Positions 1-64,000 of a stretch of 64,000 bases of DNA are shown piece after piece. The stretch lies in assembly GCF_000238795.1 (NCBI RefSeq), contig NZ_AFNK01000035.1, forward strand, positions 126,001-190,000. The letters are read 5' to 3'. A program made the translations under genes and the position numbers. Position 1 is the stretch's first letter; each line of letters starts with the position of its first letter. The notes under the pieces are model-generated. The model did not search any database and had not been told where the DNA came from. It was given only the letters and a program-made list of their open reading frames with translations. This stretch comes from Haemophilus sputorum CCUG 13788 (GTDB lineage: Bacteria > Pseudomonadota > Gammaproteobacteria > Enterobacterales > Pasteurellaceae).

Positions 1-1409
1 TTGATGATGAAAACCAAACTGTCGCAATTAGCTTCGTTGTTGATGCGGGTCAACGTACTTATGTACGTAAAATCCGCTTTGAAGGCAATGATGTAACCGC
101 TGACTCAACTTTACGCCGTGAAATGCGTCAACAAGAAGGTGCATGGTTATCGACTTCTGCAGTAACACTTGGTAAAAGCCGTTTAGAACGTACTGGTTTC
201 TATGATAGCGTTGAAATGGAAATGCAGAATGTACCAGAAACCAATGACCAAGTTGATGTTGTATATAAAATTAAAGAACGCAATACTGGTTCTATCAACT
301 TCGGTGTAGGTTATGGTACAGAAAGTGGCTTTAGCTACCAAGCTGGTATTAAACAAGACAACTTCTTAGGCTTAGGTTCAACTATCAGTTTAAGTGGTAC
401 ACGTAACGACTACGGTACTAGCGTGAACTTAGGTTATACCGAACCGTACTTTACCAAAGATGGTGTAAGCCTTGGTGGAAACATTTTCTATGAAGACTAC
501 GATAACTCAGATAGTAGCACTTCTGCAGCTTATAAACGTAAAACTTATGGTATCAATGGTACGCTTGGCTTCCCAGTAGATGAAAACAACTCTTACTACT
601 TAGGCTTAGGTTACACACATGACAAATTAAACAACGTAAGTCGTGAATATACCCGTGAGAAATATGTTAAATCAATGGGCTTTAAGTACGATAAAAACAC
701 CAGTTATTACAGCAAAATTAAAGCAGATGACTTCGATTTCTCACTAGGTTGGAACTATAACAGCTTAAACCGTGGTTATTTCCCAACACAAGGTACCTCA
801 GCAGGTATTGGTGGAAAAATTACTATTCCAGGTTCTGATAATAAATACTATCGTGTGAATGCAGATTTCCGTAATTACTATCCACTTAACCGTGAGCATA
901 AATGGGTTATCTCAACCAAATTAGGCGCATCTTATACTAACGGTTACGGCGGTAAAAAAGTACCATTCTACCAGCTCTTCTCTGCAGGTGGCATTGGCTC
1001 ATTACGCGGTTTCTCTTATGGCGCAATTGGCCCGAAAGCGATTTATTATTCACAAAATACACGTGCCTTTACCGAAAACAGTGAAGACGTAGTTGGTGGT
1101 AATGCAATGGCATTAGCAAGTGTTGAACTTATTGTACCAACGCCATTTATTAGTGAGAAATTCCAACATAATGTTCGTACTTCATTATTCGTAGATGCAG
1201 CTAGCGTATGGACAACTAAATGGAAAGCCGCTAAATATCCAAACTTACCGGACTTTAGCGATTACAAACGTGTTCGTGCTTCTGCAGGTATTGGCTTCCA
1301 ATGGCAGTCACCAATCGGTCCACTTTCATTCTCTTATGCAAAACCGATTAAAAAATATACTGGAGATGAAATCGAACAATTCCAATTTAGCATTGGTAGT
1401 ACATTCTAA
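1..1409 (+). CDS. bamA: BamA, outer membrane protein assembly factor (5' end outside window)
   Basis: Central component of the BAM complex, which folds and inserts beta-barrel proteins into the outer membrane. The reading frame is open from base 3 (reading DDENQTVAISF...), so about 468 C-terminal residues are present and the signal peptide and early POTRA domains lie to the left. The first ~80 residues look like the end of POTRA5 (YVRKIRFEGND, then LRREMRQQEG). The rest is the 16-stranded barrel with many alternating aromatic strands. The conserved loop-6 RGF motif is in GSLRGFSYG near base 1000. The protein ends in FQFSIGSTF, with the C-terminal phenylalanine that serves as outer-membrane targeting signal. 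The gene heads the usual bamA-skp-lpxD-fabZ-lpxA order. The first ATG at 123 is internal, not a start. Confidence 0.97.
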   Translation, partial: DDENQTVAISFVVDAGQRTYVRKIRFEGNDVTADSTLRREMRQQEGAWLSTSAVTLGKSRLERTGFYDSVEMEMQNVPETNDQVDVVYKIKERNTGSINFGVGYGTESGFSYQAGIKQDNFLGLGSTISLSGTRNDYGTSVNLGYTEPYFTKDGVSLGGNIFYEDYDNSDSSTSAAYKRKTYGINGTLGFPVDENNSYYLGLGYTHDKLNNVSREYTREKYVKSMGFKYDKNTSYYSKIKADDFDFSLGWNYNSLNRGYFPTQGTSAGIGGKITIPGSDNKYYRVNADFRNYYPLNREHKWVISTKLGASYTNGYGGKKVPFYQLFSAGGIGSLRGFSYGAIGPKAIYYSQNTRAFTENSEDVVGGNAMALASVELIVPTPFISEKFQHNVRTSLFVDAASVWTTKWKAAKYPNLPDFSDYKRVRASAGIGFQWQSPIGPLSFSYAKPIKKYTGDEIEQFQFSIGSTF

Positions 1410-1416
1410 TTTTCAA

Positions 1417-1459
1417 GCGGTTAAATTTGATAAAATTTTTGCAAAAACAATTTAACCGC
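1417..1459 (+). terminator. Inverted USS pair between bamA and skp
   Basis: GCGGTTAAATTTG at 1417 is mirrored by CAATTTAACCGC ending at 1459, with an A/T-rich loop. The stem is made of two uptake-signal cores in opposite orientation. There is no clean T-run after it, so it is more likely an attenuator or partial terminator that lowers readthrough from bamA into skp than a full stop. Confidence 0.55.
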
Positions 1460-1488
1460 CCCTTATTTACTTTTTAGAGGATAATTAT

Positions 1489-2286
1489 ATGAAAAAATTA
1501 TTTAAAGTTGCGGCTCTTTCAGCTGCGTTTATGACAGCAGGTATCGCACAAGCAGCAGACACTATCGGTTTTGCAGATCCTGGTTATATTTTACAAAACC
1601 ACCCTGTATTATTAGATGCAGCCGCAAAATTTGACGCTTTCATGAAAAGCAATGAAACACAATTTGCTGAAGAAGATAAAAAACTAGCGGAAGAAAACAA
1701 AGCTTTAACCGCAGAACGCGCAGGTATTGAAGCTGATGCGAAAAAATTAAAAGCTGAACAAGGCAATTTAGAAGCATCATTGAAAAAACAAGTTGCACAA
1801 TTAGAAAAAGATGCACCTCGTTTACGTGCAAAAGAAATCCAAGCTCGCCAAGATAAAATTATGGCAAGCCAAAAAGGTTTCCAAAATAAAGTAGAAGCGT
1901 TACAAAAACGTGAAGCTGCTTTTGCGAAAAAAGCAGAAGCTTTCCAACAAAAAGCTGAAGCTTTCCAAAAGAAAATCGAAGATGCTAATAAAAACTCAGG
2001 TGGTCTAAACCCACAAGAAGCGCAAAAACAAGCCGTTGATGAAATTAATGTGACCATCAAAGAAGTAGCAAAAGCGAAAGGTTACACCCTAGTACTTCAA
2101 CCACAAGTTGCACTTTATGCTGAAGATGAAAGCAAAGACATCACTGAAGCAGTATTAGATGCTATTAAGGCAAAACATCCAGAAATTAAACTGCCTGAGC
2201 CTAAAGCTGAAGAACAACCTGCTGCAGAAGCGCCAAAAGCAGCTGAAGAAGCAAAACCTCAAGCGACAGAAGAAGCGAAAAAATAA
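1489..2286 (+). CDS. skp: Skp/OmpH-family periplasmic chaperone, unusually long
   Basis: Periplasmic holdase that captures unfolded outer-membrane proteins leaving the Sec translocon and hands them to BAM. A signal peptide ([20 protein letters not shown], cleavage after AQA) precedes [13 protein letters not shown], the start of the trimerisation body. Residues ~45-175 form a long charged coiled coil with repeated [18 protein letters not shown] units. Residues ~175-225 ([29 protein letters not shown]) are the conserved C-terminal part of the family. The last ~30 residues are a Glu/Ala/Pro/Lys tail. At 265 residues it is about 100 longer than E. coli Skp (161). The stop overlaps the lpxD start (TAATG), implying translational coupling. 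An AGAGGAT ribosome-binding site precedes the ATG. Confidence 0.93.
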
Positions 2287-3311
2287 TGGCAACATTCCGT
2301 TTAATTGAATTAGCGGAGCATATCGGCGGTACTTTAAAAGGTAACGCCGATTTGGCTATTGATAGCATTGCAGCTTTAAACAAAGCGCAGTCTTCGCAAA
2401 TCACTTTTATTTCTAATGCAAAATATCGTGAAAATTTGACCGCTTGCCAAGCTGGCGCCATTATTGTCAGCCCTGCAGATGCTGAATTTTGTGCGCCAGA
2501 GCAAAACTTGATTATCGTAGATAATCCTTATGTGGCTTATGCAAAACTGGCTCAATATATGGATAGCACGCCAAAAGCTGCTTCACAAATCCACCCTTCT
2601 GCAGTTATTTCAAGCGATGCAAAATTAGGTCACAATGTTTCTGTTGGTGCGAATGCAGTGATTGAAAGCGGTGTTGTGCTAGGAGATGATGTTGTCATTG
2701 GTGCTGGCTGCTTTGTTGGTAAAGGAAGCCGTATTGGTGCAAGAACCCAATTATGGGCAAATGTTTCGATTTATCATGGTGTGCAATTAGGTGAAGACTG
2801 TTTAATTCAATCTTCAGCCGTCATCGGCAGCGATGGCTTCGGTTATGCCAATGAAAAAGGTCAATGGATCAAAATTCCACAAACAGGTGGGGTAATCATT
2901 GGCAACCGTGTTGAAATTGGTGCATGCACTTGTATCGACCGTGGCGCGCTTGATCCTACTGTCATTGAAGATAATGTGATTATTGATAACCTTTGCCAAA
3001 TTGCTCATAACGTGCATATCGGTTATGGCACCGCTGTTGCTGGTGGCGTAATTATGGCGGGTAGCCTTAAAGTCGGCAAATTCTGTCAAATTGGTGGGGC
3101 AAGCGTTATCAACGGCCATATGGAAATTTGCGATGGTGCCATTATTACGGGAATGTGTATGGTGATGAAGCCCATTACCGAAAAAGGAATTTATTCTTCT
3201 GGTATTCCAGCACAAACCAATAAAGAATGGCGTAAAACAGCTGCGCTTACCTTGAATATTGATGAAATGAACAAACGCTTAAAGGCTCTAGAAAAGCGTT
3301 TAAGTGAATAA
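2286..3311 (+). CDS. lpxD: UDP-3-O-(3-hydroxymyristoyl)glucosamine N-acyltransferase
   Basis: Third step of lipid A synthesis in the cytoplasm: transfers a 3-hydroxyacyl chain from acyl-ACP to the 2-amino group of UDP-3-O-acyl-glucosamine. At 341 residues it matches E. coli LpxD. The N-terminal ~95 residues are the uridine-binding domain. From residue ~100 there is a left-handed beta-helix of hexapeptide repeats ([LIV]GxxxX), and the catalytic-histidine segment reads [18 protein letters not shown]. The C-terminal helices end in [14 protein letters not shown]. It shares one base with the stop of skp and is followed 24 bases later by fabZ. Confidence 0.97.
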
Positions 3312-3335
3312 ACAAATTGTGAGGTCTAAATCTAC

Positions 3336-3800
3336 ATGACTATTGAAGTACAAGAAAACCGTCAACCAAAAATCATTGAAGTCACTGAAATTATGGATAT
3401 GCTTCCGCATCGTTATCCATTTTTATTAGTTGATCGCGTGACTGATTATGAAGAAGGCAAATGGCTTAGAGCAGTGAAAAATGTGACTGTAAACGAGCCT
3501 TGCTTTACCGGTCACTTCCCTGCAAAACCAATTTTCCCAGGTGTGTTAATTTTAGAAGCAATGGCACAAGCAACCGGTATTCTTGCTGTTGCTAGCTACG
3601 GAAAAATGAAAGAAGGCGAATTATACTACTTCGCTGCGATTGACAATGCGCGTTTTAAACGCCCTGTTGTGCCTGGCGATCAACTTGTACTTGAAGTTGA
3701 ATTTTTAACAGAAAAAAGAGGCATTACCAAATTTACTGGTAAAGCTTATGTAGATGGCAAATTAGCTTGCGAAGCTGATTTAATGTGTGCGAGAAAATAA
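3336..3800 (+). CDS. fabZ: (3R)-hydroxyacyl-ACP dehydratase FabZ
   Basis: Dehydrates 3-hydroxyacyl-ACP to trans-2-enoyl-ACP in fatty acid elongation and so competes with LpxA and LpxD for hydroxyacyl-ACP. It is 154 residues with a hot-dog fold. The signature [20 protein letters not shown] carries the active-site histidine and glutamate. [13 protein letters not shown] near the N-terminus is also typical. Its place between lpxD and lpxA is the conserved proteobacterial arrangement linking membrane phospholipid and lipid A supply. The start ATG is preceded by a rather distant GAGGT. Confidence 0.97.
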
Positions 3801-3818
3801 CCCAATAAGGGGGAAATT

Positions 3819-4613
3819 ATGCGTTTAATTGATTCAACTGCCATCATTCACCCTACTGCGATGGTTGCAGATGGGGCTGAAATCGGCGCGAAAGTAGAGA
3901 TCGGGGCATTTTGTGTTATTGGTAAAGATGTCAAGATCGGCGCTAGAACAAAAATCCATAGCCACGTTGTCATCGATGGTATTACTGAAATTGGTGAAGA
4001 TAACCATATCTTCCAATTCGCAAGCATTGGTGAAATCAACCAAGATTTAAAATACCAAGGTGAGCCCACTAAAACAATTATTGGAAACCGTAACCGTATT
4101 CGTGAAAGCGTGACCATTCACCGTGGTACCGTTCAAGGTGGTGGAATTACCCGTGTTGGCGATGATAACCTCTTTATGATTAACAGCCACATTGCTCACG
4201 ACTGTAGCATCGGTAATCGTTGTATTATTGCAAATAACGGAACACTTGCAGGCCATGTTACCCTTGATGATTTTGTGATTGTCGGCGGAATGTCAGCTAT
4301 TCACCAATTTGCAGTTATTGGCGCACATGTGATGCTCGGTGGTGGTTCAATGGTTAGCCAAGATGTTCCTCCTTACGTGATGGCACAAGGCAACCATGCT
4401 CGCCCTTTTGGCATTAACTTTGAAGGGCTAAAACGCCGTGGTTTTGATAAACCAGCAATGCATGCAATCCGTGCAGTTTATAAGCTTTTATATAGCAGCA
4501 ACAAAACGGTTGAAGAAGCCTTACCAGAAATCGAACAAATTGCTGAAAAAGAACCCGCAGCAAAAGCTTTTGTGGATTTCTTCAAACGCTCAACTCGCGG
4601 TATTATCCGCTAA
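3819..4613 (+). CDS. lpxA: Acyl-ACP--UDP-N-acetylglucosamine O-acyltransferase
   Basis: First step of lipid A synthesis: O-acylation of UDP-GlcNAc. It has 264 residues, against 262 in E. coli. The N-terminal two thirds is a left-handed beta-helix of hexapeptide repeats. [15 protein letters not shown] holds the catalytic histidine, and the C-terminal ~70 residues are the helical domain ([19 protein letters not shown]). A strong AAGGGGGA ribosome-binding site precedes it. In E. coli and H. influenzae lpxB follows; here a terminator and the convergent cydD gene follow instead, so lpxB must lie elsewhere. Confidence 0.97.
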
Positions 4614-4630
4614 AGAAATGCTAAAGAAAT

Positions 4631-4652
4631 GGGGCTAACATCTGTTAGCCCC
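4631..4652 (+). terminator. Rho-independent terminator after lpxA
   Basis: GGGGCTAACA, TC loop, TGTTAGCCCC, then ATTTTTTC. A strong 10-bp stem with T-run lies 18 bases after the lpxA stop and just before the end of the convergent cydD gene. Confidence 0.9.
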
Positions 4653-4659
4653 ATTTTTT

Positions 4660-6405
4660 CTACTCTGCTAATAACTCTGCGAAATAACCTGAATTCTCAA
4701 GGCTTTGATAATCGCCTTTTTGTACCATCTGCCCTTTCTTCATGACCCAAATTTCATCACATTGTTTTAAATCTTCAATGCGGTGAGTAATCATTAGCGT
4801 AGTTTTCTGTTCGCTTAAATTTGCCAGTGCGCTTAAAACCTGCTGTTCAGATTGCATATCCAAGCTAGCGGTTGGTTCATCAAGTAACAATAAATCCGCT
4901 TGACGTAATAATGCTCTCGCAATAGCAATTCGCTGAGCCTGCCCGCCAGAAATCCCACTATTTTCTTCTTGAATTACGTTATCTAAACCCAACCGATAAA
5001 CGAATTCATCTGCTTTAGAAAGTTTCAACGCGTCTTCAAATTGTTCAGAAGTTACATTCTGACTACCTAGTAGCACATTCTCTTCAAGCGTGCCTTGAAT
5101 CAATTGTGGGTTCTGTCCAACCCAAGCCAGACGCATACGATATTGTGCTAAATTTAGTTCACACAACTCCACACCATTCACTTTAACCGATCCCTGATAA
5201 GGTAAAAAACCTAACAGCATATTCAGTAACGAACTTTTCCCCGCACCACTTTGCCCAACTAAAGCAATATGTTGATTTGCTTTCAGCTCAAAATCTAATG
5301 GTGCCGTTAAAGTTTTGCCTTGCGGAGAAAGCACCACACAACCGTGAGCTTGAATCTCAAGCGGTTGATTTGGTAAATCTTTTTGCAAATCTGGCCGCTT
5401 GTTCATTGGCGATTGGGCTGATAAAAATGCTTCAATACTATCTGCTGCCCCAATCGCAGCTGCTTTATCGTGATAATAAACGCCAAGTTCTCTTAGTGGT
5501 TGATAAAATTCTGGCGCTAACATTAAACAGAAAAAGCCCGTGAAAAGACTCACTCCTAATCCATAATCCCCAAAATCTAGCTCACCTAAATAGACAAAAC
5601 CGAAATAGACCGCTGAAGCCGCAATAGAGATAGCGGTGAAAAATTCCAAAACAGCTGAAGAAAGGAAGGCCATTTTTAGCACATCCATCGTACTTAATCG
5701 AAAGGCTTCTGTGCTTTCATGAATCTCTTTAACTTGTTGTTCGGCCTGACCAAATAACCGAATCGTCTCTAGCCCTTTTAAGCGATCTAAAAACTGCCCG
5801 CTAATTTTAGAAAGAATACCGATGTTACGTTGATTCGCTTCTACCGCTTTTATCCCTGCTAACGCCATAAACACCGGTAACAAAGGTAAGGTAGCAAATA
5901 AAATTAAACCAGCCGCCCAGTTCAGCGGAAAAACAAAGCCTAAAATCACCAGCGGTACGACTAACGAAAGATACTGCTGAGGCAAATAGCGCGCATAGAA
6001 ATTATGCAAATTATTCACCTGTTCTAGCATAAGTGCCGCCCAACTTCCTGCCGGTTTTTGGCGCATATCAATTGGGCCAATATCAGTAAGCTTTTCAATA
6101 ATCTGGCGACGTAATGCATGCCGTAAGGTTTTTCCGGCATGAAAACCGACTCGTTCACGCGCCCAAATGAGCAAAGCTCGACCAGCAAAACAGGCTATCA
6201 AGCAACCTAGCTCTGTCATTAACGTGTTAGAAGCAATATTTTCTAACATCACTTTTTGCAAAATAGTCGCTAAAAGCCACATCTGCCCAATCATTAGCAG
6301 GGCGCTAAGCGAGCCAAATAGAACATTAAGATGAATAAACTTTTTAATCGTACGGCTTTGTAGCTTGAGCCATTTTTGTAATTGCTTTTGTCGTTGTTTT
6401 TCCAT
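4660..6405 (-). CDS. cydD: CydD-type subunit of the thiol-reductant ABC exporter
   Basis: Half of the heterodimeric CydDC inner-membrane ABC transporter, which exports glutathione/cysteine and is needed to assemble cytochrome bd. Six transmembrane helices occupy residues ~20-320. The ATP-binding domain has Walker A GQSGAGKSS, signature ISGGQAQRIAIARAL, Walker B LLLLDEPTASLD and H-loop MITHR. I chose the ATG at 6405 (581 residues, MEKQRQKQ); the longer GTG start at 6426 lies inside the stem of the tamB terminator. No cydC partner lies downstream, where lpxA converges, although the two genes are adjacent in E. coli. Confidence 0.88.
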   Translation of the reverse strand: MEKQRQKQLQKWLKLQSRTIKKFIHLNVLFGSLSALLMIGQMWLLATILQKVMLENIASNTLMTELGCLIACFAGRALLIWARERVGFHAGKTLRHALRRQIIEKLTDIGPIDMRQKPAGSWAALMLEQVNNLHNFYARYLPQQYLSLVVPLVILGFVFPLNWAAGLILFATLPLLPVFMALAGIKAVEANQRNIGILSKISGQFLDRLKGLETIRLFGQAEQQVKEIHESTEAFRLSTMDVLKMAFLSSAVLEFFTAISIAASAVYFGFVYLGELDFGDYGLGVSLFTGFFCLMLAPEFYQPLRELGVYYHDKAAAIGAADSIEAFLSAQSPMNKRPDLQKDLPNQPLEIQAHGCVVLSPQGKTLTAPLDFELKANQHIALVGQSGAGKSSLLNMLLGFLPYQGSVKVNGVELCELNLAQYRMRLAWVGQNPQLIQGTLEENVLLGSQNVTSEQFEDALKLSKADEFVYRLGLDNVIQEENSGISGGQAQRIAIARALLRQADLLLLDEPTASLDMQSEQQVLSALANLSEQKTTLMITHRIEDLKQCDEIWVMKKGQMVQKGDYQSLENSGYFAELLAE

Positions 6406-6421
6406 AATTATTAAAATAGAA

Positions 6422-6447
6422 AGCACAAGCTCATTAGAACTTGTGCT
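6422..6447 (-). terminator. Terminator between tamB and cydD
   Basis: On the minus strand AGCACAAG, 10-base loop, CTTGTGCT, then TTCTATTTTAAT. It sits 5 bases after the tamB stop and separates tamB from cydD. Confidence 0.7.
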
Positions 6448-6452
6448 AAAAA

Positions 6453-9400
6453 CTAATCAAATTCGAAACGGTACATTAAATCTACCGCTTGGTTAACGCT
6501 AGAAACCCACTGTAAATAAAGCTTCGGCGTAAGCGTATAACGTAATGTTAATTCCGTCAATGGTGCAAAGATACCCACGCCATATTTCACACGGAATTTC
6601 GGTGTTAAGCTAGCGCTTACTTCAACTTTGGTATTATCGCCAATCCCTGCCGTACTTACACTTAGATCATTTAAGCCGAAAGTACTGCCGACTTTACCCA
6701 CCGTTTTCGCACTTTTTGAAAGGCTCATGCTCAATAATGCAGCAGCCATTGAGTTACTTGAGCCGGCTTCACCACTATTTTCTAATGAGCGACCTGTCAG
6801 TAAATACGAAAGCGCCTGATCTTGCGAGGTTTGCGGGTCAGAGAACACTTTTACATTCAAGTTATCTGCAATACCTGTGACTTTAACCCCTGCTGTTACA
6901 CTTGGATCTTCCATCGCTTCTGGGTTACGAATCGCTTCAAAGTTCAACGTTGGCTGTGATGGTAAGCCTGCAAATTGAATGACACCTTTACGAATCAATA
7001 AATCCTGCCCAAAAGAAGCAAAACGGCCTTTCAATAAATTCACTTGACCATATAAGCCTAATCCTTGTTTACCTTGACGAACCGCAATTGTCCCATTGAG
7101 ATGGGTTTTCAATCCATAAGCATTTAAGCTAACATCATCTCCGATGTTAATTTTTAAATCCGATTTAATTGCCATACCACTTGAAGTTTGCTCCGGTAAC
7201 TGACGTTGAGAGAATGGCACTTTTGTTTTTGCCGAGCCATCCATAATCACTTCATCACTGCTTACTCCTACAGCACTTTCTGGCAATTCTTCCACTTCGA
7301 TTCTTGCCCAAGGAATATCAATGACGCCACCTAAAATAAGCTCTTTAGGAGTTGCAGTCACACTAATATCTGGAGAAAACTCTACCTTAGCAATATTTGG
7401 CACATTCACTCTAAAACGGTTTGCCTTAGCATGAACTTCAGTACGCCAAGCAGAAAGATCTTGCCAGTTGGCATTACCGGTTAAAAAGAGTTCACTCTCT
7501 GTCGTTTGTACGCGTCCATTCAGCGTTGAACTTGTGCCATTGAAATTCAGATCTACATTTCCGCCTGTTACATCAAACGGCATCGTTGCTGATTTAACTC
7601 GTAACTCACTTAAACCTAATCGCCCATGTAATAACGGTGCAGTAGCCGACCCGCCTAGAGTTAAGCGCGCATTGATAAGCCCATCGACACGCTCGCCCCC
7701 CGTAAGTAATGGTTTAATCAATTTTAGCGAAATCTGATCAATATTAACCGTTCCCGATAATCCGCGGGTTTTGCTTAAATCTTTCATGACCAGATCAGTC
7801 GCAATTCGACCATTATTTTCTAATTTGAGATCTGTTTTTAAATTCAGATTGTTATCAGCCAATTTCACTGTCGCTTTCAGTGGGGAAATCGTTAATGGGA
7901 AAGCACTACCACCCTCCATTTTCTGAACAAATTTCAAACTCTCGCTGTTTAAAGTGACATCCACGACTGGCGCTTTATTTTTAAACCATGCGGCTTCACC
8001 TTTAGCATTCACGAGACCAGTAATCTGACTCGATTTATCTAAAAATTGTTGCACGAAAGCTAAATCAAAACGACGCAGTTCAAATGGCACTTTGCCTTCT
8101 TGTCCTGCAGTAAATGCCGTTGGAAAACAAAGATTTAACTGATTGTGTTGCCAGCAATGTGCTGAAATATTCGCGCTGACCAACTTATTTTGATACGTAA
8201 TCGCAACCGGTTTATCCGCGTGGAAATTACCATAATCCGTTGTTTGAATTTGTGCCTGAGTTAACTGCCCACTCCACGTTTCTTGCAAGCGGTCAAATTT
8301 TCCAGAAATTTGCAAATTCGCCCCAACAGGATTCCCTTTAGAGGTCAGTTTTAGCTGATGATTTCCTTCACTTCCTTTAACAGCAAGTTGTGCCTGATCT
8401 AATTTGATATCGTTATAGCTAAATTGGCGAAGATCTAAATTGACATCCCCTTGAATGTTTTTTTCTGTTTTAACTTGCCCTTTAGCCGTTAAACTCTGCA
8501 ATTTCATCGCATCAAAACTTACATTTTTAGCAACTAAATCTAAATCTACATTCGGTTCTGCAATTTTGCCTGAAAGTTTTACATTACCGTTCATTTCAGC
8601 TTTTAAATTCGGCACTAACCCCTGTAAATTGGGGGCTTTAATTTGAGCATTAAAGTCAGATTTATCTCCTAAGTGACCGCTCATTGCAATATGATTCTCA
8701 CCATACTGTAAATCTAACCCAGGCACATTAAGCAAGTTGTTCGTTTGCGAGCTTAACTGCCCCTTTAACTGTAAATGGCGCTGATTCAGTAATCCGTTCA
8801 GATCAACTTTCTTAACATCAACCTGCCACTCTTCACCATTTTTACCTCGTCCAGCATAACCACTTGATTCTAGCTGACCATTTAATACCGCAGCCCAATC
8901 AGGCACTAGTGATTTACTGTTTACACCGTTAAGATTTAGCTTACTTTGCCAACTTACGCCGTCAGCCCAATCCACTAAACCTGTCAGCTGAGTTTTCCCT
9001 TCTAGCGCATTGAGATTCAAATCTTCAATATTAAATTGCGTTAGCGTGCCCTTACCTTTTAAGTTCAAAGCAGCTGGAGGTAAATTCATCCCACTACTTT
9101 TTACCGCTGTAGCGAGCTGATAATCCAATAAATCGCCAGAGAGCGATACATTCAGATTTTGTAACTTAAGTGGTTCTTGCCCTTTTTCTGGCATGAACGG
9201 ATATTGCATGCCTTCACTTTTTAAAGTAAGGTGCAATGGTGTACGAGGTTCAGCTAACTTCACACCGCCATCAAGCGTTAAAGCTGCCGCCCCTTGCGTA
9301 CTGAGGTTTAATTTGGTTTCATCAAACAAAGCGCCACTTAATGCCAAATCAGCTTTGCTCGCAGGAATGCCAAACGCCTTTAATGTTGGGACATCAGCAT

Positions 9401-10412
9401 GAAGATGCATATCTAGTGGATACTGATCCGCTAATGTTAATTTCCCCTGCCCTTCAATTTTTCCCTGATCGCTATCAACACTAAGCTGCTGTAAAGTCAC
9501 ATTTTGATCGTTGGCACTGGCTTGTAACTTCAAGCTATGTAATACAAAAAGAGATTCTGCTTTTTCCGCTTTTGTTTGTTGCTCAATACGAACTTGGTTA
9601 ACCTCAAGTTGAGGAATTTCAAAATCTAATGGCAGGCGGATTTGACTAGCTTTCGTCAATAACGGTTTAGAGAGCTGCGCTTTTAACGCTTCCCAATCCG
9701 TTTTCGTTTGAGAAGCGGTCGAATTTTCTGCCTCTTTTACAATTTTTTCTTCTTTTTGAACCGCTTGTATTTCATTTGCTTGTGGAAGCGAAAGAACAAA
9801 ATCGTTTAAGGCGGTAGGATGCAAACTGAGTTTACGGCCTTCGCCACTAATACCAGAATGAAAATGTCCTAATTGCATATTCATGCCATCAACCTCAACT
9901 TGAATGTTATCAAGCGAGAGCTGGTTTAATGCAATCGGTAATGGAAGCTTTAATTCAGTAAAGGGTTCACTATTATCAGGTTCTTCTTGAGCAGGTGGAA
10001 GTTTAGTGGTATCAACCGTAACATGCGCATCTTTCAACGCCACCGTTTCTAAACAAACCTTACCTGACAATAAGCAACCAAAATCAATATGTAAATTAGC
10101 CTGCCCTAATTTTACATTGACGCCATCCATTTCATATTGCGCATCAGATAAAGTTAGCCCAGATTGAATACTGCCCTCAACAGCACCAATACTCAAAGCA
10201 TCAAGTGATTTATCAGCCCATTCAATAGCTGTACGCTGACCAAAGCCTGTCATTAGAAAAGCGATAGGGGTAAACACGACTAATGACAAAGCGCCACCAA
10301 TACGGCAGCACCAACGTTTTTTCCGACTTTTTTTCACACCAGATGCTGCCGTTTTCGATTCTTCACTTACAGCAGGTGCGTTTTCACGATTCTGTTCTTT
10401 CTCTTGATTCAT
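6453..10412 (-). CDS. tamB: TamB, inner-membrane-anchored lipid transfer/translocation protein
   Basis: AsmA-like protein spanning the periplasm from an N-terminal inner-membrane anchor to TamA in the outer membrane; implicated in autotransporter assembly and in phospholipid transport to the outer membrane. It has 1319 residues. A cytoplasmic basic stretch (KKSRKKRW) precedes one transmembrane segment (~residues 37-58). A very long run of amphipathic beta-strands follows (the lipid groove). The C-terminal DUF490/TamB domain covers roughly the last 380 residues (GLYGQVNLLKGRFASFGQDL, SYLLTGRSLENSG, ending LMYRFEFD). It starts 3 bases after the tamA stop, so it is cotranscribed with tamA. Confidence 0.95.
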   Translation of the reverse strand: MNQEKEQNRENAPAVSEESKTAASGVKKSRKKRWCCRIGGALSLVVFTPIAFLMTGFGQRTAIEWADKSLDALSIGAVEGSIQSGLTLSDAQYEMDGVNVKLGQANLHIDFGCLLSGKVCLETVALKDAHVTVDTTKLPPAQEEPDNSEPFTELKLPLPIALNQLSLDNIQVEVDGMNMQLGHFHSGISGEGRKLSLHPTALNDFVLSLPQANEIQAVQKEEKIVKEAENSTASQTKTDWEALKAQLSKPLLTKASQIRLPLDFEIPQLEVNQVRIEQQTKAEKAESLFVLHSLKLQASANDQNVTLQQLSVDSDQGKIEGQGKLTLADQYPLDMHLHADVPTLKAFGIPASKADLALSGALFDETKLNLSTQGAAALTLDGGVKLAEPRTPLHLTLKSEGMQYPFMPEKGQEPLKLQNLNVSLSGDLLDYQLATAVKSSGMNLPPAALNLKGKGTLTQFNIEDLNLNALEGKTQLTGLVDWADGVSWQSKLNLNGVNSKSLVPDWAAVLNGQLESSGYAGRGKNGEEWQVDVKKVDLNGLLNQRHLQLKGQLSSQTNNLLNVPGLDLQYGENHIAMSGHLGDKSDFNAQIKAPNLQGLVPNLKAEMNGNVKLSGKIAEPNVDLDLVAKNVSFDAMKLQSLTAKGQVKTEKNIQGDVNLDLRQFSYNDIKLDQAQLAVKGSEGNHQLKLTSKGNPVGANLQISGKFDRLQETWSGQLTQAQIQTTDYGNFHADKPVAITYQNKLVSANISAHCWQHNQLNLCFPTAFTAGQEGKVPFELRRFDLAFVQQFLDKSSQITGLVNAKGEAAWFKNKAPVVDVTLNSESLKFVQKMEGGSAFPLTISPLKATVKLADNNLNLKTDLKLENNGRIATDLVMKDLSKTRGLSGTVNIDQISLKLIKPLLTGGERVDGLINARLTLGGSATAPLLHGRLGLSELRVKSATMPFDVTGGNVDLNFNGTSSTLNGRVQTTESELFLTGNANWQDLSAWRTEVHAKANRFRVNVPNIAKVEFSPDISVTATPKELILGGVIDIPWARIEVEELPESAVGVSSDEVIMDGSAKTKVPFSQRQLPEQTSSGMAIKSDLKINIGDDVSLNAYGLKTHLNGTIAVRQGKQGLGLYGQVNLLKGRFASFGQDLLIRKGVIQFAGLPSQPTLNFEAIRNPEAMEDPSVTAGVKVTGIADNLNVKVFSDPQTSQDQALSYLLTGRSLENSGEAGSSNSMAAALLSMSLSKSAKTVGKVGSTFGLNDLSVSTAGIGDNTKVEVSASLTPKFRVKYGVGIFAPLTELTLRYTLTPKLYLQWVSSVNQAVDLMYRFEFD

Positions 10413-10415
10413 ATC

Positions 10416-12308
10416 TTAAAGCTCCGAACCTAAGCCGATATAAAAATTCAAACCAGATTCGTTATTAGGTGATTTTACCGGACTCGCAAGATCAAATTTT
10501 ACTGCCCCAATTGGCGAAGCCCAACGTACGCCAACACCTGCACCAGAATGTAAATTTGAACGTTTAAAATTATTTGCCGCTAAACCAGTATCATAGAAAA
10601 TTGCAGCCCACCAATTTGATATCACTTGGTATTGATATTCAAGTGTTCCGGTTGCTAAGTGAGTACCACCAATTTTTTTACCGTTTCTAGGATCTTTCGG
10701 CGTAATATCTTTATAACCAAAACCACGTACGCTCATATCACCGCCGGCAAAATAACGTAATGCAGGCGGAATGCGATGGAAATCATTTGAATGAATATAG
10801 CCAACTTCACCCCTTAAATAAATGCGATGATTTTTAGCATAGGTTCTTACCCATGCCGTTGAAGCTTTGTAGCTATAAAAATTCACATCTGAGGCTAACG
10901 CTTTTGTTCCCCAGTTAACGGTGAGTTTTTGGCTATCTCCCCATAATGGGAAACGGTTGCCATCGCTGCGAGTACGATTTAATGAAGCGGTCGGATAAAT
11001 GAGCAACGTTTTAAATGAATCATTACCTTGCGTAAAGCTATCATAACGAGCTTTCACACCTAGTGAAAACGACCAACCAGTTTCTCGCGTCCAAAAACGT
11101 TGAAACCCTAAATTAGCTGCCGTTGTTTTAGTATCGTTATCATCTTCGCGCTCAATCCCACCAGAGATTTGATAGTAGTAATGTAACGGATCAGAACGCA
11201 ATGGAATGTTATAACCTAACTCAAAACGTTGCTCTGGCTGAGATATATAGGTTTTGCTTTCTAAACTATGCCCACGGCTGTTAATCCATGGCTTTTTCCA
11301 GTTAAATTGTAAACGAGGGCCAACATCAGTTTCAAAACCCAACCCAATTTCCATACTATTTTTCTTTTTTGGATAAAATAGTACGTTTAAATCTACGGTT
11401 TTATTTTCTTCATGAATGGTCGGTTCTACTAATACGGAAGAGAACCAGTTACTTGATGAATAGTCGCTAGTCATTGTAGAAAGATCATTAGTATCGTATG
11501 GATCACCGCTTTTTACTTTTAAAATATTACGTAAGTAATCGTCTCGAATCTGATTATCTGTAAAACGGATTTCTCCATAATGATAACGATCGCCACTATC
11601 ATAGCCTAAGCGCCAGTCTGCTTGATGATCTTGTGGATAAACCTCTAGGCGATGGTAAATCCAATGGCCATCAAAATAACCTTTTCTAAAAGCAAGATTT
11701 TCTATATTACTTTTAAAGCTATCATAAGCTTCATGACTTAACGCCACACCTTTTTTCGGTGCATTTTGTTCTAGCTTAACAAACTCTGAATCTTCTTTAG
11801 CTTGACCTTGAATTTGAATATCTACTTCATCAAGTTTGACTTTTTCATCATCTAAAATCACATTCAATTTTAATAATGATTTTTTGCCCGCGCGCGGCAC
11901 TAGCTCAAAATGATATTGTGTATTGTAATATCCCAAGGCACGCAAGCCTTTATCTACTGCTGTTTGCACCAAATACTGATGACGCTCTGAGCCATCAGCA
12001 TATTCATTCGCAATTTGACCAAGATAAACCTTAACGTTATTCCAAGCAGCTTTATCTTTATTCTTAATACCTTCAACGCTTACATCAACTTGCGCTTCTA
12101 TTTTCTCTTCATCACTTTGTTGATTATTTTGCTCCTGACTCTCTTCAGTTTCTGACGTAGACGCCTCTTCCGTTTTACTTGATTCATCAGATTCCTCTTC
12201 CAATTCAGCGGAAGCGACTGAATCCTCTTCAGATACTGGGGCTTCCTCGGCATAACTAAGTTGATTCCAAGCCATCAAACAACAAAGAGTTAAAAAACGA
12301 AGTTTCAT
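10416..12308 (-). CDS. tamA: TamA, outer membrane BamA-family protein
   Basis: Outer-membrane partner of TamB. The start at 12308 is chosen because it has an AAGGAACAG ribosome-binding site and opens a signal peptide (MKLRFLTLCCLMAWNQLSYA); a longer frame back to 12452 overlaps the upstream gene. The mature protein begins with ~60 residues very rich in Glu, Ser and Thr, not usual for TamA. Three POTRA domains (~residues 65-310) follow, then a 16-stranded barrel with the VRGFGYKD loop motif and a terminal ...LGSEL. It is 630 residues against ~577 for E. coli TamA, and the acidic extension explains most of the difference. Confidence 0.93.
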   Translation of the reverse strand: MKLRFLTLCCLMAWNQLSYAEEAPVSEEDSVASAELEEESDESSKTEEASTSETEESQEQNNQQSDEEKIEAQVDVSVEGIKNKDKAAWNNVKVYLGQIANEYADGSERHQYLVQTAVDKGLRALGYYNTQYHFELVPRAGKKSLLKLNVILDDEKVKLDEVDIQIQGQAKEDSEFVKLEQNAPKKGVALSHEAYDSFKSNIENLAFRKGYFDGHWIYHRLEVYPQDHQADWRLGYDSGDRYHYGEIRFTDNQIRDDYLRNILKVKSGDPYDTNDLSTMTSDYSSSNWFSSVLVEPTIHEENKTVDLNVLFYPKKKNSMEIGLGFETDVGPRLQFNWKKPWINSRGHSLESKTYISQPEQRFELGYNIPLRSDPLHYYYQISGGIEREDDNDTKTTAANLGFQRFWTRETGWSFSLGVKARYDSFTQGNDSFKTLLIYPTASLNRTRSDGNRFPLWGDSQKLTVNWGTKALASDVNFYSYKASTAWVRTYAKNHRIYLRGEVGYIHSNDFHRIPPALRYFAGGDMSVRGFGYKDITPKDPRNGKKIGGTHLATGTLEYQYQVISNWWAAIFYDTGLAANNFKRSNLHSGAGVGVRWASPIGAVKFDLASPVKSPNNESGLNFYIGLGSEL

Positions 12309-12333
12309 ATTCACGTTCTGTTCCTTATAAGGA

Positions 12334-13194
12334 TTATTCTTTTGGAATGCCGCGTAATAAAGGCGTAACATTATTAAATGGCGCAATCGAGGTTGGTGCT
12401 GGCGCACCCTCAAAAATGACAATAAAAGGTTTAACCGGTTCAATTTTTTCATGGCGCCAGAGATGCCCTATGCTGACCAGTTGAATATCTGAAGGCAGTT
12501 CAGCAATGCCTTTTTGCAATACGGCAACACTATTTTTGCGCGGATGCCCAATCATAATGGCTACACCATGTTGACGAGCATATTGCACCGCTCGCTGAAA
12601 TTGCTGCGTAACGTCAGCTAATTCGTTACTATCATCTAAAAAAATGTGTCGTTCTAACGCTGAAATGCCTTGTTTCTGTGCGGTTTGATAAGCCACACTT
12701 TTACCAGTTTTGCTATCTAAAAAGAAAAGTTGCTCTGCTTTCAATGCTTGCATAAAGCGTGTCATCGTTGCTAAGTCTGCCGTAGCGCCACTGCCCATAT
12801 GATTATTTAATCCAATCGCATAAGGCACTTGTTGTCTTGCTTGCTTAAGTAATTGCTCTGCTTCTGCATAGCTTGCCCCGACTTTTAATGCGCCAGCCTC
12901 AATTGGAATATTCGGATTTTGCGGCTGCATCGGTAAATGAATCAAAATATCACGCTGTTGACCATGAGCTTCTTTTGCGCGCGAGAGTGCGTAAGGTGCG
13001 CTAGGAATAATTGCGACACTAACTGCTTTTGGTAAAGCCAAAATTGCGGTATCTTCTTTTGGATGATAACCGATATCGTCAATGACAATCGCCAATTTCC
13101 CTACAGATTGCGCGAAGCTCGCCGTAGAAAAGCCAATAAACATCAGCAAAACTATCGCGAAAAACGACCGCTTGTAAGCCTTAAATATCGCCAT
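12334..13194 (-). CDS. Divergent polysaccharide deacetylase family protein (YibQ-like)
   Basis: A secreted protein of 286 residues with a signal peptide (cleavage near ASFAQS). It carries the divergent polysaccharide deacetylase / DUF610 fold: KLAIVIDDIGYHPKEDTAIL with metal-site-like aspartates, HLPMQPQNP, LNNHMGSG and LFFLDSKTGKSVAY. In E. coli the homologue yibQ also lies directly downstream of envC, suggesting a role in peptidoglycan or envelope carbohydrate turnover; the substrate is unproven. Its start overlaps the envC stop (TAATG), and tamA follows. Confidence 0.88.
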   Translation of the reverse strand: MAIFKAYKRSFFAIVLLMFIGFSTASFAQSVGKLAIVIDDIGYHPKEDTAILALPKAVSVAIIPSAPYALSRAKEAHGQQRDILIHLPMQPQNPNIPIEAGALKVGASYAEAEQLLKQARQQVPYAIGLNNHMGSGATADLATMTRFMQALKAEQLFFLDSKTGKSVAYQTAQKQGISALERHIFLDDSNELADVTQQFQRAVQYARQHGVAIMIGHPRKNSVAVLQKGIAELPSDIQLVSIGHLWRHEKIEPVKPFIVIFEGAPAPTSIAPFNNVTPLLRGIPKE

Positions 13195-14363
13195 TATTTC
13201 ACCAATTTCATCGGGTTAACTGGACTGCCTTTGCGGGTAATCCCAAAATAAAGCCCTGAACGGGTCTGTCCGCCAGAATTGCCTACCGTTGCAATAGTTT
13301 GGCCTGCAGCAACACGGCTGCCTTTACGCACGCTTAAATTCTGATTATAACCATAAAGTGAAATATCACCATTTCCATGGTCAATCGCAACCATATTCCC
13401 ATAACCTTGCAACCAGTCAGACATAATAACTCGCCCGCTTGCAATCGCTTTTACAGGCGTACCCGCATTGGCTGAAATCACCACACCTGTCCAACCATTG
13501 CCAAACGATTGTACAACTTTGCCTGAAACCGGCATGCTATATCCACCTTTTAAACCAGAACCCGCACGAACTTGCTGTTTTTCTTGCTCAGTCGCTTTAC
13601 GGTTTTCTTCTTTATTTTTCTTCGCCTCTAGTGCTGCTAAATCTTGTTTTTCTTGACGCTCAGATTCTCTTGCTGCATTAGCCACTTGTTGTTTTAAAGA
13701 TTCCGCATTTGCTTTTAAGCTATCCAAACGGTTTTCGTCTTGCTCAAGGACTTTATCAATCGATTTTAAAGTAAGCTCACGTTCGTTTTGTACTTTCTTT
13801 AAATCTTTTTCTTGTTTTTTCTGCTCTGTTAACTGAGTTTGTTGACCTTTTTGCTGACCTTGTAACTCATCTCGACGTGCTTTCAATTCTGCTTGTGTGC
13901 GACGAAGTTCATAAATGGCATCAATACGCACTTGGTTGATATGCTCATAATAGGCAGTCATTCGATCCGCATCTTTTGCCGGCTCAGACATCAATCGTTC
14001 TAAAACAGAAGGATGAATACCAGAACGATAAGCAGAGTCTAGCTGCTCTTTTAATTTCTCTTTTTGTTTTTTTTCTTGCTGTTCAAGGCGTTTAATTTCT
14101 TGTTCTGTACGCTTAATGGCTGCACGAATATCTGCCAGTGAGGTTTCTGTATCTTTTAATTTATTGATTACCTTACCCATTTCAATTTCTTGGGTTTTAA
14201 GGGTCGATTGCAATACATTGCGCTTTTGACGGTTTTCGTTAATTTTAGATTGCTGTTGTTTAATCCGTTGTTGAATTTGAGAGAGATCTTCAGCTTGTAC
14301 ATTAAGCATAAAGCCACTCAACATAATCCCTAAAAGAAGACGAAAAAAAGAAGTACAGCGCAT
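13194..14363 (-). CDS. envC: EnvC, murein hydrolase activator
   Basis: Periplasmic activator of the AmiA/AmiB amidases at the division septum, recruited by FtsEX. It has 389 residues: signal peptide ending NVQA, a long coiled coil (~residues 25-265, Gln/Lys/Glu-rich) and a C-terminal LytM (M23-type) domain from about residue 275 (GYSMPVSGKVVQSFGNGWTGVVISA...YFGITRKGSPVNPMKLV). The LytM domain lacks the usual metal ligands, as expected for an activator and not a hydrolase. It is translationally coupled to the deacetylase gene downstream. Confidence 0.94.
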   Translation of the reverse strand: MRCTSFFRLLLGIMLSGFMLNVQAEDLSQIQQRIKQQQSKINENRQKRNVLQSTLKTQEIEMGKVINKLKDTETSLADIRAAIKRTEQEIKRLEQQEKKQKEKLKEQLDSAYRSGIHPSVLERLMSEPAKDADRMTAYYEHINQVRIDAIYELRRTQAELKARRDELQGQQKGQQTQLTEQKKQEKDLKKVQNERELTLKSIDKVLEQDENRLDSLKANAESLKQQVANAARESERQEKQDLAALEAKKNKEENRKATEQEKQQVRAGSGLKGGYSMPVSGKVVQSFGNGWTGVVISANAGTPVKAIASGRVIMSDWLQGYGNMVAIDHGNGDISLYGYNQNLSVRKGSRVAAGQTIATVGNSGGQTRSGLYFGITRKGSPVNPMKLVK

Positions 14364-14476
14364 AATTGAAGCCTATTCCAAAAACAAAATAATAATCAGA
14401 TTATTTTATTCAATTTCTACTAGAAAATCAGCTTTTAGCCTTCCTAGACGGAAGATTATCCATGAGATTTACAAAA

Positions 14477-14518
14477 AAGCGGTGAAATTTGCAAAAAAGT
14501 TTACAAATTTCACCGCTT
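14477..14518 (-). terminator. Inverted USS terminator after rsmA
   Basis: Minus-strand AAGCGGTGAAATTTG, 12-base loop, CAAATTTCACCGCTT, followed by a T-run. A 15-bp stem of two uptake-signal cores lies 22 bases after the rsmA stop. Confidence 0.85.
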
Positions 14519-14540
14519 GATCGATTTTTTATTCTAAATG

Positions 14541-15416
14541 TTAAGCATCTTGCAAATCATCAATAGGCTCAAGTGCCTCTAACGATTCAGGTGGGTTATC
14601 ACACAACCAATTTGCTAAACGCGCATAATCAGCAATACTGAGATTTTCTGCGCGTGCTATTAATGACACACCTAACGCCTCTAACTGTTCTGCGCTAAAC
14701 AAGGTTGAAAGCGCATTGCGTAAAGTTTTACGGCGCTGGTTAAATGCTTGTGTGGTCACACGATTTAACCAATAAATATCTTTTACTGGATGTGGTAACT
14801 CCTTATAAGGCATCAATCTCACTACCGCAGAATCTACTTTCGGAGCAGGTTTAAACGCCGTTGGTGGAACCTCTAAAACTGGCATTACTTGGCAATAATA
14901 TTGCGCCATAATAGTTAAACGGCCATAAGCTTTACTATTCGGCGCTGCGCATAAACGTTTTACTACCTCTTTTTGCAACATAAAGTGCATATCGGTAATT
15001 AAATCGTGAAATTTAAACAGATGAAACATCAATGGCGTTGAAATATTATAAGGTAGGTTACCAAATACGCGCACACCTTCATTTTCAGCTAAATTTAAAC
15101 TCTCAAAATACTCACGGAAATTAAAACGTAAAGCATCTTGCTCAATAATGGTTAATTTCTGATTGATAAATGGATGATGACGTAAACGTTCCGCTAAATC
15201 TCGGTCTAGCTCCACCACCGTAAGTTTATCAACAAGTTCCGCTACTGGCTCAGTTAATGCTCCTAAACCCGGGCCGATTTCTAATAAAAATTGTCCTTTT
15301 TGTGGGTTGATAGCTGAAACAATGTTATGAATCACGTTCATATCATGTAAGAAGTTTTGCCCAAAACGTTTACGGGCGGTATGACCTAAATGCTTTTTAG
15401 AATTAGAATGGCTCAT
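14541..15416 (-). CDS. rsmA: 16S rRNA (adenine1518/1519-N6)-dimethyltransferase
   Basis: Dimethylates two adjacent adenosines in the 3'-terminal hairpin of 16S rRNA during late 30S assembly. It has 291 residues. Motifs: RFGQNFLHD, the SAM-binding [13 protein letters not shown] and the target-adenosine NLPYNIS. The C-terminal helical domain contains [13 protein letters not shown]. It lies downstream of surA, as in E. coli, but pdxA, present between them there, is absent. A short acidic tail ([13 protein letters not shown]) extends the C-terminus. Confidence 0.97.
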
Positions 15417-15445
15417 TATGTGTTTCTTAATTTAAAATGATAAAA

Positions 15446-15465
15446 GGCACAAACGAATTTGTGCC
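15446..15465 (-). terminator. Terminator after surA
   Basis: Minus-strand GGCACAAA, TTCG loop, TTTGTGCC, then TTTTATC; a compact tetraloop hairpin 12 bases after the surA stop. Confidence 0.8.
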
Positions 15466-15476
15466 AAAATATATGA

Positions 15477-16424
15477 TTATTTTCCGTTAACATACTGGAT
15501 TTCAGCCGTTTTACGTAAGGCTTTTACCCAGTCTTTAGAAGCTTCTTGCGCTTGCTGATTTACTAATTGCTCATAAGCTTTTTGCGCATAAGCATCTTCG
15601 GTACGGTCACCTTCACGCAAATCCGTTACTTTTAATACGTGCCAACCAAATTGTGATTTAAATGGTGCACTGATTTGTGACTTACTTGTTTTTGCAGCAA
15701 CTTGTGCAAAATTTGGATCATAAATATCTAAGAAGTTGAAACCTAAATCACCACCATCTGCCGCTGAAGCATAGTCAACAGAATTTGCTTTCGCCGCATC
15801 TTCAAAACTTATTTTTCCAGCATTGATATCTGCAACTAATTGAGTCAATTTTGCCTTAGCTTGAACATCATCTAAAATTGGGGTTGTTTTAATCAAGATA
15901 TGGCTAATGCGATACTCTTGATCTGTGGTTTTTTGCAATTTACCCGCAGCTTTATCTTTTTCTAGCATATCGCGTGCTTGCGCTTGAACTTGTTCAGGCG
16001 CAACTTGAATAGATTGACCAATCGCATCATGACGTACCGCTTCCATCATCATTTGCTGTGCAATTTGATTTTTGAATTGGCTTAAACTAATGCGTTGATA
16101 ATCTAACGCGTCTAATAATTGACCATAAGTTAACCCGTTACGCGCAGCAACTTCTTCAACGGCTTGGTCAACTCGTTTCCAGTCAACTTTTACACCAGAT
16201 TTTTTAATCGCTTCTTGTACTAGAGTATCATCAATGATCGTTTCTAATGCAGCTTTACGGTTTTCTTCTGTATTGGCTTTCTTACCTAATGCTTTAAGCA
16301 CTTGGCTTTCCATAATCATATTACCATTTACAACCGCCATCACGCTTTCTGCCGATGCTGATTGTACTGTTCCTAAAGTCGCAATCATCGCAATCATCAA
16401 TGATTTGATTGAAGTTAATTTCAT
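15477..16424 (-). CDS. surA: SurA, periplasmic chaperone/peptidyl-prolyl isomerase (single parvulin domain)
   Basis: Escorts outer-membrane proteins through the periplasm to BAM. The start at 16424 has an AAAGGAAA ribosome-binding site and opens a signal peptide ending SASA. The N-terminal chaperone core covers ~residues 25-165. One parvulin domain follows (~170-275: YRISHILIKT...DGGDLGFNF...FGWHVLKVTD), then a short C-terminal helix. At 315 residues it lacks the second parvulin domain of E. coli SurA (428 residues); the shorter form is normal for Pasteurellaceae. With skp and bamA at the left edge, the window carries three outer-membrane biogenesis factors. Confidence 0.94.
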   Translation of the reverse strand: MKLTSIKSLMIAMIATLGTVQSASAESVMAVVNGNMIMESQVLKALGKKANTEENRKAALETIIDDTLVQEAIKKSGVKVDWKRVDQAVEEVAARNGLTYGQLLDALDYQRISLSQFKNQIAQQMMMEAVRHDAIGQSIQVAPEQVQAQARDMLEKDKAAGKLQKTTDQEYRISHILIKTTPILDDVQAKAKLTQLVADINAGKISFEDAAKANSVDYASAADGGDLGFNFLDIYDPNFAQVAAKTSKSQISAPFKSQFGWHVLKVTDLREGDRTEDAYAQKAYEQLVNQQAQEASKDWVKALRKTAEIQYVNGK

Positions 16425-16503
16425 GCTAGTTTCCTTTTGTATTTTGTAATGACCTAAAATATTTGCTTGTTTAGAAGCATTGTAGAATAAAAGGTTCAAT
16501 TTT

Positions 16504-17931
16504 CTATAAAGATTGAATTTTCTTAATCACATTGGTAGTTGAACAACCGTTTTCAAAGTTTAACACTTTAACCTCTCCACCATTTGCCCAGACTTCTTCG
16601 CTACCTGCAATCTCTTCCGGTTTATAATCACCACCTTTTACCAATAAATCTGGCAAGATTTCGCCAATTAAGCGTTGCGGAGTATCTTCTGCAAATGGAA
16701 CGACCCAATCGACAGAAGCTAACCCTGCTAATACAGCCATTCGTGCATTCAAGTCATTAATTGGACGAGATTCCCCTTTTAAGCGTTTAACGGATTCATC
16801 TGTATTTACCGCTACAATTAAGCGATCACCTAATTTACGCGCATTTTCAAGATATGAAACATGACCTGGATGTAAAATATCAAAGCAGCCATTTGTCATG
16901 ACAATTTTCTCACCGCGCGCTTTTGCTTCAACAATAATCGCTTTTAACGTAGTTTCATCCATCACACCAAAACCCGTTTCTTCACGATGATGAATAGCAT
17001 TTTCTAGCTCGGTTGGGGTAATTGTTGAAGTACCTAATTTACCTACCACCACGCCTGCAGCGGCATTCGCTAAATAGCACGCTTCTTCATAAGGTCTACC
17101 ATCTGCAATTGCTGTAGCTAATACGCTGATTACTGTATCACCTGCACCAGTCACATCATAAACTTCTTTAGCTTGTGTAGGTAGATGAAATGGCGTTTGA
17201 TTTGGACGAATAAGTGTCATCCCTTTTTCAGAACGCGTTACCAATAAAGCCGACAAGTCAAAATCGGCAATCATTTTTAAGCCTTTTTCAACAATCTCAT
17301 CTTCACTTTGGCAATGCCCTACCACTGCTTCAAATTCAGACATATTTGGGGTTAAAAGTGTTGCCCCACGATAACGTTCAAAATCGGTGCCTTTCGGGTC
17401 GATCAACACTGGCACATTCGCTTGGCGTGCAATTTGAATCATTTGTTGTACGCTTTCTAATGTACCTTTACCATAATCTGACAAAATCAACGCACCGTAA
17501 GCGGTAATTTCTTGCGAAAGTTTTGCAAGTAAATCTGTGCTATCAACATTATGAAAACCTTCTTCAAAATCCAAACGCAAAAGCTGTTGATGGCGAGATA
17601 GAATGCGTAATTTGGTAATCGTTGGATGGGTACTTACCGCTACACAATGGTTTTGGATATGATGGTTGTTTAACAATGTATCCAATGCTCGTCCCGCATC
17701 ATCTTGGCCAATAATCCCATGTAAAGCTACTGGCACATTAAGCGCAGCAATATTCATTGCCACGTTTGCAGCACCACCTGCGCGTTCTTCAATTTCTTGT
17801 ACTTTTACCACTGGCACTGGCGCTTCTGGCGAAATACGATTTGTACCACCAAACCAGTAGCGATCTAACATTACATCGCCTAACACCAACACTTTTGCAT
17901 GATTAAATTTTGGAGAGTATTGCATCATCAT
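16504..17931 (-). CDS. hldE: Bifunctional heptose-7-phosphate kinase / heptose-1-phosphate adenylyltransferase
   Basis: Makes ADP-glycero-manno-heptose for the LPS inner core. Residues ~1-318 are a ribokinase/PfkB-type kinase ([23 protein letters not shown], catalytic [13 protein letters not shown]). Residues ~340-475 are a nucleotidyltransferase ([37 protein letters not shown]). The start at 17931 (MMMQYSPKF) follows AAAGAGAACATT; an ATG six codons earlier has no ribosome-binding site. It lies between der and surA on the same strand. Confidence 0.95.
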
Positions 17932-17980
17932 AATGTTCTCTTTATACATTTATGAGATAGGCTAACAGCCCATCTTTCCA

Positions 17981-19516
17981 CTATCTTTTTGATTTCTTAA
18001 TAAACTTCATCAAACGTTTACGCTTACGTAATTGGCTTGGTGTTAATTTATTACGTTTACCCGCAAATGGGTTATTCCCTTCTTGGAATTGAATGCGAAT
18101 TGGGCTACCAATAATTTTCAAACTCTTACGGAAATAGTTCGATAAATAACGTTTGTAAGAGTCGGCTAATCTATCTACCTGATTACCGTGAATCACAATA
18201 ATTGGTGGATTATAACCGCCTGGGTGTGCATATTTTAATTTCACACGGCGACCATTAACCAATGGTGGTTGATGCTCATCTGAAGCCATTCTTAAAATAC
18301 GCGTTAACATTGAGGTTGAAGTTTTCTGCGTTGCACAAGCATAAGCTTCTTGTACGGACTGAAATAAATTCCCTACACCAGAACCATGTAAAGCAGAGAT
18401 AAAATGCACGCGTGCAAAATCAATAAAATCTAAACGGCGATCTAATTCAGACTTCACTTGATCTTTAATATCTTGCGATAGTCCATCCCACTTATTCACT
18501 ACAATCACTAATGAACGACCTGCATTTAAAATAAAGCCAAGTAGCGATAAATCTTGATCGGAAATACCTTCACGCGCATCAATCGTTAACAACACCACAT
18601 TCGCATCTTGAATAGCTTGAAGCGTTTTAATGACCGAGAATTTTTCAACCGCTAAGTTTACTTTCCCTCTTTTACGCACGCCAGCGGTATCAATAATTGT
18701 ATATTGCTGACCATCGCGCTCCATTGGAATATAAATCGAATCTCGTGTGGTGCCGGGCATATCATAAACCACCACACGCTCTTCACCTAAAATACGGTTA
18801 GTTAGCGTAGATTTACCTACATTTGGACGTCCAACGATGGCAATTTTGATGTTTTTATCCAACACACTTTCTTGCTCTTCGGCAAGCGCTTCATCTAATA
18901 ATGCAGCATCTTCTTCGTTTTCGAAGTCAAAATCGTTATCCCATTCGTCTAAAGAAGCGGTCGGATTTTCTTCTTCATTTGCAAAATCCTCTTCATTTTC
19001 GACCGCTTGATCGGCATTTAATTTCTCGCCTAATGGCGCTAACACTTGCTCAATTAGCTGAGTCACACCACGGCCTTGCGCCGCTGCGATTTGTTCAACT
19101 TCACCTAAACCTAATTGATAAAACTCCGCACAGTGTGAGTCCGCATCAATTCCATCAGTTTTATTTGCGACTACAACTGTCGTTTTATCACGTTGACGTA
19201 AATATTGCGCAATACCAATATCTGCTGGCAATAAACCGGCACGAGCATCTACTAAGAAAAGTACCACATCTGCTTCTTCAATCGCTAATAGCGATTGTTC
19301 TGCCATTTTTTCTTCTACACCTTCTTCTGTGCCATCAATACCGCCAGTATCAATCACAATAAAATCAAAGCCGGCAATATTGGCATGTCCGTATTTACGA
19401 TCTCGGGTAAGCCCCGGAAAATCCGCCACCAATGCATCACGCGTGCGGGTTAAACGGTTAAATAATGTGGATTTTCCCACATTAGGTCTGCCCACTAGAG
19501 CAATTACTGGAGTCAT
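17981..19516 (-). CDS. der: Ribosome biogenesis GTPase Der (EngA)
   Basis: Essential GTPase with two G domains in tandem, needed for 50S maturation. G1 is at the N-terminus ([18 protein letters not shown]) and G2 begins near residue 225 ([22 protein letters not shown]). The KH-like domain is near the C-terminus ([23 protein letters not shown]), and the tail is Lys/Arg-rich ([15 protein letters not shown]). The linker between the G domains is strikingly acidic (~residues 170-220). It is 511 residues against 490 in E. coli. Confidence 0.97.
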
Positions 19517-19856
19517 TTATCCTGTCCTTTCATTAAATCTGTTTGCTACTGCAAAATTGGCTTATTATATACTAAATCCCATTAAATGGCGTGCCTTATC
19601 CTTAAAGCCAGAAAATTTCTCTTGGTAATTTTGTTTAAAAGGGAAGATTTTGTTCATTTACAAATACGCGCATTTGTCCTCGCTTTGTTAAAAAAGATCA
19701 CATTACTAACAGAAGCGCCTAATACACCATAAAACTTACGCAAACATTTACACTTTTACTCACTATTCTTTGCACAAATTGACCCAAAGTGGTTGGACCT
19801 TAGTGTATTCTAGCGCCGTTTTTAAGACTAAGATTGTTCTAAAAAAACCTAGGATG
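19517..19856. other. Upstream part of the der-ribH intergenic region, no gene seen
   Basis: A/T-rich stretch that must hold the der promoter (minus strand). I find no coding frame with a ribosome-binding site. A TTGACC at 19779-19784 is followed 16 bases later by TAGTGT, a weak possible plus-strand promoter. Confidence 0.4.
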
Positions 19857-19888
19857 GTTATCTGCATAATGAGTTATCTGCATAATGA
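19857..19888 (+). repeat. Two tandem copies of a 16-bp repeat
   Basis: GTTATCTGCATAATGA occurs twice head to tail with no change (19857-19872 and 19873-19888). It contains ATAATGAGTTAT, a partial dyad. The repeat overlaps the -35/-10 region proposed for the candidate RNA, so it could be an operator. Confidence 0.85.
19858..19886 (+). promoter_or_regulatory. Possible sigma-70 promoter within the 16-bp repeats
   Basis: TTATCT (19858-19863), 17-base spacer, CATAAT (19881-19886). The -10 matches 5 of 6 consensus positions and the -35 only 3 of 6. Its value comes from the position about 100 bases ahead of an otherwise orphan terminator. Confidence 0.4.
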
Positions 19889-19892
19889 ATAA

Positions 19893-19990
19893 AAATCTTG
19901 CTACATAGTAAGGAAATGTGAATAAAATTTTCGTCGGTCTTTCAAACAACAAAACCCACGATATTAAACATATCGTGGGTTTCTTTTTTT
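19893..19990 (+). ncRNA. Candidate small RNA of about 95-100 nt
   Basis: Inferred transcript from the proposed promoter to a strong Rho-independent terminator, with no credible reading frame. The 5' part is unstructured and A/U-rich, with UCGUCGGUCUUUCAAACAACAA just before the terminator stem. I do not see the conserved core of RyhB or another sRNA I know. A Fur-like or other repressor site in the overlapping repeat is possible but unproven. Confidence 0.4.
19952..19990 (+). terminator. Orphan Rho-independent terminator (plus strand)
   Basis: AAACCCACGATAT, TAAAC loop, ATATCGTGGGTTT, then CTTTTTTT: a perfect 13-bp stem with a 7-T run. No annotated gene points into it from the left, and ribH on the other strand has its own terminator at 20081-20104. 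Confidence 0.85.
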
Positions 19991-20080
19991 AAGGAATCTG
20001 CTGACTGATTGCGCTTTTCCTTCAAACTACAAGCGGTCAAATTTTTCGAAAAAATTGCAAATTTATGCGCAAAAAAAAAC

Positions 20081-20104
20081 AAAAGACAGGCAAGCCTGTC
20101 TTTT
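20081..20104 (-). terminator. Terminator of the riboflavin operon after ribH
   Basis: Minus-strand AAAAGACAGG, CTTG loop, CCTGTCTTTT, then GTTTTTTTTT; 13 bases beyond the ribH stop. Confidence 0.9.
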
Positions 20105-20117
20105 GTGTTCATCTTAA

Positions 20118-20579
20118 TTAAAGTGCTTTTAACACATTTACCATTTCTACTGCGCCTAATGCACATTCTGCGCCTTTGTTACCCGCTTTGGTACCAGCAC
20201 GTTCGATGGCTTGTTCAATGCTTTCTGTGGTTAACACACCAAACATCACTGGCACACCAGTTTGTAATGCCACTGCGCCAATGCCTTTTGCTGCTTCATT
20301 ACAAACATAATCATAGTGCGTAGTTGAACCACGAATAACTGTCCCTAAACAGATCACTGCATCATACTTATCACTTTCTGCCATTTTTTTCGCCACTAGT
20401 GGAATTTCAAATGCACCAGGTACCCAAACGGTATCGATATCATCTTCTGATGCGCCATGACGCACTAATGCATCGACTGCACCACTTAATAACTTATCGT
20501 TAATAAAATCATTAAAACGAGCCGTTACGATACCGAATTTTAAGCCAGTTGCCACTAAATTGCCTGTAATTTTTGCCAT
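20118..20579 (-). CDS. ribH: 6,7-dimethyl-8-ribityllumazine synthase
   Basis: Condenses 5-amino-6-ribitylaminouracil with dihydroxybutanone phosphate, the penultimate step of riboflavin synthesis. It has 153 residues. Family motifs: [10 protein letters not shown] near the N-terminus, [40 protein letters not shown] (with the catalytic histidine) and [12 protein letters not shown]. It is the last gene of the operon, 64 bases after ribBA. Confidence 0.98.
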
Positions 20580-20643
20580 TTTGAAAGTTTCCTTATTGAA
20601 ATAAAATTTGTTTATTTGCCACTTTAATTAAGTAAGCTATTGT

Positions 20644-21843
20644 TTAAAAGTTAAACATATGCCCCATTTTTACCTGTTTTACTTTCAGGTAATCAATGTC
20701 ATTTTTGTTTGGTTCTACGATAATTGGCTCTCTTGAAACAATGTTTAAACCTTGCTCTTTTAAGCCGTCAATTTTACTTGGATTATTCGTTAATAAACGA
20801 ATTGAATTTACGCCAAGCTGTTGGAACATTTGTGCGCCAATATAATATTCGCGCTCATCTTCTTTAAATCCTAACGCTAAATTCGCTTCAACGGTATCCA
20901 TGCCTTTATCTTGCAATTCATAGGCACGTAATTTATTGATGAGCCCAATCCCACGTCCTTCTTGGCGTAAGTAAAGTAACACGCCTCTACCTTCTTGTTC
21001 AATTTGTGCCATCGCTGCAGCAAATTGTTGACCGCAATCACAACGTTGTGAACCAAAAGCATCACCCGTTAAACACTCAGAATGAATACGCGCTAATACA
21101 TTTTCGCCATTTGAAATATCACCTTTGACTAAAGCTATATGCTCTTTGCCTGAGATTACTTCAACAAAACTATGCGCCATAAATTCGCCATATTTGGTTG
21201 GCATTTTCACGACTGAAACTTGCTTTACAAGACAATCATATTTACGGCGATATTCTTGTAACTGCGCAATTGTAATAAACGGTATATTGTGTTCTGTCGC
21301 AAATTTTTGCAAATCTGGCATAGTCATCATGGTGCCATCTTCTGCCATAATTTCACAGCAAAGCCCCGCATGTTTTAGCCCTGCCAAACGCGCCAAATCA
21401 ACAGTTGCTTCAGTATGTCCGTTACGCACTAACACACCACCTTCTTTGGCGATCAGTGGGAACATATGACCCGGACGGCGGAAATCTGAAGGTTTAGCGC
21501 CATCTTCTACCATTTTTAAAGCGGTAATTGAACGCTCAAATGCAGAAATTCCTGTCCCTGTACTAATATGATCAATGGCAACCGTAAATGCAGTTTCATG
21601 ATTATCCGTATTTTTAGCGACCATTGGCGGAAGCCCTAATTTATCCGCAATTTCTTGCGAAATTGGCGTACAAATCAAACCTTTTCCGTGTGTTGCCATA
21701 AAATTGATATTTTCCGGTGTCGCAAATTCTGCTGCACAGATAAAATCGCCTTCATTTTCACGATCTTCATCATCGGTCACTAAAATAATTTTACCTTGTG
21801 CCATTGCTTCCAAGGCTTCTTCTACAGTTGAAAATTGAAACAT
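20644..21843 (-). CDS. ribBA: Bifunctional dihydroxybutanone-4-phosphate synthase / GTP cyclohydrolase II
   Basis: Supplies both riboflavin precursors: 3,4-dihydroxy-2-butanone 4-phosphate from ribulose 5-phosphate, and the first pyrimidine from GTP. The N-terminal RibB domain (~1-200) has [14 protein letters not shown] and [11 protein letters not shown]...[16 protein letters not shown]. The C-terminal RibA domain (~205-399) has [21 protein letters not shown], with the three zinc-binding cysteines, and [10 protein letters not shown]. It is 399 residues, the usual length for the fusion. Confidence 0.97.
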
Positions 21844-21860
21844 AATTTTTCTCTCTTTCT

Positions 21861-22415
21861 TTAAATATTATGTGATTCTAAGCAATCAATCAGTTCATCA
21901 GTGGATAAAATCACCGCAAACTCTTCGTTTAGCGTTGCAATATTGATTTTATGAATTTGCTCGGCATCAATTTCTTCACCATCAGGCATTTTTAACGGGA
22001 AGGAAGCGGTCGCATTTTCAATCAGTTTTACTAAAAAGCCGTAATTAGCTGCCATTCGGATCGTTGTAGAAACGCAATGCGGTAAAGTTAAACCCGCAAC
22101 GACTAGCTCCGTAATGCCTTGGCTTTTCAAATAATCCAACAAATGAGTACCAATAAAGGCACTATTTACCTTTTTCTGAAAAACCACTTCATCATTTTGT
22201 GGTTCAAACCCTGTTTGAAAGGCTTGGGTTTCACCTTGATAAAACAGCGAATTTGGATTATCTGAAATGTGTTGAATATGAATAATCTTTTGTCTTTTTG
22301 CTCGAAAATGTTGCAACAATCGTAGCATTTTTTGTTCAGCATTCAGATTATTCCGCTTTCCCCATTTCGAATCTAAAAATGCATTTTGCACATCAATCAA
22401 CATTAAGGCTTGCAT
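21861..22415 (-). CDS. Isochorismatase-family cysteine hydrolase in the riboflavin operon
   Basis: 184 residues of the isochorismatase/nicotinamidase-like alpha/beta hydrolase fold. The triad is recognisable: Asp in MLIDVQNAF (residue 8), Lys in [12 protein letters not shown], and Cys in [14 protein letters not shown]. The substrate cannot be read from sequence. It lies between ribE and ribBA with gaps of 9 and 17 bases, so it is almost certainly cotranscribed under the FMN riboswitch. The A. pleuropneumoniae rib operon is described as ribGBAH without such a gene, so this could be an added hydrolase that detoxifies a pathway side product, or a passenger. Confidence 0.85.
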
Positions 22416-22424
22416 TTTATTTTC

Positions 22425-23072
22425 CTAAAACCCTGCATTTTTCAGGAAATCTGCTGTAATTTTACTTTGCGGATTCTCTGGCTCTTTCTTCATTAAAAAC
22501 TGCTCAATATATTTGCCAACAATATCATTTTCTAAATTCACGATACTGCCGACTTTTTTACTGCCTAAATTGGTTTGCGCAATCGTGTGAGGAATAATGG
22601 AAACGCGGAATGAATTTTCATCGGTATCCACCACCGTTAAACTAATTCCATCAATAGTAATTGAGCCTTTTTCAATAATATAACGCATCAATTTTGGGCT
22701 TGTTTGAATGCGATACCAAGTGGAATTATGCGCAGGAATAATCTCCACTACCTCGCCCGTGCCATCAATATGACCTGAAACAATATGTCCACCAAAACGT
22801 CCATTAGCTGCCATTGCCCGCTCAAGGTTTACTGGGCTATTAGGTTTTAATTCGCCCAATGATGTTCGCTTAAGCGTTTCTGACATCACATCAGCCGTAA
22901 ATTGATTTTGCGTAAAACTCGTTACGGTTAAACAAACGCCATTTACTGCAATGCTATCGCCTAAATGCACATCACCAAGCACTTTACTTGCGTTAATCGT
23001 GACTACTGCAAATTCGCCCTGTTTATTGATTTGGGCAATTTTTCCTACTTCTTCAATAATGCCTGTGAACAT
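22425..23072 (-). CDS. ribE: Riboflavin synthase, alpha subunit
   Basis: Dismutates two lumazine molecules to riboflavin. It has 215 residues and two homologous lumazine-binding barrels: MFTGIIEEVGKI...GDSIAVNGVCLTV and FGGHIVSGHIDGTGEV...SITIDGISLTVVD...FRVSIIPHTIAQTNLG. I chose the second of two adjacent ATG codons because the family begins MFTGI and the GGAG sequence lies 8 bases ahead of it. Called ribC in E. coli and ribB in A. pleuropneumoniae nomenclature. Confidence 0.96.
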   Translation of the reverse strand: MFTGIIEEVGKIAQINKQGEFAVVTINASKVLGDVHLGDSIAVNGVCLTVTSFTQNQFTADVMSETLKRTSLGELKPNSPVNLERAMAANGRFGGHIVSGHIDGTGEVVEIIPAHNSTWYRIQTSPKLMRYIIEKGSITIDGISLTVVDTDENSFRVSIIPHTIAQTNLGSKKVGSIVNLENDIVGKYIEQFLMKKEPENPQSKITADFLKNAGF

Positions 23073-23088
23073 CATTTATTCTCCTATC

Positions 23089-23205
23089 AAGTCCCCCTCT
23101 TTAGAAAAGAGGGGTTAGGGGAGATTTGATTGCGATGCTTATTTTTCTTATGAGCTTCGTTTTCATTTCTGCCAAATCTCCCATCTTTTTTGTTAAAGAG
23201 GGTGA
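23089..23205. repeat. Inverted-repeat element (MITE-like) between ribE and ribD
   Basis: The left end reads CCCCCTCTTTAGAAAAGAGG then GGTTAGGGGAGATTTG. The right end, read on the other strand, is CCCTCTTTAACAAAAAAGAT then GGGAGATTTGG. These are imperfect terminal inverted repeats of ~35 bp around ~45 bp of unrelated sequence. The left end also forms its own short hairpin (CCTCTTT/AAAGAGG). No reading frame inside. The right end supplies the last codons and stop of ribD. Confidence 0.65.
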
Positions 23206-24287
23206 ATAACTTCATAATCAATCAAAACATCTTCTCCTATCATTTCGATTGAATTCATCTTTAACTTGACAGCCTGAGATAAATCACCGATTCCCTCACC
23301 GCCAATCGGCGTTTTTGCCGCTTTTCCGCCCACTAATTTCGGCGCAATATAGCAATGCACTCGATTGACTACACCGCTTTCTAAAGCACTGAAATTCAAG
23401 CTAGCACCGCCTTCTATCAGCAAGCTATCAATTTGTTTTTCACCGAGCTTTTGCAAAAGATCAGACAAATCTACCCGCCTGTTTTTTGCCTTACAGAGAA
23501 GCACTTCCACACCAAGCGGTTCAAATTTTGCAATTTTTTGTAAATCCTCTGAAATGGTTGCAATAATCGTTGGATAATCTTTTGCTGTTTGTACTAGCTG
23601 GCAATCTAATGGTGTCCGTAAATGACTATCACATACAATTCGCACAGGCTGACGTGCATTTGGCATGCGGCTATTTAGCATTGGATTATCAGCCAGCACC
23701 GTTTCTACACCCACCATGATCGCACGGTATTGATGACGCGTTTCTTGCACTTTAGCTCTGGCTAATTCACCAGTAATCCATTTTGATTCACCTGTACTTG
23801 TGGCAATTTTACCATCAGCGGTCATCGCGTATTTCAACAAAACATAAGGACGTTTAGTTTGAATGTAATGAAAGAAAATAGGGTTTAGCTGATCACACTC
23901 TTCTCGAAGAAAATCTTCAATCACCTCAACGCCCGCTGCACGTAACTGTTTTGCACCTTTGCCGGAAACAAGCGGATTAGGATCTCGAGAACCAATAAAA
24001 ACCTTTTTAATGCCACGCTCAATCAACAAATCTGAACAAGGTGGCGTGCGCCCGTGATGGCAACAAGGCTCAAGAGTCACATATGCCGTTGCATCTGTTA
24101 AATCAGCTTGGCTGTTTAAAATTGCATTACGCTCTGCGTGCCAACCACCAATTTTTTCGTGATACCCTTGTGCAACAATCTCGCCATTTTTAACAATCAC
24201 ACAGCCTACTAATGGATTAGGATTTGTCCAGCCACGTCCTTTTTCAGCTAAGCTGATGGCGCGTCGCATATATTCAGCGTCAGTCAT
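23193..24287 (-). CDS. ribD: Bifunctional riboflavin deaminase/reductase
   Basis: Second and third pathway steps: deamination then side-chain reduction of the GTP-derived pyrimidine. The N-terminal deaminase domain (~1-145) has the zinc motif HAERNAI and PCCHHGRTPPCSD. The C-terminal reductase domain (~150-364) has RPYVLLKYAMTADGKIATSTGESKWITG and LLIEGGASLNFS. The start at 24287 (MTDAEYMRRA) leaves the riboswitch in the 5' leader; an upstream in-frame ATG at 24449 would lie between the aptamer and the terminator hairpin. The last residues (HPL-stop) come from the end of the adjacent inverted-repeat element. Also named ribG. Confidence 0.96.
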   Translation of the reverse strand: MTDAEYMRRAISLAEKGRGWTNPNPLVGCVIVKNGEIVAQGYHEKIGGWHAERNAILNSQADLTDATAYVTLEPCCHHGRTPPCSDLLIERGIKKVFIGSRDPNPLVSGKGAKQLRAAGVEVIEDFLREECDQLNPIFFHYIQTKRPYVLLKYAMTADGKIATSTGESKWITGELARAKVQETRHQYRAIMVGVETVLADNPMLNSRMPNARQPVRIVCDSHLRTPLDCQLVQTAKDYPTIIATISEDLQKIAKFEPLGVEVLLCKAKNRRVDLSDLLQKLGEKQIDSLLIEGGASLNFSALESGVVNRVHCYIAPKLVGGKAAKTPIGGEGIGDLSQAVKLKMNSIEMIGEDVLIDYEVIHPL

Positions 24288-24408
24288 AGATTTTCTTATT
24301 CTCTTAAACGTGAAATATGTTGATTGGGCATAAGAAATACACCCTTTATTTTCAAGGCAGGATCGAGCGTGTATTGCACGCCCTAAAAAAGAGATGCTTA
24401 AATAAAAA

Positions 24409-24434
24409 GCCTTGAAATCAAACGATCTCAAGGC
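24409..24434 (-). terminator. Intrinsic terminator of the FMN riboswitch
   Basis: Minus-strand GCCTTGA, 12-base loop, TCAAGGC, then TTTTTATTT, 45 bases after the aptamer. A second small hairpin (24457-24472, CACCGC-GCAA-GCGGTG) lies between them and may be the alternative or anti-terminator element. The arrangement implies premature transcription termination when FMN is bound. Confidence 0.75.
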
Positions 24435-24478
24435 TTGCAAAAAAGACATAGAAAACCACCGCTTGCGCGGTGCTTTTA

Positions 24479-24592
24479 TCTTCTTCCATCCAGACTATAC
24501 TGTCGGTACTGGAATTTCACCAGTTCCTGCTAACGTTTTATTAGCTCGCGGACTTTACCGCCGATCGGGAATTTCACCCTGCCCTGAAGATT
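24479..24592 (-). promoter_or_regulatory. FMN riboswitch (RFN element)
   Basis: Read on the minus strand the full RFN consensus is present: CTTCAGGGCAGGGTGAAATT then CCCGATCGGCGGTAAAGTCC and GCGAGC, followed by a variable arm, GGAACTGGTGAAATTCCAGT then ACCGACAGTATAGTCTGGAT and GGAAGAAG. It controls the ribD-ribE-hydrolase-ribBA-ribH operon in response to FMN. Confidence 0.97.
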
Positions 24593-24605
24593 AAAATTTT
24601 GTTAA

Positions 24606-24634
24606 ATTCTGCGACCAAACCCTATTAAAGTCAA
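24606..24634 (-). promoter_or_regulatory. Promoter of the riboflavin operon
   Basis: Minus-strand TTGACT (24629-24634), 17-base spacer, CAGAAT (24606-24611). Transcription would start about 7 bases further on, just before the FMN aptamer. Confidence 0.75.
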
Positions 24635-24681
24635 GTGTAAAAATCGGATTTATTGCAATAAAATAAATATCGTAATTTTCC

Positions 24682-24710
24682 CTTGTATTTCCAATTTTAA
24701 GCCCCATAAT
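24682..24710 (+). promoter_or_regulatory. Sigma-32-like heat-shock promoter of lon
   Basis: CTTGTAT (24682-24688), 13-base spacer, CCCCATAAT (24702-24710) against the RpoH consensus CTTGAAA-N(11-16)-CCCCATnTA. It lies 45 bases before the lon start, fitting lon as a classical heat-shock gene. CCAATT...AATTGG flanks the -10 as a short dyad. Confidence 0.7.
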
Positions 24711-24754
24711 TGGAAAATTATCATTTTGGAATATAGAAATAAGAGAGCAAATTT

Positions 24755-27160
24755 ATGGCACCAAGAAAGAAAAAAACAATTGAATTACCGCTTCTTCCTT
24801 TGCGGGATGTGGTGGTATTTCCTTATATGGTGATGCCGCTATTTGTCGGACGAGAAAAATCTATTTTAGCTCTTCGCGCAGCGATGGATGCTAACAAACA
24901 ACTTTTTTTGGTATCTCAACAAGATGCTCAAACTGAAGACCCAACAACAGATGATATTTATACTGTAGGCGTGGTGGCTAACATTATTCAAATGCTCAAC
25001 CTACCAGATGGCACGGTTAAAGTGTTAGTTGAAGGTCAAACTCGCGCCAAAATTGTGAAAGGTCACGATGATGAAAATGGTTTATGGGCAGAGGTTCAAC
25101 CACTTAATACTGAAATTAACTTAGAAGAAGACGAAATCAAAGCTTTAGCAAAAGCCACCTTAAGTGAGTTTGAAAGCTACATTAAATCCAATAAAAAAAT
25201 CCCAGCGGAAATTTTGCCGAAATTGCAAAAAATTACCGAAAATGACCGCTTGGCAGACACTATTTCTGCCAACTTAATTGCACCGGTGAAGAAAAAACAA
25301 CAGCTTTTAGAAGAAACGGAATTAGGTAAACGTTTCGAACAGCTATTAGTCGCCATGGCGACTGAAATGGATTCATTGGAAACCGAAAGTCGTATCCGTA
25401 ATCGCGTAAAACAACAAATGGAAAAAAATCAGCGCGACTACTATTTGAATGAGCAAATTAAAGCGATTCAAAAAGAACTTGGCAATGGCGAAGATGTTGA
25501 ACAAAGTGAACTAGATAAACTTAAAGCAAAAATTGATGAAGCTAGATTGCCAGCAGAAGTATTTGAAAAAGTAGATAACGAATTCAAAAAACTAAAAGCG
25601 ATGCCTCAAAGCTCTTCAGAGGCGGCAGTTATTCGTGGTTATATCGACTGGATTTTACAAATGCCGTGGCATAAAAAATCAGTAGTGAAAAAAGATTTAG
25701 CAAAAGCGCAAGCTGTGTTAGATCAAGATCACTATGGTTTAGAACGTGTAAAAGAACGCATCGTAGAATACCTTGCAGTACAAAGTCGTTTAAATAAATT
25801 AAAAGGTCCAATTCTTTGCTTAGTTGGCCCACCGGGTGTAGGAAAAACCTCATTAGGACAATCTATTGCGAATGCAACCGGCCGTAAATATGTACGTATG
25901 GCACTGGGTGGCGTGCGCGATGAAGCTGAAATTCGCGGTCACCGCCGTACTTACATCGGTTCTATGCCAGGTTCTTTAATGAGCAAAATGGCAAAAGTTG
26001 GCGTGAAAAACCCGCTATTTTTACTCGATGAAATCGATAAAATGGCACAAGATATGCGTGGCGACCCTGCTTCTGCTTTATTAGAGGTGTTAGACCCAGA
26101 GCAAAATAAAGCCTTTAATGATCACTATTTAGAAGTGGACTACGATTTATCTAATGTAATGTTCGTGGCAACGTCTAACTCGATGAACATTCCACCAGCA
26201 TTATTAGACCGTATGGAAGTGATTCGTCTTTCAGGTTATACCGAAGATGAAAAAATGCATATTGCACGCGATCACTTAATTGCAAAACAGCAAGAAAATA
26301 ACGGCTTGAAAAAAGGCGAACTCAAGATTGAAGATAGTGCCATTTTAAGCATTATTCGTTATTACACGCGTGAAGCAGGCGTACGTAATTTAGAGCGTGA
26401 AATTGCCAAAATTTGTCGTAAAGCGGTAAAAGCATTAGTGTTAGATAAAACATTAAAATCAATTACGGTTAACGAAAACAACGTTGGCGATTACTTGGGC
26501 GTAAAACGTTTTGATTACGGCAAAATGGACAACCAAAATCGCGTTGGTGAAGTGACAGGCTTAGCTTGGACAGAAGTTGGGGGAGATTTATTAACTATTG
26601 AAACCGCCTCTGTACCAGGTAAAGGTAAACTTTCTTACACAGGCTCATTAGGCGATGTGATGAAAGAGTCTATCCAAGCCGCAATGACCGTAGTTCGTGC
26701 AAGAGCAGATAAACTAGGCATTGCTGAAGACTTCTACGAAAAACGCGATATTCACGTTCACGTACCCGACGGTGCGACGCCTAAAGATGGCCCAAGTGCG
26801 GGTATTGCAATGTGTACTGCGCTTATTTCTAGCTTAACAGGTAACCCTGTGCGTAAAGAAGTGGCGATGACTGGCGAAATTAGCTTACGTGGTAAAGTCC
26901 TACCAATTGGCGGGCTAAAAGAGAAATTATTAGCCGCGCACCGTGGTGGCATTACGACTGTGATTATTCCAAAAGAAAATGAAAAAGATTTGGAAGAAAT
27001 CCCAAACAATGCGAAAGCAGCACTCAGCATTCATCCGGTTGAAACTATCGATGAAGTGCTTGCTATTGCACTTGAACAACCACCAATGGGGATCGAAATT
27101 CTGCCTCATAAAGCTGTGAAAGTGAAAAAAGCTGCCAAAGCGAAAACAGCGATTCAGTAA
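24755..27160 (+). CDS. lon: ATP-dependent protease La (Lon)
   Basis: Cytoplasmic AAA+ serine protease that degrades misfolded and regulatory proteins. It has 801 residues. The N-terminal LON substrate-binding domain covers ~10-200 ([22 protein letters not shown]), followed by a coiled-coil region. The ATPase has Walker [10 protein letters not shown] and Walker [11 protein letters not shown]. The C-terminal protease domain has the Ser-Lys dyad (catalytic Ser in [11 protein letters not shown], Lys in [13 protein letters not shown]). The C-terminus is Lys/Ala-rich. An RpoH-like promoter lies upstream and a USS hairpin terminator downstream. Confidence 0.98.
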
Positions 27161-27170
27161 AATTAACAAG

Positions 27171-27221
27171 CGGTTCATTTTTTCGGCATTTTTGCAAATG
27201 ACGAAAAATGAGCCGTTTTTT
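27171..27221 (+). terminator. USS-derived terminator after lon
   Basis: CGGTTCATTTTTTCG pairs imperfectly with CGAAAAATGAGCCG, followed by TTTTTT. It begins 10 bases after the lon stop. Confidence 0.8.
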
Positions 27222-27248
27222 ATCTCATATTTTTTAAAAGGAAAGTTT

Positions 27249-27665
27249 ATGATTCAACAAACACTATGTTTAATTAAACCAGATGCCACAAAACGTCACT
27301 TAATCGGCAAAATTTTAAGCCATTTGGAAGAGAACGGTTTAACCATTAAAGCCCTGAAAAAAGTGCAACTGAATCAAGCTCAAGCAGAAGGTTTTTATGC
27401 TGAACACCAAGGAAAACCATTTTTTGAACCTCTGATCGAATTTATGATTTCTGCCCCTATTGTTGCGGTCGTACTTGAAGGGGAAAATGCAATTAGCCAT
27501 TATCGTGAATTGATGGGTGCAACCGATCCTGAAAAACGCCAAGCGGGAACTATTCGTGCACTATATGCTATTAGCGGACGAGAAAATAGCGTGCATGGTT
27601 CTGATTCTGAAGCCTCTGCAAAACGCGAAATTGCCTATTTTTTCAGCCCAAACGAAATTATTTAA
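27249..27665 (+). CDS. ndk: Nucleoside diphosphate kinase
   Basis: Transfers the gamma-phosphate between nucleoside triphosphates and diphosphates through a phosphohistidine. It has 138 residues. Start [11 protein letters not shown]; active-site [17 protein letters not shown] with the catalytic histidine; [19 protein letters not shown]. The ATG at 27249 follows AAAAGGAAAGTTT; an in-frame ATG at 27192 lies within the lon terminator and is not used. It is monocistronic, with terminators on both sides. Confidence 0.97.
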
Positions 27666-27692
27666 CACGCCATTCACTGAAATTTTACAAAG

Positions 27693-27734
27693 AAGATTCT
27701 CCTTTAAGCATTTAATGTAAATAAGGAGAATCTT
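27693..27734 (+). terminator. Terminator after ndk
   Basis: AAGATTCTCCTT and AAGGAGAATCTT form a perfect 12-bp stem with an 18-base loop, followed by TTTTTA. Confidence 0.85.
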
Positions 27735-27744
27735 TTTTTATTTT

Positions 27745-27776
27745 GCTAGAACGGTTTAGCTAAAATGAGGTACAAT
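27745..27776 (+). promoter_or_regulatory. fruBKA promoter with Cra/FruR-like operator
   Basis: GCTAGAACGGTTTAGC at 27745-27760 is a near-palindrome resembling the Cra/FruR operator (core TGAAACGTTTCA). It overlaps the -35 position of a promoter whose -10 is TACAAT (27771-27776). Binding would block transcription of fruBKA, as Cra does in E. coli in the absence of fructose 1-phosphate. The regulator gene is not in the window. Confidence 0.55.
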
Positions 27777-27823
27777 CCCCCGTAGTGATTATTTTTAAAC
27801 CTACGCTTAAATAAGGAGCTAAA

Positions 27824-29311
27824 ATGCTTAATTTATCGGCAAAAAATATCCGTTTAAATGGCAGTGCAGCCAATAAAGAAGAGGCGATTAAACAAGTTGC
27901 CGCAGGTTTGGTTGCTAACAACCATGTTGCTGAAGGCTATGCGGATGGGATGTTTGCACGCGAACAACAAACCTCCACTTTCTTAGGTAACGGTATTGCT
28001 ATTCCGCACGGAACTTTAGACACTCGTCATTTAGTTCAAGAAACTGGGGTGCAAATCATTCAATTCCCGCAAGGGGTACAATGGGGTGATGGAAATACAG
28101 CTTATGTTGTCATCGGCATTGCAGCAAAATCAGATGAACATTTAACCTTACTACGCCAACTGACTACTGTATTAAGCGACGAAGATGCCGCCGCTGAATT
28201 AGCCAAAACCCAAGATATCCAAACCTTTGCTGATATTCTAAGCGGTAAAAAAAGTTTACCAACTCTCTCCCCTCAAACGCTTTCTTTAAACGTAGAAACA
28301 AACAGCTTACTCACCCTTGCTGCGATTAACGCAGGCAAATTACAAGAACAAGGCTATGTTGCCTCAAGCTATATCAGCGACACCATTGCGGCTGAACCAT
28401 TAGCATTAGCAGAAAACTTCTACATTATTGATAGTGCTAAAGGCAATTTAGCTAACAGTATTGCCCTAGCGCGTGCCTCTAACGGAAAAACCTTAATTAG
28501 CGTAGCTGCAGTAGATAATAGCTTAGAAAGCACCATCGCCCTATTGCTAAAACCAGAAGTACGCCAACAATTAACGCAAGCAAATGCTGAACAAATCATC
28601 GCGATTTTTAATGGACAATCTGTTGAAGTTGCTACGCCTGCACAAGCTAGCGGAGAAGTTATTGGCACCTTTACTGTACGCAATGAAAACGGCTTACACG
28701 CTCGCCCAAGTGCAGTGTTAGTTCAAACATTAAAACCATTTGCTGCCAAAATCAACGTAGAAAATCTTGACCGAGGCACTACTCCAGCAAACGCAAAAAG
28801 CACGATGAAAGTCGTCGCATTAGGGGCCTCAAAAGGTGCTCGCTTACGATTTGTTGCTGAAGGCGAAGACGCTCAACAGGCAATTGAAGCCCTTGCAAAA
28901 GCCTTTGAAAGTGGTTTAGGTGAAAGCGTTTCTTATGTACCTGAAACACCAGATAGCATTGAAGGTGGTGCAGCGGTAACTGCAGCACCTGTCGCCCCAC
29001 AAGCGGTCGAAAATCACGTACAAAATGCAAATAGCGATAGCCTGGATGCAAGCTTCGTGATTAAAAATGAACACGGTTTACACGCTCGCCCAAGTGCGGT
29101 ATTAGTAAATGAAGTGAAAAAATATCAAGCCAAAATCGAAGTGCAAAATCTTGATAAAAACTCACCGCTTGTCAGTGCCAAAAGCTTAATGAAAATCGTC
29201 GCACTTGGCGCAACAAAAGGCACTACCCTTCGTTTTATAGCTAGCGGTGAAGATGCTCAAGCGGCACTTGATGGCATTGGTGCAGCAATCAATGCTGGCT
29301 TAGGTGAATAA
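27824..29311 (+). CDS. fruB: Fructose-specific PTS protein FruB: IIA - middle - HPr - HPr
   Basis: Phosphoryl carrier for fructose uptake. The N-terminal EIIA-Fru domain (~1-145) has the phosphohistidine at residue 62 in GIAIPHGTL. A middle domain (~150-275) resembles a receiver-like linker. Two complete HPr domains follow (~283-370 and ~403-495), each with ENGLHARPSAVLV or EHGLHARPSAVLV around the phosphohistidine. E. coli FruB has only one HPr domain (376 residues); this protein has 495. I recall the H. influenzae protein also having the duplicated HPr. First gene of fruBKA. Confidence 0.95.
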   Translation: MLNLSAKNIRLNGSAANKEEAIKQVAAGLVANNHVAEGYADGMFAREQQTSTFLGNGIAIPHGTLDTRHLVQETGVQIIQFPQGVQWGDGNTAYVVIGIAAKSDEHLTLLRQLTTVLSDEDAAAELAKTQDIQTFADILSGKKSLPTLSPQTLSLNVETNSLLTLAAINAGKLQEQGYVASSYISDTIAAEPLALAENFYIIDSAKGNLANSIALARASNGKTLISVAAVDNSLESTIALLLKPEVRQQLTQANAEQIIAIFNGQSVEVATPAQASGEVIGTFTVRNENGLHARPSAVLVQTLKPFAAKINVENLDRGTTPANAKSTMKVVALGASKGARLRFVAEGEDAQQAIEALAKAFESGLGESVSYVPETPDSIEGGAAVTAAPVAPQAVENHVQNANSDSLDASFVIKNEHGLHARPSAVLVNEVKKYQAKIEVQNLDKNSPLVSAKSLMKIVALGATKGTTLRFIASGEDAQAALDGIGAAINAGLGE

Positions 29312-29321
29312 GGAGTCGTGT

Positions 29322-30272
29322 ATGACACAACGTATTGCAACCGTAACGCTAAACCCTGCTTTTGACTTGGTTGGTCGACTAACACGTATTGAAATTGGCG
29401 AAGTAAACACTGTGGAAACCCTTGGGCTTTATCCTGCTGGAAAAGGGATTAACGTAGCAAAAGTATTAGCTGATTTAGGCACACCACCTACTGTTGCGGG
29501 TTTTTTAGGGGAAGAGAATCAAGGCGATTTCGTGCAAAATTTTGCACAAAATGGATTAACGGATCACTTCTATCGCATTGGCGGGAAAACCCGTATTAAC
29601 GTCAAAATTACCGAAACTGAAGCTGATGTGACTGATTTAAACTTCCTCGGTTTTGAAGTAAGCGCCCAAGATTGGCAGAAATTCATCGAACAATCTGCTA
29701 CATGGAAAGATCAATTTGATTTAGTTGCGGTGTGTGGCTCTCTACCGCGTGGAATTAGCCCACAACAATTTGCCCAATGGTTAGAATCTTTACATCAGCA
29801 AGGTTTAAAAGTAGTGCTAGATAGCTCTAATGCTGCATTAACTGAAGGCTTAAAAGCGCATCCGTGGTTAGTGAAACCCAATCGTCGTGAATTAGAAGTT
29901 TGGGCTGACCGTCCACTCAATAGCCGTGAAGAAATTATTGAAGCCGCCGAACAACTGCGCCAGCATGGCATTGAAAATGTGATTATCTCCATGGGCGAAC
30001 AAGGCTCACTTTGGTTAAATCACGAAGGGGTACTGCAAGCTAAACCGCCACGCTGTGAAAATGTTGTCAGCACAGTAGGCGCGGGAGATTCAATGGTTGC
30101 AGGGCTTATTTATGGTTTAGCCCAAGGTTGGGATAAAGAGAAAACCTTACGCTTTGCCAGCGCAACCTCGGCGCTTGCCGTTTCACAAAGTAATGTGGGC
30201 ATTTCAGATCGTAAAGCGCTTGATACTATTTTTGCGCAAACTGAAATCACCGTTATTTCAAAAAATATTTAA
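29322..30272 (+). CDS. fruK: 1-phosphofructokinase
   Basis: Phosphorylates the fructose 1-phosphate delivered by FruA to fructose 1,6-bisphosphate. It has 316 residues of the PfkB/ribokinase family: N-terminal TLNPAFDLVG, GKGINVAKVLADLG, and the C-terminal signature VVSTVGAGDSMVAGL with the catalytic aspartate. The start at 29322 (MTQRIATVTLNPA) follows AAGGAGTCGTGT; a further upstream in-frame ATG would overlap fruB. It lies 10 bases after fruB. Confidence 0.96.
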   Translation: MTQRIATVTLNPAFDLVGRLTRIEIGEVNTVETLGLYPAGKGINVAKVLADLGTPPTVAGFLGEENQGDFVQNFAQNGLTDHFYRIGGKTRINVKITETEADVTDLNFLGFEVSAQDWQKFIEQSATWKDQFDLVAVCGSLPRGISPQQFAQWLESLHQQGLKVVLDSSNAALTEGLKAHPWLVKPNRRELEVWADRPLNSREEIIEAAEQLRQHGIENVIISMGEQGSLWLNHEGVLQAKPPRCENVVSTVGAGDSMVAGLIYGLAQGWDKEKTLRFASATSALAVSQSNVGISDRKALDTIFAQTEITVISKNI

Positions 30273-30294
30273 ATTTTAAAGCAAGGAACACAGA

Positions 30295-31947
30295 ATGAAT
30301 CTTTCATTTATTTTCCCTCAATCATTAGGACAAGCTCGCCGCTTCTTAGCAACTGAAGTCTTATCAGCGGCAGCGAAGCAACAAGGTCATCAGGTTGTTG
30401 AAAACCAACAAGCTGATTTCGTGGTGCTATTTGATGAACATATTCCAGCCCAAGCTGCAGGCAAACAAGGCGCGGTGTTAGATCTCAATACGGCTTTTGC
30501 AAATCCTGAACAAGCCTTAAAACAAGCGGTCGAAAATCCGCAAACTTTTGCTAATGCGACAAACAACAATACGCTTTCTGCAAGTGGCACAAAAAATATT
30601 GTAGCCGTGACAGCTTGCCCAACAGGTGTGGCTCATACGTTTATGTCTGCAGAAGCGATTGAACACTATGCGAAAGCGCAAGGTTGGACGGTAAAAGTGG
30701 AAACCCGCGGACAAGTGGGGGCTGGTAACCCAATCAGCCCAGAAGAAGTTGCAGCAGCAGATTTAGTTTTTGTTGCAGCAGATATTGATGTGCCATTAGA
30801 TAAATTTAAAGGCAAATTGATGTATCGCACTTCAACCGGTTTAGCGTTGAAAAAAACCGCACAAGAGTTTGATAAAGCCTTTAAAGAAGCCAAAATCTAC
30901 GAAGGTGAAAGCCAACAAGCGGCAGCCGAAAGTAAAACCGAAGAGAAAAAAGGCGTGTATAAACACTTAATGACGGGTGTATCGCATATGTTGCCATTAG
31001 TCGTGGCAGGTGGTTTGTTAATTGCTATCTCATTTATGTTTGGTATTGAAGCCTTCAAAACTGACGACTTTGCTGGTTTACCAAAAGCCTTAATGGATAT
31101 TGGCGGCGGCGCTGCTTTCCACTTAATGATTGCGGTTTTTGCTGGCTATGTTGCGTTCTCCATTGCAGACCGTCCAGGTTTAGCGGTTGGTTTAATTGGC
31201 GGTATGCTGGCAACAACTGCAGGCGCAGGGATTTTAGGCGGCATTGTAGCGGGCTTCCTTGCGGGTTACACAGTGAAATTCCTTAACCAAATTATCCAAC
31301 TTCCGCCGAGCTTAACTTCGCTTAAACCGATTTTAATTCTGCCATTATTAGGCTCTGCAATTGTCGGTTTAGCTATGATTTACCTCATCAACCCGCCAGT
31401 TAAATCGTTAATGGATGCGTTAGTACACTGGTTAAATACCATGGGACAAACTAACGCTATCATTCTCGGTATCATTTTAGGGACGATGATGTGTGCTGAT
31501 ATGGGTGGCCCAGTTAATAAAGCCGCTTATACTTTCGGTGTGGGGTTAATTGCTTCTCAACAATATATGCCAATGGCAGCCGTGATGGCCGCAGGTATGG
31601 TGCCACCAATCGGAATGGCGATTGCCACTTTACTTGCACGCAAAAAATTCAATACGAACCAACAAGATGCGGGTAAAGCTTCATTCGTGTTAGGGTTATG
31701 CTTTATCTCAGAAGGTGCGTTACCGTTTGTAGCAGCAGATCCAGTACGCGTCATTATCTCTTCTATTTTAGGGGGCGCAACCGCAGGTGCACTTTCGATG
31801 AGTTTAGGGATTACACTACAAGCACCACACGGTGGTTTATTTGTGATTCCATTTGTTTCGCAACCACTGATGTATTTAGCAGCCATTGCAATTGGCTCTT
31901 TAATAACTGGCGTAGTGTATGCCACTATCAAACAAAAAGCCGAATAA
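30295..31947 (+). CDS. fruA: PTS fructose transporter subunit IIBC
   Basis: Inner-membrane permease that imports and phosphorylates fructose at C1. Residues ~1-90 are a degenerate IIB' domain. Residues ~100-200 are the active IIB domain with phosphocysteine 108 (VAVTACPTGVAHTF). From ~residue 225 there is the IIC domain with about ten membrane helices (HLMTGVSHMLPLVVAGGLLIA, CADMGGPVNKAAYTFG). It is 550 residues against 563 in E. coli. Last gene of the operon. Confidence 0.96.
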   Translation: MNLSFIFPQSLGQARRFLATEVLSAAAKQQGHQVVENQQADFVVLFDEHIPAQAAGKQGAVLDLNTAFANPEQALKQAVENPQTFANATNNNTLSASGTKNIVAVTACPTGVAHTFMSAEAIEHYAKAQGWTVKVETRGQVGAGNPISPEEVAAADLVFVAADIDVPLDKFKGKLMYRTSTGLALKKTAQEFDKAFKEAKIYEGESQQAAAESKTEEKKGVYKHLMTGVSHMLPLVVAGGLLIAISFMFGIEAFKTDDFAGLPKALMDIGGGAAFHLMIAVFAGYVAFSIADRPGLAVGLIGGMLATTAGAGILGGIVAGFLAGYTVKFLNQIIQLPPSLTSLKPILILPLLGSAIVGLAMIYLINPPVKSLMDALVHWLNTMGQTNAIILGIILGTMMCADMGGPVNKAAYTFGVGLIASQQYMPMAAVMAAGMVPPIGMAIATLLARKKFNTNQQDAGKASFVLGLCFISEGALPFVAADPVRVIISSILGGATAGALSMSLGITLQAPHGGLFVIPFVSQPLMYLAAIAIGSLITGVVYATIKQKAE

Positions 31948-31958
31948 TCTCTCTATCG

Positions 31959-31976
31959 CAGCGCCTTCTGGCGCTG
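31959..31976 (+). terminator. Terminator of fruBKA
   Basis: CAGCGCC, TTCT, GGCGCTG followed by nine T; 12 bases after the fruA stop. Confidence 0.95.
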
Positions 31977-32064
31977 TTTTTTTTTGCAAAATGTTCTTAA
32001 AATCTAACCGCTTGTTGAAAACGCTCTGTTATAATGATGTTCCCTTTTTACCTTGCTAAACGTT

Positions 32065-33120
32065 ATGGAACAGCAAACTTCTTTCACAAACATTTTAGTG
32101 GCGATTGCCGCTATTATTATCATTCTTGCGGGGATTAAACTCTCAGGAGAAATTATCATCCCGTTTTTATTATCACTTTTTATTGCGATCATCTGCTCGC
32201 CAATTATCAAGCAAATGACCAAACGTGGTATTCCGCTTGGCATGGCAATTAGTTTACTTTTAGGCTTAATTATTCTGATTTTCTTTTTCTTAGCTGGCAT
32301 GATTAACGCAGCTATTACAGAATTTACCGCCTCTATTCCGCAATATAAAACGTTATTACTTACCCGCTTACAAAGCATAGCAGAACTGGCACAACGCTTT
32401 AACATTCCGTTAGATATTCATCCTAACGACATTGCCCAACATTTCGATCCAAGCAATGTCATGAACTGGGTTAGCCGCTTATTACTCGGTTTTTCTAGCG
32501 CACTTTCCAACATTTTTATTATTTTGTTGGTAGTGATTTTTATGCTGATTGACTCACCTAATTCAAAATATAAAATTGCCGTGGCAATGAGTCCGGATGA
32601 TGATCTTTCAAATGAAAAATTTTATATCGATCAGGTACTTAACGGCGTGATAGGTTATTTAGGCGTAAAAACTACCATGAGTTTACTCACCGCTATTTGT
32701 ATTTGGTTGTTGCTCACTATTGTCGGCGTGCAATATGCAGTCTTGTGGGCGGTGCTGGGCTTCTTATTAAATTATATTCCAAGTATTGGTTCTATTTTGG
32801 CTGCCATTCCTATTATTCTTCAAGCCTTACTACTTAATGGCTTTACTGAAGGAATTATTGTGCTAGTTGGTCTTGTAGTTATTAACGTGCTCATCGGGAA
32901 TATCATTGAGCCTAAAATCATGGGTAAACGACTTGGGCTTTCAATTTTAGTGGTCTTCCTCTCTTTACTCTTCTGGGGCTGGCTACTAGGTACGGTGGGC
33001 ATGCTGCTTTCCGTTCCACTAACCATGGCGCTAAAAATGGGGCTGGAATCTAACCCAACTACTCGCCGTTATGCCATTTTGTTAAGTGATACCGAAGAGA
33101 TACAAAACAAAATGCATTAA
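32065..33120 (+). CDS. tqsA: AI-2E / PerM-family transporter, TqsA-like
   Basis: Polytopic inner-membrane protein of the AI-2 exporter / PerM family, with eight predicted membrane helices in 351 residues. The end (RLGLSILVVFLSLLFWGWLLGTVGMLLSVPLT in two overlapping blocks) and NYIPSIGSILAAIP match E. coli TqsA, which exports or limits autoinducer-2, more closely than YdiK or PerM. Function is inferred from family. The ATG at 32065 is preferred to a TTG four codons upstream; neither has a good ribosome-binding site. Confidence 0.8.
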   Translation: MEQQTSFTNILVAIAAIIIILAGIKLSGEIIIPFLLSLFIAIICSPIIKQMTKRGIPLGMAISLLLGLIILIFFFLAGMINAAITEFTASIPQYKTLLLTRLQSIAELAQRFNIPLDIHPNDIAQHFDPSNVMNWVSRLLLGFSSALSNIFIILLVVIFMLIDSPNSKYKIAVAMSPDDDLSNEKFYIDQVLNGVIGYLGVKTTMSLLTAICIWLLLTIVGVQYAVLWAVLGFLLNYIPSIGSILAAIPIILQALLLNGFTEGIIVLVGLVVINVLIGNIIEPKIMGKRLGLSILVVFLSLLFWGWLLGTVGMLLSVPLTMALKMGLESNPTTRRYAILLSDTEEIQNKMH

Positions 33121-33137
33121 CCGCTTGACGATTAACA

Positions 33138-33163
33138 AAGCGTTGCTAAAATAAGCAACGCTT
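33138..33163 (+). terminator. Terminator after the TqsA-like gene
   Basis: AAGCGTTGCT, 6-base loop, AGCAACGCTT, then TTTTATT. Confidence 0.9.
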
Positions 33164-33182
33164 TTTTATTGAAAAAGCACGT

Positions 33183-33393
33183 TCGGATGAAGGTAGCTGG
33201 AGATAAGCGAATCAACGCTTAACCGACGAGGTAAAATCTTTCAGGTGCATAGCAATATGTAAGGACAGTTACTGGACGAACCCTTGGAGAGATCCAATCG
33301 CTCATTTTAATCAGAATATAGAGCGAAAATGGACGCCGAAGGCGCAAATTCATAGCTTTGAATGAAACGCTCAGGCAAAAGGACAGGGGAGAA
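33183..33393 (+). promoter_or_regulatory. Tandem glycine riboswitch (two aptamers)
   Basis: Aptamer 1 (~33183-33269) has GGTAGCTGGAGATAAGCG, the core CCGACGAGGTAAAATC and TCAGGTGCATAGCAATATG followed by TAAGGACAG. Aptamer 2 (~33270-33393) has CCCTTGGAGAGATCC, GACGCCGAAGGCGCAAATTC and CGCTCAGGCAAAAGGACAGG. These are the conserved glycine-binding cores of the cooperative tandem class. It lies in the leader of an AGCS amino-acid symporter gene, a typical target. Confidence 0.95.
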
Positions 33394-33408
33394 AAGTACC
33401 ATTCACTT

Positions 33409-33455
33409 GCAAGCGGTAAGATTTTGCAAATTTTTTGCAAAAATCGCCCGCTTTG
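33409..33455 (+). terminator. USS-built hairpin in the glycine riboswitch expression platform
   Basis: GCAAGCGG at 33409 pairs with CCGCTTTGC ending at 33455 (with one bulge), and GATTTTGCAAA with TTTGCAAAAATC inside. It is followed by GTCGCTTTTCTTTCC, a broken T-run. It lies 16 bases after aptamer 2 and is the obvious candidate switching hairpin, made from uptake-signal sequence. Confidence 0.6.
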
Positions 33456-33513
33456 CGTCGCTTTTCTTTCCTTGTATAAAAGGGATTACCCATCATTACG
33501 AGGAACTTACTAC

Positions 33514-34881
33514 ATGTCATTGCATGATACGCTTAGCGCCATCAGCAGTTTTATTTGGGGCGCACCATTACTCATTTTAATTTCCTGTGTTGGAATTTAT
33601 TTGACTTTCGCGCTTCGCGGCATTCAAATCACTCAGCTTGTTAGAGCTTTCATTTATATGTTTAAGCCGGAAAAAGGCGAAGGACAAAGTGGCGATATTT
33701 CCGCTTTTGCTGCCCTTTCTACCGCGCTTGCAGCCACTATTGGCACAGGTAACATCGTTGGGGTGGCGACAGCCATTTATCAAGGTGGCCCGGGTGCGCT
33801 TTTTTGGATGTGGCTGATTGCCGTATTTGGCATGGCAACTAAATATGCTGAAGGTGTACTCGCCATTAAATACCGTGGCAAAGATCGCGCTGGTTATATT
33901 GCGGGTGGCCCAATGTATTACATTGAAATGGGCATGGGTAAAAAATGGCGTTGGCTTGCAAAAATGTTTGCCTTTTTTGGTGTGATGGTGGCATTAGTCG
34001 GTATCGGTACTTTTCCACAGGTCAACGGGATTACCGAATCTATCTCAATGACCTTTCATTTACCTATTCCACTAATTTCTATCGTCCTAACGCTAGTTGT
34101 CGCAGCCATTATTCTAGGTGGGGTAAAACGGATTTCTAAAATTGCGATGGTTGTGGTGCCATTTATGGCGGTTGCTTATGTGGTAATTGGTATTACTATT
34201 CTTGCGCTCAATGCAGAAAAAATCCCAAGTGCGATTTCGCTTATCGTACAAGCTGCATTTGATCCACAAGCCGCATTAGGTGGTGCCTTTGGTTTTACCA
34301 TGATGAAAGCGATTCAACTTGGGGTCGCGCGTGGTATCTTTTCTAATGAAGCTGGTTTAGGTTCTGCCCCGATTGCAGCAGCCGCAGCACAAACGAAAGA
34401 ACCAGTACGCCAAGGCTTAATCTCGATGACTGGCACATTCTTAGACACCATTATTGTATGTAGCGTAACCGGTTTAGTGATTGTCATTACTGGTGCATGG
34501 CAAGGTACTGCAAAAGGTGTCGAACTCACGAATATTGCCTTTAATCAAGGGCTTGGCAGCCAATTAGGCGGCTCAATTGTTAGTATTGGTTTAGTCTTTT
34601 TCGCGTTTACTACCATTTTAGGTTGGTGTTATTACGGCGAACGTTGCTTAGTTTACCTCACAGGCGGTCGCACTAAAGGGATTAAATTCTACCGTATGCT
34701 CTTTATTTTACTGATTGCCTTTGCACCATTTTTACAACTTGAAACCATTTGGGCGATTGCTGACATTGTTAATGGCTTGATGGCATTCCCGAACCTCATT
34801 GCTTTAGTGGCATTACGTAAAGTGATTATTGGTGAAACCCGCGATTATTTCCAACGCTTGAAAAAAGGAGAAATCGCCTAA
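33514..34881 (+). CDS. Alanine/glycine:cation symporter (AGCS family)
   Basis: Sodium- or proton-coupled uptake of glycine or alanine across the inner membrane. It has 455 residues with about 10-11 membrane helices. AGCS hallmarks: ALSTALAATIGTGNIVGVATAI near residue 75, GGPGALFWMW, and FSNEAGLGSAPIAAAAAQT. The start at 33514 (MSLHDTLSAIS) has ACGAGGAAC ahead and leaves the whole riboswitch in the leader; an in-frame ATG at 33358 would fall inside aptamer 2. The glycine riboswitch makes glycine the likely main substrate or signal. Confidence 0.93.
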   Translation: MSLHDTLSAISSFIWGAPLLILISCVGIYLTFALRGIQITQLVRAFIYMFKPEKGEGQSGDISAFAALSTALAATIGTGNIVGVATAIYQGGPGALFWMWLIAVFGMATKYAEGVLAIKYRGKDRAGYIAGGPMYYIEMGMGKKWRWLAKMFAFFGVMVALVGIGTFPQVNGITESISMTFHLPIPLISIVLTLVVAAIILGGVKRISKIAMVVVPFMAVAYVVIGITILALNAEKIPSAISLIVQAAFDPQAALGGAFGFTMMKAIQLGVARGIFSNEAGLGSAPIAAAAAQTKEPVRQGLISMTGTFLDTIIVCSVTGLVIVITGAWQGTAKGVELTNIAFNQGLGSQLGGSIVSIGLVFFAFTTILGWCYYGERCLVYLTGGRTKGIKFYRMLFILLIAFAPFLQLETIWAIADIVNGLMAFPNLIALVALRKVIIGETRDYFQRLKKGEIA

Positions 34882-34897
34882 TTTGGCAATATCCATT

Positions 34898-34925
34898 AAA
34901 ATGTGGGCGCGCTTGCCCACATTTT
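34898..34925 (+). terminator. Terminator after the AGCS symporter gene
   Basis: AAAATGTGGGC, GCGCTT loop, GCCCACATTTT, then TT; a strong hairpin 17 bases after the stop and 15 bases before the nuclease start. Confidence 0.9.
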
Positions 34926-34939
34926 TTCTGCATACCATT

Positions 34940-35617
34940 ATGAGAAAATTACACACGTTTATTCTATTATTCAGTTTATTTTTTTCCGCATTTTGTGTCG
35001 CACAATCACCTAGTCGAAGTTTTGAATGTAAAGTCGTCGGCATTAGTGATGGCGATACCCTCACTTGCCTTTTTGAACGGAAACCTATTAAGGTTCGACT
35101 TCTACATATTGATGCTCCTGAATCTCGTCAAGCTTTCGGAAATCGAGCAAAACAAACGCTCGCAGAACTTGTCTTTAAAAAGCATGTAAAAGTCATTAGC
35201 AAAGGTTACGATAAATATGACCGCTTGTTAGCGGAAGTTTACGAGAGTAACCAAAATATCAACCTCATTTTAGTTGAAAAAGGAATGGCTTGGGCTTATT
35301 CAAAAAGCCTACCCATTTATGAACAAGCAGAAGCCAATGCTCGGCAAAATCGAATCGGCTTATGGCAAGATGCAAATCCCATTTCACCTAGCGATTGGCG
35401 TAAACAACAAAGAGCTCAACCTACTTTAGAAAATGGCTTTTCAACAATCAATACGCGTCCACAAGCCATCAACTGCCAAGCTAAATTAAGTTGTAATGAT
35501 TTTCGTGATTTTGACAGCGCGAATCGGTATTTCCAAGCTTGTCATGCAAAAGATATGGATGGCAATCGCGATGGTATTCCTTGCAATCGACTTTATCGCA
35601 AACAGCAACGCCCATAG
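34940..35617 (+). CDS. Secreted thermonuclease-like protein with Excalibur domain
   Basis: 225 residues. Signal peptide MRKLHTFILLFSLFFSAFCV, cut near AQS. The staphylococcal-nuclease (SNc) domain covers ~residues 28-155: the calcium-site GISDGDTLTC, the arginine/glutamate catalytic block VRLLHIDAPESRQ and the second arginine in YDKYDRLLAEVY. The C-terminal ~45 residues are an Excalibur-type calcium-binding motif (CNDFRDFDSANRYFQAC...DMDGNRDGIPCNRLY), which resembles one EF-hand loop. Likely an exported DNase/RNase that may trim extracellular DNA; role inferred. It follows a terminator directly and lies 9 bases before the desulfurase gene. Confidence 0.88.
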   Translation: MRKLHTFILLFSLFFSAFCVAQSPSRSFECKVVGISDGDTLTCLFERKPIKVRLLHIDAPESRQAFGNRAKQTLAELVFKKHVKVISKGYDKYDRLLAEVYESNQNINLILVEKGMAWAYSKSLPIYEQAEANARQNRIGLWQDANPISPSDWRKQQRAQPTLENGFSTINTRPQAINCQAKLSCNDFRDFDSANRYFQACHAKDMDGNRDGIPCNRLYRKQQRP

Positions 35618-35626
35618 AGAGGCATT

Positions 35627-36817
35627 ATGAACACAACATTTCGCCAACATTTTCCTTTTTTTAGTCAATCAGCTCATTGGACTTATTTAGACTCAGCCGC
35701 GACAACCTTAAAACCACAAGTGTTAATTGATAGCACCGCTGCGTTTTATGCATCTGCTGGTTCGGTACATCGCAGCCAATACGACTATACTCAAACCCAA
35801 CAATATGAACGCGCGCGCGACTTAGTCGCACAACGTTTTAACGTAGAAAAACGTGAGGCAGTGGTTTGGACAAGTGGCACCACGCATGCAATTAACCTCG
35901 TCGCCCAAGGCTTAGAAGAGGATATTCACGCCGGCGATGAAATTATTATTTCTGTTGCCGAACACCATGCTAACTTCATTCCTTGGCAGCAACTTTGTTT
36001 ACGCAAACAAGCAAAATTGATTGTGTTACCACTTAATGCCGCCTATCAAATTGATGAAAGCACACTGCAAGCAGCCCTTTCTGAGAAAACCAAATTGGTT
36101 GCCTTTAATTTAGTGTCGAACATTACTGGTGTGCGCCAACCTGTTGAACAGCTTATTCCGATTATTCGCGCTAATTCAAAAGCAAAAATTTTACTTGATA
36201 TTGCTCAAGCCGTCTGTTCGGAAAAAGTCGATGCACAGCGATTAGATGCCGACTTTTATGCGTTCTCGGCACATAAAATGTATGGCCCAAACGGAGTAGG
36301 CGTGCTTACAGGCAAATGGCAAAGTTTAAATCAATTACGACCGCTTTTTTATGGCGGAAAAATGCTGACCTCTGTTTCAACTGAACAGCTCACCTTAGCA
36401 GAATTACCTTATCGATTAGAAGCTGGCACGCCGAATATTGCTGGAATCATTGGCTTTGGCGCCGTACTTGCTTGGCTCAATGAGTGGGATTTTGAAATGC
36501 TCAATCAATCGCTTTATATGCTAGTTGAGCAAGCTTACAAGCGGTTAAAAAATTATGCTGATTTGCAAATCATTGGCTCACAACATAGCCCGACTATCAG
36601 CTTTATTTTTAAACATCAGCATCATGCAGATATTGCTGCCATTCTCGCTGAACAGCAGATTGCGATTCGTGTAGGAGAACATTGCGCCAAACCGTATCTA
36701 CATTACTTAAAACAAAGTGGCACGCTACGACTTTCTTTGGCACATTACAATAATGAAGCTGATCTCAATGCCTTTTTTAATGCCTTAGATCAGGCCTTGG
36801 ATATTTTAGCGTCTTAA
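35627..36817 (+). CDS. csdA: Group II cysteine desulfurase (CsdA/SufS-like)
   Basis: PLP enzyme that removes sulfur from cysteine as a persulfide for Fe-S cluster or sulfur trafficking. It has 396 residues. DSAATTLKP near the N-terminus, WTSGTTHAIN, the PLP lysine at 217 in FSAHKMYGPNG, and the active-site cysteine at 353 in RVGEHCAKPYLHYL, in the short-loop context typical of group II. No csdE or suf genes lie beside it, so whether it is CsdA or SufS by function is not settled; the length matches CsdA. Confidence 0.85.
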   Translation: MNTTFRQHFPFFSQSAHWTYLDSAATTLKPQVLIDSTAAFYASAGSVHRSQYDYTQTQQYERARDLVAQRFNVEKREAVVWTSGTTHAINLVAQGLEEDIHAGDEIIISVAEHHANFIPWQQLCLRKQAKLIVLPLNAAYQIDESTLQAALSEKTKLVAFNLVSNITGVRQPVEQLIPIIRANSKAKILLDIAQAVCSEKVDAQRLDADFYAFSAHKMYGPNGVGVLTGKWQSLNQLRPLFYGGKMLTSVSTEQLTLAELPYRLEAGTPNIAGIIGFGAVLAWLNEWDFEMLNQSLYMLVEQAYKRLKNYADLQIIGSQHSPTISFIFKHQHHADIAAILAEQQIAIRVGEHCAKPYLHYLKQSGTLRLSLAHYNNEADLNAFFNALDQALDILAS

Positions 36818-36918
36818 GTTAAAAAAAGCCGAAAATATGCTAAAATGCCTAATACGAACAAGGTATTGATTGCACCAATTTACTAATATTTTGAAAATTA
36901 AATTTTGAGGATATTCCC

Positions 36919-37893
36919 ATGGCTAAAGAAATTAAAAAGATTGCCGTACTTACTAGCGGCGGTGATGCACCTGGCATGAACGCTGCTATTCGCGGTGTTG
37001 TTCGTGCTGCTCTAAACGAAGGTTTAGAAGTTTGTGGCATACAAGACGGCTATTATGGTTTATGTGAAGGGCATGTTATTCCACTTGACCGTCGCTCAGT
37101 ATCAGAAACCATCAACCGCGGCGGTACGTTCTTAGGTTCAGCACGTTTTCCACAATTTAGAGAATACGAAGTTCGTAAACAAGCGGTAGAAACACTAAAA
37201 AAACATAATATTGATGCATTAGTAGTTATCGGCGGCGATGGTTCTTACATGGGCGCAAAATTATTAACTGAAGAATTTGGTTATCCTTGCATTGGATTAC
37301 CAGGCACGATTGATAACGACATTGTGGGAACTGATTACACTATCGGTTACCAAACCGCATTAGAAACCGCGCTTGAAGCAATCGACCGTTTACGTGATAC
37401 ATCAAGCTCGCACCAACGTATTTCTATTGTTGAAATCATGGGTCGTCATTGTGGCGATTTAACTATTAGTGCAGCGCTTGCCGGCGGTTGTGAATACATT
37501 GTCGTACCAGAGAAAGGGTTAGATAAAGAATCGCTCATGCGTAACATTGATAATGGCTTTAAAAAAGGTAAACGCCACTCTATCATTGCAATTACTGAGT
37601 TGATGACTGATGTGCACCAATTAGCACGCGAAATCGAAGAACGCTTTGGACACGAGACTCGTGCAACCGTATTAGGTCACACCCAACGTGGTGGTTCACC
37701 TTGTGCTTTCGACCGTATTTTAGCTTCTCGCATGGGCGTTTATGCGGTGGAATTATTACTACAAGGTTACGGCGGTCGTTGTGTGGGCATCCAAAATGAG
37801 AAATTGGTTCACCATGATATCGTTGACGCTATCAAAAATATGCGTCGTCCATTTAAAGAAGAGCTATTTGAAGCATCTCGCAAATTATTCTAA
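36919..37893 (+). CDS. pfkA: ATP-dependent 6-phosphofructokinase
   Basis: Commits fructose 6-phosphate to glycolysis. It has 324 residues. ATP site [16 protein letters not shown] and GGDGSYMGA; substrate site [22 protein letters not shown] with the catalytic aspartate; [24 protein letters not shown]. An extended -10 (TGCTAAAAT at 36838-36846) lies about 70 bases upstream. It is followed by a USS terminator. Confidence 0.98.
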
Positions 37894-37910
37894 TCTTAAA
37901 AACTTATCAC

Positions 37911-37930
37911 AAGCGGTTGAAAAACCGCTT
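37911..37930 (+). terminator. USS terminator after pfkA
   Basis: AAGCGGTT, GAAA loop, AACCGCTT, then TTTTTT. One arm is an uptake-signal core. Confidence 0.92.
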
Positions 37931-37977
37931 TTTTTTACGCATAATTCCGACTAATATTATCAATCATCATTCTCATT

Positions 37978-38697
37978 ATGCAGTATTCTAAACCGGTTAT
38001 TTCCAACCAACACGGTGCGTTGGTCATGGCTCTCTTACCATTTTTATACGCACAATTTGCTGAACATCACCAGGCTGGTTTTTACCATCTTTCCTTCGGT
38101 CTTTCTTGGTTTTTACTTTATTTATTCTCTTATCCTTTTTTTGCAAATATTAGTAAAAAACCGACCGCTAGAAACCGTCAATGGACAATTATTTATTTTG
38201 CGTTAAGCCTAATAAGTGCATTACCTGCCCTTTTCTATCAACCTCGACTCCTCTATTTTATTCTGCCAATGCTGCCACTAGGACTCATTCAATTTTATTT
38301 TGCGAAAAAGCGAGATGAACGAAATTTACTCAATGATATTGCCGGCATCCTGACTTTTGGCATTATTGGTATTGCAAATGGCTTTTTAGCTAGCGATACG
38401 CTGAATTTTCACTATCTACTCCATCCTAGCCTATTTTTTATTGCCACAACTTTTTATATTAAAAGTATGGTAAGAGAACGGAAAAATCCGCTATATATGG
38501 AGCTTAGCATTGCACTACATTTAGTATTCGCATACCTTTATTGGGAAATCGGCTTTATCGCACTTTTTGCGGTTTACTTATTTGCGCTCGGGCGCAGTAT
38601 TATCGTGCCAAGCCTAAGTTGGAATGTAAAACAAATCGGTATGTTTGAATTTTTAACTTATCTACTTTTACTCATTGCACTGATAATCAGCGGTTAA
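37978..38697 (+). CDS. YwiC-like membrane protein
   Basis: 239 residues with eight predicted membrane helices. The N-terminal SNQHGALVMALLPFLYA matches the QHGAW.M motif of the YwiC-like family (PF14256), whose function is not known. In B. subtilis ywiC lies with respiratory nitrate genes, but nothing here links it to nitrate. No clear ribosome-binding site precedes the ATG at 37978. Confidence 0.75.
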   Translation: MQYSKPVISNQHGALVMALLPFLYAQFAEHHQAGFYHLSFGLSWFLLYLFSYPFFANISKKPTARNRQWTIIYFALSLISALPALFYQPRLLYFILPMLPLGLIQFYFAKKRDERNLLNDIAGILTFGIIGIANGFLASDTLNFHYLLHPSLFFIATTFYIKSMVRERKNPLYMELSIALHLVFAYLYWEIGFIALFAVYLFALGRSIIVPSLSWNVKQIGMFEFLTYLLLLIALIISG

Positions 38698-38700
38698 ACG

Positions 38701-38732
38701 AAAGAGGGAAATGTTTGCGCATTTCCCTCTTT
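38701..38732. terminator. Hairpin between convergent genes
   Basis: AAAGAGGGAAATG and CATTTCCCTCTTT form a perfect 13-bp stem with a 6-base loop between the stops of the YwiC-like gene and the CdsA-like gene. T-runs outside the stem are weak on both strands, but the A/T ends of the stem give U-rich arms. Confidence 0.65.
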
Positions 38733-38762
38733 GCCTGATTAAAAAAATGATTTGAACCACAT

Positions 38763-39698
38763 CTATCCATTCCAGAAATAGCGAATGATATGGAAGAAAA
38801 TTGGTGCTGAGAAACAAACAGAGTCCATTCTGTCAAGCATGCCACCATGTCCGTTGATCATTTTACCCCAGTCTTTTACCCCGTGATCGCGTTTAATAGC
38901 AGACATGACTAACCCGCCTAAAAAGCCCATGATACAGACGATCAACCCAATCAATCCAGCTTGCCAATAAGTAAATGGGGTTATCGGCGCCATGAGCATT
39001 GCAACCAACGTTGCAGAAAGGATGCCTCCAACTGTACCAGAAATCGTTTTAGAAGGAGAAAGCCTTGGCATAATTTTTGGTCCACCGACTAATTTTCCCC
39101 AAATGTATTGCAATACGTCGCTAGATTGCACGGTCGCAATCATAAAAATCACTAATAAAATGTTATTTTCAGGGGAGAAATTCTCTAAATTAAGAAACAA
39201 CAGTGCTGGTACATGCGAAATACAGAAAATACAACTCATCGCCATCCATTGTGTTTTAGCCATACGCGCCAGAAATTGTTCTGTATTACCGCTAAAACTA
39301 CCCACAATCGGCAACAACAAAAAGCCATAAACCGGAATAAAGATAGAGAACATGCCATACCACTGCTCAATCACGAAATAATACTGAATCGGCAATAATA
39401 GATAAAAGCAAGTCACCATACTGTAATAGTCACAGCTTTTGCGATAAATCACAGTCATAAATTCCCGCAATGCAATAAAAGAAATTAAGAAAAACAGAAT
39501 GGTCGCGCCAATTCTGCCAAATAGGAAAGCGATAAATAATACGCCTGTCATCACCCACCAAGCGTTAATGCGCGCGACTAGGTTAGTAATCGTGCTATTT
39601 TCTTCGCCATATTTTCGAGTAAGTAATTTACCGATAGCGCTGGCAATAATTAACAAACCGAATACGACAACAAAAATAAAATTGGCTTGAGCTAACAT
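38763..39698 (-). CDS. CDP-diglyceride synthase paralogue (YnbB-like)
   Basis: Phosphatidate cytidylyltransferase family: makes CDP-diacylglycerol from phosphatidate and CTP. It has 311 residues and about eight membrane helices. The family signature is intact near residue 265 (SAIKRDHGVKDWGKMINGHG then GMLDRMDS), with the conserved K-D and D-R-D residues. It resembles E. coli YnbB more than the housekeeping CdsA of the frr-cdsA-bamA locus by context and length. It is the last gene of the ynb-like cluster and overlaps the acyltransferase gene by 7 bases. Confidence 0.85.
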   Translation of the reverse strand: MLAQANFIFVVVFGLLIIASAIGKLLTRKYGEENSTITNLVARINAWWVMTGVLFIAFLFGRIGATILFFLISFIALREFMTVIYRKSCDYYSMVTCFYLLLPIQYYFVIEQWYGMFSIFIPVYGFLLLPIVGSFSGNTEQFLARMAKTQWMAMSCIFCISHVPALLFLNLENFSPENNILLVIFMIATVQSSDVLQYIWGKLVGGPKIMPRLSPSKTISGTVGGILSATLVAMLMAPITPFTYWQAGLIGLIVCIMGFLGGLVMSAIKRDHGVKDWGKMINGHGGMLDRMDSVCFSAPIFFHIIRYFWNG

Positions 39699-40351
39699 TT
39701 TTCACTCTCCTTTTTAGCATTTGGATCTAACGCTAACAACGCATTACGCGTACGTTCGAGAAATGCCTGCTTCTCTTCATTTTCAGCTAATTTTAACGAT
39801 TCGCCAACATGTATGTCGCACAATAACGGAATCGGCAACCACTTACCTTTAGGTAACACGCGATTAATGTTATCTATCCAAATTGGTACAAACTCAACAT
39901 CTGGATTTTGCTGAGCAAGATGATAAATGCCGGATTTAAAGGGTAACAATTGCTGGGACTCATCGGTATTTCGAGTGCCTTCTGGAAACAGAATTAACGA
40001 ATGCTGCTTCAAAGCATCACTCATCGTTTGAACAGCCTGCTCAGGATGTTCACTCTGGCGAGGAATCAGCACACCATTAAAAACTTGATGAATAATAAAA
40101 CGGCGTAAAGCATTTTTCTGCCAATACTCCTGTGCAGCCACTGGGCGAGTAACCATTCGGCATGCTTGCGGAAGGGATACCCACACCAGCATAAAATCTC
40201 CATGGCTACTATGATTGGCGTAATAAACTTTTTTATTAGGGGTGAAAGGAAATTGTTTTTCTGATTGCGGGCGAATTCCTGTGAGGAAAGATACGAAAAA
40301 ACATAATCCGCTATCAATTAGCCGTGCGAATAAACGTGAGAAAAATTGCAT
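39692..40351 (-). CDS. 1-acylglycerol-3-phosphate acyltransferase-like protein (PlsC family)
   Basis: 219 residues of the lysophospholipid acyltransferase family. The HX4D motif is NHSSHGDFM and the acceptor-binding motif is LFPEGTR; PIWIDN is a third conserved block. The start at 40351 (MQFFSRLFARL) has a perfect AGGAGGA ribosome-binding site. It would provide phosphatidate for the CdsA-like enzyme encoded next door. The duplication junction lies exactly at this ribosome-binding site: sequence upstream of it repeats at 42103, sequence downstream does not. Confidence 0.88.
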   Translation of the reverse strand: MQFFSRLFARLIDSGLCFFVSFLTGIRPQSEKQFPFTPNKKVYYANHSSHGDFMLVWVSLPQACRMVTRPVAAQEYWQKNALRRFIIHQVFNGVLIPRQSEHPEQAVQTMSDALKQHSLILFPEGTRNTDESQQLLPFKSGIYHLAQQNPDVEFVPIWIDNINRVLPKGKWLPIPLLCDIHVGESLKLAENEEKQAFLERTRNALLALDPNAKKESEKC

Positions 40352-40359
40352 ACTTCCTC

Positions 40360-40713
40360 CTAAATAAGCCATAACCCAAGCTGAGCCAAGGTGGCAAACA
40401 AAGCTCTATACCACAAGCGAATCGCGCCTTTAGCACGTTCTGTGACACTACGTGCCTTGGTCTGTTTTAGCAAGCCCAATATGACCAACGTACGATCAAA
40501 TTCGTTGAAATTTTGGCTATTGGCAAAAATACGTTGGTCAAAATCAAGACGAATATGCAAATAAAGCAAAGCTACCGCTAATAACAGATTGAAAACAATA
40601 CAATGCTCTTTAATTAGGCTTGCTATCAACAAAACTAAATTTAGTAGTGCCATATAACGTGCGGTTGCCAAAAAATATACCGTTGTTTTAATTGTAGTTT
40701 GTTCAAATTCCAT
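40360..40713 (-). CDS. Small membrane protein, copy 1
   Basis: 117 residues, unrecognised family. Two hydrophobic helices (~residues 21-55), then a conserved polar segment (LDFDQRIFANSQNFNEFDRT) and a basic stretch (TKARSVTERAKGAIRLWYRAL). A near-identical second copy lies at 42107-42460 (107 of 117 residues the same). Its stop is 9 bases from the acyltransferase start, so this copy has the ancestral spacing to the downstream gene. Its preserved reading frame after duplication suggests it still works with the lipid enzymes. Confidence 0.7.
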   Translation of the reverse strand: MEFEQTTIKTTVYFLATARYMALLNLVLLIASLIKEHCIVFNLLLAVALLYLHIRLDFDQRIFANSQNFNEFDRTLVILGLLKQTKARSVTERAKGAIRLWYRALFATLAQLGLWLI

Positions 40714-40996
40714 TTTTTGTCTCTAGATGAAATTGCTGACTTGCCAGCTCAATCCGCTCGCAAACCCCTATGAGAAATAGCCATTTTAGGGTGAGCCATT
40801 CGGACTGTATTTATCGCTTGTTCGAGGTTAGTTGCTCTATTAGTCGCTAACAACCATGTCAGCACGACCGCAGCACTGCGCCCATAACCTAATTCACAAG
40901 CTACGAGTACCTGTTTATTTTCTGTTTGCAAGCGGTCTAATTTACGGGCTGCTTGGCAAAGTTCATTTGCACTTGGTGGCACTAAATCTAACATTA
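40688..40996 (-). pseudogene. 3' fragment of the YnbD-type phosphatase gene
   Basis: Matches the last ~100 codons of the intact gene at 42435-43751, including the phosphatase signature VACELGYGRS. A one-base length difference at ~40765 (CGCAAACCCCTATG here, CGCAAACAGTGTG in the intact copy) shifts the frame, so the open stretch 40749-40994 ends early after 81 codons. There is no PAP2 domain. A remnant of duplication, not a working gene. Confidence 0.85.
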
Positions 40997-41086
40997 AAGC
41001 TATTCAAAACTTCGAGTCTAAACTACACTTGAAGTAAAGGTCGTTTGTTCTACACTAAGAAATTTTTAGTATCTTATTAGTTTTAT

Positions 41087-41380
41087 TTATTTTAAAACAA
41101 ATGATACGTACAGTTCCTGATTTCTTAGACTATCCAAATATTTTCTAGCAGTCATGACACTTTCATTTTGAACATTGCCATCGTAATACCAATTATCGTA
41201 TGTATGTTCAAAATTATCATCTGCTTTTCGATATATGTCACCACCTAGAATAAAAAGATTCAAGCCATCAAGAATAGCTAAAACCCTAATAGATAATTTT
41301 ATTGGAATGATGACTGTATTTTCTCCCTGTTTAAATAAGCTGAATCCATTATTCATGTAAATGTTAATTAATTCGTTCAT
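41087..41380 (-). CDS. Imm40-like orphan immunity protein
   Basis: 97 residues, cytoplasmic. The centre, LDGLNLFILGGDIYRKADD then YDNWYYDGNV and a following ESVMTARKYLDSL helix, resembles the Imm40 family of polymorphic-toxin immunity proteins as I remember it (conserved GGDVY and YDNWY). No toxin gene or Rhs/CdiA remnant is adjacent. The surrounding ~1 kb is clearly more A/T-rich than the flanking genes. It sits between two direct repeats inside the lipid cluster. Family call from motif memory; moderate certainty. Confidence 0.5.
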   Translation of the reverse strand: MNELINIYMNNGFSLFKQGENTVIIPIKLSIRVLAILDGLNLFILGGDIYRKADDNFEHTYDNWYYDGNVQNESVMTARKYLDSLRNQELYVSFVLK

Positions 41381-41492
41381 TATTATATATTCTCTATCTT
41401 AGTTAAGTCACTTTTACTTTAAGCAGTTCGAAAATCAAGTCTAACTCAGAAACTATTATTGATTTATAATGATTCAAAAGTAAGAAACCCGC

Positions 41493-41834
41493 TTAATTTT
41501 GCCATATAACTTTATTATCAGAACCAAAAGTAATTTTCTTAATAGGTTTTTCAATGATAATTTCTTTATTCAAATCACCTGAATACTTACCCTTTGCTAA
41601 TGCCTCAAACAAAACAATATTTAATTCATCATCATGAATTGTTATTTTGCTATCTGATATTCCCATTGCACTATTTCCTAATAAACCAGTTAAGTGAATT
41701 TTTCTATTCCCTTTCATTTCAGTAACGGAAATTTTAAAATTCCAAATATCATCAAATTTAATTTCATGATTAGCTAGCACAATGTTAGATAGCAATAACC
41801 CCATCACACCTAATAAAATCACCTTGATTTTCAT
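41493..41834 (-). CDS. Small secreted protein of unknown function
   Basis: 113 residues. The ATG at 41834 has AAGGTG ahead and opens a signal peptide (MKIKVILLGVMGLLLSNIVL, cut after LANA-like LAN). The mature part is beta-rich (HEIKFDDIWNFKISVTEMKG, KITIHDDELNIVLFEALAKG). No family recognised. It shares the A/T-rich insert with the Imm40-like gene; a periplasmic partner or second immunity protein is possible but only a guess. Confidence 0.55.
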   Translation of the reverse strand: MKIKVILLGVMGLLLSNIVLANHEIKFDDIWNFKISVTEMKGNRKIHLTGLLGNSAMGISDSKITIHDDELNIVLFEALAKGKYSGDLNKEIIIEKPIKKITFGSDNKVIWQN

Positions 41835-41849
41835 AATACACCTTTCCAT

Positions 41850-42102
41850 ACTGATAGAATGAACAAAAACTATTTAGAGTCTAAACTCACTGAGATTTAT
41901 CTTATCAAGATATTGTTTATATCCACATCTCTAAAATTTAGATTATAATAATTTTTTGTGCGATTTTGTTTAAATTTGGGGCTTTGTGCAACTGCTACAT
42001 AATACCGTTAAATTTGACCGCACTTTTTTTATGATATTTTTAAAACACTAAAACCTATTCATTTCATAAGCTGAACGTAGAACTCTGTAATCCTCAAGAC
42101 GA
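41850..42102. other. Gene-free A/T-rich end of the insert
   Basis: No coding frame or hairpin of note apart from a Haemophilus-type uptake signal at 42017-42025. It joins the direct repeat at about 42103. Confidence 0.5.
42017..42025 (-). repeat. Haemophilus-type uptake signal (foreign dialect)
   Basis: Minus-strand AAAGTGCGGTCAAATTT, the extended Hin-type USS with core AAGTGCGGT. The rest of the window uses ACAAGCGGT. Confidence 0.85.
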
Positions 42103-42742
42103 TCTCCTAAATAAGCCACAATCCCAGCTGAGCTAAGGTTGGAAAGAAAGCCCTATACCACAAGTGAATCGCACCTTTAGCGCGTTCTGTGACACTACGG
42201 GTCTTGGTCTGTTTGAGCAAGCCCAATGTGACCAAAGTACGATCAAATTCGTTGAAATTTTGACTATTGGCAAAAATACGTTGGTCAAAATCAAGACGAA
42301 TATGCAAATAAAGCAAAGCTACCGCTAATAACAGATTGAAAAAAATACAATGCTCTTTAATTAGGCTTGCTATCAACAAAACTAAATTTAGCACCGCCAT
42401 ATAACGTGCGGTCGCTAAAAAATGTGCGGTTGTTTTAATTGTAGTTTGTTCCAGTTCCATTTTTTGTCTCTATATGAAATTGCTGACTTGCTAACTCAAT
42501 CCGCTCGCAAACAGTGTGAGAAATTGCCATTTTCGGACGAACGCGCTTAACGGTATTGATTGCTTGTTCTAGATTTGACACTCTGCCGGTGGCAAGCAGC
42601 CATGTCAGCACCACCGCAACACTACGCCCATACCCCAATGCGCAAGCCACCAGCACTTGTGCATTTTCAGCCTGCAAGCGATCTAATTTGCGAGCAGCTT
42701 GGCAAATTTCATTGACACTTGGCGGCACCAAATCGAGCATTA
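42103..42742 (-). repeat. Direct repeat, copy 2 (about 640 bp)
   Basis: Partner of 40357-40996, holding the 3' end of the intact phosphatase gene and copy 2 of the small membrane protein. Together the two copies bracket the ~1.1-kb A/T-rich insert. Confidence 0.9.
42107..42460 (-). CDS. Small membrane protein, copy 2
   Basis: 117 residues, differing from copy 1 at ten positions, with the same two hydrophobic helices and basic C-terminus. Its start overlaps the end of the phosphatase gene by 26 bases, so it is coupled to it. The ribosome-binding site that follows in copy 1 is preserved here as far as TTTAGGAG, but no acyltransferase follows. Unrecognised family. Confidence 0.7.
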   Translation of the reverse strand: MELEQTTIKTTAHFLATARYMAVLNLVLLIASLIKEHCIFFNLLLAVALLYLHIRLDFDQRIFANSQNFNEFDRTLVTLGLLKQTKTRSVTERAKGAIHLWYRAFFPTLAQLGLWLI

Positions 42743-43751
42743 AGGCCTGTTCATAAACATAAGGTAGTTTGCAACAAGGAAGTTCTGCGCAGCAATCCAA
42801 TACCGCATCAAACTGACGGCTTATGGTAATGCTTCCTACAAAAACGCCATCACAGACGACCGCACTTTTTGCCTTGCCTTGCAACCAATACACAATGTTT
42901 AATCTTGCCCCCAGTAGATAAGGCAAAAATAAAGCGATACTGCCTGCCGTCAATTTTCCGTTTAACTGTTTTTGAAAAATTGCTACACCTCGCCAATAAG
43001 CCATTGCAACCAAGCCAAGCGCTATTGCAGCCCATAAGCACCAAAGCCATCCACCGCCTAAGCAAGCGAGCCCAATACAAGCGATTGCACCCAATAAATA
43101 AAAGCGCATCAATCGATGGTGAGAAGCGGTCAGATTTTGTGAAGATTTTGCAAAAATCGGAGATGGTTGGTTTTCCGGTAGCAACCACAACACGCCAAAA
43201 CCAGCAACAGCACCTGTAGGTAAATCTAAAAAATGATGCTGGTAGGTGGTTAAAATCGAAAGCGCAATTAGCCCAAACCATAGGCAAAGTGGTATTCGCC
43301 ATTTCGGGAAATGGCGCCAATAAAACGCGCCAACTACAACAGTTAGAATAATGTGTAGGGAGGGAGCCTGATTATAAGGCTGGTCAAAACCCGCTAACGA
43401 CTCAAATAAAAAACCAGCAACGCCCGAAGTTTCGGGTTTCTGCCACGTTATTTGTAACGGGAAAAGCAAAAATCCCGCTACGGCAATTGCTTGAGCAAGT
43501 AATAATCGAGCAACATAATGGCGTAGTTGTGTGCGATTTCGGCTCAGAAAAAAAGCCAAGGCGTACAGCAAATTCAGCGACCAATAAGGGACAATTGTCC
43601 ATGCTACAAATTGAATATGTTGCTCCCAAGCAAACACTATTTCCGGTACGTTCTCACGCAATGCGGTGAGATAGTTCGTCAAACCGTAGCTGACATAGAA
43701 CAATACACCGACACCAAGCAGATACCCCAAGCGGGTTTTGTAATTTAGCAT
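42435..43751 (-). CDS. ynbD: PAP2 / dual-specificity phosphatase fusion (YnbD-like)
   Basis: 438 residues, inner membrane. The N-terminal PAP2 domain (~70-215) has the phosphatase residues in QAPSLHIIL and TTYQHHFLDLPTG. Further membrane helices follow to ~residue 270. The C-terminal dual-specificity/tyrosine-phosphatase-type domain has signature C-x5-R at cysteine 370 (VACALGYGRS). This combination matches E. coli YnbD. It would remove phosphate from a lipid phosphate made by the CDP-alcohol phosphotransferase; the substrate is unknown. Its ATG overlaps the stop of the hydrolase-methyltransferase gene. A Haemophilus-type USS lies inside at 42859. Confidence 0.9.
   Translation of the reverse strand: MLNYKTRLGYLLGVGVLFYVSYGLTNYLTALRENVPEIVFAWEQHIQFVAWTIVPYWSLNLLYALAFFLSRNRTQLRHYVARLLLAQAIAVAGFLLFPLQITWQKPETSGVAGFLFESLAGFDQPYNQAPSLHIILTVVVGAFYWRHFPKWRIPLCLWFGLIALSILTTYQHHFLDLPTGAVAGFGVLWLLPENQPSPIFAKSSQNLTASHHRLMRFYLLGAIACIGLACLGGGWLWCLWAAIALGLVAMAYWRGVAIFQKQLNGKLTAGSIALFLPYLLGARLNIVYWLQGKAKSAVVCDGVFVGSITISRQFDAVLDCCAELPCCKLPYVYEQALMLDLVPPSVNEICQAARKLDRLQAENAQVLVACALGYGRSVAVVLTWLLATGRVSNLEQAINTVKRVRPKMAISHTVCERIELASQQFHIETKNGTGTNYN
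42859..42867 (-). repeat. Haemophilus-type uptake signal inside ynbD
   Basis: Minus-strand AAAGTGCGGTCGTC with core AAGTGCGGT, in coding sequence. Confidence 0.8.
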
Positions 43752-45493
43752 TAAATTTTAACCGCTAGACTCACGGTAAAAATGCCATCTTCATCAATCC
43801 ATTGATGGATTTTTCTAAAACCGGCTTTTTCTACCAATTGATCCATTTCTTGCTGGCTACGACGGCGCATAACCCAATTTGGACTTCCCTCTTTGTGACT
43901 GGTTAAGCATCGGGCAATCAATTCCAATTGTGGATGCCAAGGCTGTCCGGTATAAATCAGATAGCCACCTGTCTCAATTGCTGTCCCGAAACCATTGAGA
44001 GAATGCATAATCAAATCATTATCGGCAAACAGTTCATGTAAGCCTGAAACGATCCCTAAAGTAGGACGAGGGGTTAACGCTTGATAATTAGCAGGATCAA
44101 AAGCATTCACTTCATCAAAGGAGACGATCTCTTGCAAGCCACGCTCAACAATCAACTTACGTCCTGCAGTAACGTTAATTGGGCTGTAATCACGCAAACG
44201 CACTGAATTCGGATGATTTTCGGCAGTTAATGCATCCAACACATAACGCCCGTGGCCGGATGCAATATCCAATACATCAACTGGTTTACCCACCTCACGC
44301 AATTTAGTCATTGCTAGATTAATTGCCTTGGCGATATTTGCCTTACGTTGACGAATGCCCCGCCAGCCTATGGCATTTAAGTAATTTTTATCGACCAACC
44401 GCCCAAAGGTGTTTGTGCCTTGTGGCTGGTTTTGATAAACATAATCCAAAGTACTACCGGAATCGTAGCCCGTTTCTTGACCAATACGTAATCCCTCACT
44501 CCAACGTGAACCGAGCTTCATCAATGCGCGATAACTGGCCCAAAATAATCCACGTGGTGAATAAGGCGATAGTGGCGTGGCTAATTCATCCGCCTCTACC
44601 CGACTTGGACCGGCAATATGGGCTTGAGTACAATCGATAGTTTGTAATGGCGCCTCAAAGCGTTCACGAATAAAACGTCGCATTGGCTCAAACACAAGGT
44701 GATTATTCTGTTCGCCTAAAGTATCGTGATAGAAACCCGACATCACATGGCGTTCTTTGATGTGACTTGCGAGGTGATTATAAAAATCATGCTGTGGCTT
44801 GTGATGCACAACCCAATCGGCACCAGAAATAAAAAGTTGAATTGGCGTCGTAATCGCTTGAGCATCAGCCACTATACGTTCGGCGGCCTCATATAAGCCT
44901 AATAAAATACGGGCGGAAATGGCGCGGGTAATCAACGGATCTTGATTAAAACTCTCTTGATGATCCTTGTTGTGAGTAAGGTAATGGGCTTTCACATAGC
45001 TATTTACAAAGAAATTGCCCTTCACTTTAGACCATAATGCCAACCCTTGACGTGCAAAGGGCACATAAAGCTTCACTTTGAATGCTGGGGAGGCCAGCAC
45101 AGCACAACGGATTTTAGGCGCATAATCATGTAACCAAGTGGACACCAATACTGCACCCACGCTTTGTGCGATCACACAAATATTTTCCTGAGGGATTTGA
45201 TATTCCTGTTCAATATGTTGCATAAAGGCTTGAATATCAGAAACCGAAGTACCAAAACTTGGACTATCTCCGCGCTCACCTGGACTGTTACCGTGCCCAC
45301 GGGCATCCCATGCGAAATAGGCAAAATCATCAAAACCTAACTCGTCTGCCACAAACATCATTCTTCCTGAATGTTCATGCCCACGATGAAATAGCACAAT
45401 CGCCTTATCATTGCGCCCATCTTTGGCAGGGCGATAGCGATAAAATAATTCAGTATTATCTGCCGTTTTGAAGAATTTTTGTTGTTCAGTCAT
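43751..45493 (-). CDS. ynbC: Alpha/beta hydrolase - SAM methyltransferase fusion (YnbC-like)
   Basis: 580 residues, cytoplasmic. Residues ~1-290 are an alpha/beta hydrolase of the monoacylglycerol-lipase type (LFHRGHEHSGR, WDARGHGNSPG) with nucleophile serine 111 in IAQSVGAV. Residues ~345-580 are a class I methyltransferase with the SAM motif DVLDIASGHGRYVLDAL. E. coli YnbC has the same architecture and length (585). It probably acts on a lipid or its head group: deacylation plus methylation. It lies 2 bases after the phosphotransferase gene and overlaps ynbD. Confidence 0.9.
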   Translation of the reverse strand: MTEQQKFFKTADNTELFYRYRPAKDGRNDKAIVLFHRGHEHSGRMMFVADELGFDDFAYFAWDARGHGNSPGERGDSPSFGTSVSDIQAFMQHIEQEYQIPQENICVIAQSVGAVLVSTWLHDYAPKIRCAVLASPAFKVKLYVPFARQGLALWSKVKGNFFVNSYVKAHYLTHNKDHQESFNQDPLITRAISARILLGLYEAAERIVADAQAITTPIQLFISGADWVVHHKPQHDFYNHLASHIKERHVMSGFYHDTLGEQNNHLVFEPMRRFIRERFEAPLQTIDCTQAHIAGPSRVEADELATPLSPYSPRGLFWASYRALMKLGSRWSEGLRIGQETGYDSGSTLDYVYQNQPQGTNTFGRLVDKNYLNAIGWRGIRQRKANIAKAINLAMTKLREVGKPVDVLDIASGHGRYVLDALTAENHPNSVRLRDYSPINVTAGRKLIVERGLQEIVSFDEVNAFDPANYQALTPRPTLGIVSGLHELFADNDLIMHSLNGFGTAIETGGYLIYTGQPWHPQLELIARCLTSHKEGSPNWVMRRRSQQEMDQLVEKAGFRKIHQWIDEDGIFTVSLAVKI

Positions 45494-45495
45494 GA

Positions 45496-46107
45496 TTATT
45501 TTCCTTCTTCAGATATATCCAATCCCTGTTTCACACGGCGGTAAGCGGTCAAAATTAAAGCCAGATTTGCCAACCAAAAGAGCCAGCTTAAATAGGTTGG
45601 TAATTCGCTGAAATAAGCATAGGCTAAGCCCAATGCACCTATTAAAAATGCACGGTCGCTTTTACCTAGCGGCCCATCATAGCGACGACCATTACCATGC
45701 ACTTGTCCTAATACCCCACAAAATTCCGTCATCATCGCCAAGAAAATAAATGCAATCACCGATTCAGCGGAGAACGGTGATACAAAGGCAAAGGGTAAAT
45801 AAAGGGCTGCATCGGCAACCACATCGGTAATCTCATTTAAATAGCCACCTAAGGCAGATTTTTGATTAAACTCCCGCGCCAACATACCATCCATTGCATT
45901 CAAGGCCATGCGCAGAAATAACCAAATCGGCAACAGATAAAAAAGCTCAGAAATGGAAGCAAAAAGGGTAAGAATTGCGCCTAAAATAAGCGAAAGCCCA
46001 CAAGCGAAAAGTGTTACCTGATTGGCAGTAATACCGCGTTGCTCAAGACGTTTGACTAACGGACGCAACAGGTTTTGAAAGGCAGGTTTAAGTTGGTAGA
46101 TGCTCAT
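45496..46107 (-). CDS. ynbA: CDP-alcohol phosphatidyltransferase-family protein (YnbA-like)
   Basis: 203 residues, six membrane helices. The CDP-alcohol phosphotransferase motif is present in altered form: consensus D-x2-DG-x2-AR-x8-G-x3-D-x3-D reads N-x2-DG-x2-AR-x8-G-x3-N-x3-D (NAMDGMLAREFN...LGGYLNEITD). The first and third metal-binding aspartates are therefore asparagines. I recall E. coli YnbA having the same NALDG/LNETGD residues, so this appears to be a feature of the subfamily. First gene of the cluster. It would join a CDP-lipid to an alcohol not yet known. Confidence 0.88.
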   Translation of the reverse strand: MSIYQLKPAFQNLLRPLVKRLEQRGITANQVTLFACGLSLILGAILTLFASISELFYLLPIWLFLRMALNAMDGMLAREFNQKSALGGYLNEITDVVADAALYLPFAFVSPFSAESVIAFIFLAMMTEFCGVLGQVHGNGRRYDGPLGKSDRAFLIGALGLAYAYFSELPTYLSWLFWLANLALILTAYRRVKQGLDISEEGK

Positions 46108-46187
46108 AATTTATGCTCACTCTAACTAAAAGCTTACTAATTGATTATATCCAAATCCTTTACTTAAAACTATGATGTATAAAAAAT

Positions 46188-46217
46188 AAACCCAATCTGG
46201 CATACCAAATTGGGTTT
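46188..46217 (-). terminator. Displaced purN terminator
   Basis: Minus-strand AAACCCAATTTGG, TATG loop, CCAGATTGGGTTT, then ATTTTTTATAC. It follows the decayed purN copy. At intact purN (48283-48300) only one arm, AAATTGGGTTTTCTC, remains. Confidence 0.8.
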
Positions 46218-46241
46218 TCTCTTTTGCAATTTATGTGGGCA

Positions 46242-46400
46242 TTATTCTTCGTTGCCATAGTCTTTTGGCAGAAGAGATTTACCATCTAAATAAGCCTCTC
46301 CATCCCTCTCTCTTTGGCAGCTGGCGTTAAAATATTCATATATCCCCTGCAAGCAAGATTAAATCTGCTTCAACCGCCTCAATTTGAGAGGCAATCGCTT
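46242..46400 (-). pseudogene. Decayed partial copy of purN
   Basis: 46242-46320 matches the 3' end of purN (stop, CATTATTCTTCGTTGCCATA, TTTACCATCTAAATAAGCCT). 46321-46400 matches an internal part (GGCGTTAAAATATTCATATA, CTCAATTTGAGA). The ~330 bases between them in the intact gene are deleted. Same orientation as purN, so the lipoprotein and DUF711 genes lie between two copies of purN sequence. Confidence 0.88.
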
Positions 46401-46406
46401 ACTTAT

Positions 46407-46976
46407 CTAGATTGGGCCCTTTTCTTTAACCAATTTCTCAATCAGTTTTGTTTCTTTAGTTTGCTCACCAGCGCTCAGTTTACGGCATTGAGCGGTCTCT
46501 TTTGTATAGGTATTAAAATTTGTCATCCTTGTTGGGCCTTTCATTTTAATCTTCATATCCAAATGATTACCACAGTCACTACAAGATGAAACAAACTCCT
46601 TATCGAATTCTTTTAATTCTGGTGATTGTTCAATGATTTTTGCGACTTGTGGTGAATGGGCGGCTTTAAATAGACGATCGGTAAAATCATAACCCAACTT
46701 ATCATCATTAACCTGCCATTTGGCCTTTGCCTGTAATAAATAACGCATTCGACCTTCTTGTGTATCGATCTGAGAGATACCACGCATCAGCACAGTTTGA
46801 TCCGCGCGATAGGTAATATAATCAATATGCTCAACGGGTAAGGGGGCTTTTGCAGCAGGTTTAACATGACAAATCCAATCACCCACCAACGCTTTTTCCT
46901 GTTCAGTTTGATGATGTGCTGTTGCACATCCCGATAGCAATACAGCGACAAGACTACCCAATATTAACTTTCTCAT
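46407..46976 (-). CDS. Lipoprotein of unknown function
   Basis: 189 residues. Lipoprotein signal MRKLILGSLVAVLLSGC with lipobox LSGC (Cys17). The body has GDWICHVKP, then a mostly beta region, a two-cysteine CSDCGNHLDMKIKMKGP and a Lys-rich end; the DW.C opening suggests a small beta-barrel of the lipocalin-like kind, but no family is recognised. AGAGGAGT is a good ribosome-binding site. It ends at the edge of the purN remnant. Confidence 0.7.
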   Translation of the reverse strand: MRKLILGSLVAVLLSGCATAHHQTEQEKALVGDWICHVKPAAKAPLPVEHIDYITYRADQTVLMRGISQIDTQEGRMRYLLQAKAKWQVNDDKLGYDFTDRLFKAAHSPQVAKIIEQSPELKEFDKEFVSSCSDCGNHLDMKIKMKGPTRMTNFNTYTKETAQCRKLSAGEQTKETKLIEKLVKEKGPI

Positions 46977-47039
46977 AAGATACTCCTCTTATAGACCGTA
47001 GAGATAACATTCATCACAACAAAGTAAGGATATTGTAGT

Positions 47040-48263
47040 TCAATCCGGAATATGTAAAAGGCGGCAGTTACATAAATCATCACTCTCAAATTCTGATATT
47101 TCACCTGCAACCTTATTCGGAATTGGGAATAAGCGTACAGTTAGTGGTTTATTTAAGCGAAATGCCATTGTTCCTGTATCGCGCATAATAGCGGCAATGC
47201 TTTCTGCCTTGACATCTCCCGCCACTGGGACTGTATCTAAACCGATACCACATACTGCACTATAAGTCAGTAAAGCTCTGATATCAAAATAGTGTTTTTG
47301 TGTACCTTCGGCTAAACCTAAATCTTCTGTTACCGCCAACATCAATCCAGAAAACCCAACCAATGGCACGTGTTGGATTGATTTAAACACTTTTGTCAAT
47401 AAAGCAGAAACTTCTACTGAACCAGCCGCACCAAAATATGGCAATCCCATTAATTCATAAACTTTTGTCATGGATGCACAATTTTTCGATGGCGCCGCTG
47501 AACTATCAATGCCTGCAAATTCAAATTCGCCCGACAATTTGACCGCACTTAACATATCTAGTATTTCATCTACATGATATTGCAGAGCCTGCGACATAGC
47601 TTGATAGCAATCTGCATAAAATTGATTATGAGTAGACTTTGGTACAGATTTTAATACTTCGACTAATAAATCTGGTGTTTCTAAACCAATAACAAAACTG
47701 TTTGGCAAATGACTTAGATGATAACCGGCGGGGAAATAAGGAATAAATGGCTTGCAGTTAAAATTCACAGTAAAGTTAAAATTACCTTCGCCACGTGGTA
47801 TGATGTTTGCAATTTTTTGCACGGCATAAACAGATTGCTCGATAAGTTCATTATCTAACACGCCATTTTCATCTAATGGCACATTGACACAAGCATTACA
47901 CAAGTCACCATAAGCTGCGATTAACTCTGGCAATAACGCAATTTCCTCTTTATTTCTCGCCGTACCTATTGCAAATCGAATACGAATTCCACTTTCATTA
48001 AATTTATTCAATAACTCCGTTAAATACTGCAAATCTGCTTTTGCTGTCTGCAAATTGGTTAAATCCAAATATTCCCCAAAAGGATTGGTAATGACCCGAA
48101 TCGATTGCAAGGTATAACCAGCTTTCTGCACAGCTGGCAATAACAAATCCACATCACGTTTCACCGAATAAAGGGCGCTTTCCCATTGCGATTTATCTTT
48201 ATGTAATGTCAGAAAAAAACTGATTGTGCGAAGACGACATAATTCTTTATTTTTATAATCCAT
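47040..48263 (-). CDS. DUF711 (UPF0210) family protein
   Basis: 407 residues, cytoplasmic. Family-like blocks: RTISFFLTL near the start, RFAIGTARNKEEI, NFTVNFNCKPFIPYFPAGYH, FAGIDSSAAPS, and the glycine-rich GFSGLMLAVTEDLGLAEG followed by YSAVCGIGLDTVPVAGD. The biochemical function of DUF711 is not established; it usually pairs with a small ACT-domain protein, which is absent here. The start at 48263 has TTAAGGAAT ahead. It lies between purN and the purN remnant and carries a Haemophilus-type USS at 47542, both signs of acquisition. Confidence 0.85.
   Translation of the reverse strand: MDYKNKELCRLRTISFFLTLHKDKSQWESALYSVKRDVDLLLPAVQKAGYTLQSIRVITNPFGEYLDLTNLQTAKADLQYLTELLNKFNESGIRIRFAIGTARNKEEIALLPELIAAYGDLCNACVNVPLDENGVLDNELIEQSVYAVQKIANIIPRGEGNFNFTVNFNCKPFIPYFPAGYHLSHLPNSFVIGLETPDLLVEVLKSVPKSTHNQFYADCYQAMSQALQYHVDEILDMLSAVKLSGEFEFAGIDSSAAPSKNCASMTKVYELMGLPYFGAAGSVEVSALLTKVFKSIQHVPLVGFSGLMLAVTEDLGLAEGTQKHYFDIRALLTYSAVCGIGLDTVPVAGDVKAESIAAIMRDTGTMAFRLNKPLTVRLFPIPNKVAGEISEFESDDLCNCRLLHIPD
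47542..47550 (-). repeat. Haemophilus-type uptake signal inside the DUF711 gene
   Basis: Minus-strand TTAAGTGCGGTCAAATT, core AAGTGCGGT. Confidence 0.85.
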
Positions 48264-48314
48264 GCGATTCCTTAACATTAAATTGGGTTTTCTCTTTTGT
48301 AATTTATGTAGACA

Positions 48315-48956
48315 TTATTCTTCGTTGCCATAGCCTTGTGGCGGGAGAAGTTTACCATCTAAATAAGCCTTTCCATCCACCTCTTTTAGGCGATCAGCAC
48401 AGAACCAAGCAATGACTAACGGATAATAACTATGTTCTTGTTCTTGCACACGCGCAATCACATCCTCAATTTCATCTTCAGGAAAAATCGGGACTTTTGC
48501 TTGTAGAATAATCGAGCCACCATCGACTATCTCATTAACAAAATGAATCGTCATACCATGCTCTGTCTCATCATCGGTCATCGCACGTTGATAAGTATCT
48601 AACCCTGAATACTTTGGTAAAAGTGACGGATGAATATTAAGAATTTTCCCTGCAAAACGTTGTGTAAATGCTGGCGTTAAAATATTCATATATCCCGCAA
48701 GTACGATTAAATCAGCGCCAACCGACTCAATTTGAGAAGCAATAGCCTGATCCATGGCTTGATGTGTTTCATAAGCTTTACGTTCAAAAACAAAACTTGG
48801 AATGCCCGCTTTTTTTGCGCGTACTAATCCATAGGCATCTGCGTTATTGCTGATTACTGCGCAAATTTTCCCTGAAATTTGACCGCTTGCACATGCATCA
48901 ATCATCGCCTGTAAATTAGAACCTTCGCCTGAAATCAATACGACAATATTTTTCAT
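48315..48956 (-). CDS. purN: Phosphoribosylglycinamide formyltransferase
   Basis: Third step of purine synthesis, formylating GAR with 10-formyl-THF. It has 213 residues: KNIVVLISGEGSNLQAMIDAC, the catalytic ILNIHPSLLPKYSGLDTYQRA (Asn, His) and THF-binding HFVNEIVDGGSII. The start at 48956 follows ACAAGGGTGTT; an upstream in-frame frame to 49043 runs into glyA. It lies downstream of glyA, which makes the one-carbon unit it uses. Its own terminator is broken (see 46188-46217). Confidence 0.97.
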   Translation of the reverse strand: MKNIVVLISGEGSNLQAMIDACASGQISGKICAVISNNADAYGLVRAKKAGIPSFVFERKAYETHQAMDQAIASQIESVGADLIVLAGYMNILTPAFTQRFAGKILNIHPSLLPKYSGLDTYQRAMTDDETEHGMTIHFVNEIVDGGSIILQAKVPIFPEDEIEDVIARVQEQEHSYYPLVIAWFCADRLKEVDGKAYLDGKLLPPQGYGNEE

Positions 48957-48974
48957 AACACCCTTGTAATAAAA

Positions 48975-48999
48975 AATAAGCGGCAAATTGCCGCTTATT
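48975..48999 (-). terminator. Terminator after glyA
   Basis: Minus-strand AATAAGCGGCAA and TTGCCGCTTATT with a minimal loop, followed by TTTTTATTAC. Confidence 0.85.
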
Positions 49000-49012
49000 A
49001 TTCTTAAACAAA

Positions 49013-50278
49013 TTATTTTGCATAAACTGGTAAGCGTTTGCAAATTGCTAACACTTTTTCTTTAGTCGCTGCAATCACTTGCTCTTCGTTTTCTTTACCT
49101 AATGCATCTAAAACATCACACATCCAGCCAGCTAACTCTTTTGAGTCTGCTTCGTTAAAACCGCGGCGTGTAATTGACGGGGTACCAACACGGATACCTG
49201 ATGTCACAAATGGTTTTTGTGGGTCATTTGGTACCGCATTTTTATTTACTGTGATGTTTGCTTTACCTAATGCGGCATCCGCTGCTTTCCCTGTTAAGCC
49301 TTGTTTAATGAAACTTACCAAGAATAAGTGGTTTTCTGTGCCATTTGAAACAACATCATAGCCACGTTGTTTAAACACTTCTACCATTGCTTTAGCATTC
49401 TTAATCACATTTTGTTGGTAAACTTTGTATTCAGGCTCTAATGCTTCTTTAAAACAAACTGCTTTTGCCGCAATAATATGAACTAACGGGCCACCTTGGT
49501 TTGCTGGGAATACAGAAGATTGTAATTTTTTATAGATTTCTTCATCACCACAAGAAGAAAGAATTAAACCGCCACGTGGGCCACCTAATGTCTTGTGGGT
49601 TGTAGTCGTTACTACGTGTGCATATGGTAATGGATTTGGATATACACCTGCTGCAATTAAACCCGCAACATGTGCCATATCTACGAATAAATATGCACCA
49701 ACTTCGTCTGCAATTTCACGCATTTTTTTCCAATCAACGACTTGAGAATAAGCGGAAAAACCTGCCACGATCATTTTAGGTTTGCATTCAAGCGCTTTTT
49801 TCCGCACATCTTCATAGTCAATAAGACCATCTGCAGTAATACCATAAAGCACTGAATTATAAATTTTGCCAGAGAAACTCACTTTTGCACCGTGTGTTAA
49901 GTGACCACCGTGAGCTAAATCCATACCTAAAATAGTATCGCCTGCATTGATTAACGCGCCATAAACCGCTGCATTGGCTTGAGAACCTGAATGAGGTTGC
50001 ACGTTTGCATAATCTGCACCGAATAATTCTTTTGCACGATCAATAGCTAATTGTTCTACGATGTCAGCATATTCACAACCGCCATAATAGCGTTTACCAG
50101 GATAGCCTTCTGCATATTTATTGGTAAATTGAGAACCTTGCGCTTCCATTACTCGCGGGCTAGCATAGTTTTCAGATGCAATTAGTTCAATGTGCTCTTC
50201 TTGACGACGATTTTCATCAACAATCGCTTGCCATAAAATTGGGTCATAATCTTTGATATTCATGTTTGCTGTAAACAT
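49013..50278 (-). CDS. glyA: Serine hydroxymethyltransferase
   Basis: PLP enzyme interconverting serine and glycine and charging tetrahydrofolate with a one-carbon unit. It has 421 residues. [43 protein letters not shown], and the PLP lysine in [26 protein letters not shown] is the ribosome-binding site. The upstream PurR operator ties it to purine supply, as in E. coli. Confidence 0.98.
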
Positions 50279-50307
50279 TGCTGGTTCCTCTTAAACTAAT
50301 AAATTCC

Positions 50308-50323
50308 GCGTAAACGTTTGCGT
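50308..50323 (-). promoter_or_regulatory. PurR operator upstream of glyA
   Basis: GCGTAAACGTTTGCGT matches the palindromic PurR box ACGCAAACGTTTGCGT at 14 of 16 positions. It lies 30-45 bases before the glyA start. Confidence 0.85.
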
Positions 50324-50374
50324 ACCTTCTATTCTACGCATTTTTTTCGTATTTTAATATCTTTTTCTAAAAAA

Positions 50375-50424
50375 AGCCCTGTTTAAATCTTCATAATCAA
50401 TATGAATAAATCTAATACAGGGCT
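50375..50424 (-). terminator. Terminator after apbC
   Basis: Minus-strand AGCCCTGT, long A/T-rich arm, ACAGGGCT followed by TTTTTTT; 14 bases after the apbC stop. Confidence 0.8.
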
Positions 50425-50437
50425 GTTTTATTATGAA

Positions 50438-51535
50438 TTATTTCACTTCACGAATCATGATTTCTGAAGGAATCACACTACCTTGCCAGTAAAGTTGTGA
50501 TGCGACTTTCGCCGCTAACTCTAAATATGCTTGGCTAATTTCGTTGTTAGGATCTGCTGCTACCGTTGGTGTACCCGCATCTAAATCTTGGCGTAAGCGA
50601 ATGTGTAATGGTAATTTACCTAACACCTGCGTGCCATATTTATTTGCGATTTTTTCTGCACCACCTGTACCAAAAATATCTTCGTGGTGGCCACAATTGC
50701 TACAAATATGAGTACTCATATTTTCCACCACACCTAATACTGGCACAGAAACTTGTTTAAACATTGAGATCCCTTTAATGGCATCGATCAAGGCAATATC
50801 TTGCGGGGTAGTCACCACAATTGCGCCAGTCACTGGAATTTGTTGTGACAGTGTTAATTGGATATCACCTGTACCCGGTGGCATATCGATAACTAAGTAA
50901 TCTAATTCATTCCACCATGTTTCGTTTAATAGCTGGCTTAATGCGCTGCTTGCCATTGGACCACGCCAAATAGTTGCGTTATCTTCTGGCATTAAATAGC
51001 CAATAGAGTTAGATTGTAAGCCAAAAACTTCAATCGGATTGATATGTTTGTTATCTGGTGAGAATGGACGTTGATCTTTTGCACCTAACATATGCGGAAT
51101 AGATGGGCCATAAATATCCGCATCTAAAATCCCTACCTTCGCGCCCTGTGCTTTTAATGCTAAAGCTAAGTTCACAGAAGTCGTTGATTTACCTACGCCA
51201 CCTTTACCAGAAGTTACCGCAATAATGTTTTTCACACCATTAACTGCTGGATGGCTATTTGCACGTTTTAACGTTGCAATTTGGTATTGTAAAATCCATT
51301 TAATCTCTGAAGCCCCTGTTATTTCACGCAGTTTGCTTTCTGTTGCTTGTTTAAGCGCTTCAAAGCCAGTATTCCAAGCAAATGGCATCACAAATTCTAA
51401 GCGTAAAATCCCCATACCTAATTCTGCTTTTTTGAAAGCATTGATGCTAATCAAATCTTTCTCAAGCGTTGGATGGGTAAAGTTTTTAAAGAGAAACTGA
51501 ATGTCACTCAATTGTTGTTCAGTTAGTTGGTTCAT
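50438..51535 (-). CDS. apbC: Iron-sulfur cluster carrier protein ApbC/Mrp
   Basis: P-loop ATPase that carries Fe-S clusters to target proteins. It has 365 residues. An N-terminal MIP18/DUF59 domain (~1-85), then a deviant Walker A AVTSGKGGVGKST, switch region ILDADIYGPSIPHMLG, DYLVIDMPPGTGD, and the cluster-ligand pair C-x2-C in HICSNCGHHEDIFG. Its start overlaps the 3' end of the upstream solute-binding-protein gene by 17 bases. Confidence 0.96.
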   Translation of the reverse strand: MNQLTEQQLSDIQFLFKNFTHPTLEKDLISINAFKKAELGMGILRLEFVMPFAWNTGFEALKQATESKLREITGASEIKWILQYQIATLKRANSHPAVNGVKNIIAVTSGKGGVGKSTTSVNLALALKAQGAKVGILDADIYGPSIPHMLGAKDQRPFSPDNKHINPIEVFGLQSNSIGYLMPEDNATIWRGPMASSALSQLLNETWWNELDYLVIDMPPGTGDIQLTLSQQIPVTGAIVVTTPQDIALIDAIKGISMFKQVSVPVLGVVENMSTHICSNCGHHEDIFGTGGAEKIANKYGTQVLGKLPLHIRLRQDLDAGTPTVAADPNNEISQAYLELAAKVASQLYWQGSVIPSEIMIREVK

Positions 51536-53117
51536 TGCTGTCCTTATCGTTTTCTAATCGTTGACGGGATAAATCTTTACTATAAATTACTTCACTTGGG
51601 TTAGTCATTTCAATACCTAAAAGGGTGGGTTCTACTTTTAACCAAGTTTGATATTGAAACATCGGTAAAATCACAACATCCTCTTCTAACCATTGCGTAA
51701 TCTGGCGAATTAAGGCAGTACGCGCTGGCTCACTTAATGTTCGATTTTGTAATTGTTCTAATGCCTTATCGACCTTTTCATTACGGTAGTGGGTTTTATT
51801 GTCTGCACTCGCAGAATGATATTTCCACAAAAAAACAGCTGGATCAGGATAATCCGCGCACCAACCTGCACGAATTAAGTCAAAATCTTTCTCTGCATGT
51901 TTTGCTAATAAGGTTTCAAAATTGACCGCTTGTGGCTGAATATAAACTAAATCCGACTCACCTAACGTGCGAAGCATCTTACTTGCTATCGCACCATGTT
52001 GCCCCTGTTCATCATAAGTTAATCTTAATTTCAAAGGCTTTTCCACACTTACACCAGCTTGTGTTAGCAATCGCTCAAATACAGTAGGTTGCCACTGGCG
52101 CTCATTCTCGCCATTCATCTGTTTGGGCAAAATGGCATCATTAAAAATACCGTAGGGCGTGCTGATTCTTGCCGAATGAATCTTCATTTTTAGCGCTTGG
52201 CGCACTTCTTTTCGACTAAGTTGCGGGTGCGCAAAATTAAATTCATAGAAATAAGTACAAAGCCGAGGCAAAGCCACATTTGCCTGTAGCGAAGAAGCGG
52301 GCACATTTTCGACCAAATCATTGTTAGCAAACGGCTGATTAGGCGCTAATAAACGATATTCTACCGTAGAAAATGGCGTTTCAATTTGTCGAGTGGCCAG
52401 AATAATTTTATGTGGTTGAATCTCATCAACAACATAGCTGGCATTCGTTGGAAATTGTGCCAAAGCACTTGGCTTTTCACCTTGATAAGTAGGTAATAAA
52501 GCCACATGTGCTAACATTTTTGGTAATTCACTATTAGGTTTTTCTAAAACAATTTTTAATGTATTCGCATTCACAGCTTCTACACCAAGCGCATTTGCAG
52601 GTTTCTCACCTAAAACAACCGCTTGTGCTTGTTTTATTCCCGTAAAAATCAAATATGCGCTAAGTGGAGAATGCGGTTTCTGCTGCGCCAGCCGTTGCCA
52701 ACTCAACACAAAATCAGATGCACTCACCGATTCGCCATTCGACCAAGTCGCTTTTTCATCTAAAATAAACAGCCAAGTGCGATTATCTTCTGTAACCCAG
52801 TTTTGAGCAACCGCCGGTACGATATTGCCTTTGGTATCAAAAGCAGTTAACCCAACAAACAGATCGCGCACTAATGCCCCTTCGCTATTATGCGTTACCC
52901 AATGTGGATCTAATACAAAACTTTCTGCATAAAACGCCCGCCTTAAAGTATGCGCTTTATTTTGCGTTTGTTGCATTTCTGCTATCTGTTGTTTTTTTTC
53001 AGGAGAAGTGTTGAGCTTATCGCAGCCCGTTATCACCGATATACAAGCGGTCAAAATCATCACAAATTTTACCAATTTGCGATCAAAAACGTTGCGATTT
53101 ATTCGTTTTTTGCTCAT
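51519..53117 (-). CDS. Peptide-type ABC substrate-binding lipoprotein (SBP family 5), orphan
   Basis: 532 residues. A basic N-terminus, hydrophobic stretch and lipobox VITGC mark a lipoprotein anchored at the membrane. The body is the OppA/DppA-type family 5 fold: LRRAFYAESFVLDPHWVTHNSEGALVRDLFVGL, KATWSNGESVSASDFVLSW and near the end DLIRAGWCADYPDPAVFLW. No permease or ATPase genes accompany it, so it must share a transporter encoded elsewhere or act as a receptor. AGGAG precedes the ATG at 53117. It overlaps apbC. Confidence 0.85.
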   Translation of the reverse strand: MSKKRINRNVFDRKLVKFVMILTACISVITGCDKLNTSPEKKQQIAEMQQTQNKAHTLRRAFYAESFVLDPHWVTHNSEGALVRDLFVGLTAFDTKGNIVPAVAQNWVTEDNRTWLFILDEKATWSNGESVSASDFVLSWQRLAQQKPHSPLSAYLIFTGIKQAQAVVLGEKPANALGVEAVNANTLKIVLEKPNSELPKMLAHVALLPTYQGEKPSALAQFPTNASYVVDEIQPHKIILATRQIETPFSTVEYRLLAPNQPFANNDLVENVPASSLQANVALPRLCTYFYEFNFAHPQLSRKEVRQALKMKIHSARISTPYGIFNDAILPKQMNGENERQWQPTVFERLLTQAGVSVEKPLKLRLTYDEQGQHGAIASKMLRTLGESDLVYIQPQAVNFETLLAKHAEKDFDLIRAGWCADYPDPAVFLWKYHSASADNKTHYRNEKVDKALEQLQNRTLSEPARTALIRQITQWLEEDVVILPMFQYQTWLKVEPTLLGIEMTNPSEVIYSKDLSRQRLENDKDSNEPTN

Positions 53118-53172
53118 TAAGCCCAACTCTCCTATAACATTGCGCTATTATACGAGATAAGCGAATAAACAA

Positions 53173-53205
53173 AAACACCTAAAGCCCAAAGGGTTTTAGG
53201 TGTTT
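53173..53205 (-). terminator. Terminator after ppiD
   Basis: Minus-strand AACACCTAAAACCC, TTT, GGGCTTTAGGTGTT, then TTTGTTT. Confidence 0.85.
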
Positions 53206-53219
53206 AATATTACTTAAAC

Positions 53220-55103
53220 TTAGTGATTTGCTGTATTCGCAGAAAGAGATTCTAAAAACTCTTCACTGATATCAATAGATGCACGTTCACGCAGATCTTT
53301 CATAAAATCATCACGTAAAACAGAGCCTTCTTCTCGATTGAATTGCGCAATCAACGGTTGGAATTCAGCTAAAGTACCATCAGTTACGCTATCTAATGCC
53401 ACAATCGTAATATCGCCTTCTTTATTGCGAGATTGCGCAAAAGTTGCTTTATCTGCTGGTTTTGGCATTGCAAATAAAGTGTTTGCTAATACTGCATCTT
53501 CAATTTTTGCTTGAGCATAAACGAAAGTTTTTGCTGGCGCAAAATTCACGTTGACAGACTGGCCTTCATTTAATGCTTTCACATCACTTTCTACTTTTGC
53601 TAATAAAGCATGTTCTGCTTTTTGACGTTTAACCGCTGCTTCCACCTCTTTAGCTGCTTGCTCAAACGTTTTCACGCTAGAAGGCTGGTAGTCACTTACA
53701 CGGACAATTAAAGTCGCAGGCGTGTTATCACGGCTTACATCAAAGGCCTCAGAGTTTTGCCCACTTTGACGTAAATCGCCTTCAAATAATGCTTTAATCA
53801 CTTTATCATTTGCTAATACAGCAGGTACATTTTCACGGCTAAATGCTTCGGTTTTTTGTACTGTTAAACCTGCATTTTTCGCTACCACCTCTAATGAACC
53901 ACTATTTTCTACCGCATCATTTGCCATTTGGCTTGCGACTGAAGAATAAGCACTGTCTTTTAATTGTGATTGAAGTGTAGCAACAATTTGTGCTTTAACT
54001 TGCTCAAGTGGTAATACGATTTCTGCTTTACGATCTAATAATTTGATTAAATGATAATTGCCATCCACTTTAATCACAGGGCTAACTTTACCAACAGTTA
54101 ATACATCCGCAGCGTACTCAAAAGCCTCCGGATAAGTTCCTTTAGCTGCCCAACCTAAATCACCGCCATTCCCTGCTGATAATTGATCTTGCGATTTTTC
54201 TTTTGCTAACTGAGCAAAATCTGCACCATTTTGTAAAGCTTGCGCAATTTCATTTGCTTGTGCTTCATCCGCTACTTGAATATGCGCTAAACGACTTTCA
54301 CCACGTATTGTGAAAGCATCGCGATTTTTCGCATAATCATCTTCAATTTGTGCATCTGTTAATGTCGCTTTATCCTTTACCGCTTCAGGTGTTAATAACA
54401 CATATTCTACGGTAACCTTTTCAGGGTTCATTAAAGTTGCTTTATGTGCATCATAATAGGCTTGTAATTCTTGCTCAGAAGCGGTCTGTTTTTGTGCTTC
54501 ATCTGCAATAGAAAAGGTTGCGATGCGCGCTTGACGTTTTTGCAACAACCATTTTGCCATTTGAGTTTGTTGTGCAGGCACAGTAAAGTGACTTACTAAA
54601 ACACCCTCTTGGATTTGATCAAATAAAATCCCTTGAGCAATCATTGCCGCATAACCATCTGCAGTAACTTGTGCATTACGTAATGCTGCTAAATAAAGAT
54701 CGTTATTGAACTTACCATCTTGTTGGAACGCAGGATTACTTACGATCGTTTTCTTGATTTGATCCGCTCCCACACCTAATTTTAATTCGTTAGCGTATTG
54801 ACGGAACAATTCATTATCAATCAAACCGTCAAGGACAGATTGGTTAAATTGCGCTGCAAATTCTGGATTATCTAATAAATCCCATGCTTTTTCGCCTTGT
54901 CGGTTCACTAAATCCGTTTGTTGACGGTTTTTCACTTGTTGGAATTGCTCTTGAGAAATTTCAACACCATTAACTTTTACCGCATAATTACTGCGGCCAA
55001 CCAAGTTTGTTCCAATCCCGCCTAATACAAACGAAAGCATTACTAAAGTAAATACAAATTTAAAAACTGGACGGTTCGTCCAGTCATTCCATCTTTCAAT
55101 CAT
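53220..55103 (-). CDS. ppiD: PpiD, membrane-anchored periplasmic chaperone
   Basis: Inner-membrane-anchored SurA-like chaperone associated with the SecYEG exit. It has 627 residues against 623 in E. coli. A short cytoplasmic N-terminus and one membrane helix (FKFVFTLVMLSFVLGGIGTN), SurA_N-type chaperone lobes, and a central parvulin domain (~residues 265-360: GESRLAHIQVADE...NGGDLGWAAKGTYPEAFE...GNYHLIKLLDR). It is monocistronic. Confidence 0.95.
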   Translation of the reverse strand: MIERWNDWTNRPVFKFVFTLVMLSFVLGGIGTNLVGRSNYAVKVNGVEISQEQFQQVKNRQQTDLVNRQGEKAWDLLDNPEFAAQFNQSVLDGLIDNELFRQYANELKLGVGADQIKKTIVSNPAFQQDGKFNNDLYLAALRNAQVTADGYAAMIAQGILFDQIQEGVLVSHFTVPAQQTQMAKWLLQKRQARIATFSIADEAQKQTASEQELQAYYDAHKATLMNPEKVTVEYVLLTPEAVKDKATLTDAQIEDDYAKNRDAFTIRGESRLAHIQVADEAQANEIAQALQNGADFAQLAKEKSQDQLSAGNGGDLGWAAKGTYPEAFEYAADVLTVGKVSPVIKVDGNYHLIKLLDRKAEIVLPLEQVKAQIVATLQSQLKDSAYSSVASQMANDAVENSGSLEVVAKNAGLTVQKTEAFSRENVPAVLANDKVIKALFEGDLRQSGQNSEAFDVSRDNTPATLIVRVSDYQPSSVKTFEQAAKEVEAAVKRQKAEHALLAKVESDVKALNEGQSVNVNFAPAKTFVYAQAKIEDAVLANTLFAMPKPADKATFAQSRNKEGDITIVALDSVTDGTLAEFQPLIAQFNREEGSVLRDDFMKDLRERASIDISEEFLESLSANTANH

Positions 55104-55148
55104 TCAATCAATCCTATCTTGCACGGAAATAATATAAAAATTAGCGGA

Positions 55149-55176
55149 ATTATACTGTAAAGTTGCCTATTCTCAA
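55149..55176 (-). promoter_or_regulatory. Promoter of ppiD
   Basis: Minus-strand TTGAGA (55171-55176), 16-base spacer, TATAAT (55149-55154); 46 bases before the ppiD start. Confidence 0.75.
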
Positions 55177-55317
55177 ACGACAAATTAATACAAAGCCTAT
55201 GCGCTTTTTGCAAAATTTCTCTCAAATTCAACCGCTTGTTATGCTTTTTTCTTTTCATTTTTAACAAAATTTGATTTAATTTCTTCTCTAATCTGCCTTT
55301 TATCATGAGGAATTACC

Positions 55318-56628
55318 ATGGGTATTTATGCCTATCTCTGTTTTCTTTCCGCTCTCTCGATTTTACTCGGCTTTATTACCAGCAAAATCAGCGCCAAAGT
55401 GCAATCTACGATTGCCATTACTGCTGCTGCGATGGTTTGCTCACTTTTAGTCTGGATTCTCGGCTCACTTGGTTGGTTTAAAATTGATGAAATCGCAAAA
55501 AGCGTGATGGAGCAAATTGACTTCAAAAGCTTCCTACTTAACGGGATTTTAGGCTTCTTACTCTTTGCCGGCTCATTAGGTGTTAAATTACCAGTGTTAA
55601 AAGATCAAAAATGGGAAATTACCACCTTTGCTCTCTTCTCAACACTGGCATCAACCTTCTTTATTGCCATTATTATTTGGGCTTTTGCTAATCTTATTGG
55701 TTTACCAATTGATTTTATTTATTGTGTGGTTTTTGGTGCCTTAATTTCTCCAACCGACCCGATTGCCGTATTGGCAATTATCAAAAACTTACGCGCCCCA
55801 AAACGATTATCTATGCAAGTTGAAGGCGAATCACTTTTCAATGATGGCGTAGGTTTGGTTATTTTCGTGACGGTTTTTGCTGTTGCTTTTGGCGGACAAG
55901 AAGCGACATTTTCTGGCATTTCAAGCTTATTTTTGCATGAAGCTATCGGTGGGATTTTATTCGGATTCGTGCTAGGTTTTATTGCACATATTCTCATTTC
56001 TAGCACGGATGATGGTTCTTTAGAAATTCTTATTACGTTGACTATTCCAACGGCTGGCTTCATGTTTGCGAGCAATATCTTACACGTTTCTGGAGCTTTA
56101 GCGATGGTAGTTGCAGGTATCATGATTGGTAACTGGACTCGCCGTTCTGGCTTCTCTGAACAGAGCCAACGTTATTTAGATCACTTTTGGGAGATGATTG
56201 ACCATTTCTTAAACTCGTTACTCTTCTTCCTTATCGGTTTTGCGCTTCTCTTGGTAGATTTTAATATTTACGGCATTGTGTTAATGATTGCTGCTATTCC
56301 AGCTTGTTTAGCTGCACGCTATTTAAGTTTATGGATTCCCTTTAAAGTGATGCAACAATTTAGAACATACAACCCTTACACCTTAAAAATCATGACTTGG
56401 GGTGGCTTACGAGGTGGTTTGGCACTAGCCATGGCGCTTTCTATTCCGAGCAAAACAGCCTTTGCCGGCGATATTGATGTTAAAGATATTATTTTGGTGA
56501 TGACCTATGCGGTAGTAATGTTCTCGATTTTAGTACAAGGCTCAACCATTGAACCGAGTATTCGTAAATCAAAAACCGTTGACCCAAATAGAGAAGCTTA
56601 TTTGCAACCAAGCAAAAGTTCACATTAA
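55318..56628 (+). CDS. CPA1-family Na+(K+)/H+ antiporter (NhaP-like)
   Basis: 436 residues, about twelve membrane helices. CPA1 core residues are visible: FGALISPTDPIAVLAI and VEGESLFNDGVGLVIF, which hold the ion-binding aspartate pair, and LKIMTWGGLRGGLALAMALS near the C-terminus. There is no long cytoplasmic tail. TGAGGAAT is the ribosome-binding site. Likely exchanges Na+ or K+ for protons; ion choice cannot be read. Confidence 0.9.
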   Translation: MGIYAYLCFLSALSILLGFITSKISAKVQSTIAITAAAMVCSLLVWILGSLGWFKIDEIAKSVMEQIDFKSFLLNGILGFLLFAGSLGVKLPVLKDQKWEITTFALFSTLASTFFIAIIIWAFANLIGLPIDFIYCVVFGALISPTDPIAVLAIIKNLRAPKRLSMQVEGESLFNDGVGLVIFVTVFAVAFGGQEATFSGISSLFLHEAIGGILFGFVLGFIAHILISSTDDGSLEILITLTIPTAGFMFASNILHVSGALAMVVAGIMIGNWTRRSGFSEQSQRYLDHFWEMIDHFLNSLLFFLIGFALLLVDFNIYGIVLMIAAIPACLAARYLSLWIPFKVMQQFRTYNPYTLKIMTWGGLRGGLALAMALSIPSKTAFAGDIDVKDIILVMTYAVVMFSILVQGSTIEPSIRKSKTVDPNREAYLQPSKSSH

Positions 56629-56747
56629 AAATGCAAATTTTAGTTGAAATTTAACCGCTTTATCTTTAAAATTTTGGCTTCCTGTCCTCGCTGAGTTAGA
56701 GATCGGCGAGTGATGTATTATCAACCCTTAACAAAAAGGAAAATAAC

Positions 56748-57017
56748 ATGTCTCTAAGCGTAGAAGCAAAAGCGAAAATCGTTGCTGAATTTGGTCGTGA
56801 TGCAAAAGATACTGGTTCTTCAGAAGTTCAAATTGCATTATTAACAGCACAAATCAACCACTTACAAGCACACTTTGCTGAGCACAAAAAAGATCACCAC
56901 GGTCGTCGTGGTTTATTACGTATGGTTTCACGCCGTCGTAAATTATTAGACTACTTAAAACGTACTGATCTTGCTAAATATTCAGAAACTATTGCACGTT
57001 TAGGTTTACGTCGCTAA
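56748..57017 (+). CDS. rpsO: 30S ribosomal protein S15
   Basis: 89 residues, binds 16S rRNA helices 20-22 and bridge B4. LFGRD-like [52 protein letters not shown]. Strong AAAAAGGAAAA ribosome-binding site. The leader (~56685-56745) has CTCGCTGAG...CGGCGAG pairing that could be the S15 autoregulatory structure, by analogy with E. coli. pnp does not follow. Confidence 0.98.
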
Positions 57018-57031
57018 TTTCAGAATTAATG

Positions 57032-57055
57032 AAAACCGAGCTTTGGCTCGGTTTT
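57032..57055 (+). terminator. Terminator after rpsO
   Basis: ACCGAGC, TTTG loop, GCTCGGT, then TTTTTT. Confidence 0.93.
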
Positions 57056-57071
57056 TTTATGTGTAATGATT

Positions 57072-57953
57072 ATGGAATTCCAACATCTTAAACTTTTCAT
57101 TGATTTAGCCCAAAGCCGTAGTTTTATCCGCACAGCAGAAAAAAACTATATGAGTGCTTCAACGCTTACCCGCCAAATTCAACAAATTGAAGAAAAAATC
57201 GGGCAACCACTATTGATCAGAGATAACCGCCAAGTGCATTTAACCGATGCTGGCAGAAAATTCTTAGAATTTGCCAATCAAAGCTGGGCGCATTGGCAAC
57301 AATTTCAGCATCAATTATCAAGTAATCAAACGGAATTAGAGGGCGAACTCAAGCTTTTTTGCTCGGTGACGGCAACTTATAGCCACCTGCCTGCAATTTT
57401 AGAGCGCTTTCGTCAACGCCATCCAAAAGTAGAAATTAAGCTTAATACAGGAGATCCCTCGCAAGCATTAAGCAATGTACAATCTATGCAAGCTGATCTT
57501 TCGCTCGCAGGCAAACCTGAATCGCTACCTACCAACATTGATTTTCACTATATTGATGAAATTAAACTCTCACTGATTGTGCCACGTATCGCTTGTGCCG
57601 CAACGCAATTATTGCAACAGCAGCCAATTAACTGGCAAGAAATGCCATTTATTCTGCCACTAGATGGCCCTGCTCGAAAACGTATTGATCATTGGTTTAA
57701 AACCCAGAAAATAAAATCTCCAAAAATTTATGCTACTGTTGCAGGACATGAAGGTATTGTCCCAATGGTTGCGCTTGGTTGTGGTGTTGCCCTACTACCT
57801 GATGTCGTTATTCAACATAGCCCAGCTAACAGCCAAGTCTCTTATTTTCACTTACCCGTTCCGATTGAACCGTTTGAGCTTGGTGTTTGTGTCCAACATA
57901 AACGCTTACAAGAACCTGTGCTCAATGCTTTTTGGAAATTGCTTTCTAAATAG
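57072..57953 (+). CDS. ilvY: LysR-type regulator IlvY
   Basis: Activator of ilvC (acetohydroxyacid isomeroreductase) in enterobacteria, responding to acetolactate. It has 293 residues. N-terminal winged helix (LKLFIDLAQSRSFIRTAEKN, STLTRQIQQIEEKIGQPLLIRDNR) and a C-terminal effector domain with LKLFCSVTATYSHLPAILERF, AGKPESLP, VALGCGVALLPDVV and FELGVCVQHKRL, all IlvY-specific blocks. In E. coli ilvY is divergent from ilvC; here rpsO lies upstream and ilvC is not in the window. The start is the second of two near ATGs; neither has a good ribosome-binding site. Confidence 0.9.
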   Translation: MEFQHLKLFIDLAQSRSFIRTAEKNYMSASTLTRQIQQIEEKIGQPLLIRDNRQVHLTDAGRKFLEFANQSWAHWQQFQHQLSSNQTELEGELKLFCSVTATYSHLPAILERFRQRHPKVEIKLNTGDPSQALSNVQSMQADLSLAGKPESLPTNIDFHYIDEIKLSLIVPRIACAATQLLQQQPINWQEMPFILPLDGPARKRIDHWFKTQKIKSPKIYATVAGHEGIVPMVALGCGVALLPDVVIQHSPANSQVSYFHLPVPIEPFELGVCVQHKRLQEPVLNAFWKLLSK

Positions 57954-57957
57954 CAAC

Positions 57958-57999
57958 AAGCGGTAGAATTTGCAAATTATTTTGCAAATTCTACCGCTT
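57958..57999. terminator. Inverted USS hairpin between convergent genes
   Basis: AAGCGGTAGAATTTGCAAA and TTTGCAAATTCTACCGCTT form a perfect 19-bp stem with a 4-base loop between ilvY and the LprI-like gene. Likely works for both strands. Confidence 0.85.
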
Positions 58000-58018
58000 A
58001 ATATCATAGATTATCTGA

Positions 58019-59074
58019 CTACTTAATGTATTGTTTTACACCTGGTAAAAGAAGATCTTTAACCTCTTCTAGCTCTAAATATACAGAACCTTGATTTCTG
58101 CCTAAATAAATCCCAACACCAGTATTAGTTAATGACATATATAGATCATCTTCAATAGAAAAATGCTCCCCACCATATATTCGATTCTCCGATTCTATTT
58201 TTTTCTCGAAAAGTACTTCTAACTTTTTCTTATTTGCTTTTGGAAAGATATCGATAAACGTTGCTCTTTTCTTTTTCACTAAATCAAAAGTCGCCTCAAA
58301 TTCATAGTCCTCAGAGACATTTCCATATTCAGGATACCAGTCCCAATTTTGAAAATTAAACGTAACAAATTTTGAAAATTGACCAACTAGCTCAACCTTA
58401 ACTTTTTCACCAATAGATCCAGGTGTAGTACAACCTTCTTCAAAAGAATCATTCTTAAATTTCTTTTCTAAAGCCTTAACTGCATCAGTTCTTGTCAGTA
58501 AAGATTTGGGTTCAACATTTAAGATATATGAGAATAAAATGCTATCAAGCCAATCAATATTAGTTCTATCCATAGTTACAGAAATAGTAAAAATATTTTC
58601 ATATTTCTTTTCATCACAATGATTTAGTAAATTAACTACTCTACTTTTCTCAAATAATATGTCCTTTTTTGTGCTTATTTTGGGAATATTTGTAGAGGCT
58701 AGATTATCTTCGGCTGGCTTTAATGTAGCTGCCTTAGCAGAAAGTGATTCTGCTCTCTCTTTATTTAAATCCATTAAACACTTCTGCTTATTATCGCTAA
58801 TTTCGCAGTTTTTATTACGGTTGACTAACCACGCTTTTTGAGCTTCTTCAAAAGCTAACGCTTTTTCAGGATCTGCTTTTTGATAGTTTGCATAAATAGC
58901 ATTATAAGATTTAGTAATTTGTTTTTTATAAACATCTGAAGCTTTTTCTGCACAAAGTTCAATAATACCATCCGTTGATGCTCCAGCTTTATCTAAACAA
59001 GCTTGGTAAGGGTCACTTTCAGCAAATGCTGAAGTTGATAATGCTAACGTAGAGAGGAGGAAAATTTTTTTCAT
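58019..59074 (-). CDS. Secreted protein with LprI-like domain and RsiV/DUF3298-like C-terminus
   Basis: 351 residues. Signal peptide MKKIFLLSTLALSTSAFA. Residues ~20-110 are the LprI N-terminal type (DUF1311): DPYQACLDKAGASTDGIIELCAEKA, KSYNAIYANYQ, FEEAQKAWLVNRNKNCEIS and LNKERAESL, with the family's paired cysteines. The LprI domain is linked to lysozyme inhibition. The C-terminal ~200 residues (FVTFNFQNWDWYPEYGN, RATFIDIFPKANKKKLEVLF, DLYMSLTNTGVGIYLGRNQG) resemble DUF3298, known from the anti-sigma factor RsiV, which binds lysozyme. The pairing suggests a lysozyme-facing envelope protein; inference only. It precedes no partner gene but shares orientation with the next secreted gene. Confidence 0.75.
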   Translation of the reverse strand: MKKIFLLSTLALSTSAFAESDPYQACLDKAGASTDGIIELCAEKASDVYKKQITKSYNAIYANYQKADPEKALAFEEAQKAWLVNRNKNCEISDNKQKCLMDLNKERAESLSAKAATLKPAEDNLASTNIPKISTKKDILFEKSRVVNLLNHCDEKKYENIFTISVTMDRTNIDWLDSILFSYILNVEPKSLLTRTDAVKALEKKFKNDSFEEGCTTPGSIGEKVKVELVGQFSKFVTFNFQNWDWYPEYGNVSEDYEFEATFDLVKKKRATFIDIFPKANKKKLEVLFEKKIESENRIYGGEHFSIEDDLYMSLTNTGVGIYLGRNQGSVYLELEEVKDLLLPGVKQYIK

Positions 59075-59086
59075 AGTTAATTCCTT

Positions 59087-59617
59087 TTAGTTGATTTGGG
59101 TTTTCTTTAAGATTTTCATTTCAGGTAATTTGACTTCATATTCAAATTTTTTACTTGGCATTGCATTACCATCATTTTCAGCGTATTCGCTACTCACTAT
59201 TGAAATTATACCGATTTCTTTTTGGGTTACTTTTTCAATAAAACGTGGGTTAATTTCAGAATTTAAAGTAAATAAATCATATTCTTTAGGTTCAGTAATA
59301 GAGATGTAACCATTTTTCATTAAAGCTGATGGACCAAAATAAACTGGTGTTAATTTCGCAAAATTGGTACCACTACCACCATCACAATCGCCATAATAAA
59401 TAACAACATAAGAAACTATGCCATCTTCTTTATCTTCCTCCATTAAAAAAACATTTTTATCAGGAGATTTTCCAACAAGAGGAGTAACTTCGCAATAAAC
59501 TGCATTACCAAATCCCATAGCTTTTTGATAAGCTATTTTGACTTGTTCGGTATGAGTATGTGCATGAACTAAAGAAGATAGTGAAAATAATGTAAGCGCA
59601 AGAAAGGATTTTTTCAT
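59087..59617 (-). CDS. Secreted protein of unknown function
   Basis: 176 residues. The ATG at 59617 has ACGGAAAA ahead and opens signal peptide MKKSFLALTLFSLSSLVHA. The mature part begins HTHTEQVKIAYQKA and has a single Cys before a beta-rich body (YVVIYYGDCDGGSGTNFAKL, VYFGPSALMKNGYISI). No family recognised. It lies 12 bases upstream of the LprI-like gene, so the two are probably cotranscribed. Both genes are more A/T-rich than the neighbours. Confidence 0.65.
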   Translation of the reverse strand: MKKSFLALTLFSLSSLVHAHTHTEQVKIAYQKAMGFGNAVYCEVTPLVGKSPDKNVFLMEEDKEDGIVSYVVIYYGDCDGGSGTNFAKLTPVYFGPSALMKNGYISITEPKEYDLFTLNSEINPRFIEKVTQKEIGIISIVSSEYAENDGNAMPSKKFEYEVKLPEMKILKKTQIN

Positions 59618-59722
59618 AGAATTTTCCGTAATTAGATGAAATAGTTTAGCTATCATACTAACTAATTATTTTTTGCAACTTACTTTCAATATGATTTTAT
59701 ATCCTGTCAAATTAGAAAATAA

Positions 59723-59784
59723 AACCCGTTAATAACGGGTTAAATAATTAAACAAAAAGCGAGAGCCTAAAACTCTCGCTTTTT
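59723..59784 (-). terminator. Tandem terminators after the transketolase gene
   Basis: First, minus-strand AAAAAGCGAGAG, loop, CTCTCGCTTTTT (59754-59784). Then AACCCGTT, ATT, AACGGGTT followed by TTATTTT (59723-59741). Confidence 0.88.
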
Positions 59785-59802
59785 CACTTTTATTATAGAA
59801 AC

Positions 59803-61800
59803 TTATAAAATTTCTTTTGCTTTAGCCACTACGTTTTCAACAGTGAAACCGAAGAGTTTGAATAATTCATTCGCAGGTGCAGATTCACCAAAGCTATTCA
59901 TACCCACGATCTTACCTTCAAAACCAACGTATTTATACCAGAAATCAGATAACTGTGCTTCAATCGCCACACGTTTAGTTACCGCTTTAGGTAATACTGC
60001 TTCACGGTATGCTGCATCTTGTTTATCAAACACATTGGTGCTTGGCATTGAAACTACACGGACTTTTTTACCTTCAGCTTCAAGCACTTCAGCTGCTTTA
60101 ACCGCTAACTCAACTTCAGAGCCTGTTGCAATGAAGATTAAATCTGGTGTACCCGCGCAATCTTTTAAGATATAACCTCCACGAGCAATATCTGCTAGTT
60201 GTGCAGCATTACGTGGTTGTTGTTGCAGATTTTGACGTGTAAAGATTAACGCACTTGGGCCTTCTTTACGTTCAATAGCTGCTTTCCACGCTACTGCAGA
60301 TTCCACTTGATCAGCTGGACGCCATGTTTCAAGATTTGGAATATAACGTAATGATGCGGTTTGTTCTACCGGTTGATGGGTTGGGCCATCTTCACCTAAA
60401 CCAATTGAATCGTGCGTATAAACAAAGATTGAACGTTGTTTCATTAACGCCGCCATACGTACTGCATTATGAGCATATTCGTAGAACATTAAGAAGGTTG
60501 CACCGTAAGGAATAAAGCCGCCATGTAATGCAATACCGTTCATAATGGCAGACATACCGAACTCACGCACACCGTAGTTGATATAGTTACCATCTACATT
60601 ATGATCAGCACGAATTGGTTTTGAACCAGACCATAAGGTTAAGTTTGAACTTGCTAAGTCTGCTGAACCACCAAGTAATTCTGGTAATACGTGTGCATAA
60701 GCTTCAATTGCGTTTTGTGATGCTTTACGGCTTGCAATCGCTGCTGGATTTGCTTGTAATTTTTCAACAAACGCTTGGCTTTCTTGTGCCCAATTTGCTG
60801 GTAATTCACCGCTTACACGACGTTTAAATTCTGCTGCTAATTCAGGGTATGCTGCTTCATATGCTGCAAATTTAGCATCCCATGCGCGCTCTTGCTCTGC
60901 ACCTTTTGCTTTAGCATCCCATTGTGCATAAACATCTGCAGGGATTTCGAATGGTGCATAAGTCCAATTTAATGCCTTACGAGTTAATTCAATTTCTTCA
61001 TTACCTAATGGCGCACCATGACAATCATGTGATGCTGATTTATTTGGAGAACCGTAACCAATAATAGTTTTACAAATAATTAATGTTGGACGATCTTTTT
61101 CTGCTTTTGCATTCTCAATAGCAAATTTGATTTGTTCCGCATCATGACCATCAACATTGCGGATAACTTGCCAGCCATAAGCTTCGAAGCGTTGTGCAGT
61201 ATCATCTGAGAACCAACCATCAACATGACCATCAATAGAGATATTGTTATCGTCATAGAATGCGATAAGTTTGCCTAAGCCTAAAGTTCCAGCTAAAGAA
61301 CAAGCTTCATGCGAAATACCTTCCATTAAACAGCCATCACCTAAAAACGCGTAGGTGTAATGGTCAACAATTTCATGACCCTCACGGTTAAATTGACCTG
61401 CTAAAGTTTTCTCAGCAATTGCCATCCCAACCGCATTGGTAATACCTTGGCCTAATGGACCTGTTGTGGTTTCAACACCTGGTGCATAACCATATTCTGG
61501 GTGGCCTGGGGTTTTTGAGTGTAATTGGCGGAATTGTTTTAAATCTTCAATAGAAAGATCATAGCCGGTTAAATGTAATAAGCTATAAATTAGCATTGAA
61601 CCATGACCATTAGACAGAACAAAGCGGTCGCGATCTGCCCATTTAGGATTGGTCGGGTTATGTTTTAAGAAATCACGCCATAAAACTTCGGCAATATCTG
61701 CCATTCCCATTGGCGCGCCCGGGTGACCTGAGTTCGCTTTTTGTACTGCATCCATACTTAAAACACGAATTGCATTCGCTAGTACTTTACGTTCTGCCAT
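59803..61800 (-). CDS. tktA: Transketolase
   Basis: TPP-dependent transfer of two-carbon units in the pentose phosphate pathway. It has 665 residues. N-terminal [22 protein letters not shown]-binding [18 protein letters not shown], and central [33 protein letters not shown]-type pyrimidine-domain blocks and [21 protein letters not shown]. The C-terminal domain ends [16 protein letters not shown]. It is flanked by tandem terminators and monocistronic. tktA against tktB cannot be decided; one transketolase is usual in this family. Confidence 0.97.
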
Positions 61801-61910
61801 TGTAATCTCCTCATCGAAAATGACTGTTTTTGATTAGTTATGATTGTAATAGATTTCAAAAGAAAACTCAAAACAATCAGCCCGTTTGTAATTCAACTCA
61901 CAAACTACGT

Positions 61911-61931
61911 CTCACCGAAACAAGCGGTGAG
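61911..61931 (+). terminator. USS hairpin between xthA and the transketolase gene
   Basis: CTCACCG, AAACAAG, CGGTGAG, then TTTTTA on the plus strand. No plus-strand gene needs it. On the minus strand, where xthA ends 30 bases before, it lacks a T-run, so its role is uncertain. Confidence 0.5.
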
Positions 61932-61959
61932 TTTTTATGATTTTTTTACCAATTAAAGT

Positions 61960-62763
61960 TTATTTAAATACTGCCCAAACTGGAGAGTGATCTGATGGTT
62001 TTTCCATTGCACGAATCTCTAGATCAATCCCCGTTTCTACACAGCGCTCCGCCAGTGATTTTGATGCTAATATCAAGTCAATTCTTAATCCACGGTTATC
62101 ATCAAAACCTTTTGAGCGATAATCAAACCATGAAAATTTATCATTAGCCTGTGGATTCATTTGGCGAAATGTGTCAACCAGACCATAGTCATATAAACGC
62201 GCTAGCCACTCACGTTCTTCAGGTAAAAATGAGCATTTACCATCGCGCAACCAACGTTTACGGTTTGGCTCACCAATGCCAATATCTAAATCGGTTGGGC
62301 TAATATTCATATCGCCCATAATAACAATTGGATGACTTGGTTTTAATTCAGTTTCCAAATAATGTTGTAAATCTGCATAAAATTTAGCTTTTGCTGGGAA
62401 TTTAGTTTCATGGCTACGATTTTCCCCTTGTGGGAAATAGCCATTTAATACGGTTAATACCCCAAATTCAGTTTCAATATCAGCCATAATCATACGTTTT
62501 TGAGCATCAGGCTCATCATTTGGAAAACCTCTGCGCACAGCAAGCGGTGCTTTTTTAGTAAGCAGCGCTACACCATAATGCCCTTTTTGTCCATGATGAA
62601 AAATATGGTAGCCTAAATTTTCAACTAAATGATGTGGAAACTCTTCATCAGCCACTTTGATTTCTTGTAAACCAATCACATCTGGCTGATGTTTATCAAT
62701 AATAGCTTCTAATTGATGTGGTCTGGCACGTAATCCATTGATATTAAAAGAGATAAATTTCAT
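61960..62763 (-). CDS. xthA: Exodeoxyribonuclease III
   Basis: AP endonuclease and 3'-5' exonuclease of base-excision repair. It has 267 residues. [21 protein letters not shown] (Asn metal ligand), [15 protein letters not shown] (catalytic Glu), [16 protein letters not shown] (Asp, Asn), and the terminal [13 protein letters not shown] with the Asp-His pair. Confidence 0.97.
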
Positions 62764-62781
62764 TTTTTCCTTAAGTGAGAA

Positions 62782-62810
62782 ATGGATAATAGCCTTATGC
62801 TATTATCCAT
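62782..62810 (-). terminator. Hairpin after the NhaC-type antiporter gene
   Basis: Minus-strand ATGGATAATAGC, 5-base loop, GCTATTATCCAT then TTCTC. Strong 12-bp stem, weak T-run, 11 bases after the stop. Confidence 0.7.
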
Positions 62811-62821
62811 ATGTGTAAAGA

Positions 62822-64000
62822 TTAGAGAATCATTGCCGCAATCCAACCAAACACTAATAACGGAATATTAAAGTGTAAGAAAGTTGGCACAACAGAATCC
62901 CAAATATGATCGTGTTTACCGTCTGCATTTAAGCCTGAAGTTGGCCCTAACGTAGAATCGGATGCTGGAGAACCCGCATCGCCTAGCGCGGCTGCCACCC
63001 CAACAATCGACATCGTTGCTAACGGTGAGAAACCAAAAGAAACACACAGAGGCACATAAATAGAAGTAATAATTGGCACTGTCGAGAAAGAAGAACCGAT
63101 ACCCATCGTAATTAACAAGCCAACAACTAACATCAACGCTGCAGCCATTTCTTTCGATGTAATCGCATCTTTTAGGCTTTCAATTAACTGCATTACTCCG
63201 CCTGTTGAATTAACAACGTTTGCATAACCAGAAGCTGCAATCATCACAAAGCCAATCATCGCCATTAAGCGTAAGCCTTGTTGGAAAATATCATTACTCT
63301 CTTTAAGTCTAAATACGCCACCTAATGCGAAAATCACTAAACCAACTAAACCGCCCATTACAGTCGAATTTGTGGCTAATTGTACGCTACAAGTCGCTAA
63401 AATGGCTGCTACGCTCACGCCAATATGATAAGGCTTCACGCGTGCAACACGTTGAGCAATATCTTCTGATGTCGGTTCAGGCGTATTTTCAAGATAAGTG
63501 CGTGGTTTACGATAAGAAACAAAAAACGCAAATAACAACCCAGCCACCATCCCCAATACTGGCACAGACATCGCTTTAGTCATTTCAGCTGTTGTAGCCA
63601 CCACACCATATTGTTCACCAACTTGGTTGATATTTTTCACTAAAACACTTTCTAAGAAGATCTGACCAAAGCCTGCAGGAATAATCATATACGTTGCTGT
63701 TAAACCAAAAGTGAGCGCACAAGCGACCGCTCTGCGGTCCATTTTTAATTGGTTCATGACACTTAACAGTGGTGGAACAACAATTGGAATAAAGGCAATA
63801 TGGATTGGAATTAAGTTTTGTGACGACATAGAAAACGCCACTAACACAAATAAAAGAATATATTTGAACCAAAAGACTGAACGACCAGATGGGCGTTTAC
63901 CAAAACTTTGAATAATTTTAAACGCCAGTAAATCGGTTACCCCAGATCTCGATAACGCCACCGCAAACGCACCAAGCACTGCGTAGTTCATCGCTGTTTC
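62822..64000 (-). CDS. Na+/H+ antiporter-family transporter, NhaC-type (5' end outside window)
   Basis: About 392 C-terminal residues of a polytopic transporter; the frame is open to the right edge (ETAMNYAVLGAF), so the first membrane helices are missing. About nine helices are visible. Family marks: MSSQNLIPIHIAFIPIVVPPLL, MGIGSSFSTVPIITSIYVPLC and GDAGSPASDSTLGPTSGLNADGKHDHIWDS near the end. Related proteins are annotated as Na+/H+ antiporters or, in H. influenzae and Bacillus (YuiF), as possible amino-acid (histidine) carriers; the substrate is open. Confidence 0.85.
   Translation of the reverse strand, partial: ETAMNYAVLGAFAVALSRSGVTDLLAFKIIQSFGKRPSGRSVFWFKYILLFVLVAFSMSSQNLIPIHIAFIPIVVPPLLSVMNQLKMDRRAVACALTFGLTATYMIIPAGFGQIFLESVLVKNINQVGEQYGVVATTAEMTKAMSVPVLGMVAGLLFAFFVSYRKPRTYLENTPEPTSEDIAQRVARVKPYHIGVSVAAILATCSVQLATNSTVMGGLVGLVIFALGGVFRLKESNDIFQQGLRLMAMIGFVMIAASGYANVVNSTGGVMQLIESLKDAITSKEMAAALMLVVGLLITMGIGSSFSTVPIITSIYVPLCVSFGFSPLATMSIVGVAAALGDAGSPASDSTLGPTSGLNADGKHDHIWDSVVPTFLHFNIPLLVFGWIAAMIL

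Follow-up and report, generated by a model that had tools for sequence, protein, structure and literature searches.

A probable lineage-restricted der-ribH spacer with a forward-facing terminator and a 16-bp tandem repeat in Haemophilus sputorum

The interval between der (17981-19516, - strand) and ribH (20118-20579, - strand), two gene names assigned by eye, is most probably a spacer restricted to one lineage, in which the terminator would at best close off a short and young transcript of the + strand. It was analysed within a stretch of 64,000 nucleotides of Haemophilus sputorum DNA, hereafter called the window. Taken as a whole, the reading of a junction spacer that holds a real + strand terminator, a recent 16-bp slippage duplication and a short unconserved transcript commands about even confidence. 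Given the terminator, a short + strand transcript is plausible as judged from the DNA; that a functional sRNA of any sort is encoded here seems unlikely, and the evidence does not support a RyhB-type sRNA that is under selection and regulated. The features on which the argument turns are the following.

19564-19592, - strand: probable der promoter, ACGCCA-17-TATAAT, its -10 element within the part matching relatives
19857-19872, no strand assigned: tandem repeat copy 1, 16 bp, GTTATCTGCATAATGA, exact
19873-19888, no strand assigned: tandem repeat copy 2, 16 bp, exact
19858-19886, + strand: putative weak promoter, TTATCT (19858-19863)-17-CATAAT (19881-19886)
19893-19990, + strand: hypothetical transcript, about 95-98 nt long, proposed (start included) from layout and fold
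19952-19990, + strand: intrinsic terminator read from the sequence, with a 13-bp stem, a 5-nt loop and the tail CTTTTTTT
20079-20106, - strand: intrinsic terminator of ribH, 12 pairs and eight T

The first-pass annotation had described a perfect 13-bp terminator with a T tail in a stretch that no gene enters, and the DNA bears this out. The two arms of the stem (19952-19964 and 19970-19982) form 13 pairs, five of them G-C. From 4663 to 24494, the large frames taken as genes all lie on the - strand, and no + strand gene therefore runs into the interval. Two mechanical frames that reach into it were taken as spurious, namely a 99-codon frame antisense to der (19329-19628, +) and a 74-codon frame overlapping ribH (19942-20166, -). 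Because of the latter, the terminator was labeled 'inside gene' in a strong-stem scan of the window, which asked for at least 8 pairs, 4 G-C and 6 T in 8 and whose results were judged by eye. Six orphan faces were obtained in total. Three of them (48975 +, 57032 - and 59754 +) are outside genes and represent the back sides of stems ending an opposite-strand gene, two (46472 + and 24407 -, the latter directly following the FMN riboswitch) are inside predicted frames, and 19952-19990 is the sole stem between genes that presents its better T-tail to a strand on which no gene needs ending. Nothing speaks more strongly for a local transcript of the + strand than this orientation. Against it, a laxer scan of positions 1-20000 found 20 terminator-like sites, no more than the 19.0 of shuffles, although none of the other + strand sites had more than 8 pairs.

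Strong terminators that serve no visible gene are often the 3′ ends of sRNAs, and the predicted fold has features of such an RNA. The segment 19893-19990 folds at -24.0 kcal/mol (z -4.4), a value reached by none of 200 shuffles, and the longer segment 19840-19990 gives a z of -2.8, with 2 of 200 shuffles as low. In the centroid fold the terminator is the main stem, preceded by a 6-bp hairpin. These data bear on a rival explanation in which the interval would encode a trans-acting sRNA peculiar to this lineage, about 95 nt long, with a promoter overlapping the repeat, the doubled 16-mer as operator for some regulator and a middle part (about 19913-19951) pairing with mRNAs. Although unlikely in our estimation, this explanation would account for the small 5′ hairpin, the mostly unpaired middle and the strong terminator with its U-run, for the orphan position of that terminator (19952-19990, +), an intrinsic one as is expected at the 3′ end of such RNAs, and for the exact tandem repeat across a possible promoter. 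With a real hairpin and a repeat in DNA that is unmatched in the related genomes searched, the layout by itself makes a small regulatory RNA possible.

The stem is also terminator-like on the - strand (19983-19951), where it has 14 pairs and a tail, GTTGTTTG, clearly poorer than that of the + strand. It might thus be a relic or a backup without a dedicated transcript, either a second - strand stop behind ribH that insulates der or the leftover of a gene lost at the junction, the repeat being a neutral slip. Other stems of the window are two-faced as well, and the junction nature of the interval (see below) and its lack of recognizable coding content fit such a relic: in the search for a hidden gene, none of the eight interval peptides matched Pfam at E <= 1, and three of the eight gave weak PHROGs matches of unknown function (best E 0.042). 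However, ribH is already provided with an eight-T terminator of its own, and the inferior - strand tail also counts against this reading, which we consider improbable but worth weighing.

Gene order sets the interval apart. While ribH is present in 130 and der in 139 of the 140 family genomes, their adjacency was seen by eye in no family genome listed except the window's own. The nearest ribH-der pair in relatives is about 14 kb apart (genome G006), and in many draft genomes the two genes are on different contigs. Within the genus, ribH and der are found at 1441587 and 1960830 in genome G001, and on contigs C107 and C91 in genome G002. Upstream of der in the six relatives examined lies hemA (named by eye), which in the window's own genome is on contig C17, beside other genes. 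Behind hemA on C17 (locus L185), as judged by eye, a frame of 26 codons precedes the next large frame and would encode the small hydrophobic protein MGTLGYTILTVAFSLGMIVLFASLIF. On this comparison of gene order, the der-ribH interval is a rearrangement junction not seen in relatives.

The interval was compared with 20 stretches from 15 relatives, which it matches at the start of der and its -10 element (19480-19578), at an uptake signal (about 20028-20079) and at the end of ribH; the remaining matches in these stretches are short, with E values of 0.05 or more. The uptake signal ACAAGCGGT occurs in 18 copies in the window versus 0.4 expected, and AAGTGCGGT in 4 copies. The best named match of the RibH protein of the window is that of an Otariodibacter MAG (94%); this match and the uptake signal place the genome among Pasteurellaceae-like relatives. 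Positions 19685-19714 share 27 of 30 bases with an order-level genome (locus L170, around 1500; E 2.6e-4), in a region that we take, by eye, to be mioC-mnmG, which in Escherichia coli contains oriC; this match is possibly due to chance. Two other matches of the left part (L171 and L181) were set aside as coding by eye. A mobile origin was considered and rejected; the segment 19600-20078 has no plasmid or phage match.

The first-pass annotation had set beforehand the conservation of promoter and stem among relatives as a test that could refute its sRNA. A DNA search with 19820-19995 found the window's own genome only (1/61) and none of the 60 other genomes at E <= 0.001, and the test thus went against the sRNA, the control working: GcvB of the same genome, used in the same search, was found in 38 of 61 genomes, namely its own, every one of the 36 relatives from the family and 1 of the 24 remaining genomes. 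GcvB is a generous control, as it is longer and well conserved; a few of the family matches are only 25-31 nt. The 139 other family genomes also gave no match at E <= 0.001, the best non-self E among the matches listed being 0.00106. Conservation in close relatives, which is usual but not obligatory for trans-acting sRNAs, is thus seen in 0 of 60 genomes. Species-specific sRNAs do exist, so that lack of conservation is compatible with function.

At E <= 10 in the 140 family genomes, 29 non-self loci (L083-L111) were examined, none of which has the layout of the candidate. Most of them (21) fall within frames that are 120 codons or longer, two (L099 and L101) lie at the start of citD, so named by eye, and six are outside long frames. 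Among the latter, L086 is GC-rich repeat-like DNA, L089 and L090 represent a stem between genes, L093 is AT-rich DNA, and L087 and L088 are discussed below. A stem match in the same-genus genome G002 (L179) was rejected as a homologue, as it sits within a glutaredoxin-like frame.

A covariance model of the candidate, built from one sequence given twice and hence without covariation, was searched against the 140 family genomes at E <= 0.01, with stricter filters that lose some weak matches. It found 10 of the 140 genomes, including the window's own (137 bits), or 9 of the 139 non-self genomes. The best non-self match, at 42 bits, is at the end of a phosphoglycerate-mutase-like frame. When all nine were aligned, their stem sequences differed from that of the candidate; eight of the nine are at most 150 nt from a frame of at least 100 codons. 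Stem conservation is thus not borne out by the model, whose matches outside the own genome show only differing terminator stems. They belong to the ordinary two-faced intergenic terminators of Pasteurellaceae, with which the candidate shares an A-rich left side, a G-C stem and a T-run; unlike those terminators, the candidate has its better T-run on the side of the gene-free strand. In the window's own genome the model gave two further matches, the reverse strand of the stem and one on contig C81. Taken together, the absence of a homologue by DNA (60 genomes) or by model (139 family genomes) argues against the trans-acting sRNA.

The absence of an Rfam match at gathering score also weighs against that sRNA. 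Rfam found three elements in the window at this threshold, none of them at the candidate. These are an FMN riboswitch before the rib genes (24474-24595, -), a glycine riboswitch (33274-33396, +) and an S15 leader (56683-56804, +). Below the threshold, at E <= 10, the best match for the interval was His_leader (RF00514). Its 31.3 bits (E 0.0037) fall short of the cut-off of 49, and it was rejected: the right neighbour is not a his operon but ribH, on the opposite strand. As it also scores 28.4 bits on the other strand, it is read as a stem-and-tail match. RyhB (RF00057) gave no match at gathering score or among the 23 matches at E <= 10, in agreement with the earlier remark that the sequence is not RyhB. 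No tRNA was found within the window. Elsewhere in it, two - strand frames of about 120 residues each (40363-40722 and 42110-42469) are nearly identical in their first 60 residues and apparently represent a local gene duplication.

The exact 16-bp tandem repeat noticed at first reading is present at 19857-19888. No other direct repeat with a unit of 14 nt or more and copies no further than 40 nt apart was found in the window, and the 16-bp unit is the longest exact unit of a tandem-repeat scan in which shorter exact units of 6, 9 and 11 nt also appeared; on these two grounds it is taken as a real duplication. The exact 32-mer formed by the doubled repeat occurs in no viral contig. The starts of citD in both same-genus genomes (L099 and L101, at 1501-1521) share 20 of 21 bases with positions 19855-19875, around repeat copy 1. 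This 21-mer match beats 500 shuffles; outside the 21-mer, matches as good arise in 30% (L099) and 3% (L101) of shuffles. The genome's own citD is elsewhere, at 89% identity and without stops. The citD match was taken as chance.

The putative -35 hexamer comes from repeat copy 1 and the putative -10 from copy 2. The -35/-10 pair with 17-base spacing claimed in the first-pass annotation does exist, but it is indistinguishable from chance, which argues against the trans-acting sRNA. Scored with sigma-70 frequencies, TTATCT-17-CATAAT obtains 5.63 bits and rank 567 of the 639,650 pairs scored in the window; when its 55 bp are shuffled, 14% of the shuffles match or beat it, and it is missing from the output of a simple consensus promoter scan. 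For comparison, the top scores in selected stretches are 7.93 upstream of der, 6.41 upstream of lon, 9.28 upstream of the riboflavin leader and 10.07 upstream of the S15 leader. Within 19530-19945, three + strand pairs score higher, at 19543 (7.69), 19898 (6.46) and 19779 (6.36), and by our own arithmetic the transcripts from 19543, 19779 and 19898 would be about 410, 177 and 55 nt long. Since these pairs outscore it and 41% of shuffles of 19530-19945 reach the best promoter score of that segment, a transcript may start at any of several sites.

Regulator sites were sought in 19600-19990 with 19 consensus strings, and for each string the top two sites were considered. None of the 19 stands out at the tandem repeat, a further point against the trans-acting sRNA with its proposed operator. 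Off the repeat, three weak leads, an ArgR-like site (13/16, at 19917), a PurR-like site (12/16, at 19738) and a DnaA-like site (8/9, at 19917), have 37, 10 and 19 equally good counterparts in the window, respectively. The best Fur box, at 19881 (-), matches 12 of 19 positions of the consensus GATAATGATAATCATTATC, a score equaled by 190 window sites. With no Fur box and hexamers indistinguishable from chance, the suggestion of a RyhB-like regulated promoter is not supported. What holds of the sRNA reading is the strong + facing terminator without a visible gene; the regulated promoter and the conservation do not.

RyhB belongs to a similar size class and has a U-rich 3′ end; the candidate differs from it by the lack of an RF00057 match and of a Fur box. 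In its layout the candidate is reminiscent of HrrF, which is about 97 nt long, intergenic, ended by an intrinsic terminator and provided with repressor sites near its start (PMC4144887). According to that report, HrrF is a Fur-regulated sRNA of Haemophilus influenzae, located between pmbA and hpt and conserved in Pasteurellaceae, with three Fur boxes within 41 bp (PMC4144887). In contrast, the candidate lies at the der-ribH locus, has no Fur box and has no match in relatives. Its identity with HrrF was rejected on indirect grounds, namely the different locus and the fact that many of the 139 unmatched family genomes should carry HrrF according to the same source (PMC4144887). In the window's own genome, the region 3′ of pmbA, recognized by length and by eye (L199), is too short to accommodate HrrF and shows no Fur box above 12/19, and for the other PF01523 gene the best Fur box (14/19) is about 1.3 kb off, inside another frame. 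Rna01 of Actinobacillus pleuropneumoniae, a species of a related genus, is an 86-nt sRNA encoded between sbcB and eriC, and many Pasteurellaceae have homologues of it (PMC9577009). Like the candidate, it is intergenic and has a terminator with a U-run (PMC9577009); the candidate differs in its locus and in the lack of a homologue in the genomes searched. The candidate is thus neither HrrF nor Rna01, being set apart by place and by lack of conservation. In the portions of the literature covered, including those of PMC4144887, PMC9577009 and PMC4986893, no report of an sRNA between der and ribH was met.

The interval might alternatively encode a tiny protein, from a GTG-start frame of 24 codons at 19918 (MNKIFVGLSNNKTHDIKHIVGFFF) behind TAAGGA. 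The frame is open and TAAGGA resembles a ribosome-binding site. Moreover, 19908-19932, in the middle of the candidate, match 23 of the 25 bases of GTAAGGAAAAATGAATAAAATTTTC, found at 1501-1525 of L087 and L088 in two genomes of another genus; GTAAGGAAAAATGAATAAAATTTTC has the pattern of such a site plus a start. In a third genome (L105), a start resembling it is followed by a longer frame. However, the spacing between TAAGGA and GTG is short, the frame crosses the terminator stem, the frames behind that start in L087 and L088 are short and mutually different, and the peptide has no Pfam or PHROGs match, which makes this reading very doubtful indeed.

In the preferred reading of a modest spacer, a rearrangement would have joined ribH and der at a junction holding the + facing intrinsic terminator and the recent slippage duplication. 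RNA polymerase would start weakly on the + strand between about 19570 and 19930 and be stopped at about 19989, which would yield a short unconserved transcript and keep the polymerase out of ribH. We infer here that the transcript exists, where it starts and that it lacks a selected regulatory role. Against this reading, one would not quite expect a spacer to keep a strong terminator unless some useful RNA were made there. A newborn sRNA gene, for which the joining of ribH to der would have been followed by a 16-bp duplication that made a promoter, with its -35 in copy 1 and its -10 in copy 2 at the right distance, before a ready terminator, and so gave rise to a new regulated RNA in a single lineage, is also conceivable from the arrangement of the letters, yet highly improbable. 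If the transcript exists, the locus would be an sRNA gene confined to a single lineage, and its sequence would record how a tandem duplication gave birth to a promoter. If it does not, the locus would call for caution, showing that a regulated sRNA should not be called from no more than a good terminator and a repeat between genes.
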